Source: Bacteroidales bacterium
Lineage (GTDB): Bacteria > Bacteroidota > Bacteroidia > Bacteroidales > UBA4181
Reading direction: 5' to 3'
Assembly: GCA_031275285.1 (NCBI GenBank)
Contig: JAISOY010000068.1
Coordinates: 1 to 35,902, forward strand
DNA length: 35,902 nucleotides
In this document: in pieces, positions 1 through 35,902 of the stretch
How the letters are laid out: each line of letters starts with the position of its first letter
Position numbering within the stretch: the stretch's first letter is position 1
The notes under the pieces: generated by a model
Told to the model about the DNA's origin: nothing
What the model saw: only the letters and a program-made list of their open reading frames with translations
Databases searched by the model: none
Program-made: the position numbers and the translations under genes

Positions 1-282
1 CCCAACAGTGTCAGGGCGCATATTTTCCGGTATGATTATTATCTTGCACTCGCATTGTATGTATTTGAACGGGCAGGCATCACCTCGCAGGAGCAGGTTG
101 CACTCTGCCCCCAGGCCGAGCGTATGTACCGGTTACTGGTCCAGTCGGACAATCAACTGAAAGAAATAGGTTATGAAGATATGCCGGAAGGATTTTATGA
201 GGATTTCCTCGAACGGGTGAAACAGGAAAAGATGAAACCCGAAAACCAGCAATTTCAAAGATTACAACAAATAGTCAGATAA
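1..282 (+). CDS. Transglutaminase/TPR-like protein, C-terminal fragment (5' cut by window edge)
   Basis: The reading frame is open from base 1 to the stop at 280-282, so the gene starts outside the window; the TTG at 55 is an internal Leu codon. The visible 93 residues align by eye with the C-terminus of the protein at 2257-3297. Both have a helical segment after an NSVRA or NYVNA stretch, then a GYEDMP or GYRKMP motif, then an acidic/basic helix. That paralogue carries a transglutaminase-like Cys-His motif upstream, which would lie outside the window here. The role is unknown. Its position directly before an orphan Rhs gene, with the paralogue after the cassette, suggests repeated units in a toxin locus. 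Paralogy is well supported; function is not. Confidence 0.75.
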   Translation, partial: PNSVRAHIFRYDYYLALALYVFERAGITSQEQVALCPQAERMYRLLVQSDNQLKEIGYEDMPEGFYEDFLERVKQEKMKPENQQFQRLQQIVR

Positions 283-299
283 TATTAATCTTATCAGTC

Positions 300-1280
300 A
301 TGAAAAAAATACCATTATTATTGATTACCATCCTGGGCGTCACAGGATTATTTGCACAGGACGGCAACCCCTTTGCCGAATACGGGTATCATTTTCCTGT
401 TGTTACCGCTACCAACGGACGTTTTCAGGAGATACACGACAACGAGGAAGTAGTGGTCATTGGTACGGTGTTGTTCCACACCAGCGCGGATACGGTGATG
501 GGGGAATTTGTACCCGATACCGCCATTCTACAAATTGAACCGCAAACGGTGGGGATTTGCAGGTTCCTTACACCTGACCCGTTGGCAGAAAAGTATTATC
601 ATATTTCGCCATATGCGTATGTAGCCAATAACCCTATTAAGTACATCGATCCGGACGGCAGGAAAATAGTAATTACAGGCGCATTGAGTGATGAAGCTTT
701 GCGGCAATTGCAACATAGGGCTGGTGATAGATTAACTTTGACAAAAAGTGATGATGGAAATATTACATACTCCCAAAATGGAGATGGAAAACTTAGGGGA
801 GATGCCAAACGAATAGCTGGAATGATAGATGATAATTCTATAACAGTTAATATGGGTACCACTTCTTCAAATGAAACTTCTACAGGTAATTATTTCATTG
901 GTGGAGCATTTATGGGAAATGAGGTACAAAGAGATGAAGACAATAATATCACAGTAACCGCGAATCAAGAAGTTAATCCTAATGTTTTAGGTGCTGCGGA
1001 TGAACATACGGAAACATTAGGTAAATTAACAATGCATGAAGCAACCGAAGCATATCAGGGAGCAAAAATTTCACAAAAAAAAGGAATTTCAAGTCCAAAT
1101 AGTGCTAGCCCGGGAACAGTATACCAGCGAGCACATAGACGTGCTACCCCACAAACACCAGTACATCAAGTAATGTATGATAGAGAGGGAAATCAAACAC
1201 AAAACATTAATAGTGCAGCTAGAGTTGAATGGTATGTTGAAAGAAATGGAAGAAGAAAGGTAATACAAACATTACAATAA
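300..1280 (+). CDS. Orphan Rhs-core protein with variable C-terminal, toxin-like domain
   Basis: The 326-residue product has a Sec signal peptide (residues 1-20, ending LFAQ). A short N-terminal module begins NPFAEYGY, which I recall from Bacteroidota proteins that carry only the end of an Rhs core. The Rhs core end spans residues 89-121, with TPDPLAEKYY, SPYAYVANNP and the closing DPDGR. No YD repeats are present, so this is an orphan tail and not a full Rhs shell. After DPDGR the sequence is unrelated to the core and far more AT-rich, as expected where polymorphic toxins swap C-termini. The variable part contains HEATEAY (H246, E247, E250) and later AH at 278-279, which could bind metal. 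A small lipoprotein gene starts 7 bp downstream and is the natural immunity candidate. Rhs-tail identity is firm; toxin activity is inferred. Confidence 0.75.
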   Translation: MKKIPLLLITILGVTGLFAQDGNPFAEYGYHFPVVTATNGRFQEIHDNEEVVVIGTVLFHTSADTVMGEFVPDTAILQIEPQTVGICRFLTPDPLAEKYYHISPYAYVANNPIKYIDPDGRKIVITGALSDEALRQLQHRAGDRLTLTKSDDGNITYSQNGDGKLRGDAKRIAGMIDDNSITVNMGTTSSNETSTGNYFIGGAFMGNEVQRDEDNNITVTANQEVNPNVLGAADEHTETLGKLTMHEATEAYQGAKISQKKGISSPNSASPGTVYQRAHRRATPQTPVHQVMYDREGNQTQNINSAARVEWYVERNGRRKVIQTLQ

Positions 1281-1287
1281 CATATTC

Positions 1288-1716
1288 ATGAAAAATTTTA
1301 TAAAAATAACAGTGGGGGTAATTCTTTTTTTTAGTTACTCATGTAAATCTAGCGAGAAACTGCTTAACAATGATAAAACATGGAATAATAAGATGTATGA
1401 AATAAAAAAAATAAAGGAGGAAAAATCCCTGTATATAATATATGCCATAAGAAATGATTCATTATTTAAAATTTTGACAGAAAAAATATGCCCTGAAATT
1501 ACATATTGTAATAAGATTAAAAGAGGTAAAAGTTATAATTTAGATTTACATATAACCTTTCCAACAAAAACAATTTTAGGGAAAACAGTTACTGGTGATT
1601 TTTATAGTAGAGTTGTAGGTTTAAGCTATAAAGAGGATATAATAAAACCAGAAAAAAAATCACATAATACTTTATATATTGCTGACAATTTAAAATGCTT
1701 GTGCATTGATAATTAA
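1288..1716 (+). CDS. Small lipoprotein, candidate immunity protein
   Basis: The 142-residue product has a short hydrophobic signal ending in a lipobox-like YSC with Cys19, so it is predicted to be a periplasmic or outer-membrane lipoprotein. No family is recognised. The mature part is Lys-rich and probably beta-rich, with a CLC motif near the C-terminus. It starts 7 bp after the orphan Rhs gene stop and shares its very low GC content. By the usual order in polymorphic toxin loci (toxin, then immunity), it is the likely protective partner of the upstream protein. That role rests on position only. A short unrelated lipoprotein of the same locus is the alternative. Confidence 0.55.
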   Translation: MKNFIKITVGVILFFSYSCKSSEKLLNNDKTWNNKMYEIKKIKEEKSLYIIYAIRNDSLFKILTEKICPEITYCNKIKRGKSYNLDLHITFPTKTILGKTVTGDFYSRVVGLSYKEDIIKPEKKSHNTLYIADNLKCLCIDN

Positions 1717-1788
1717 AAAAATAAACAAGGTCTACATATCAAAGGTAATGCAGGAGTGAGAGGGGGTAGATTAATAAATGTCCGTTAG
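1717..1788 (+). pseudogene. Remnant of a second toxin C-terminus
   Basis: Directly after the stop of the small lipoprotein, the same frame encodes about 23 residues ending at TAG 1786-1788. It contains KQGLHIKGNAG and then GGRLINVR. From memory this resembles the extreme C-terminus of Bacteroidota Rhs or polymorphic toxins of the KQGxHI-G...GRS type (Ntox50-like). There is no start codon and no ribosome binding site, so it is not a gene. A displaced toxin tail left by C-terminal exchange would explain it and would make the following gene its old immunity partner. The match is short and is my recollection only. Confidence 0.35.
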
Positions 1789-1791
1789 ATT

Positions 1792-2260
1792 ATGAAGTCT
1801 AAGAGGTTAAAAATCGGCTTGATATTTGTATTAGTATTTTTAATAATTAGTTCTTTTCTTATATATCTTTTAGGGAGAGAAAATATAGGTTTAGCTATTG
1901 ACCGAATAGGAGTTACAAAAAATAAATTCCATATAACCATTGATGAAAAAATAAATACTAAGGACTTATATATCTATTGGATAGGAGAAACCGAATATAC
2001 CAGAAATACAGAATACAATCAAATGTTGATTCATCACGTTGTACTACAATGTGATGTTTCTCCATCATATGGTAAAAATAAATTTATTATAAAGTATCAA
2101 GACAAAACATCCGAAAATTGGTATTTTAAAAAAACACGCTTATTCAAAACATAATTACACATTTGATTTCAAAATAGATAATGATGTTTTGATTGTAAAT
2201 TGGAGTATTAATATTTGGTATGATACAAATAATACTGAGGGTACACTAATAATAGAATGA
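1792..2260 (+). pseudogene. Membrane-anchored small protein split by a +1 frameshift in an A7 run
   Basis: The ATG at 1792 opens a 120-residue frame that stops at 2154. It has an N-terminal membrane anchor (about residues 7-27, rich in Ile, Leu, Val, Phe) and a beta-rich exterior part. At the A7 run 2128-2134, removing one A joins this frame to a second one that runs to TGA 2258-2260. The joined product would be 155 residues, and its added part has regular beta-type character (FDFKIDNDVLIVNWSI). The second frame ends in an ATGA overlap with the next gene, which strongly suggests that it is the true end. The cause may be mutation, slippage expression or a sequencing error. The function is unknown; by position it may be an orphan immunity protein for the toxin remnant just upstream. 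Confidence 0.6.
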
Positions 2261-3297
2261 TGAAAAAATGTTTTTTATATATATCTATATTATTTATTGG
2301 TATATCAGCTTTTGCTGAAGATAATGAATCAATATATTTCGATGTATACAATGAATTTTCCGATATGTTAAATGATAAACAGCCATTATGTTTTAAGCGT
2401 GCTGTGTTTATATGTGAAAATGCATTTTTTGCAAACCAATTAAACTATGAAGATTTTTGTAAGGTTATTACGGAGAAAGCATTATTTTGTGATAAACTAA
2501 ATAATGCTCTTGATTTAGAATATGTGAAAAAGGATAAGAGTAAAACTAAAATCCACGCCTCTGTATTTAAATTCATGACTGATACTATTCCCATTATAGT
2601 ACAAGATTCTATTGTTTTACTTCATATTCCATTTCATTACAACTTGGATGATTTCACAGGAGAAAAAGACTGGAGCAACATGTTTGTCATCAAACTACTT
2701 GAAACCCATAAAGGCAATTGTCATTCCTTACCTATCCTTTACAAGCTTATCTGCGAAGAAATGGGAGAACGTGCATGGTTGTCTTTTGCCCCCAACCATT
2801 TATACATCAAACTGCGAAACGAACAATCAGGCTGGTACAATACCGAATTAACGACCGGTCATTTTCCCACCGATGCATGGTTGATGGCTTCGGGTTATGT
2901 GCATATAGATGCCATTCGTAACGGGGTATATATGGATACCTTATCGCAAAAACAATCTATTGCCATGTGTTTGATCGATCTGGCAGAAGGATTTCAAAAG
3001 AAGTTCGGCAATGATTTTAATCCGGGGTTTGTGCTGAACTGTTGCGAAACTGCATTGAAGTATTATCCGAACTATGTGAATGCCCTTCTTTTACAAGCTG
3101 AAACACTAATGAAGGCATACCGGAAGCAACCGAACAAAAACACACCCGAAAACAAGCAATTACTTACACGGCTCAATGGCATGTATAGCCGTATCCACAA
3201 ACTCGGTTATCGGAAAATGCCCGACAAGATGTATCTGGAATGGCTCATGTCCTTACAGGGACAAAAGGAATATCAGAATCAGACATTGATCAATTAA
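2257..3297 (+). CDS. Secreted transglutaminase-like protein with helical C-terminus
   Basis: The 346-residue product has a Sec signal (residues 1-20, ISAFA). The core has KGNCHSLPILYKL with Cys155, then APNHLYIK with His181, then an acidic position near YNTEL (Glu197). This Cys-His-acid order is that of the transglutaminase/papain-like fold. The C-terminal third is helical and TPR-like, and matches the truncated gene at 1-282. The start overlaps the previous reading frame as ATGA, so the two are translationally coupled. Base composition changes inside the gene: the first 380 bases or so are very AT-rich like the toxin cassette, the rest is balanced. This suggests a recombination joint. The substrate is unknown. 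A peptidase or cross-linking role in the toxin locus is possible but unproven. Confidence 0.65.
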   Translation: MMKKCFLYISILFIGISAFAEDNESIYFDVYNEFSDMLNDKQPLCFKRAVFICENAFFANQLNYEDFCKVITEKALFCDKLNNALDLEYVKKDKSKTKIHASVFKFMTDTIPIIVQDSIVLLHIPFHYNLDDFTGEKDWSNMFVIKLLETHKGNCHSLPILYKLICEEMGERAWLSFAPNHLYIKLRNEQSGWYNTELTTGHFPTDAWLMASGYVHIDAIRNGVYMDTLSQKQSIAMCLIDLAEGFQKKFGNDFNPGFVLNCCETALKYYPNYVNALLLQAETLMKAYRKQPNKNTPENKQLLTRLNGMYSRIHKLGYRKMPDKMYLEWLMSLQGQKEYQNQTLIN

Positions 3298-3307
3298 ATT
3301 TATTTTT

Positions 3308-3460
3308 CATTGCTCGAGTACTCAAATAATACCGGAGCATTCATTTGATGGGGATAGTATGATGCAATATGATGTTGCTTCCACTATTGCCTATATCTTC
3401 GGATTAGAACCTCCCCAAGTCTGGATTGGCCGTCCGTTAAAGCAGGTGTTTGCCGAATAA
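3308..3460 (+). pseudogene. C-terminal remnant of a sulfatase/phosphodiesterase-type enzyme
   Basis: An open frame without a start encodes about 50 residues ending at TAA 3458-3460. It includes QYDVASTIAYIFGLEPP and then QVWIGRPLKQVF. That pattern (partner Asp, then A-T-IA-IFGLE, then WIGRP) is typical of the last 40 residues of alkaline-phosphatase-superfamily enzymes (sulfatases and type I phosphodiesterases) in Bacteroidota. The catalytic N-terminal domain is absent. The fragment is a relic, possibly from an enzyme of the neighbouring glycan locus. Frame and similarity are clear to me by eye; a profile search was not possible. Confidence 0.6.
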
Positions 3461-3720
3461 TAAATCTTATTTCGAAAATCTCCTGTTCCCCATATAACCA
3501 TGTTACAGTTCGAACATGATCTGGATTTCAATAATTTTACACCGTATTAGGAAAATCCGGAAATAAATTGTTATATTTATTGTTGCTTTATTCCGGAGAA
3601 AATATCCGGCAGGTTGTTTTATGTACCTGAAAAGATTTAATGACACATTTTGTTTTGTCGGTAAATAGATAAGGAGAGCTATATAAACAGGTTGTAGAGC
3701 TTAAACTAATTTTAAACAAA
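3461..3720. other. Intergenic stretch without a recognisable gene
   Basis: No coding frame with convincing protein character is seen on either strand. Several short inverted repeats are present, for example CCGGA/TCCGG near 3595-3610 and CATGTT/AACATG near 3501-3520. None has the stem length or T-tract of a terminator. The promoter of the rhamnosidase gene probably lies here, but I could not find a convincing TTTG/TAnnTTTG pair. Confidence 0.4.
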
Positions 3721-3813
3721 ATGAGTATGAAAATTTCCATTGCTTTGGCATCTTCCATGCCTTTTATTGCCATTGGCTTCACAGCCGGAAAAATCGAAAG
3801 CCCCCAAAAATAA
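3721..3813 (+). CDS. Short ORF (30 residues), signal-peptide-like; leader or relic
   Basis: The ORF runs from ATG 3721 to TAA 3811-3813, with internal Met codons, and encodes a hydrophobic, signal-peptide-like stretch (KISIALASSMPFIAIGF) ending KIESPQK. It stops 19 bp before the rhamnosidase ATG. One reading is the surviving N-terminus of the sulfatase-type enzyme whose C-terminus remains at 3308-3460, since sulfatases often have a signal peptide and then a KPN segment; the order here would require a rearrangement. The other reading is a translated leader that couples to the rhamnosidase. Nothing decides between them. Confidence 0.25.
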   Translation: MSMKISIALASSMPFIAIGFTAGKIESPQK

Positions 3814-3832
3814 CCATATAAAATTTAACAAC

Positions 3833-6631
3833 ATGCGATTAAGAAGATTTTTGGTATTGCCTGTTATACTGCTCGTTTCGGTCATGGCTTCATGCAATTT
3901 CGACGGCACAGGAAAAGGGAACAGAAATACGGAAGTAACATCGCTCCGGACACGTAATCTGGTCAATCCGGAAGGGGTCGATAAAGCGGTTTTCAGTTGG
4001 AAAATAGAATCCGGGGAACTGGGAGTCTTACAAAACGCTTATGAGATCGAGATAGCTTCATCCGAGAAAGCACTGGAAAAAGGCTCCGCCGATGTTTGGA
4101 GATCCGGAAAAATGATTTCGGACGAGCAACTTTTCGTAGAACCCAAAGTTAGCCTCAAATATGGAGATCTTTACTGGTGGCGCGTACGCGTATGGGACGG
4201 CAACGACAAAGTCACCGGATGGAGTGTTCCGGCCAGATTTTCGATCGGTCCCGCCCCGGGAGACTGGAAAGCCAAATGGATCACTTCGAAGTGGACGGCA
4301 GACAGTCCGATGCCGTATTTCAGGAAGGTATTCGATGCTTCGACAGGCGGTAAAAAACCTGTAAGAGCCGTGATATACTTCAGCGGCCTGGGATACGGCG
4401 ACCTCTGGTTCAATGGTGAGCTGGTAGACGAAACGCGTGTGCTCGACCCCGGCCAGACGAATTACGAACAATTTGCTTTCTATACGACCTTTGATGTAAC
4501 GCCGCAACTTCTTAAAAACGAAAATTGTATAGGTGTAATGCTCGGCGAGGGGTTTTATGCGCAAGGCAGGGTCTGGGGTCCGGGATTCAAGTACGGCGAC
4601 CCGGTGATGAGCCTGCAGATGGAATTGATATACGAGGATGGTTCACGCAAGGTGATCGTTTCGGACGAATCGTGGCAGTGGTCTCCGGGCCCGGTGTTGT
4701 ATGCGAATGTTTATGCCGGAGAGATTTATGATGCCAACAAGGAGATAAAGGGATGGTCGGAGCCCAAGACTGCTGTGGAAGGCTGGAAAAACGCCGAAAT
4801 AGCCTCATCCGGCGTTATTCCGGCACAGCTACGTCCACAAGTGATGGAGCCGATACGTTATCAGCAGGAGATCCCCGCAGTAGATATGTGGCAGGATCCG
4901 CAAGGTAACTGGATATTCGATTTCGGCGTTAATATAGCCGGGGTTCCGCGTATAACCATAAGCCAGCCACAAGGTACGCGTCTGAAAATGCGTATGGGCG
5001 AAGCGCTGAACGATGATCGGTCGGTAGACTATTCCACCACCGGAGTATTTGCCACCGGAGTGATACAGACCGATGAATATATCTGTACCGGAAAAGGAAC
5101 CGAAATATGGACTCCCCGTTTTACTTACCACGGCTACCGCTATCTCGAATTTTCGGGATCGACCACCAAACCGGAACTTTCGTGGATAAAGACCGTATTG
5201 GTACATAACGATCTGGATCGTCGGGGAGAGTTCGAGTGTGCAGACCCGCAGATAAACCGCCTGCATGAACTGGCAGTTCGTACCATGCTTGCCAATACCC
5301 ACAGCATACCTACCGACTGTCCCCACCGCGAACGTTGCGGATGGCTCGGAGACGCTCATGCTGTGGCTCCTTTCGAAAACCTCAATTTCAACATGTATAA
5401 TTTCTGGATGAAATACCTGCTGGATATAGCCTCTACCTCATCCAGGTTTGAAAAGAATACCTTGCATCAGAAACTCCATAACAACCAGTTCTACTTTACG
5501 GACAAACAGCCGGGTATCCCCCATATGATTGCTCCTGGACGCCGACTGTGCGGTGTGGCCTCGCCCGACTGGGGTACGGCGGTGGTACAGATACCCTGGT
5601 ACACCTATCTCTATTACGGCAATAAGGAACCACTCGAAATGTATTATGAGACAATGAAACAATGGGTGGATCATACCAATTACCTCACATATCACCCGAT
5701 CGATATTGAGACTACGCCCGATATAGTGGCTTACGGATTAGGAGACTGGTGTCCTCCCGGCGGCAACAGACAGATAGATTGTCCGATATCCCTGAGTTCG
5801 ACGGCATTTCATTATAACGATGCCCGTCTGGTAGCCAGGACCGCCGAATTGTTAGGTAAAACCGCCGATGTAAAGCGTTATAACGAAATGAAAGAGCGCA
5901 TAGCTGCCGCTTTTATTGAGAAATTCTATGATAAGGCAAACAAAACTTTCGGAAGCCAGACCGCTAATACCATGGCACTTGATTTCGGACTGGTTCCGGA
6001 AGGTGATGAAAAAGCCGTATCGGATGCTATAGTCCGTAATATGAAAGAAGAACGCCATAATTTCATTCATACCGGTATATTCGGATTGGGGCGTGTGGGG
6101 CAGGCTCTTTCACGTTACGGCAACGGGAGTCAGGCATGGGCTGCGTTTACCAAAAAAGGAGAAAACAGTTTCGCATATATGTGGGACAATGCGGATGCTA
6201 CCTCCCTTTGGGAAACGCTGCCTATCAGTTCACAAAGTATGGAAAAAGGTCGAAAAGCCTCTCTGAACCATCCTATGCAGGGTGTGTATGACGCATGGTT
6301 CTATGAAGATATTGCCGGTATCCGTCCCGATGAATCGGGCGCAGGTTTCAAGGTGATACGTTTTGAACCAACTGTTACCGACATGCTCCCGTGGGCGAAA
6401 GCCGCTATAGATACCCCTTATGGAAAGGCCGTCAGCGATTGGTCGAATGAAGGCGGGAAACTGACATGGAAAATAACCATTCCGGCAAATACTTCCGGAA
6501 TTGTAGCACTTCCGGATGATAAAATGATTACGGTGAATGGCGAGGCCCCGGCATTCGTAGCATCGGGACATAAGGATGGAAAAAAGCTTTATAATTTCCC
6601 GTCGGGTAATTATTTGGTGATCGTGGAATAA
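3833..6631 (+). CDS. GH78 alpha-L-rhamnosidase, lipoprotein
   Basis: The enzyme hydrolyses terminal alpha-L-rhamnose by inversion. I place the start at ATG 3833, not 3740, because it gives a proper lipoprotein signal (MRLRRFLVLP, lipobox MASC, Cys21); the upstream 31 codons have no signal character. The mature domain order is Fn3-like (about 35-140), Bac_rhamnosid_N (about 150-260), the concanavalin-like middle domain (about 330-450), the (alpha/alpha)6 catalytic domain (about 465-830) and a C-terminal beta domain. The GH78 signature DCPHRERCGWLGD places D495, E500 and D507 where Bacillus RhaB has D567, E572 and D579. E500 is the expected general acid. E794 in DATSLWETLP matches the general base. 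The total of 932 residues is normal for the family. It is convergent with the long minus-strand locus and is likely part of it functionally. Confidence 0.93.
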   Translation: MRLRRFLVLPVILLVSVMASCNFDGTGKGNRNTEVTSLRTRNLVNPEGVDKAVFSWKIESGELGVLQNAYEIEIASSEKALEKGSADVWRSGKMISDEQLFVEPKVSLKYGDLYWWRVRVWDGNDKVTGWSVPARFSIGPAPGDWKAKWITSKWTADSPMPYFRKVFDASTGGKKPVRAVIYFSGLGYGDLWFNGELVDETRVLDPGQTNYEQFAFYTTFDVTPQLLKNENCIGVMLGEGFYAQGRVWGPGFKYGDPVMSLQMELIYEDGSRKVIVSDESWQWSPGPVLYANVYAGEIYDANKEIKGWSEPKTAVEGWKNAEIASSGVIPAQLRPQVMEPIRYQQEIPAVDMWQDPQGNWIFDFGVNIAGVPRITISQPQGTRLKMRMGEALNDDRSVDYSTTGVFATGVIQTDEYICTGKGTEIWTPRFTYHGYRYLEFSGSTTKPELSWIKTVLVHNDLDRRGEFECADPQINRLHELAVRTMLANTHSIPTDCPHRERCGWLGDAHAVAPFENLNFNMYNFWMKYLLDIASTSSRFEKNTLHQKLHNNQFYFTDKQPGIPHMIAPGRRLCGVASPDWGTAVVQIPWYTYLYYGNKEPLEMYYETMKQWVDHTNYLTYHPIDIETTPDIVAYGLGDWCPPGGNRQIDCPISLSSTAFHYNDARLVARTAELLGKTADVKRYNEMKERIAAAFIEKFYDKANKTFGSQTANTMALDFGLVPEGDEKAVSDAIVRNMKEERHNFIHTGIFGLGRVGQALSRYGNGSQAWAAFTKKGENSFAYMWDNADATSLWETLPISSQSMEKGRKASLNHPMQGVYDAWFYEDIAGIRPDESGAGFKVIRFEPTVTDMLPWAKAAIDTPYGKAVSDWSNEGGKLTWKITIPANTSGIVALPDDKMITVNGEAPAFVASGHKDGKKLYNFPSGNYLVIVE

Positions 6632-6938
6632 CCTCTGTTATTATCCTGTCGCATTTGTTTTGCCGGTTATCCGGATTTTTCGTCTTATTGGGTATATCGA
6701 TTTTCATCGTAGAGATTACGGATATCCCAACTTTCATGACAAATTTTTCGGCAGCAGACTGAAACAGGGAAAACCTTCCTCAAAAAGAATCTGAAAAATT
6801 CTAAAAGACATGATTGAAAGACAATTTCTAACGAGAAAACAGAAAGCCCATAAAAGACAATAAACCTTAAAGTTATATTATCCTATACAGGCTTCTAAAC
6901 GTAATAAACAGATAACTTTTACCTGATCACTTCAGTGA
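6632..6938. other. Convergent intergenic region
   Basis: This lies between the rhamnosidase stop and the stop of the minus-strand GH36-like gene. No gene is seen. A weak plus-strand hairpin, CCGG-TTAT-CCGG followed by ATTTTTCG (about 6663-6683), might end the rhamnosidase transcript, but the stem is only 4 bp. A palindrome ATCACTTCAGTGAT (6926-6939) touches the end of the minus-strand gene and lacks a T-tract. Confidence 0.4.
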
Positions 6939-8993
6939 TTATTTTACTTTATAACGGTACATCGCAAAGCTGTTCTGTTCTGGGAGTGTAACTGAAACCT
7001 TTCCTGACTTTCCCACCTTTTGCTTCATCTTTTTCCCTTTTCCCAATAACGGGGTAAATTCTACAGTCGATCCTTCGTTGAGGTATACAGATATTTCTGC
7101 AGACGCTTCGGGGTTTTGTTCGCGGAATACCAACAGATAACCCTCGTTTTCTTTTATGGACTGGAATCCTGTCCATGATTTTCCAGACGGTTCATCACCT
7201 ACCGGCAGGATGGTTCCCTGATGGAAATCATGTTGTATCTTTTTGTATCCCTTTACCAACGGACCGATTGAAAAAGCCTCATCCGGTAATCCCGTTCCCT
7301 CCATCCATGCAAGCGGTTGTGCCGCCATTGTCGTGGCAAAAAGGTACTCAAAAGAATAGCCTGCAGGAGCGAAACGATCGTTTTTGTAATTATCCTGGTT
7401 GCGCCATTTATTGAGGAATTCAATCTGTAATCTTTCGGCAGGAACATATCTGGAAAGCATCCATAGATTACGTAAAGTCCAGAAAGGGTAATAATTGGTC
7501 CAGTCCGTATATCTGTTTTCGAGGAAGATGTTGCCATATTCCCCGAAATAGAAATATCCTCCGCGCCTTCCTGCCGTGGCATCCAGGTTAAAAACCGCCT
7601 GGTTCCCGGTAGCCTCAAGCACCCGGTCGAAAATCTTCCGTACCCTTATTTCGGAAAGCTTATTAGGTATAGATAAGCCATCTATCTTAAATGTACGTAT
7701 ACCATAATTCTGATAGAGATAGATCATGGCGGCGGCATCTTTTTCCCAGTCCTCATAATTATTCTGAATACTAGGATTGAACCACAGGCAGACTTCAATA
7801 CCCAGATCCTTTCCTTTTTGCACTACAGGAGTCAGTCCATTGGGATATTTAGCCGGATCAGGCTTCCAGTAATCAGGATTATCCCATATGTTTTTGAACG
7901 ATCCGCCGAAAGCAGAGTTGGCGCTTTTCCCCAATTGCCATCCGTCATCGATCTGGAAATGCGTAATTCCCAAACGGGCTCCCGTTTCCACTTCCTTAAT
8001 GCTGAAGACCTCATTTACCTTACGATCCTGTCCCCTGTCACCCCAGGTGTTCATCATGATCATTTCATCCCTTCCATCAACCAGCGTCCGGACATTTTTC
8101 TGATAGTTACGTAAAGCCATCAGTCGGTTTTGTTCTTTCCCTGCATACACCCCGGTCACTATACCATAAGCACGGATCCACTCACCGGATTCCAGGTCGG
8201 AGGTTTCTACCCCGATCCCTATCACCTTAATACTACCAGCATTTGCAATGAAATCAGATCCGGGATAAGCCAGTTGTACGCTGGAACATGGAGCTTCTTT
8301 CAGGAAAAACAGACCATTATCATTTTCCATATTTTCAAAGAAAAGGAGATTCCCGCGATAAGTATTTTCGCGGTACGAAAGTGCTTCGTAAGGTCGTACC
8401 AGGGTATTGTTCCGGTCGGTTACATCGAAGAACTCCACGGACGAAATACGCCAGTGTCGGCCGGGTAATTTAATCTGCTCCAGCACCGGAATATCATTTT
8501 TATGGGACAAGGTATTGAGCGACTCTATGTTTTTCAGGTCAGCGAGGTTAGTTTTTTCAGTAGCCCATATACCTTCGGCGGATCCCTTCAGGTAGGTATC
8601 GCATGCAATAGCCGGGCAACCGGGATATATTCGGTAGACCCTTTTAATATGGAGTTTATCTGTGGTATAGGTCACTGCAAGTTGGGTATGTTCGGGAGAA
8701 ATAGGAGTAGCGCCGACTTTCAGGGTTGTCCGGTCTGCATTAACAGCTTGTTTACTTTGTTTTGGAAGAGAGAAGTCCGGGACTTTACTACTGTTGAGCC
8801 ATACCTGTTGGTTTTGCTTATCCGTGATACTGAAAGTGATCAGATTACCTCCGTTCCACAGGAATTTGCGTTCGATCAATCCGTTTCCTATATACAGGGT
8901 GTCGGATTTGAATGATACATAACAATCGTCGGCAGATGCGTTACATATCTGTATTGTAATAACAAATAAAGAGATAAAGAATAAATGTCTCAT
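6939..8993 (-). CDS. GH36/GH27-like (clan GH-D) alpha-galactosidase-type glycosidase
   Basis: The start is ATG at 8991-8993, giving 684 residues with a Sec signal (MRHLFFISLFVITIQICNAS); the longer frame begins at TTG and adds nothing. An N-terminal beta-supersandwich (about 25-290) precedes a TIM barrel. QIDDGWQ at 347-353 is the typical clan GH-D substrate-binding motif. FKIDG with Asp438 is in the place of the KWD nucleophile of GH36. The usual acid/base motif (SGGGxRxD) is not present as such: the aligned stretch reads DATAGRRGGYFYFGEYGN, then LENRYTDW, so the acid/base is not assigned and specificity may differ from alpha-galactosidase. It is the last gene of the minus-strand locus, 109 bp after the double esterase. 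Fold assignment is fairly secure; substrate is not. Confidence 0.75.
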   Translation of the reverse strand: MRHLFFISLFVITIQICNASADDCYVSFKSDTLYIGNGLIERKFLWNGGNLITFSITDKQNQQVWLNSSKVPDFSLPKQSKQAVNADRTTLKVGATPISPEHTQLAVTYTTDKLHIKRVYRIYPGCPAIACDTYLKGSAEGIWATEKTNLADLKNIESLNTLSHKNDIPVLEQIKLPGRHWRISSVEFFDVTDRNNTLVRPYEALSYRENTYRGNLLFFENMENDNGLFFLKEAPCSSVQLAYPGSDFIANAGSIKVIGIGVETSDLESGEWIRAYGIVTGVYAGKEQNRLMALRNYQKNVRTLVDGRDEMIMMNTWGDRGQDRKVNEVFSIKEVETGARLGITHFQIDDGWQLGKSANSAFGGSFKNIWDNPDYWKPDPAKYPNGLTPVVQKGKDLGIEVCLWFNPSIQNNYEDWEKDAAAMIYLYQNYGIRTFKIDGLSIPNKLSEIRVRKIFDRVLEATGNQAVFNLDATAGRRGGYFYFGEYGNIFLENRYTDWTNYYPFWTLRNLWMLSRYVPAERLQIEFLNKWRNQDNYKNDRFAPAGYSFEYLFATTMAAQPLAWMEGTGLPDEAFSIGPLVKGYKKIQHDFHQGTILPVGDEPSGKSWTGFQSIKENEGYLLVFREQNPEASAEISVYLNEGSTVEFTPLLGKGKKMKQKVGKSGKVSVTLPEQNSFAMYRYKVK

Positions 8994-9102
8994 GTGAATA
9001 TAATTATTTTTATGGTTCAAGATTCAAGATTTCGAATATATAGTTCATGGTTAAAGACTAAAGAGCAAATTTTACAACCTTGTACTTTTTAACGGATACT
9101 GT

Positions 9103-10569
9103 TCATTTTTGTTTTTTCATATATCCGTGCCGGGATAAGAAATTATCGGTAATACGCCTTATGGTATAAAAATCATTGGTAAGCTCCTTTCTATACTGAA
9201 AGATGGGGTGTCCCGCTCCTTTCAGTAGGTGGAGCTCGCACTCCACGTTTTGGGACTGTAACCTTCTTTCGAATTCCTGTGCAGTTTTTACAGGGATCAG
9301 CTGGTCTTTTGTTCCTAATATGAAAAGGGTGGGCGGCGTATTTGAAGAAATATTATGTAAAGGAGATATTTCCTTAAACCTTTCTTTCATAGCCTGTGAT
9401 CCATAGCCATTTTCTCCGTTGTCTACAACGGGGTAATACAATAGCAACAGATCGGGCCTGTAACTTACCTTTGACTTCCTGCCGGTATCCTGTATGGTTC
9501 CAAGCGCTGCAGCCAGGTGCCCGCCTGCAGAAGCGCCTGCAGCTGCGATTTTCCCCGGATCGATATGGTATTCTGATGCATTTGTCCGAAGCCATTCAAT
9601 GACATCTTTTGCATCCTCAAAACTTTCGAATGGGGAAGACTTATGCATGTAAGAGATACGGTATTCAGCAGAAACCGCCACCATACCTTTTGATGTATAG
9701 TAAGCACATTCCCTGTAAAACTGCAAAGGAGTTCCCAATGCCCATCCGCCTCCGAAAAAGAAGACGATTACGGGCCGTTTTTGTTTTTTCCTCAGGTGAT
9801 CGGGCATGAAGATATGAAGTTTCAATTCTTCCCCTGTATCTAATGTTTTATAGGTAACCATCCGGGGATGAAAAGCCTGTCCGGAAGGAGCCAGGATATT
9901 TTTCATTGCCTCGAACCATTGATCGGCCATTTTTTCTGCACCCTGTCGGTTAGGATGTACCATATCATTGATCGTATGCTGCTTCCAGTCAAAACCCGTT
10001 GCGTGGTCTACCAATATTACATGATCATCGTTCATTTCCTTCACCATCCTTTCGATTTCCAGGTTTAATCCGGGAATATACGAATATTTAGGTAATTTCC
10101 CACTTGTCACAACCTCTGCAACCAGAATGTAGACATCCGGATTGATAGATTTGATCTTTCGGATGATGGACTGATAAGCACTAATGATTCCCGTAACGGG
10201 TTTTTCCGTGTCGAAATGATTGTGTCCGGCATGGAGTAAAACGAAATCGGCAGGATATTTATGGTAAATACTGTCGATATGGGCATCCAGATATTCTGCA
10301 TTTTTCCCGCTGAATCCAGAGTGATTCAACGAACCGATCCTACATTTGCCGGACCGGGGACCGATAAAATCAAAACTGTATCCTGCAATGAAAAGGCGTT
10401 CCCATAAAGGAAAAAGATATGAATGAAAATAATCCCCACCTGCCGTCAAGGAATCTCCCAGACCCATGATAGTGAATCGTTTTTGTCCTTTAGCCGTTTG
10501 TCCGTAGGTATAGAGGGATATGAACGCAGACAGGAAAAGGATACAACAATATTTAAAGCGAATAACCAT
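9103..10569 (-). CDS. Double esterase: SGNH hydrolase fused to alpha/beta hydrolase
   Basis: The 488-residue product has a Sec signal (residues 1-24, ending TYGQ). Residues 30-225 form an SGNH/GDSL esterase: block I GDSLTAGG with Ser40, block III HAGHNHFD with Asn117, block V NDMVHPN with Asp202 and His205. Residues 235-480 form an alpha/beta hydrolase of the BD-FAE/acetyl-esterase type: oxyanion GGGW (273-276), nucleophile elbow GASAGG with Ser347, Asp422 in GTKDQLIP and His454 in GAGHPIF. Both triads look complete. The likely role is removal of acetyl or other ester groups from the glycan before backbone cleavage. Its place between the GH78-like and GH36-like genes supports this. The ester bond attacked by each half cannot be told from sequence. 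Confidence 0.85.
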   Translation of the reverse strand: MVIRFKYCCILFLSAFISLYTYGQTAKGQKRFTIMGLGDSLTAGGDYFHSYLFPLWERLFIAGYSFDFIGPRSGKCRIGSLNHSGFSGKNAEYLDAHIDSIYHKYPADFVLLHAGHNHFDTEKPVTGIISAYQSIIRKIKSINPDVYILVAEVVTSGKLPKYSYIPGLNLEIERMVKEMNDDHVILVDHATGFDWKQHTINDMVHPNRQGAEKMADQWFEAMKNILAPSGQAFHPRMVTYKTLDTGEELKLHIFMPDHLRKKQKRPVIVFFFGGGWALGTPLQFYRECAYYTSKGMVAVSAEYRISYMHKSSPFESFEDAKDVIEWLRTNASEYHIDPGKIAAAGASAGGHLAAALGTIQDTGRKSKVSYRPDLLLLYYPVVDNGENGYGSQAMKERFKEISPLHNISSNTPPTLFILGTKDQLIPVKTAQEFERRLQSQNVECELHLLKGAGHPIFQYRKELTNDFYTIRRITDNFLSRHGYMKKQK

Positions 10570-10596
10570 AGAAATACAAGACTTTATTTATTGAAT

Positions 10597-10824
10597 TTAA
10601 CTTAAAAGTTTCATTTTGCGAAATAAATCCGTTAAGGAATTGACTTTACAGCAGCATATCTTCACAGCAACAGACCGGTAGTTCATAACTAATAAAATAT
10701 TCGGTTCGCCATCTATCGGTCCGGCTTTCTTTTTATTTTGACCTGCGTTTTGGGTAAAAGCCGGAATAATTCCTAATATGATGCAGATGGTTAAAAATGT
10801 GTATTCGCTTATTAAAATTTGCAT
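10597..10824 (-). pseudogene. Remnant of a FAD-dependent oxidoreductase of the neighbouring family
   Basis: A 75-codon frame starts with a signal-peptide-like segment (IILGIIPAFTQ), then runs KKKAGPIDGEPNI, then NYRSVAVK. The oxidoreductase at 17440-19302 has KKTNLMDGEPNI followed by LNYRAFAVKMDG at the equivalent place, and the DNA is also similar. So a signal peptide and a short piece of the FAD domain remain, with the dinucleotide-binding region and the C-terminal half gone. It sits between the second GH78-like gene and the double esterase, with 8 bp and 27 bp gaps. It could still be translated as a small secreted peptide, but a decayed fifth oxidoreductase copy is the better reading. Confidence 0.6.
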
Positions 10825-10832
10825 GGTGTAAA

Positions 10833-13076
10833 TTATTTTACTTCAATCACCCAATTTCCCGGGGACAGCATATTCAGGTTCTTTTTTTGTTTTGAATTGA
10901 TGTGGATTTTTTTGCCGTCTGTTATTTCTTTTGGCAGGTTTATTACCGCTTTTGTTTGATCCGGAACAAACAGTTCCAATTTATAAATTGCTTTATTTTC
11001 GATATTAATACGGATATTGCCGGTTGGGGTGGGGACAACAGCCTGAACTGATTTTAAATTTCCTGACTGTGGAGCGACGGAGAATACTTCGAATCTGGGT
11101 TTGATTGGTTCTATGCCGGCTATATATTGCATTAGCAGAGACAGCACTCCTCCCGACCATCCGTGGTTCCGTGATTGGGAAAAAGAAGAAAACTCCCAAC
11201 CTTCGGGCAGGGTGCTTATCTTGCTTTCGACCATGCCTTTATATCGTTCTTTGATTCTTTTCAGAGCATCATCACCCGCTCCTATTTTTAGTAATGCCTC
11301 CAGGACAAATTTCTCCATATAAGGGCTGGCATGTTTTTCTTTATTTAAGACCAACCGGATATTTTCCCATTTATCCTTGTCTGCCAGTCCCGTAACAACA
11401 GCCATAGCATTGGCACGATCATCGGTTTCACCTTTATACGAGGGTGAACGGTATTCTTTACCTGTCCAGAAAATACGGTTGAAATTACTATATATACTCT
11501 TCATCTGCCTGTCGTATGAAATCGTATCCTGAAATTGGCCAGCCATTATTGCGATTTTTTTTGCCATGTCAATTGCCGAATAGTACCAGACATTGTCCAG
11601 AAGAGGTACATCCTTGTTCCGACCCCAGTCCTGCCAGTCCCATTTACCGTCACGATGAACCACCAGGCCACCTTCGCCGATCTGCCATAAACCGGTATAT
11701 TTTTTAATGGCCGGATATGCATTTATCAGGGTTTCAGAATCGCCCGAAAACAGATAGTAGTAACCCAAACTCGGTTTACTGATTGCTGCCAGGCTCTGCA
11801 GGGGTAATTCCCGATACGGACCATACATAAGTGGAGGATGAGGACCAGGTATGGGAGAATAAAGGACGCCTTCTTCCGTCTGCCAGTTGACCAGTTCATT
11901 AATCGCTTTTTGGGAAAGAAAATAGACATCAGGAGAAAAGACATAGTATGATTGTAGGGCTTCGATTACTACATCACCCCACCACATGGCGCGTTCCCGT
12001 GTAGGGCAATCCATAAAATTATCACGCATATTTACGTATAGGGTTCTGCGGGCCTTTTCCCAAAGTATATTATAAAAATTGTCGTCGCAGTTAAAGCTTC
12101 CTTCAAATGCCGCATTATAGCCGGTTTCTCTATATTTCAATGAAATAATTTCTATTTCAGGAGAAAAGCAGTACCAAACCTGTTCACCGCTCATCCATCC
12201 CGGGCATTCAAATTCCTGAATACCTTCTTTTGTAATATATTCTGCACGGACATTATAAGCTCCTCCATCGGTATAGTAATCCGTTCGTATATCAACGCGC
12301 ATTCCCGCCTTGGCTTTGATTTTAAAGTATGGGGTAACCTGTGCATTATATGGTAATTGCATGGTCAGAATATTTCCCATGGAAGTAGCAGGAAATTTAT
12401 TCGTATAATCTTTTAATCCAAAATCTTTCCATTGCGGTATAGATCTTATTACTAGTTTTCCCCATGGTTTTTGTGGCGTTTTTCCGAATTCTGTTGCATG
12501 TTTCCATGCTTTGTCGTCATAGTTTGTGTCATACCAATTTTCTATTTCATTACGGGCGTCATAAACGACGTTAAATTCCGCTAGAGGGCGATATGGTTGG
12601 GTTCCCCTGATCAATATATCAAATGCCGGATGTTGTTTTACTTTCCATGTTCCGTCGCTGATGATTTTTTGTTTTCCGTTGATGGCTTCGAAAAATAACC
12701 CGCCGTGCCCGCTTCCGTTATGCCCGTGTCCTTCCTTTCCCCAGTACCAAACAAGTATGGCAATGGTATTTTCCCCTTTTCTGAGAAAAGGACGAAGATT
12801 TAAAGTATCGGCATATGTATCTTTGGGATTGGGCGTTCGTTTCAATCCCCCTTCCCGGATTACCAAATCTCCGTTGATCCAAAGCCAATATTTTGAATCG
12901 ACAGCAATCGTTGGTGGGACAACAGAAGGTAAATCCTTTGCCTCTATTGTTTTTCGGAATGCAATCCATGTATTGGGATTACTTTGCTTATCCCATATCC
13001 ATTGCGCAGTATATTGAGCATGCAAAAACGAACTGTAGACTAAAATTAAAAAAAATAATATTTTTCGTATTATCAT
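10833..13076 (-). CDS. GH78-like alpha-L-rhamnosidase, secreted
   Basis: The start is ATG at 13074-13076, giving 747 residues with a Sec signal (MIIRKILFFLILVYSSFLHAQ); the longer frame has a 21-residue extension without signal logic. The N-terminal beta domain has WIWDKQSNPNTWIAFRKTI and a jelly-roll pattern typical of Bac_rhamnosid_N. The catalytic (alpha/alpha)6 domain carries DCPTRERAMWWGD with D356, E361 and D368, equivalent to the GH78 signature; E361 is the expected general acid. LPEGWEF near the C-terminus of the barrel can supply the general base. A C-terminal beta domain ends the protein. It is shorter than and only distantly similar to the plus-strand GH78, so the two may act on different linkages. 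It follows the Tat-type oxidoreductase after 177 bp. Confidence 0.82.
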   Translation of the reverse strand: MIIRKILFFLILVYSSFLHAQYTAQWIWDKQSNPNTWIAFRKTIEAKDLPSVVPPTIAVDSKYWLWINGDLVIREGGLKRTPNPKDTYADTLNLRPFLRKGENTIAILVWYWGKEGHGHNGSGHGGLFFEAINGKQKIISDGTWKVKQHPAFDILIRGTQPYRPLAEFNVVYDARNEIENWYDTNYDDKAWKHATEFGKTPQKPWGKLVIRSIPQWKDFGLKDYTNKFPATSMGNILTMQLPYNAQVTPYFKIKAKAGMRVDIRTDYYTDGGAYNVRAEYITKEGIQEFECPGWMSGEQVWYCFSPEIEIISLKYRETGYNAAFEGSFNCDDNFYNILWEKARRTLYVNMRDNFMDCPTRERAMWWGDVVIEALQSYYVFSPDVYFLSQKAINELVNWQTEEGVLYSPIPGPHPPLMYGPYRELPLQSLAAISKPSLGYYYLFSGDSETLINAYPAIKKYTGLWQIGEGGLVVHRDGKWDWQDWGRNKDVPLLDNVWYYSAIDMAKKIAIMAGQFQDTISYDRQMKSIYSNFNRIFWTGKEYRSPSYKGETDDRANAMAVVTGLADKDKWENIRLVLNKEKHASPYMEKFVLEALLKIGAGDDALKRIKERYKGMVESKISTLPEGWEFSSFSQSRNHGWSGGVLSLLMQYIAGIEPIKPRFEVFSVAPQSGNLKSVQAVVPTPTGNIRINIENKAIYKLELFVPDQTKAVINLPKEITDGKKIHINSKQKKNLNMLSPGNWVIEVK

Positions 13077-13253
13077 AACGTTAAAAATAATTATCGTTCC
13101 AATCCTTCCGATGAAGAAAACAAACAAACACGAAAACAATAGATATTATATAATTGATATTTAATGGATTTTATATAAAGCTGAATTTAAAATTCAGATA
13201 AATAATCAAAAAATCTTGAGGTTTTCAGAAGTTTTCAAGGTGAATCCTTCCTT

Positions 13254-15626
13254 CTATCCAAAAATTTGTAATCCGAACAGTGATACCGGCACATTTTCGT
13301 GAGAACGATGGAATTGAACGGTTAATGATTTCGTTTGAACGGGTTTTTCGAATTTTATTTCATTACGGGAATGATGGTTGTCTGATTTTTCATAAATGAC
13401 CGTTCCTTTATCATCTACTATGTTATATTTCTGAACACAAAAAGGAATTACGTCTTCAGGATGCCCCATGAGGCAGGATTCCATCGGATGATCAAAATCG
13501 GTATCGAACCACAGTATCATGGAACGGATCGACTGTACCTGTTTCCATTCGCATATTATAAAGGGTTGTTTATCATTCAACGGTGCTATCCAGGAGTTGG
13601 CAGCGCCTGATCCGGGACGGAAAATACCGGTTTTTAATTGTTCCGTGCCGAATACTTTTAATGCCGGATCGAATTTCATGGCAATGTTTTTTCCTCCGGG
13701 TCTTCGTCCGGGCGTATACATCGGAATTTCTTCCACCCCATGTTTTTCATTTTCTTTCTGATTCCATCTGTAAAAAAGAGACAGTACACCTGTTAACCTG
13801 ATATCGGATTGTGCTACCGAAAGGTTTTCGTTCTTTTTCAGAATGATAAATCCATACTGTGCTTCTTTCAGGGATATCTTAAAATCTATTTCGATTTCAG
13901 ATGTTCCTTCCGATACCTGAAAATCTTTCCTGGCAAGAACGACATCGGGAGTATAGTTTCCGAAATGTCCGCTGATACAGAATTGAACTTCCAGCGAAGT
14001 GGTTTTTTCCGGTTTGACCTTGATTTTGACCTTGGATAACTTTCCTTTCGGAAAGGGAAATATCATGGCCGTATCCCGGGTCAGTTTCCACCATTGACCA
14101 TCTTCGGGCAATTCTGATAATTCAAGATTGCCGGATGTGCTGATTTTTGCCGAGTGGAACAGATCGGACGGCTGCTCCAGTTTCAGTCCAGGAATGTATT
14201 GCCCGGATTGCATCAGCATTCGTTGAAGTTCTCCTATATATTCTTTAGAGCAGATATCACGTGGAGAGGCATTGTTTTTCAGGCACAATGATGCCGCAAA
14301 TGCAGCAGCCTGTGCACATAAGGTGCCGGTCGAAATAACCCGTGTAGACCCGAATGCCACATGGGACACGCTGGTTAATCTTCCTCCCATGAACAGGTTA
14401 GAAATATTCCGGCTATAGATACAACGATAAGGGATGGTATAAACTCCTTTACTGTGGTATTGTGTACACCCGGGATAAGTACTGTATACGCCGGTTGCAG
14501 GATGGAGATCGATGGCCCATCCACCGTATGCAATGGCATCTTCAAAATGTTCCTGTCCGATGATATCCTGTTGTTTCAGCATGTAATCACCTTCGAAACG
14601 TCGGCTCTCGCGTTTGCCGGGAATGGTGCTTACCCATTCAAGAGTGAGATGATCCACATCTTTGAAAGTTCCGGAATTTTTGATGTAATCCCATACACCA
14701 TATACAACACGCCACAACTCGTCCTTGATTTTTTCCGAATCGAATACACGGTCCAGGTCGTCACCCCATTCGAGCCACCAGAGACGGCAACCGCTTGAGG
14801 TACGGTGTATGGATTTGAACCGGGGTATTTTCTCCGGAATATTTTTCAGGGCGAAAGCCGGAGGAACATATTTTACCGGCCGGCCGGTATCCTTACTGTA
14901 GAAATACATGGAATGGCCCAGCAATTTTCCATAATCATCAGGCATAATGAATTTTTCCCCGAATACATCTGTACTTTCCGCTCCGACACGAAAATCGGCT
15001 CCGGAAAGAAATCCTACAATCCCATCCCCGGATGTATCACAGAAAAGAGGAGCACTGACTTCATAAAGCGTAGAATTCTGGCTGCAGAAAGCAATCACTT
15101 TTCCGATCTTGTCCGGACTTGCCATTTCAACATCGTGAACTGCAGTATTGAGAAGAAGGGTGATATTGGGTTCGGCCCAGACTTTTTCGATAAGCAGGGC
15201 ATCAAAAAATACCGGATTACCTTCCCTGTTACGGTACAGGTTTTCTACGATTATTTCTTCATGTATGCCGCCTTCACGGGCCCAGCGATTATTGTTTCCC
15301 ATATGGGCGGTTGCACCAAGCACCCAGAGACGAATTTCACTCGAAGCGTTTCCACCCAGAACAGGACGATCCTGGATCAATAGCACTTTTAGCCCTGCAC
15401 GGGCTGCAGTGATGGCGGAACAGACACCGGCAACACCACCGCCCACCACAACATAATCGGCCTGGTATTTCTTTCCGGGTAGTTGTTGAGGTGAATGATT
15501 ATCTGCTTCCGGAACATTTCCCGAAATTACATTCACAGGGAGTCCTAAGCCTGCCAAAGCAAAACCGGATGTTTTGAAAAATGTACGACGGCCGATGCCC
15601 GGTTCTTGCGGATTATTTGCCTCCAT
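13254..15626 (-). CDS. FAD-dependent oxidoreductase (FAD_oxidored family) with Tat-type signal
   Basis: The 790-residue product has a twin-arginine signal (GRRTFFKTSGFALAGLGLP, Arg13-Arg14). The FAD-binding Rossmann motif VVGGGVAG is at 60-67, followed by DRPVLGGNASSEIRLW and, near residue 200, DTSGDGIVGFLSGADFR. GKRESRRFEGDY and the C-terminal FAD loop CIYSRNISNLFMGGRLTSVSHVAFGSTRV (split here for reading: CIYSRNISN and GGRLTSVSHVAFGSTRV) are shared with the next three oxidoreductases. Unlike them it lacks the N-terminal binding domain and instead has about 300 extra C-terminal residues of beta character. The reaction is unknown; the family is common in Bacteroidota glycan loci. It starts 16 bp after the stop of the upstream oxidoreductase, so they share an operon. 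Tat export would allow FAD to be loaded in the cytoplasm. Confidence 0.85.
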   Translation of the reverse strand: MEANNPQEPGIGRRTFFKTSGFALAGLGLPVNVISGNVPEADNHSPQQLPGKKYQADYVVVGGGVAGVCSAITAARAGLKVLLIQDRPVLGGNASSEIRLWVLGATAHMGNNNRWAREGGIHEEIIVENLYRNREGNPVFFDALLIEKVWAEPNITLLLNTAVHDVEMASPDKIGKVIAFCSQNSTLYEVSAPLFCDTSGDGIVGFLSGADFRVGAESTDVFGEKFIMPDDYGKLLGHSMYFYSKDTGRPVKYVPPAFALKNIPEKIPRFKSIHRTSSGCRLWWLEWGDDLDRVFDSEKIKDELWRVVYGVWDYIKNSGTFKDVDHLTLEWVSTIPGKRESRRFEGDYMLKQQDIIGQEHFEDAIAYGGWAIDLHPATGVYSTYPGCTQYHSKGVYTIPYRCIYSRNISNLFMGGRLTSVSHVAFGSTRVISTGTLCAQAAAFAASLCLKNNASPRDICSKEYIGELQRMLMQSGQYIPGLKLEQPSDLFHSAKISTSGNLELSELPEDGQWWKLTRDTAMIFPFPKGKLSKVKIKVKPEKTTSLEVQFCISGHFGNYTPDVVLARKDFQVSEGTSEIEIDFKISLKEAQYGFIILKKNENLSVAQSDIRLTGVLSLFYRWNQKENEKHGVEEIPMYTPGRRPGGKNIAMKFDPALKVFGTEQLKTGIFRPGSGAANSWIAPLNDKQPFIICEWKQVQSIRSMILWFDTDFDHPMESCLMGHPEDVIPFCVQKYNIVDDKGTVIYEKSDNHHSRNEIKFEKPVQTKSLTVQFHRSHENVPVSLFGLQIFG

Positions 15627-15642
15627 GGATGATTGTCAGTGT

Positions 15643-17439
15643 TTAATTGGGGATTACTTTTTCGACTCCTTTTTTCATCAATGTTTTCAGATCTTTCAGG
15701 TGATCCTGATATACTCCCCTCGGATTGGTTTTATTTTGTATGCAAAGTGAAGCTGCCATTCCTACTACTTCACCCATCATACCTGTGGTTTTTTGCACCC
15801 GGATACTCCCGAATGCAACATGTGTTGCACTAATGTTACGCCCTGCCATAAACAAATTGTTTATATTCCTGGAATAGAGGCAACGATAGGGTACATGATA
15901 AGGATATATGGGAACCTGAACGCAATAACTGTAAAATTCTTCCCCCGGGAAAAAACTGCTGCATTTAGGATCGGGAAAATGAAGGTCTAATGACCATGTT
16001 GTAGTAAAACTGGCATCATTATATTTTACCTGGTTTTGAATATCATTCTGATTCAGTATGATATCCCCGAGTAAACGGCGGGATTCCCTCTTTCCCGCTA
16101 AAAAGGCCATCCAGGTTATCTCCCGGTTGGCATAATCCGGATCGTTATTTTTTAAGTAAGACCAGTTACCTAATATGGCCCTGAGATTCTGGTCCCTTAT
16201 ATTTTCTGCATTCAGGATGGTGTTTTTTGTAAAACCACCTTCCCATTTCCAGCCGGGTTTTTTTTCTTTTATGTGATAAACTTCACTGAACTGACAAGCC
16301 CATTCCAATACGGGAAAAGAAGAGGGTTTGTCTTTTGTTTCGAATGACCACATATTGGAGGAACCTAATACATGATGATCTGAAGATAATGGTGCCAGCG
16401 ACTCGAAAGCTTCATAACGGCTTTCTCTTCCCATCCGGTAATCTGCCCCGGAAAGATAACCAACAGCCGCATCTCCTGTGCAATCCGCAAATAATGTTCC
16501 GTAGAAACGGAATTCATCACCGGTTTCTATATGGCGGCCGGTAACTGACTGTATCGTATTTTGATCAGTTTCAACGACAAATACATGAATATTCAGATAT
16601 AAACTGATATTTTTGTTTTCCCGTACCACACTCATTTTCTTATCATCCTTGTAAGCTTCCGCAGGGCCGGCATTGAAGGGCCTGTCCATCTGGATTTCTT
16701 TAACTACTTTTCCCAGGTTCGGATAAAGGTTTTTATCGGTATCACCTGTCAGGCCCACCCTGATTTCTGAACTGCCATTTCCTCCCAGAACCGGGCGGTC
16801 ATTGATCAATGCGACCTTAAGACCGCATTGTGCGGCAGAAACAGCTGCACATATCCCTGCTGCTCCTCCTCCGATAACCACCAGGTCATAATGCCCTGCA
16901 TCTTTTTGTTTTATGTTCAGCTTTTCCCGCCTGAATTCCATCAGTTCATCTGTTGCTGACGGCGGCACAAAAGAAGGGTCTTTAGTGAAATAAAGAGCAT
17001 CGCAACGACCGTTGAAGCCTGTTAAATCCTGTAAAATGATTTCTGTTTGCTTTTTATTGATATTGATCTTTCCGGCGCTTTGCCAGATCCATTCGTTGCC
17101 CTTATCACCCAGGGTTACAGGAAGGACTTTACCGTTCAGTTTAATCCTGAACTTTCCGGGGCCGGCTTTTTCGTACCATGGAGATGTCCAGTTATATACC
17201 CGCACATGTATGTAATAAGTACCTGTTTCAGGAAAATCAACTACCGTACCGGCATCAGATACAGGTTTTCCCAGTCCGTGGGCCATCAGGTAAGGAGAGC
17301 CCATCTGGTCTGCAAACTGTTGGTCTACTACCCAGCCGCCTTTTTCTGCAAAACTCTCCGCTTCGACAAACAAGTCCGATGCATATATATGCCTGACGCT
17401 GGAAAGCAATATTACTAACAGAAACACATACGGATTCAT
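15643..17439 (-). CDS. Secreted FAD-dependent oxidoreductase with N-terminal CBD-like domain
   Basis: The 598-residue product has a Sec signal (residues 1-20, ending HIYAS) without lipobox Cys. Residues 22-155 form a beta-sandwich (FVEAESFAEKGGWVV, then TGTYYIHVRVYNW, ending LTGFNGRCDALY), like the golvesin/xanthan-lyase CBD-like domain. Residues 184-590 are the FAD_oxidored domain: VVIGGGAAG, DRPVLGGNGSSEIRVG, ADCTGDAAVGYLSGADYR, GKRESRRLLGD and the C-terminal FAD loop AGRNISATHVAFGSIRV. Its ATG follows directly on the TAA of the upstream paralogue (TAAATG), so translation is coupled. It is closely similar to the two genes upstream, which points to tandem duplication. Substrate and electron acceptor are unknown. 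Confidence 0.85.
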   Translation of the reverse strand: MNPYVFLLVILLSSVRHIYASDLFVEAESFAEKGGWVVDQQFADQMGSPYLMAHGLGKPVSDAGTVVDFPETGTYYIHVRVYNWTSPWYEKAGPGKFRIKLNGKVLPVTLGDKGNEWIWQSAGKININKKQTEIILQDLTGFNGRCDALYFTKDPSFVPPSATDELMEFRREKLNIKQKDAGHYDLVVIGGGAAGICAAVSAAQCGLKVALINDRPVLGGNGSSEIRVGLTGDTDKNLYPNLGKVVKEIQMDRPFNAGPAEAYKDDKKMSVVRENKNISLYLNIHVFVVETDQNTIQSVTGRHIETGDEFRFYGTLFADCTGDAAVGYLSGADYRMGRESRYEAFESLAPLSSDHHVLGSSNMWSFETKDKPSSFPVLEWACQFSEVYHIKEKKPGWKWEGGFTKNTILNAENIRDQNLRAILGNWSYLKNNDPDYANREITWMAFLAGKRESRRLLGDIILNQNDIQNQVKYNDASFTTTWSLDLHFPDPKCSSFFPGEEFYSYCVQVPIYPYHVPYRCLYSRNINNLFMAGRNISATHVAFGSIRVQKTTGMMGEVVGMAASLCIQNKTNPRGVYQDHLKDLKTLMKKGVEKVIPN

Positions 17440-19302
17440 TTAATCTCTTTTTTGGGGTCTTTCCTTTAAGGTTCCACCCAGGTTATAATCCGGATATCCT
17501 TTAGTACCATCTTTTCCGACTCCTTTTTTCATCAGTACTTTCAAATCTTCCAGATGATTTTCATATACCCCCCTTGGGTTGGTCTTGTTCTGTTTGCAAA
17601 GCGAGGCCGCCATTCCTACTACCTCGCCCATCAATCCGGTAGTACGCATTACACGGACGGTTCCTAGAGCCACGTGTGTTACACTGATATTACGTCCGGC
17701 CATGAAAAGGTTGTCGACGTTGCGTGAATAGAAGCAACGGTAAGGAATAGGGTAAGGATAAATAGTTTTATGGACAGCAATGGATTTGAATTCCTGACCG
17801 GGGAATTGTGCCGTATTTTTCGGATCGGGATAATGCAGGTCGATGCTCCATGAAGTAGAAGCTGTTCCGTCAGGGTATACCACATAATCGGTGATGTCCT
17901 GTTCTTTCAATATGTGATCGCCCAGAAGACGGCGTGATTCGCGTTTTCCTGCAACATAAGCGACCCAACCGAGAGAACGGTTGACATATTTTTCGTTTTC
18001 ACTGAGTTCATTTTTCAAAAAAGACCAGTTGGAATATACCACCATCAGGCCATAGTCACGGATACGTTCGAATTCACTGATCTGGTCGTAATTCATACCT
18101 GTTTCCCAGGTCCATTCCCCCATGGTTACTTTCTGGGCATTTTCTTCGTTGAATTCAACGCCATAGCGAAAAACCGGAAAATCAACCGGAGTTTTTTTAT
18201 CTTCAGAATACCATTGTACGGAACTTCCCATGGTCATTTTATCTCCTTCTTCTGGGGCTGTGGATTCACCAAACTCAGCTTTTGATTCCCGACCCATGGC
18301 GAAATCGGCTCCGGCCAGTACACCGACAGTACCATCACCTGTACAATCGGCAAAAACGGGAGCGGTGAAGGTCAATTCTTCGCCTGTTTCAATGTGTTTT
18401 GCTGTAACCGATTTGATCATATTCCCATCCATTTTTACGGCAAAAGCGCGATAGTTGAGGAATTGGTCTATATTCGGTTCTCCATCCATCAGGTTGGTTT
18501 TCTTTTCATCTTCATACCTGTCTGCCGGTTGTGCATTCCCACCTTTCATCGGGCTCATTTCTTTAACCACACCGCCTAATTCCGGATACGGTTCCAATGC
18601 AATTCGTCCGCCAAGATGTACACGAACTTCGGAACTGTTGTTACCACCCCATATAGGCCTGTCGTGTATGATGGCAACTTTTGATCCCAGGCGGGCGGCT
18701 GAGACAGCAGCACACATGCCTGCAACTCCACCTCCTACGACTACGAAATCATATTTTCCTGCATTCTTAGGCTTGATGCCTGTTTTCTGGGAACGGAAAG
18801 TAGTCAGTTGATCCAACCCTGCCGGAGGAACGAATGTGCTATCCTGTGTGAAATATATGGCATCACAACGTCCGTTGAATCCGGTTAAATCCTGTAAAGC
18901 GACCTGTGTATTCTTGTTTTTGATCTCTATTTTGCCACCATCCTGCCACAACCATGAATTCCCGGTATCTCCGAAAACCCGGCCAACCGGCTTTTGATCG
19001 ATCAAAACCTGAAATTTTCCCGGACCAGGATCATTTGTCCATGGAGATGTCCAGTTATAAGTGCGGACAAACATCCTGTAACTACCTGTTTTAGGGAACC
19101 TGACGGTAGTAGTTGCGTTATCTACTTTCTTTCCCATACCATGTGCCATCAGGTAGGATGATCCCATCAGATCCATAAATTGCTGGTCGACCACCCAACC
19201 TCCTTTATCGGAAAAATTTTCTGTTTCAACAAAAAGATCAGCAGGTTGGTTACTACATGCTGCCAAAACAATACAAAGTAAAATAATGAAATGTGTTTTC
19301 AT
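17440..19302 (-). CDS. Lipoprotein FAD-dependent oxidoreductase with N-terminal CBD-like domain
   Basis: The 620-residue product has a lipoprotein signal (MKTHFIILLCIVLAAC, Cys16). The CBD-like domain spans 22-155 with FVETENFSDKGGWVVDQQ and TGSYRMFVRTYNWTSPW. The FAD domain follows with VVVGGGVAGMCAAVSAARLG (187-206), DRPIWGGNNSSEVRVHLGG, ADCTGDGTVGVLAGADFAMG, GKRESRRLLGDHILKEQDI and AGRNISVTHVALGTVRVMRT. Most residues around the flavin are kept relative to the paralogues on both sides, so the copies look active. It stops with no gap before the next ATG and begins 29 bp after the stop of the upstream copy. The segment DGEPNIDQFLNYRAFAVK is the part that survives in the remnant at 10597-10824. 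The reaction is not known; oxidation of a sugar hydroxyl on the glycan is one possibility. Confidence 0.86.
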   Translation of the reverse strand: MKTHFIILLCIVLAACSNQPADLFVETENFSDKGGWVVDQQFMDLMGSSYLMAHGMGKKVDNATTTVRFPKTGSYRMFVRTYNWTSPWTNDPGPGKFQVLIDQKPVGRVFGDTGNSWLWQDGGKIEIKNKNTQVALQDLTGFNGRCDAIYFTQDSTFVPPAGLDQLTTFRSQKTGIKPKNAGKYDFVVVGGGVAGMCAAVSAARLGSKVAIIHDRPIWGGNNSSEVRVHLGGRIALEPYPELGGVVKEMSPMKGGNAQPADRYEDEKKTNLMDGEPNIDQFLNYRAFAVKMDGNMIKSVTAKHIETGEELTFTAPVFADCTGDGTVGVLAGADFAMGRESKAEFGESTAPEEGDKMTMGSSVQWYSEDKKTPVDFPVFRYGVEFNEENAQKVTMGEWTWETGMNYDQISEFERIRDYGLMVVYSNWSFLKNELSENEKYVNRSLGWVAYVAGKRESRRLLGDHILKEQDITDYVVYPDGTASTSWSIDLHYPDPKNTAQFPGQEFKSIAVHKTIYPYPIPYRCFYSRNVDNLFMAGRNISVTHVALGTVRVMRTTGLMGEVVGMAASLCKQNKTNPRGVYENHLEDLKVLMKKGVGKDGTKGYPDYNLGGTLKERPQKRD

Positions 19303-19331
19303 GAGAGATATACTAATTTATGATTTTTCTG

Positions 19332-21260
19332 TTATTCATCAAGTTTCTTTATTTCAGGAAACCCAAGGTTACCAACGCCCTTTTCCATTAATGTTTTTAA
19401 TTCAGGCAAATGTAATTGATAGATTTGTCTTGGATTTACCGAATGTTTCTTGCATAATGAAGCTGCCATCCCGACTACTTCACCCATCATTCCCCCTGTC
19501 CGCATAACACGAATTGTTCCCAGGGCGACATGTGTCACACTGATATTCCGTCCGGCCATGAACATATTATCTATATTTCTGGAATATAAACACCTGTATG
19601 GTACTGCATAGGGTTTTATATCCTGTATATCGGCATAAGAAAGAAATGGTTCTTCTGTTAAACCGGGAATTTCTTTGGGAAAATGAAGATCTATTCCCCA
19701 GGTAGTAGTAAAAGAAGCATCTTCATAAGATATATCTTCTAAGATATCCTGTTCTTTCAATATGATATCGCCCAGTAAGCGGCGTGATTCCCGTTTGCCT
19801 CCGATATAGGCAACCCAGGTAAGTTTTTTATCTGCAAATGCGTCTTTTTTAGGGCTTTTATTTTTCAGAAAATCCCAATTTCCAAAAACAGCACGTAATC
19901 CATAATCACGGATATATTCTATTTCAGTGATCTGATTTCTGTTCATTCCTGTTTCCCAATTCCAATCTCCCCTCAGGCCCGGGCGACAGGTTTGTTCATT
20001 AAATTGAAGCGCCCATGAGCATTCCGGAAATAAAGAATTCTTATTTGTCTTTTCAGCATACCATTGAACAGAAGTGCCCATTACTAATTGATCTGTTTGT
20101 TCCGGTGCCCGTGGTTCTCCGGTTTCACTTTTACTTTCCCTGCCCATACGAAAATCTGCATTAGAGAGATAACCCAGATTTCCGTCACCTGTACAATCGG
20201 CAAATAATTTACCCTTGAAAAGGTATTCCTCACCGGTCATAATATTTTTACCTGTTACAGAAACAATACAATTTCCTTCTTTATGTATTTTGTAAACTTC
20301 TGTATTCAGGAACAGGGTGATGTTCTTTTCATTTTCCACCACCCATTGTTTTTTTGTATCTTCATAGTTGGTTTCAGGTCCGGCATTATGGATTTTTTTC
20401 TCGGGATGTTTTTTTATGATATCCATAATTTGCCTGCTTCTTTCCGCATCGGGATTTTGTTTTGCTTCCCAATATGTCCAGTGTCCGACACCTCCGATTT
20501 CATCGAGCAGATTACCCAGATTAGGATAAGGTAGTTGACTGATCAATCCTGACAAACCGACGCGTACTTCCGAACTATTGTTTCCTCCAAGTACCGGCCG
20601 GTTTTGTATCAACGCTACTTTGCATCCTAAACGGGCGGCACTGATGGCTGCGCAACAACCGGCAATACCACCTCCAACGACGACAAGATCAAAATCTTTC
20701 AATATTTCAGGATTGGATAATCCTAATTGCTGTTCACGAAAAGCAGCTAGTTTGTCCGGCTCGTCGGGAGGGATTTGTTTGTGGTCTGTAGTCAGGTAAA
20801 TAGCATCACAACGACCATTAAATCCGGTAAGGTCGTGAAGTGTAATCTTGTTATCACCGGATTTTAATTTTATGATCCCTCCATCCTGCCAGTGCCACTC
20901 AGCCTGCCTTGTTCCGAAAATAGTATCTAATATGAGGCCATTAAATTGAACCATGAACCTTCCCGGTGATCCTTCTTTTCCCCACTGTTTTACCCAATCC
21001 CTCGTCCTGACCCAAACCCTGTATTTCCCGTTTTCAGGCAGGGAAATAACCGTGGATGCATCTTCAACAGGGATACCCAGTCCGTGAGCCATCAGGTATG
21101 GTGATCCCATCGCATTTACAGATTGATTGTCGACTACCCAACCGCCTTTATCAGAAAAACTTTCTACTTCTATAAAAACATCAACAGGTTGATTATTACA
21201 TGCGTAGAAGACCCCCCATGTTAAGAATAGTATTGTGATTTTATGGATACCTCCGGTCAT
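19332..21260 (-). CDS. Lipoprotein FAD-dependent oxidoreductase with N-terminal CBD-like domain
   Basis: The start is ATG at 21258-21260; the codon before it is TTG. The 642-residue product has a lipoprotein signal ending FYAC (Cys21). The CBD-like domain (27-160) has FIEVESFSDKGGWVVDNQ, and the FAD domain starts at VVVGGGIAGCC (193-203). Other shared motifs are NRPVLGGNNSSEVRVGLSG, ADCTGDGNLGYLSNADFRMG, GKRESRRLLGDIILKEQD and AGRNISVTHVALGTIRVMRT. Compared with its two paralogues it has an insert of about 40 residues near 235-290 (HWTYWEAKQNPDAERSRQ and following), close to the predicted substrate side, so specificity probably differs. It follows the 823-residue lipoprotein by 40 bp and is the first of four oxidoreductase genes in transcription order. 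Confidence 0.85.
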   Translation of the reverse strand: MTGGIHKITILFLTWGVFYACNNQPVDVFIEVESFSDKGGWVVDNQSVNAMGSPYLMAHGLGIPVEDASTVISLPENGKYRVWVRTRDWVKQWGKEGSPGRFMVQFNGLILDTIFGTRQAEWHWQDGGIIKLKSGDNKITLHDLTGFNGRCDAIYLTTDHKQIPPDEPDKLAAFREQQLGLSNPEILKDFDLVVVGGGIAGCCAAISAARLGCKVALIQNRPVLGGNNSSEVRVGLSGLISQLPYPNLGNLLDEIGGVGHWTYWEAKQNPDAERSRQIMDIIKKHPEKKIHNAGPETNYEDTKKQWVVENEKNITLFLNTEVYKIHKEGNCIVSVTGKNIMTGEEYLFKGKLFADCTGDGNLGYLSNADFRMGRESKSETGEPRAPEQTDQLVMGTSVQWYAEKTNKNSLFPECSWALQFNEQTCRPGLRGDWNWETGMNRNQITEIEYIRDYGLRAVFGNWDFLKNKSPKKDAFADKKLTWVAYIGGKRESRRLLGDIILKEQDILEDISYEDASFTTTWGIDLHFPKEIPGLTEEPFLSYADIQDIKPYAVPYRCLYSRNIDNMFMAGRNISVTHVALGTIRVMRTGGMMGEVVGMAASLCKKHSVNPRQIYQLHLPELKTLMEKGVGNLGFPEIKKLDE

Positions 21261-21303
21261 CAAATATTGTTCTTATCAAATTTTTCAGATTGTATTTATA
21301 CTA

Positions 21304-23775
21304 TTAATTATATTCCAGCCATGCCGTTGCCAGCGTATTACTATCGGTTGAGAACCGTATCCATCTTGCCAGGAAGGATTGCGGAAACAGGGATTTAAAT
21401 ATTTCTCCGGGGCCTACACTAATGTCCTTGTATTTCACCCAGTCTCCATCCCCTGTAGGATCGACTTCAATGGTAAAAGTAACCATTTTAGCCGATTGAT
21501 GCGATAATTCTAACTGGCGTTGATCATAAAAACCTATTAAGTACGGGTCGGATGGTATCCCCGCTTTTACATTTGTATCTACCCATGGCCCTCCTTTTCC
21601 TTCGGGTTTTCCTAATTTCCACAGATCATCGATCACTCCGGCCCAAACAGCAGCCTTCTTGTCTTCAGAAATAAATATATGTGGGTTTTTTCCTGCTTTT
21701 TTAGGATCAATTCCTGAAATAATGAGTAATCCGCGATAAGAAGCGTAATCTTGTATTTTCAGGTTATGTGAGGCAACGGGCCTTATTTTCGCATAGCCGT
21801 CTGCATTTTCTGCCGGTAGTTCATAAAAAGTTCCATGGCAATTGAAGAGATCCCGCTCTGTCGCCACTTCACGGCAAATACGCAACAATCCTTTCTGCAT
21901 TGCTGCCGTATATTCTTCGTTACCCAACGGAAGCCTCCATCTTCTACCCTTATCATCCACCACCAGTACCGAACCTTTTTCTACTTCAACAACATTTTCC
22001 GGGATGGCAAATTTTTCACGGATGAACGAAGTTGTTTTATGATCTTCTTTAAGAACTATTTTCATCCGTTCATCTATCTCATAATATCCGGTTTCTCCGG
22101 TTTCATTTCCTGCAAGTATCCCCATAACCCTTCTATTGTCTCCTAAACCGTATAATAATCCTCCTGTCGATTTTTCCTGGTCTATAGTAGAAATCCCTTT
22201 AAATATAGGGTCAGGGATGTTTTTTCTTTTATCTATATCCGCATAAACAAAAGCAACGCTTGCCTGTGTGTTTTTATCGGAAATAACCCTTATCCATTCT
22301 CCTTTTTCCTTTTCTTCGAATTCAAGAAATAGAGATCCTCCGGCAGGAATATCTATATCCTTCAGTTTATTCCATTGTCCGGTTCCTTCTTTATCTGTTT
22401 CGAATTTGAATGTTACGGTCTGATTTCCTGTATTTTTCAGCCAGGCAGTACGGATATCCCATCCGGCAAATAAAAATGGTTCGGAAGGAATATTGGCTTC
22501 TACAGGTTCATTTAACCATACATAGCCACCGGCATTTTTAGGTCCGAGTCTATCCGGTTGATCAACCGCTGTAAACCAAAGGTTCGAGTTGGATTGTCCC
22601 GGTCCTTCAATACCTCCTTTGGTTTTTCGTTTATTTAAAAATTCTTTTTGTGCAGCATCATCACAGCCGAATACCAATTGGTCATTCCAACGTGTAAAGT
22701 CACCGATTACTTTCAGATATGCCGAACGGGGCCTGATTCCTGCAGAATTGGATAAGGTAAAAGTTTTCGGGAAATGCCAGAACATACCGTGCATGGTCAT
22801 TAAGTAATCAGGCTGATCTTTCGTTCCGATATCACGGATCCTTGGCCACTCGGTATTCCAGCCGTGTGCTCCGTCATAAGAGTAACTGGCTTTAGGCAGG
22901 CGATAGAACTGCCAGCCTTTTTTTGCATCACGGACTCCTGTAATTACGGATTTGTGGTCCCAACCTGTTGCCCAGATAGGGTCCGTTGCAGGATCCGGAT
23001 TTCCGTATATTCCTCCTGGACCTGTTACTTCGACGAATTGGTTGCGACGGACAATTGTCCAATCTTTTCCATTCCATTCTGCCAAAACACCAGCTTTTAT
23101 ATCGAATTTAATTTTGGCTTCCGGACTATCCTCCCCGTTATTGGAATAAACCAGAACCCCCTGTCCTGAATATAATCCTTTCCCGTGGCAGCCGGGCAGA
23201 AGATCGTTGTATTGTCCGGATTTTCCTTTTTCTCTTTTCCCTTTTATATTACCATCCTCATACAACATGTTAACTCCCAGGTCATTTACATCTATCTCAT
23301 AAAAACCTTCCTCCATGGTACCCAAATATATTTTATTTTCCGGGTCTGTAAGATGACGTGCATTTCCCGTATGCCTTCCCGGAGCATTTTTATATGGTAT
23401 CGTCCTTACCTTTCTTTCCTGATCGACTACATACGGACCGATGAACAACTGGTTGCTTTCTTTGTGAATCATCCTGTTGGCAGGTGTTCCGCCCACACTT
23501 TCGGGCCTGGTTGTTATTTCAAGTTCCGGAGAAATTTCATATAATTTGTCGGATGAACCGAATGGTAAGTGCGGCCCGTAGGTAATCACCCACAACCTGT
23601 CTGCCCAGGTAACTACAGCTCCTGTTCCGCATTCTCCTTCGTTATTATAATAAGCTAAATGGGGATAGATGCCACTAATACAGAGTTTTGAAGCACTTTC
23701 CCGATTCGGAGGTGTACAGGAAAAAAGAAATATTATCCCGATGATATAGATGAATTTCCTCGTTTTGTGCAACAT
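21304..23775 (-). CDS. Large lipoprotein, possibly beta-propeller glycan-active enzyme, with two copies of a C-terminal module
   Basis: The 823-residue product has a lipoprotein signal (lipobox LFSC, Cys20). The N-terminal part (34-400) is Trp/Gly-rich with repeated strand patterns: SGIYPHLAYYNNEGECGTGA, WADRLWVITYGPH, GSSDKLYEI, LPGCHGKGLYSG. This suggests a beta-propeller. It reminds me of propeller enzymes that act on L-rhamnose-uronic acid linkages (GH145, PL25, PL42), but I cannot confirm the family. Residues 430-512 and 741-822 are an internal repeat (PSEPFLFAGWDIR versus PSDPYLIGFYDQR; KDIDIPAGG versus KDISVGPGE; WIRVISDKNT versus WIRFSTDSNT), probably beta-sandwich binding modules. 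It is the first gene after a strong terminator and has its own promoter-like box, so it may lead a second transcription unit. Confidence 0.6.
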   Translation of the reverse strand: MLHKTRKFIYIIGIIFLFSCTPPNRESASKLCISGIYPHLAYYNNEGECGTGAVVTWADRLWVITYGPHLPFGSSDKLYEISPELEITTRPESVGGTPANRMIHKESNQLFIGPYVVDQERKVRTIPYKNAPGRHTGNARHLTDPENKIYLGTMEEGFYEIDVNDLGVNMLYEDGNIKGKREKGKSGQYNDLLPGCHGKGLYSGQGVLVYSNNGEDSPEAKIKFDIKAGVLAEWNGKDWTIVRRNQFVEVTGPGGIYGNPDPATDPIWATGWDHKSVITGVRDAKKGWQFYRLPKASYSYDGAHGWNTEWPRIRDIGTKDQPDYLMTMHGMFWHFPKTFTLSNSAGIRPRSAYLKVIGDFTRWNDQLVFGCDDAAQKEFLNKRKTKGGIEGPGQSNSNLWFTAVDQPDRLGPKNAGGYVWLNEPVEANIPSEPFLFAGWDIRTAWLKNTGNQTVTFKFETDKEGTGQWNKLKDIDIPAGGSLFLEFEEKEKGEWIRVISDKNTQASVAFVYADIDKRKNIPDPIFKGISTIDQEKSTGGLLYGLGDNRRVMGILAGNETGETGYYEIDERMKIVLKEDHKTTSFIREKFAIPENVVEVEKGSVLVVDDKGRRWRLPLGNEEYTAAMQKGLLRICREVATERDLFNCHGTFYELPAENADGYAKIRPVASHNLKIQDYASYRGLLIISGIDPKKAGKNPHIFISEDKKAAVWAGVIDDLWKLGKPEGKGGPWVDTNVKAGIPSDPYLIGFYDQRQLELSHQSAKMVTFTIEVDPTGDGDWVKYKDISVGPGEIFKSLFPQSFLARWIRFSTDSNTLATAWLEYN

Positions 23776-23801
23776 ATGTATATACTTTTTTGTAAATATG
23801 C

Positions 23802-23829
23802 CAAAAATATTATTAAAATATAAAACAAC
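23802..23829 (-). promoter_or_regulatory. Candidate promoter for the 823-residue lipoprotein gene
   Basis: On the minus strand TATTTTTG (complement of 23802-23809) matches the Bacteroidota -7 consensus TAnnTTTG. A GTTG (23826-23829) lies 16 bp further upstream as a possible -33 element, somewhat closer than usual. It lies between the strong terminator and the ATG at 23775, where a promoter for a second unit would be expected. The region is AT-rich, so chance matches are possible. Confidence 0.4.
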
Positions 23830-23870
23830 TATATATTAAAATGGTTAAGAGAATAATAGTAAAAAAGAAA

Positions 23871-23908
23871 CGACATATACATCGGATTTAAATCCGATGT
23901 ATATGTCG
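23871..23908 (-). terminator. Strong rho-independent terminator inside the locus
   Basis: This is a perfect 38-bp inverted repeat with 19-nt arms (CGACATATACATCGGATTT and its complement). Read on the minus strand it is followed by TTTCTTTTTT. It starts 9 bp after the stop of the second surface-binding lipoprotein. It should separate susC, susD and binding-protein expression from the downstream enzymes, fully or in part. Confidence 0.88.
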
Positions 23909-23917
23909 TCAAACTGA

Positions 23918-25048
23918 TCAAGGTTGCCTTCCGTATACCTCTATTTCGTATAAACGTACCCGGTTGGTCGTATACGCTGGAATATAATACCTGACTTTAC
24001 TGGTAGCTACTTCATCAAATTCGGCGGAATATTCCAATAGAGTATTCCCACCCATGGTAACAAGCGGAACCCAGGCTCCATCAATTTCCGCTTCAAATCT
24101 GAACTGAGCCTGTGCAGGAGAACCACCCCATGTTTTGAAACCACTGATGACATATTCCTGCCCCAGATCAATGATGATCCAGTGTTCTCCATTCAAATCA
24201 TCAGATACCCATCGCGTTTCATTACCTGTCTTTATCCCGTCAACTGCCATTTGTCCGGTATTGTTTGCAGGATTACAATCGCTATGTGTTACTGTTTTAC
24301 CCAAAGCAACATTGAATGTAGGATAAGTAATTCTGGGTTCGATCACCGTAACTTCCGTATAAAATGTATCGATAGCGGTGGTTTCGGGAAGATATTTGGT
24401 GACGTACGATATGGGTTGTGAAATATCGATCCCCATGATAGACAAAGAGTCGTTCAATTCGCTCTTTATTTTTTCCGAAGTGTAATTCAGGCTTTGATAC
24501 ACGCCATTATTATCCGTATATGTCAGATTGATGCCATATTCTCTTGATGATGCCGTACTTCCAAAAATAATTGACAGTGAATCTTCCACAACACTATATG
24601 CCGCTTTTTTAATAAATTTGGGTGTAGATGCCTGCTGACTGGCAAATGTTTCTCCATAAACATTTACATTGTATTCATCTGTAATCGAGGCGTTCCCTAA
24701 TATATCATAGGCTATCAGCTGCAGGGTGTAATTACCCTCTTCGATTGTTTTTTCATTTCTTCCTATATATGCATCAATTTGATTTCCCAAATCGGCTTCG
24801 GTTATCGGGATACTGAGAAAATCTGCTTTTTGCGACCAGTATATCCGTAATTCGCTGGTACGCGGATCGGATAACCAGAAAGTCAGTAAAAAACGCTCAC
24901 GTCCTGCAAAGAGTTTTACTGAATCCGATTTCGCAATATAGATTATTTCTCCCTGATTTAAATACTCATCCACATTTTCGTTCATATCCGCACAGGATAC
25001 GAAATACAATGCAAATATCCAACTGATAAAAAATAATATTGTTTTCAT
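23918..25048 (-). CDS. Surface glycan-binding lipoprotein with discoidin (F5/8 type C) domain
   Basis: The 376-residue product has a lipoprotein signal (lipobox FVSC, Cys19). The N-terminal half (about 30-130) is a beta domain like DUF4998 of Bacteroidota binding proteins (RFLLTFWLSDPRTSELRIYW). A short middle domain follows. The C-terminal part (about 245-376) is a discoidin-like domain: NVALGKTVTHSDCN, WIIIDLGQEYVISGFKTWGG, RLYEIEVYGRQ. No catalytic motif is visible. It should bind the target glycan at the cell surface next to the SusCD complex. It is 80 bp after the previous binding protein gene and is followed by the strong terminator, so it is probably the last gene of the highly expressed unit. 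Confidence 0.82.
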   Translation of the reverse strand: MKTILFFISWIFALYFVSCADMNENVDEYLNQGEIIYIAKSDSVKLFAGRERFLLTFWLSDPRTSELRIYWSQKADFLSIPITEADLGNQIDAYIGRNEKTIEEGNYTLQLIAYDILGNASITDEYNVNVYGETFASQQASTPKFIKKAAYSVVEDSLSIIFGSTASSREYGINLTYTDNNGVYQSLNYTSEKIKSELNDSLSIMGIDISQPISYVTKYLPETTAIDTFYTEVTVIEPRITYPTFNVALGKTVTHSDCNPANNTGQMAVDGIKTGNETRWVSDDLNGEHWIIIDLGQEYVISGFKTWGGSPAQAQFRFEAEIDGAWVPLVTMGGNTLLEYSAEFDEVATSKVRYYIPAYTTNRVRLYEIEVYGRQP

Positions 25049-25128
25049 ATTCTACATTTTTAAATAATATAAGATTCGCCTCTGAAAAGTTCAAATATTT
25101 TGACTTGTCCTTTCGGCTTTCATTACAT

Positions 25129-26319
25129 TTATTTTATTTTTACCTCCTGTCCCCAGAATCTTAATTCACCGATACAAAGATTTTTGGATTTTGTCCAGGT
25201 TTCATTGCATCTGAAACGGATATATCGTACATTGATCACGTCATCCGGAAATTCAAACTCTTCCCCGGCTTCGGCATATATCTGGTCTTCTGAGGTGACA
25301 ACTCCCGAAGCCGATCCTGACGGTTTATAACTTTCGCACTCGATCAGTCTGGTCCATCCGTCCCAGCTGTCTTTATTCCTGGCCGCATCCAGATCATCGG
25401 TACCCCAGAATTCAAAGTAACGTGGGTTATGCAATGCGTAAGCGTAATTTGTCCGTCCCCAGACCCTGGTTCTGGATAATTTGTATGTCGCATCCAGATC
25501 AATTGTAAAATATGAAAATGTAACATTCCCTTTTATGTTAAGGTAATACATACTGCCTTCAACTCCATAAAGTCCATCCCACAGTTTATTCCATCCGTTT
25601 GAATATTGAGATACTTCATAGTCTGTACCCAGATCCATTTCTTTAAATTTACCAGTGGGTAATTCCATTTCATATCTCGGTTTGATGGTAGTTACCAGTG
25701 TATCAGTAGTATTTTCATATATATCTTTAATGAAAATCCTGAACACTTGCGGAATACTGTCCAATCCTCTTGTCGAATTTTCAGCAGTTAATTCGGTAGA
25801 ATAAAAGGTATCTATTTCTATTTGTTCATTGTCTTCATCCTTCAACACTTTTACGATCAACTGTTCTCTTGACGGATTTTCCCACATCAGTTTTACTCCA
25901 CCCCAGGTTTCAACAGCTTGCAAGGTCTCTCGAACAGCATAAATAGGAGAGTCCAGCGGTTTGATTTTTACTGGCAATGCTTCAGATTCGTTTTGGCTTC
26001 TATCCACCGCGATCAGGTGTATCGTTTGATCATCGCTTTTACCGAACCCTTTGATCTCAATTGTATTCTTAAAGGAAGAGGCTTTCACTTCCATCTTTAC
26101 GCCGAGAGAGTTATAATAAACCGCTTTTACATAAAGTAAATCTGTCTCATTGGGTAATTTGTAGGTTATTTTTACCCGTCCCGGCAAATTTTCCACAACG
26201 GCATCGGAAACAGGTTGCGGCGGAGTATTATCCACAGGAAACTGTCCTACCTCATAATCTTTACATCCCACAAGGAACATAAGAATCAAAACTGTCCAAT
26301 AACTAATAAACTTTTTCAT
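25129..26319 (-). CDS. Surface glycan-binding lipoprotein (DUF4959-DUF5126-DUF5000 type)
   Basis: The 396-residue product has a lipoprotein signal (lipobox LVGC, Cys19). The layout is that of SusD-adjacent binding proteins of Bacteroidota: an Fn3-like N-terminal domain (about 28-122; PPQPVSDAVVENLPGRVKIT), a second Fn3-like domain (about 126-225) and a C-terminal discoidin-like domain (about 250-396; FTIDLDATYKLSRTRVWGR, RYIRFRCNET, IGELRFWGQ). It has no enzymatic motif. It starts 19 bp after the susD stop, so it is co-transcribed with it. The role is capture of the polysaccharide on the surface. The domain names are from memory of the usual architecture. Confidence 0.88.
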   Translation of the reverse strand: MKKFISYWTVLILMFLVGCKDYEVGQFPVDNTPPQPVSDAVVENLPGRVKITYKLPNETDLLYVKAVYYNSLGVKMEVKASSFKNTIEIKGFGKSDDQTIHLIAVDRSQNESEALPVKIKPLDSPIYAVRETLQAVETWGGVKLMWENPSREQLIVKVLKDEDNEQIEIDTFYSTELTAENSTRGLDSIPQVFRIFIKDIYENTTDTLVTTIKPRYEMELPTGKFKEMDLGTDYEVSQYSNGWNKLWDGLYGVEGSMYYLNIKGNVTFSYFTIDLDATYKLSRTRVWGRTNYAYALHNPRYFEFWGTDDLDAARNKDSWDGWTRLIECESYKPSGSASGVVTSEDQIYAEAGEEFEFPDDVINVRYIRFRCNETWTKSKNLCIGELRFWGQEVKIK

Positions 26320-26338
26320 TGTCTTTATATTTTAACCA

Positions 26339-28270
26339 TTACCAATAAGGATTCTGAACCAGATTCGTATTCTTTTGCATTTCCGATGTCTTGATCGGCC
26401 ATAAATAATCTTTAGTGGAAAACGTTAAATTATCTATGTTGATCACCTGATAATATTCCGCTTCGTTATCCGCTTCAATATTCCAGGTGCGTATAGGACC
26501 GGGTATCAGTTCATGCCCTCTTTTCCATCTCCTGATATCCCAGAAACGCTTGCTTTCAAAACTCAGTTCAATCATTCGTTCCCGGTGAATGATCTCTCTC
26601 ATTCCGATCTTCTCACTTGGTTTATCGGCATATCTGGAATAATTGCGCCAGCTTTCGACCACACCATTTAATCCGGCTCTTTTCCTGACCGAATCTACAT
26701 AAGTATAGACTTCCTCATTCGGTGCCTCCAGTGATTCGTTCAGTGACTCTGCATACAACAAATACAGATCGGCCAACCGTATAATCGGGAAAGTATAATT
26801 GATATAAACTCCTGCTCCATTTGTATTTGTCGCAGTAGTGAGGCTGCTTGTTTTTTTTGCCCAGTAACCAGTGATGGAATACCGGTAAGTACTTTTCTTT
26901 CCGGAAGCATCACCCTGTTTCATCTTTATCTGCCAGGCTGTTTCCGTATCGGTACCTTTTCCGACATCCTTATACCTTCCGTTACCGAACCAAATCCCTC
27001 CGTCAAAAGCCAGGTTGGCATAAAATCTCGGCTCCCGGTTCATATGCAGCTTTGCTGTCCTGAATCCCTGCTGTATATAATAGTAATGGGAATCCGGGGC
27101 ATTATCCACCTCAAAACGATTTTCATAATCATAATATTGATCTTCTTCGATGGGTACGCCATTATTGGAATAATACAGTTCGGCCATACCCATGGTCGGA
27201 ACGATCATCCCTCTCCACGGATTGGTATTTGCCATGGCATCCGTAAAAAATGGCATGGTTGTCCGTTGCCGTTGTTGCAAGGATTTGGTGGTTCCCCAGA
27301 TCATTTCGCTATTCCACCTGTCCGATGCTACACAGCGCAGAGTTAACTCCAGCCGGGTAGTATCAGACAATATATAAGTCTGCTGCGTATACCGGTATAA
27401 TGAATGTCCACCCAACAGGCAGGTATCTATTGCATTTTTACAGGCAAGAACAGCCCTGTCCCATTTCGACGGGTCATATGATTGGGGAAATAATTTCACG
27501 CCCCTACTGTCGGTCAGATTGATATATTCGGAATTCCCATTGAATAATGGACTTGCAGCCGTGACTAATAGTTCTGCTTTGATGGCCAAGGCAATCGGTT
27601 GTGTAATACGACCCAATTCCGTAGCTCTCTGTTCAATGGAAACGGGAAGATAGGGGACCGCTTCATCGATGAGTTGGACGATATAATCAACACAATCGTC
27701 AAAAGGATCCCTAAAAGCGCGGACTTCCTCCGTATTCGCTTCAATGGAAATATTTTCTTTCATCAAAGGAATAGGTCCGTACATCCGTAACAGATAGTAG
27801 TGATAAAAAGCCTTCAGGGTTTTTACTTCCGCTATCCACTGTTCTTTTTCAAGCCCGGTCAGTTCCAATCCCACCTCATCGACATTTTCCATAAATATAT
27901 TGCAATGGCGTATGCCGACCCATAGGTTTCGTCCATGATTTTCTCCTGTCCAATAACTTAAATAAGTATTGTTGGCAGTTTGCCTTCCTAACTTAATATA
28001 AAAAGGATAATAATTACCCACATCGTCATCAAGTTCTCTTTTATCTTCAAAATTCCATACTTCATCACTTCCCATAAAGGCAGGATCATTTGCCGGCAAA
28101 CCGAAGTTAGGCATAAAATTGTAACAGGTCGCCAGATATTTCTCGGCCCCTACTTTATCCCTGAATGCATATTCGATGGTGGCCACATTATCCGGAGCTA
28201 CATCCAGATAATCTGCACAGGAAAGTAGAGTACTACAAACGATTATTAAAAGAATATTAATTTTTTTCAT
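26339..28270 (-). CDS. susD-like: SusD/RagB family glycan-binding lipoprotein
   Basis: The 643-residue product has a lipoprotein signal (lipobox LLSC, Cys18). The N-terminal SusD region has ADYLDVAPDNVATIEYAFRD, and the helical repeats include WVGIRHCNIFMENVD and LKAFYHYYLLRMYGPIPL. The C-terminal RagB/SusD domain has IRLADLYLLYAESLNE, then ERMIELSFESKRFWDIRRW, a classic ending. It forms the lid of the SusC channel and binds the incoming oligosaccharide. It starts 13 bp after the susC stop, the usual coupling. The length is somewhat above the common 500-600 residues. Confidence 0.96.
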   Translation of the reverse strand: MKKINILLIIVCSTLLSCADYLDVAPDNVATIEYAFRDKVGAEKYLATCYNFMPNFGLPANDPAFMGSDEVWNFEDKRELDDDVGNYYPFYIKLGRQTANNTYLSYWTGENHGRNLWVGIRHCNIFMENVDEVGLELTGLEKEQWIAEVKTLKAFYHYYLLRMYGPIPLMKENISIEANTEEVRAFRDPFDDCVDYIVQLIDEAVPYLPVSIEQRATELGRITQPIALAIKAELLVTAASPLFNGNSEYINLTDSRGVKLFPQSYDPSKWDRAVLACKNAIDTCLLGGHSLYRYTQQTYILSDTTRLELTLRCVASDRWNSEMIWGTTKSLQQRQRTTMPFFTDAMANTNPWRGMIVPTMGMAELYYSNNGVPIEEDQYYDYENRFEVDNAPDSHYYYIQQGFRTAKLHMNREPRFYANLAFDGGIWFGNGRYKDVGKGTDTETAWQIKMKQGDASGKKSTYRYSITGYWAKKTSSLTTATNTNGAGVYINYTFPIIRLADLYLLYAESLNESLEAPNEEVYTYVDSVRKRAGLNGVVESWRNYSRYADKPSEKIGMREIIHRERMIELSFESKRFWDIRRWKRGHELIPGPIRTWNIEADNEAEYYQVINIDNLTFSTKDYLWPIKTSEMQKNTNLVQNPYW

Positions 28271-28283
28271 ATCTATAATTCGA

Positions 28284-31200
28284 TTAAAATGTCACTTGAA
28301 CCCCAAAATTATATACTTTCTGGATTGGATAGGAAAGACCGTTTCCTGCCATTTCGGGATCCCATAATTTAAAATTACTGAAAGTAAGCAGATTGGTGCC
28401 GCTAAAGTAAAATCTACAGGTTTTCATGGAAATACGCTTGATCCAGTTTTCCGGTAAAGAATAACCGAACTCCACTGATTTCAAGCGCAAAAATGATCCG
28501 TCTCTCATGAACCAGGTGCTTCTTTGAACATTGTTATCAATCATCTGATCCGATAATCTGGGCCACAGTGCATAAAGATTTCTGTTTTCTTCAGACCAAT
28601 AGTCATCGGCATATACCTGTAACATTGCATTTTTGGAGATAACCTTGGTATCATCGTCCGTATCAATAAACGGGGCAGTGTTTGTTGCATCTATCCAGAA
28701 CGATCTTTGCGCCAGTCCCTGAAAAAAGAAAGAAAAGTCAAAGCCCTTATATCCTGTGGACAATCCGAATCCATAAATGATCTGGGGCTCTGTCGGAAAC
28801 CCGATCGGGACTTTGTCTTCATCGGTTATTAATCCATCCCTGTTGATGTCACGGTATTTGATGTCACCCGCCATATATCCGCCATTGAACTGAGCCGGGG
28901 AATTGGCCACCTCTTCTTCATCGACAAACAACCTTTCGGCAATTAACCCCCATTGTTGCGATACAGATTGGCCGATCTTCGATAACCAGGGCATATTTGT
29001 ATATTCGACTTCTTCGTATTCGTCATATTGGGAAACGGCATAAGTAAGGTTTCCGCGGCCACTGATCCACCAGTCGGGAGTGATGTTTTTCTGAATATCT
29101 ACGGATAGGTCTACTCCATGTGCCTTTGCCACCCCCAGATTTGATTGAGGATCGGCTCCCATCAATCCCATGGATTTAGGAATAGAAGCCCGTGATAACA
29201 AAATATTTTTCCTCCTTTCCCGATAATAATCAACCTGTAAATCAACCATATTAAATAACTTAGCCTCTATTCCCAGATTCATTTTGGTGGATCGTTCCCA
29301 GGTAATTAACTCATTGGCATATTTACTGATGGATATGCCGGGTACTGAATAATTCAACTCTTCTCCCCAGGTATAAGCGTAGGAAGCATTATTCATACTG
29401 ACTTCTGAAAGATAAAAAAAGCGTTGATTGGTATTTCCAATGGCATCATTACCTACCAGCCCATATGTCCCTTTCAGTTTAAACATATTTACATATTTCT
29501 TTAAAGAATTTCCCCAGAATGATTCGTTGGATAGGATCCATCCCACAGCTGCAGATGGGAAAAATCCAAAACGTTCGTTTTTGGCAAAGCGTTCCGATCC
29601 GTTGTAGCCAAAGTTGAATTCCCCGAAATAACGCGAATCGTAATTATAGGTAAAGCGACCGGATAATCCTACATTCCGCATAGGAAGAAATGATGTCAGG
29701 GAACCGGCATTGCCCTCTAATTTTTCTCTTAACGTAAAGACCAACAAACCGCTGACACCATGTTTTTCTGCGAATGTCTGGTCATAATTAATAGCTCCTT
29801 CAAAATAGATGACAGAATTTACGTCTTTCTGTCCTTCGCTGTAGGTCAGATAATCGGTACCGCCATTCGTGCCGGATGGGTTTAGTCCGGTTAGGACATA
29901 AGTATCTTCATATTTATCATATCCGGCAACTGCATAATAAAAAGGATTATAAGATCTGGATACATCAAAATAAGAATACCTGGTGGTATTGAATAATCCA
30001 CGCAGGCTTAATCCTTCAAGAAAAAAGTCCAGCTTTTGTTTCAATTCGACCTGTGCAAGAACAGTGGTTTTGGAATATTCCTTATAGCCTTTTACCATGT
30101 CTGCATAGGGATTGATATAATTTCCATTATCATAGTTTCCGAAAAGAATATGTTTCTTGCTTAGATGTGCGCTATCGGGTGTAAAATAAGCAGGGAATAA
30201 AGCGGGATCGGTACGTAATATTTTTTTGTACAGGTCACTGCCTCCATCCAACGGACCGGAATAATCGTCGAAAGTTCCGTGTAAACGAATGACGACCTCG
30301 GTGGTCGGAGTAACATTGATATTTATATTGGAACGCAATAAATAACGCTTCAGATCAATATTACTGTTAAAATTATTCCGTTTGTCTACTTTTAATACAC
30401 CATTGTCCTGATTATAGGTAGCAGCGACATAATAACGGGCCACCTTACCACCCCCGCTCAGGTGGAAATTCAACCGGTGATTGAAAGTCTGGTCTTTGAT
30501 CAGCATATCCCTCCAGTCTGTTGCAGGATATACCATCGGGTTCTTTCCGGCAATAGTATTGCCTATTTTTTCCAATGAATAAGGGATCATCCCTATTTTA
30601 TTGCGGGTTAAAACAGCTTCATTATTCATTTGCATATAGGTGATCGGATCGACCAGATCTATATCTTTAGTCGGCCTGGAAATAGACGTTTCATATCTGA
30701 TAGAGATCGTAGCGGGTCCTTCGCGGCCCTCCTTGGTAGTTACCAGAATAACGCCATTGGCTCCGCGTGCACCATAAAGTGCTGCTGCCGTTGCATCTTT
30801 CATCACAGAAAATGCGGCGATATCATCCGGTTGTAGTCTGGCCAGATCCGTTGAAGTCATTTCGACACCATCGATAAGGATCAGTGGACCTGCTCCGGCA
30901 TAATCAAAAGTAGTCACCCCACGGACAAAAAAGTTGGCATCATCCATTCCCGGTTCTCCGCTGGTCTGATAAGAGATCAAACCGGAAATTCGTCCGGCGA
31001 GTGCTGTGGTTAAATTACTGCTGGGAATTTTCAATTCGCTTGGATTGACCGTGGTGATGGATGCCAAGACACTTTCCTTCTTTTGCTTGGCAAAAGCAAC
31101 CACCGTTACTTCATCAAGTTCGTTTACCTTTGGTGTCAGAGCAACGGTAATTTCGGTTTGTTCTCCTACGATCACCGAATAAGTCTGATAGCCCACGAAA

Positions 31201-31742
31201 GAAATATCCAGTTGGTCTGTTGAAAGGGCTTCGATAGAATAAGATCCGTCGGTATCGGTCATCACGCCGCGGGTAGTTCCATTTATCTGGATAGTTGATC
31301 CGGGTAACGGGTCTCCGTTCTCATCGAGAACTTTTCCTTTTATGGTTTTGGTATTTTGTTTCGGGGCTATTTTTACTTCATTGGCGCTTTCCGGTGAAAG
31401 AACAATTTGTTGTCCCTGAACTTTGTAATCTATTCCGTTTTTTATCAGAACCTGGTTTAAAATATCGGTAATAGTGGTGTTTTTGAAATTTTCACCAATT
31501 TTCCTGTTGATATTGATTTGTTCGTTATTATAGAAAAAAGTAAATTCTGTTTGTGCTTCAATGGTATTTAACACCTCTTTGATGGTCATTCCTTCAACGT
31601 TCATACTCAATCGTTTATTTTGAGCAGAACTTGTTGCAGACAATTGTATTAATGTCGCAAAGAGGAGAAAAAAAGTGATTTTCATTATTCGCTTAACTCT
31701 TCCATAAGGTAATAAAACCTCTGTTATTTTAAATTTTTTCAT
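28284..31742 (-). CDS. susC-like: SusC-type TonB-dependent transporter with STN signalling domain
   Basis: The 1152-residue product imports oligosaccharides across the outer membrane with TonB energy. A long signal peptide (1-40) is followed by an STN domain (about 43-115; MTIKEVLNTIEAQTEFTFFY), a carboxypeptidase-regulatory-like domain (133-203; IKGKVLDENGDPLPGSTI), a TonB-box-like DEVTVVAFA (210-218) and the plug (about 220-345; LILIDGVEM, MKDATAAALYGARGANGVIL). A large beta-barrel completes it, ending with VYNFGVQVTF, an aromatic-terminated last strand. The STN domain is the part that contacts FecR-type anti-sigma factors, and fecR and an ECF sigma gene lie directly upstream. So import should switch on transcription. 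A candidate antisense RNA overlaps its leader. Confidence 0.96.
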   Translation of the reverse strand: MKKFKITEVLLPYGRVKRIMKITFFLLFATLIQLSATSSAQNKRLSMNVEGMTIKEVLNTIEAQTEFTFFYNNEQININRKIGENFKNTTITDILNQVLIKNGIDYKVQGQQIVLSPESANEVKIAPKQNTKTIKGKVLDENGDPLPGSTIQINGTTRGVMTDTDGSYSIEALSTDQLDISFVGYQTYSVIVGEQTEITVALTPKVNELDEVTVVAFAKQKKESVLASITTVNPSELKIPSSNLTTALAGRISGLISYQTSGEPGMDDANFFVRGVTTFDYAGAGPLILIDGVEMTSTDLARLQPDDIAAFSVMKDATAAALYGARGANGVILVTTKEGREGPATISIRYETSISRPTKDIDLVDPITYMQMNNEAVLTRNKIGMIPYSLEKIGNTIAGKNPMVYPATDWRDMLIKDQTFNHRLNFHLSGGGKVARYYVAATYNQDNGVLKVDKRNNFNSNIDLKRYLLRSNININVTPTTEVVIRLHGTFDDYSGPLDGGSDLYKKILRTDPALFPAYFTPDSAHLSKKHILFGNYDNGNYINPYADMVKGYKEYSKTTVLAQVELKQKLDFFLEGLSLRGLFNTTRYSYFDVSRSYNPFYYAVAGYDKYEDTYVLTGLNPSGTNGGTDYLTYSEGQKDVNSVIYFEGAINYDQTFAEKHGVSGLLVFTLREKLEGNAGSLTSFLPMRNVGLSGRFTYNYDSRYFGEFNFGYNGSERFAKNERFGFFPSAAVGWILSNESFWGNSLKKYVNMFKLKGTYGLVGNDAIGNTNQRFFYLSEVSMNNASYAYTWGEELNYSVPGISISKYANELITWERSTKMNLGIEAKLFNMVDLQVDYYRERRKNILLSRASIPKSMGLMGADPQSNLGVAKAHGVDLSVDIQKNITPDWWISGRGNLTYAVSQYDEYEEVEYTNMPWLSKIGQSVSQQWGLIAERLFVDEEEVANSPAQFNGGYMAGDIKYRDINRDGLITDEDKVPIGFPTEPQIIYGFGLSTGYKGFDFSFFFQGLAQRSFWIDATNTAPFIDTDDDTKVISKNAMLQVYADDYWSEENRNLYALWPRLSDQMIDNNVQRSTWFMRDGSFLRLKSVEFGYSLPENWIKRISMKTCRFYFSGTNLLTFSNFKLWDPEMAGNGLSYPIQKVYNFGVQVTF

Positions 31743-31749
31743 ACATTTG
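31720..31749 (+). promoter_or_regulatory. Candidate promoter of the antisense RNA over the susC leader
   Basis: On the plus strand TACATTTG (31742-31749) fits TAnnTTTG exactly. TCTG (31720-31723), 18 bp upstream, is one base from the TTTG of the -33 element. Transcription would start near 31756 and run away from susC, opposite to it. Confidence 0.4.
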
Positions 31750-31755
31750 AGTGAT

Positions 31756-31870
31756 TTTATTTAATATCAATTCAATTATCGAAGCAATCCGATAATGAAA
31801 CATACTGATTAATTAAAGTCATTATGGAGCAGGAAGTGCTGGACCCACTCTCTGCTCTTTTGCTTTTTCT
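31756..31870 (+). ncRNA. Candidate cis-antisense RNA of the susC leader (DonS-like arrangement)
   Basis: A promoter-like pair ends at 31749, and a rho-independent terminator lies at 31827-31866, so a plus-strand RNA of about 110 nt is expected. It is complementary to the susC leader in the 173-bp gap between fecR and susC. In Bacteroides fragilis the DonS RNA has the same place and orientation in an ECF/FecR-controlled locus and represses susC-type genes. A further 7-bp hairpin (31775-31796; ATTATCG/CGATAAT) lies in its 5' half. No coding frame is present. The evidence is layout and structure only, without expression data. Confidence 0.45.
31827..31866 (+). terminator. Rho-independent terminator, plus strand, in the fecR-susC gap
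   Basis: The arms GAGCAGGAAGTG (31827-31838) and CACTCTCTGCTC (31846-31857) form 12 positions with one mismatch and one G-T pair. The loop is 7 nt. TTTTGCTTTTT follows. The T-tract is on the plus strand, although all annotated genes here run on the minus strand, so it most likely ends an antisense RNA. Confidence 0.65.
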
Positions 31871-31915
31871 CGTTCCGGGTTATTTCATAGGCTGCTTGAT
31901 TTTATATAAGAGTTT

Positions 31916-32806
31916 TTAATTATTTTTTTGATGAATCATAATTTTGTCTTCGGTTTGTTCGAATTGTACCGGCAATGCATTCTGGATCAATTGAAATATC
32001 TGGGATATGTCTTCATTACGTACGGTAAATGTTAAACGATAACTTGTTTTCAAATCTTCCGGGCATTCTATTTTTTTTCCATACCAGCGTTCCAGCCGGT
32101 TGATGATATAACCCAGTTCCGCATTGTCGAAATGTAATCTTCCATTAACCCATGTAGTATATCGGGATGCATCAATTTTTTGTATGACAATATCCTGATT
32201 TTCTTTATTAAAAAGAAATTGTTCATCCGGTACTAGGTTCGTAACTGAAACCGAATCATTTGCGGACCGGACATTTACCTTTCCGGAAATCAATACTGTT
32301 TCAGCGGTAGTTGCATCCTGATAATCAGAGACGGTAAATTGTGTTCCGAGTACATTTATCTGTAATTGTCCGGTTAAAACCACAAAGGGCTGTTCTTTCT
32401 GTGGTTTAACATCGAAATACGCTTCCCCGGATAATTTTACTTCACGGGATTTGTCATCAAAAACAACCGGATATTCGATACGGCTTCCTGCATTTAGAAG
32501 TACGACAGTCGAATCGGGCAATAATACACGCATCCGTTCTTCATTGCCGGTTTCATGAGAGATCATCTGGACGGGTTTTGTCCTTCCTGCCAGGTTATTT
32601 AACATATATCCAATACCGAATAATATAACGATTGCAGCAGCAGCCCATAAATAAATGTGAACAAAAGAATTATTTCTTTTCCCTTCAATACTTTTATGAA
32701 TACGTTGCCGTAATAGTCTTTTTTCATCTTCGGGAAATTTATCAACGGCTCCTTCCCTAAAAGTATGGATTATCTTTTCATCGTTTTGAAGATCGTCTTT
32801 TATCAT
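31916..32806 (-). CDS. fecR-like: FecR-type anti-sigma factor
   Basis: The start is ATG 32804-32806; the longer frame begins with TTG four codons earlier. The 296-residue product has a cytoplasmic sigma-binding segment (about 1-45), one membrane span (about 50-70; IYLWAAAAIVILFGIGYML) and a periplasmic FecR domain (about 95-195; RVLLPDSTVVLLNAGSRIEY, SGEAYFDVKPQKEQPFVV, VLGTQFTVSDY). The C-terminal DUF4974 domain (about 225-296; LHFDNAELGYIINRLERWYG) resembles STN and should contact the SusC STN domain. It holds the sigma factor inactive until the transporter signals. It lies 51 bp after the sigma gene and 173 bp before susC. Confidence 0.95.
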   Translation of the reverse strand: MIKDDLQNDEKIIHTFREGAVDKFPEDEKRLLRQRIHKSIEGKRNNSFVHIYLWAAAAIVILFGIGYMLNNLAGRTKPVQMISHETGNEERMRVLLPDSTVVLLNAGSRIEYPVVFDDKSREVKLSGEAYFDVKPQKEQPFVVLTGQLQINVLGTQFTVSDYQDATTAETVLISGKVNVRSANDSVSVTNLVPDEQFLFNKENQDIVIQKIDASRYTTWVNGRLHFDNAELGYIINRLERWYGKKIECPEDLKTSYRLTFTVRNEDISQIFQLIQNALPVQFEQTEDKIMIHQKNN

Positions 32807-32857
32807 CTTTTCTATCAATGGATATGATGAAAAGACACAAAAAGATATTTTTTGTAC

Positions 32858-33418
32858 TCAATCTTCCGGAAAAAAAGTAAAAATAAATTTGTATATCAGG
32901 AAGAATAAGAATACTGGAGGCGAGTCTCCCAACCGCTCCCTTAAACGGATAAGCGCCCGGTGTACTGTGTTCCTGACCGATTGATAATTCATTTGTAATA
33001 ATTCCCCTATATCGGAGTAATTCAGTCCTTCAATGTAATAAAGGTAAATGGCTTCTTTTTGCCTGTTGGTAAGATTTTCAAATGCTTTTTCAATAAATAA
33101 CTTTAATTCCCGGACCTGATCATTTTCTATAAGGACATCTTCATCGGATGACACCTGTAATGCGTAAGAAAAAGAAGCATCTTCGATATAATCTTTTGAT
33201 TTATCCGACAATTCATCCAATAACCTGTTTTTAAATGAGCGCAGAAGGTAAAATTTCAGGTTCTGTACAGAGGATAAGTCTTTCTCATAAAGTTTTACAA
33301 AAACATCATGGATGCAATCTTTGATCATTTCCTTGTCCATGGTAAATTTACATCCGTAGGAATAGAGCATCTCAGCCTGTTCCTCGTAAATCGACCATAG
33401 AAACTTTTTATTATCCAT
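32858..33418 (-). CDS. ECF RNA polymerase sigma factor (FecI/RpoE-like)
   Basis: I place the start at ATG 33416-33418 (MDNKKFLWSIYEEQ), giving 186 residues. The longer frame would begin at 33496, right beside the -7-like box at 33498-33505, and its 26 extra residues fit no sigma domain. Region 2 is AEMLYSYGCKFTMDKEMIKD and CIHDVFVKLYEKD. Region 4 is LTNRQKEAIYLYYIEGLNYS and the helix-turn-helix QMNYQSVRNTVHRALIRLRE. After region 4 comes an unusual hydrophobic tail of about 17 residues (PPVFLFFLIYKFIFTFF). It should direct transcription of the locus, starting before susC, when released by the FecR protein encoded next. Confidence 0.93.
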   Translation of the reverse strand: MDNKKFLWSIYEEQAEMLYSYGCKFTMDKEMIKDCIHDVFVKLYEKDLSSVQNLKFYLLRSFKNRLLDELSDKSKDYIEDASFSYALQVSSDEDVLIENDQVRELKLFIEKAFENLTNRQKEAIYLYYIEGLNYSDIGELLQMNYQSVRNTVHRALIRLRERLGDSPPVFLFFLIYKFIFTFFPED

Positions 33419-33497
33419 CCAATGATTTTTTCTTCTCAAACAACAAAAATAGTCTTTATTTTTGGGATTATTGATTCTTTTTGAGATATATGGCATT

Positions 33498-33505
33498 CAA
33501 ATATA
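33498..33505 (-). promoter_or_regulatory. Candidate -7 box for the sigma factor gene
   Basis: TATATTTG on the minus strand fits TAnnTTTG. It would give a leader of about 70 nt before the ATG at 33418 and supports that start over the longer frame. No good -33 element was found at the usual spacing, so this is tentative. Confidence 0.35.
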
Positions 33506-33587
33506 AGAATTTTATACCTTATCATAAGTATTAGGTACAAAATTTGTTCTTATCAATTAAATATTATTTATCATATAATTTTTATCA

Positions 33588-33833
33588 ATGAAACGTAAAA
33601 AACAGGAAATTATGATGGATATCATCAAAACATCACGAAAAAAAAGCAGGGAGGAAGAAATAGCCAGTCATGGAAAACCGATCAACTATCGGAAAATAGT
33701 TCCTTCAAAGAAAAGGTATAACCGGAAAAAAAATAAGACAGATCGAGATTATCTGTCTTATTTTTTTATAGCGAATTCACGAGCTCCTATTGAATCAGAA
33801 TTTTATGTGCTATTTCTTTTTGTCCGGTATTAA
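33588..33833 (+). CDS. Small basic protein, function unknown
   Basis: The 81-codon frame starts with MKRKKQEIMMDIIKTSRKKS and has REEEIASHGKPINYRKIV, then SKKRYNRKKNK. From memory, similar short basic proteins with an E-x-HGKP-NYRK core occur across Bacteroidales, without known function. The positive charge suggests binding to nucleic acid. It is divergent from the sigma gene (169 bp between starts). The last 35 codons run through a bidirectional terminator (33727-33767) and into the end of the opposite gene. If one base were added to the A8 run at 33726-33733 the frame would stop at once after NRKK, so the true C-terminus may lie near 33735. Confidence 0.5.
   Translation: MKRKKQEIMMDIIKTSRKKSREEEIASHGKPINYRKIVPSKKRYNRKKNKTDRDYLSYFFIANSRAPIESEFYVLFLFVRY
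33727..33767. terminator. Bidirectional rho-independent terminator
   Basis: A stem of up to 17 bp (core ATAAGACAGAT / ATCTGTCTTAT) has a 7-nt loop, with an A-tract on one side and TTTTTTT on the other. It can end both the small plus-strand gene and the metallophosphatase gene on the minus strand. Confidence 0.85.
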
Positions 33834-35502
33834 GGTTGATAATATAGGCTCCCTGCTGTAAAGCCAGTGGAATAGAAAGATACTGTCCTTGCATCCTGTT
33901 TGTCTGTACTATAGTTCCAGTTTCATTCAAAATTTTGATGGTGATATCATTATAGTGTTTATCCAGGTTAGCGTGAAGTATAGAACCTTGCTTTAACGGA
34001 TTAGGATATACCTGAACATCTGTAGGAAGACTTTCAGGGCTGTTAACACCAGTAGTACCCAACACCAATGTGAACGTATATAACTTTTCAGTCCCGTCAT
34101 CTGCTGTAACTGTCAGTACGATTTTTTCCCCAATGGTACATGTTTTATCAGTTACGTTTCCTTTAACTGTTGCAGTTCCACCGGACGACTGTCCCGTGAC
34201 CGACAGAACGGATATCTGTGATGGTATACCTATTTGATATTCCGTTTGCTGTGGATCAAATGCCGGAATTAATTCCCCACCAACTATCGTAACACTACTT
34301 AAACTTACGTTTTCACGGTAAATTGGGTGTACTGTGATATTCCCTGCACAATCCAATGATTTAAGTGTCAGTACTTCCCCTCGCTTGATAAGTACCATTA
34401 CCCTGCCGTTTGCTTCGGTATTTCCACCACCTACTACTAATGGGAAAGGATTATTTACAGTATTTTTCGAATAGAATTTAAAATTATGGAGATGTCCTGT
34501 AATATCAAGATCAAAAGGTGTGGTCCTGAAAATAGGATCCCATAAATCAAAGCAGGGCATAAACCCGGGATCGTGACCGCTGTTCCAGCTATAGATGGGA
34601 ATATGGTGCACTAAAATTTTGCGGAAAGCGTTTTGGAATTCATCAGTGGCCAGTTCTTTTTTTAACCAGTCGGTTTGTTGATTACGGAAACCATCAAAAT
34701 CAACCAGACCGGAATACTCAATATGTCCGTCATTTTTATCTTCTCCATTGTCTAAAAGAACAAAACGCGTATCCCCATAAGAAAAAGAGAGATAAGTTTT
34801 ATCATCCGTAAAATCAAAAAAAGATTGCCATTCCATAGCATAAGGGCCTCGTATCTCATGGTTCCCACGCAGATAAAAAGCAGGTTTATTGGCCGCATCT
34901 ACTCCCTGGTTATAGCGTGTTACCAGATTCAATATCTGGGATTCGGATGCCGGATCATTAAAAATATCACCATTGAAGATGGAAAAATCATATTCAATTC
35001 CGTGTGAACGTACTTGTCCCATCAGTTTATCAAAAAGAGCAAGATTATCATGTAAATCAGTGAAGATTAAACATGTAAAATCTTTAGGAATTGTGCCTAA
35101 CGTCGTAAATGAAAAGAAATCTGATTTTTCAACAGGACCTAATTCCTTTGAATAAGCCTGGTATTTGATCACTTTCTGAGAACAAACACGGTAAAAATAT
35201 TGTGTATCCGGCGTTAATCCGGTAATCCGCACCTTATGTTTGGTGATGTTAGCAGCCACAATTCCGTTTTCTACAGTCCGGGCGATCTTTAAATCATTTT
35301 TATCTGTTCCATATTCAATCCAGCTGTATGAAAGATCAGCTGTTCGCCACATGATGGTCATGGCATTAGTGGCAGGATTCTGCAGATACGGCTGCAAGCC
35401 TAATGTTTGTTCCTGAACGGAAAAGCCATATAATGCAGGAGTTACGCCTATGCCTAATAAACCTGCACCGGCTTTTTTTACAAAATTTCTTCTTGTAGTC
35501 AT
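33787..35502 (-). CDS. Tat-signal purple-acid-phosphatase-like metallophosphatase with T9SS C-terminal domain
   Basis: The 571-residue product has an N-terminal twin-arginine motif (TTRRNFVKKAG). A Fn3-like domain of the purple acid phosphatase type follows (about 34-135; TIMWRTADLSYSWIEYGT). The calcineurin-like domain (140-375) has D149 and H151 in TDLHDN, G178-D179, G213-N214-H215-E, H299-H300 and G336-H337-x-H339, a complete metal-binding set apart from the DLH form of the first motif. Residues 398-482 form an Ig-like domain. Residues 497-571 (VYPNPLKQG, then ITIKILNETG, ending KILIQ) are a type A T9SS sorting domain, so the protein is expected on the cell surface or outside. It hydrolyses phosphoesters; the substrate is unknown. 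It stands apart from the glycan locus between two terminators. Confidence 0.88.
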   Translation of the reverse strand: MTTRRNFVKKAGAGLLGIGVTPALYGFSVQEQTLGLQPYLQNPATNAMTIMWRTADLSYSWIEYGTDKNDLKIARTVENGIVAANITKHKVRITGLTPDTQYFYRVCSQKVIKYQAYSKELGPVEKSDFFSFTTLGTIPKDFTCLIFTDLHDNLALFDKLMGQVRSHGIEYDFSIFNGDIFNDPASESQILNLVTRYNQGVDAANKPAFYLRGNHEIRGPYAMEWQSFFDFTDDKTYLSFSYGDTRFVLLDNGEDKNDGHIEYSGLVDFDGFRNQQTDWLKKELATDEFQNAFRKILVHHIPIYSWNSGHDPGFMPCFDLWDPIFRTTPFDLDITGHLHNFKFYSKNTVNNPFPLVVGGGNTEANGRVMVLIKRGEVLTLKSLDCAGNITVHPIYRENVSLSSVTIVGGELIPAFDPQQTEYQIGIPSQISVLSVTGQSSGGTATVKGNVTDKTCTIGEKIVLTVTADDGTEKLYTFTLVLGTTGVNSPESLPTDVQVYPNPLKQGSILHANLDKHYNDITIKILNETGTIVQTNRMQGQYLSIPLALQQGAYIINLNTGQKEIAHKILIQ

Positions 35503-35607
35503 CTTACTAAAATTATATCATTGATAATTGTATATCGAATACTGGCAATTATCTTAAATTAATAATATTTTATGTGTGATTTGTGGATATATTGCACGAA
35601 TTACATT

Positions 35608-35638
35608 GTAAAATACATCATAACGAGTTAAATGCAAA
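35608..35638 (-). promoter_or_regulatory. Candidate promoter of the metallophosphatase gene
   Basis: On the minus strand TTTG (complement of 35635-35638) lies 19 bp before TATTTTAC (complement of 35608-35615). This fits the TTTG-N19-TAnnTTTG plan with two mismatches in the last positions. The leader would be about 100 nt. Confidence 0.4.
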
Positions 35639-35674
35639 GGTTTTTGCCTATTCCACAGATCAAAAAACAAGAGA

Positions 35675-35704
35675 AATAAGGATGAACATTTGTTCATCCT
35701 TATT
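35675..35704 (-). terminator. Rho-independent terminator after the partial discoidin-like gene
   Basis: The perfect 13-bp arms AATAAGGATGAAC and GTTCATCCTTATT enclose the loop ATTT, just beyond the stop at 35710. On the minus strand TTTCTC follows; on the plus strand TTCTTTTA follows, so it may work in both directions. Confidence 0.8.
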
Positions 35705-35709
35705 TTCTT

Positions 35710-35902
35710 TTATCGTCCCCATACGAATACTTCCGCAATAGAAACATTGCCGTTACTACGTGTATTTGGTAGTATTAATTTGAAGTACCTACTTTTAATA
35801 CCCTGTGAAGAAGCATCAATTATCCTCAGATTTTTTTCCGCTGTATCTAGATTGCTATCACTGGGGTATTCAGTTCTACCCAATTCGATCCAGTTACTGT
35901 TC
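35710..35902 (-). CDS. C-terminal end of a discoidin-like (F5/8 type C or DUF5000) protein, cut by window edge
   Basis: The frame is open from the window end (first full codon 35901-35899) to TAA at 35712-35710, and 63 residues are visible. They run NSNWIELGRTEYPSD, then SRYFKLILPNTRSNGN and end VSIAEVFVWGR. The final strand with an IAE-x-x-VWG pattern is typical of discoidin-like domains at the C-terminus of Bacteroidota glycan-binding lipoproteins, as in the two surface-binding proteins of this window. This suggests that another glycan utilization locus lies to the right. The rest of the gene is outside the window. Confidence 0.7.
   Translation of the reverse strand, partial: NSNWIELGRTEYPSDSNLDTAEKNLRIIDASSQGIKSRYFKLILPNTRSNGNVSIAEVFVWGR

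Follow-up and report, generated by a model that had tools for sequence, protein, structure and literature searches.

Does the strand opposite to susC, across the gap that separates this gene from fecR, encode an RNA of its own, and if so, what would it do? In the window, that is, the whole stretch of 35,902 nucleotides analyzed here, the genes for an ECF-type sigma factor, an anti-sigma factor (FecR), and a SusC/RagA transporter all lie on the − strand, while the elements listed below as promoter box and terminator all lie on the + strand, as was pointed out in the initial annotation. We consider it probable that a small RNA gene occupies the + strand of the fecR-susC gap and that its transcript most likely silences the PUL when its glycan is absent.

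Results and Discussion

Elements of a candidate antisense RNA gene in the window

The relevant features are, with coordinates referring to the window:

28284..31742, − strand: susC, presumed target, encoding a TonB-dependent SusC/RagA transporter that has an STN domain
31916..32818, − strand: fecR, anti-sigma
32858..33496, − strand: ECF-type sigma factor gene
31720..31723, + strand: TCTG, weak match to a −33 element, as which it was proposed; relatives do not conserve it at the same spacing
31742..31749, + strand: TACATTTG, promoter box at −7 for the predicted antisense transcript (consensus, TANNTTTG); shares bases with the start codon of susC
31754..31868, + strand: predicted antisense RNA of ~110–115 nt; putative start ~4–6 nt past the box, putative 3′ end in the T run
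31771..31799, + strand: TTATCG...CGATAA, hairpin within the antisense RNA, predicted by folding
31827..31857, + strand: terminator hairpin GAGCAGGAAGTG-CTGGACC-CACTCTCTGCTC, loop of 7
31858..31868, + strand: T-rich tail TTTTGCTTTTT, directly 3′ of the terminator hairpin
31880..31888, − strand: ATG AAA TAA, mini-ORF of the susC leader (M-K-stop)
31886..31892, − strand: GCCTATG, motif conserved in leaders, located 33 nt before the boundary of the hairpin

The sequence TACATTTG, which reads CAAATGTATG on the sense strand, agrees with the −7 box recognized by the primary sigma factor of Bacteroidota. It follows TCTG on the + strand at a spacing of 18 nt, and the two had been taken for a promoter-like pair within the gap. 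Both sequences are indeed present, but the box overlaps the start codon of susC and is not within the gap. The role of TCTG as the −33 half gained no support: it is not conserved in relatives, and TTTG, the expected element, was not enriched at the expected spacing among 66 loci. In the same 66 loci, a T tract was enriched on the antisense strand 35–38 nt upstream of the −7 box; as its position is also that of lysine codons at the N-terminus of SusC, it may be either coding or an UP-like element.

About 80 nt beyond the box, again on the + strand, lies the terminator hairpin. Described before as having 12 positions and a T-rich tail, it does precede TTTTGCTTTTT, but its stem consists of 11 pairs (including a G-U pair) and a single A-C mismatch. 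Box and terminator together predict a transcript of ~110–115 nt, which agrees with the ~110-nt RNA antisense to the susC leader that had been proposed. The predicted RNA (31756–31872) folds at −26.7 kcal/mol (z = −3.56 versus shuffled sequences), and a + strand terminator equally good as the one observed arose in 4 of 1,000 dinucleotide shuffles of the gap. As some TANNTTTG was present in 185 of 1,000 such shuffles, the box alone is not significant. Searches with the locus itself yielded little: a simple terminator scan did not list the + strand hairpin of the window, Rfam contained no match to the candidate RNA at gathering score, and a DNA similarity search with the gap returned short matches only, located at susC starts. 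The strong evidence comes from other STN-susC genes, at which box and terminator recur together.

The box recurs at the start codon of STN-susC genes

This recurrence was assessed for STN-domain susC genes from the same genome and from relatives, with ~376 kb of contigs of the same genome plus the window serving as control DNA; the thresholds for box and terminator were chosen on this first set and held in the Bacteroides set (see below). The sense-strand box, CAAANNT, directly precedes an in-frame ATG in 11 of the 14 STN-SusC genes of the host genome, nine times at the most upstream ATG, and is absent in its exact form from the other three loci. Among 258 control ORFs of at least 150 codons, CAAANNT preceded ATG in seven, six of which were the STN-SusC genes themselves, so that outside this group the arrangement occurs in ~1 of 250 genes. 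In each of the 31 box loci, the ATG next to the box shared the reading frame of SusC; out-of-frame copies numbered three, each of them in a locus that also had an in-frame copy. An N-terminal extension follows this ATG before the SusC signal peptide begins. The gene upstream was fecR in 28 of the 31 box loci, the remaining three having <360 nt of upstream sequence available.

A box that abuts a start codon could also be read without any antisense RNA, namely, CAAANNT as a translation-start signal of SusC and the hairpin as a structural element of the sense leader, and the similar TAAC/TAAAA spacing before both susC and the mini-ORF would be in line with this explanation. However, CAAANNT is nearly missing from other genes. 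Also, the strand polarity of the hairpin speaks against it: a strong intrinsic terminator (dG of −9 or better) was found upstream on the antisense strand in 27 of 30 box loci and on the sense strand in none of the 30, that is, the T run follows the hairpin on the antisense strand only. Because, in addition, box and terminator co-occur (p = 5e-13, detailed in the next section), we regard an explanation without an antisense RNA as very improbable.

Box and antisense terminator occur together

When 111 STN-susC loci, those of B. fragilis and B. faecis included, were sorted by the two elements, an antisense terminator 60–145 nt upstream was present in 41 of the 46 loci with the box versus 14 of the 65 without it, which is the association quoted above. 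Eight of these 14 carry a shifted box or a variant differing in one base. One STN-susC locus of the host genome (L014) has the exact box and a gap to fecR of 301 nt; no terminator was found there.

The RNAs were less amenable to comparison at the level of structure. MAFFT put several hairpins out of register, so that a covariance model was not attempted. In a comparison of hairpins resembling one another, two pairs had changed on both sides and still paired, seven had changed on one side, and one was broken, numbers too small for an argument. A YUNR loop motif was rejected as a feature of the family, as it was present in only 8 of 28 loops.

With the exception of the terminator, the internal sequence of the RNA is little conserved, and the antisense promoter is positioned over the susC start, facing the region of the sense promoter. 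Both facts could mean that promoter and terminator are genuine but that the transcript between them is inert, any effect resulting from interference between convergent promoters while the terminator only shields fecR from antisense read-through. Yet, an RNA acting in cis on its own complement needs no conserved sequence, and divergence is what would be expected; furthermore, members of the family in B. thetaiotaomicron accumulate as discrete RNAs on northern blots (PMC7366714, PMC10994844). An inert transcript thus appears unlikely, and a functional antisense RNA is the reading we prefer.

The same layout in Bacteroides and the relation to DonS

In B. fragilis Q1F2 and B. faecis MAJ27, the box was present at the start codon in 16 of 40 STN-susC loci, and 15 of these 16 had the antisense terminator; in L257, it is 281 nt away, outside the usual range. 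An N-glycan locus would be expected to encode a BT1044-like GH18, and a search for this enzyme gave two candidate PULs of B. fragilis for don: L266 has both box and terminator, L263 has neither, and L266 may be the don locus. Strain Q1F2 also contains four STN-susC genes with near-identical starts close together (G060:C1:403054-417458), apparently repeated on a second contig (G060:C2:17973-32375); in none of these clusters does the box directly precede ATG.

Antisense RNAs of the DonS type are 78–128 nt long, and 52% of the cis-antisense RNAs of B. thetaiotaomicron have a canonical promoter (Ryan et al, 2020, PMC7366714); 32 PUL-associated antisense RNAs are counted in this organism (Ryan et al, 2024, PMC10994844). 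The candidate resembles them in being encoded opposite to susC, beside its start and between the anti-sigma gene and susC, and also in its predicted length, which is within this range, its primary-sigma −7 box, and its intrinsic terminator. In contrast, the host of the window belongs to a different genus, and the RNA is predicted here from sequence. The family was first described, according to the portion of the literature accessible to us, for PULs of mucosa-derived glycans, a restriction that the count in PMC10994844 does not make; the PUL in the window, with its rhamnosidases and FAD oxidoreductases, is not an obvious host-glycan set. As position, strand, length, −7 box, and terminator fit and the layout recurs, B. 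fragilis included, the DonS-like reading put forward in the initial annotation gained support, and classification of the candidate as a newly found, PUL-associated member of this family is well supported at the sequence level. The paralogous FopS small RNAs of B. thetaiotaomicron repress susC translation at its 5′ region but act in trans on many targets (PMC11697453). The candidate would likewise be directed at the 5′ region of susC, presumably also as a repressor, but it is encoded in cis and fully complementary to its own leader.

A rule that uses nothing but CAAANNTATG at the susC start and an antisense terminator 60–145 nt upstream would find PUL antisense RNAs in unannotated Bacteroidota genomes without RNA-seq. 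The layout extends beyond Bacteroides, precedes dozens of similar genes, and defines the exact bases to mutate, while functional study of PUL antisense RNAs is called for in the literature.

Proposed mode of action

The −7 box at the susC start codon would allow the housekeeping sigma factor to initiate a transcript of ~110 nt directed away from susC, which would cross the susC leader and end at the intrinsic terminator before fecR. Such an RNA would be fully complementary to the leader from approximately −12 to −125 relative to the start codon. In the absence of the glycan, it could pair with leader RNA that arises from leaky transcription, with the duplex reaching the edge of the ribosome footprint, so that translation would be blocked, the leader RNA would decay, and the PUL would stay silent. 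On activation by the sigma factor/FecR pair, the RNA would be overridden by surplus mRNA and by sense transcription passing through its promoter.

The direction of this effect deserves caution. Correlations between antisense RNAs and susC in B. thetaiotaomicron are negative but also positive (PMC10994844), and repression can therefore not be assumed for each member. An RNA with a positive or conditional effect, exerted perhaps through masking of an inhibitory structure in the leader or of the leader mini-ORF, would accommodate the positive correlations of some antisense RNA-PUL pairs, and a conserved mini-ORF is situated just upstream of the paired region (see below). Nevertheless, DonS of B. 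fragilis (Cao et al, 2016) is reported to repress; in those parts of the published work available to us, it is the sole member tested functionally, and a later publication refers to its mechanism as unknown. We deem a positive or conditional role rather improbable and favor repression for the candidate.

A mini-ORF upstream of the predicted pairing region

On the sense strand, CCTATG precedes the hairpin in 24 of 42 antisense-RNA loci, where 0.4 would be expected, mostly 27–39 nt from the hairpin boundary, and its presence follows that of the terminator (31 of 55 loci with versus 6 of 56 without; p = 3e-7). The ORF opened by the ATG of this motif stops within nine codons in 35 of 40 cases, compared with 14 of 40 in the +2 frame; relative to the remaining ATGs of these AT-rich gaps in the first set, this shortness is less striking (13 of 17 versus 46 of 108; p = 0.017). 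A promoter of the ECF type with fixed spacing, AACC...CCTATG, was considered, but the spacing is too variable for it.

With the whole-genome DNA pattern GCCTATG-N88-118-CAAANNTATG, 20 further loci were fetched (L286–L305). Each of them was at a SusC-like start and had a mini-ORF of one to six codons, and the antisense terminator was present in 19, in a sample that is not blind, as it came mainly from two genomes with many matches and was picked partly after the hairpin had been seen in the matched DNA. Across the order and the phylum, many single matches look like chance, with similar numbers for the control pattern, whereas some genomes are clearly enriched (11 versus 2 in G119; 7 versus 0 in G275).

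The GCCTATG mini-ORF is a new observation; the motif may be translated, be a site for a protein or RNA, or be part of promoter DNA. In the plasmid copy control system CopA/tap/repA, an antisense RNA covers a leader that also has a short leader ORF. By analogy, we tentatively propose, as a possibility of rather low likelihood, that susC leaders of Bacteroidota under sigma/FecR control form a two-part switch, in which an ultra-short ORF (one to six codons) at GCCTATG is located ~33 nt before the antisense target and its translation, or stalling on it, sets both antisense pairing and susC translation, as in plasmid leader-peptide/antisense systems but at chromosomal nutrient loci. Unlike in CopA/tap/repA, the mini-ORF (one to six codons) is outside the paired region and far from the main start, and the coupling is conjectural. 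The GCCTATG mini-ORF would give a large group of glycan transporters one more candidate regulatory element.

Other genes in the window

The 823-aa protein encoded at 21304–23775 had no Pfam match. A PUL occupies region 6939–21263 of the window; it encodes three FAD_oxidored proteins, an enzyme of the rhamnosidase type, an esterase, and a melibiase-like protein, and a second rhamnosidase is encoded on the + strand at 3740–6631.
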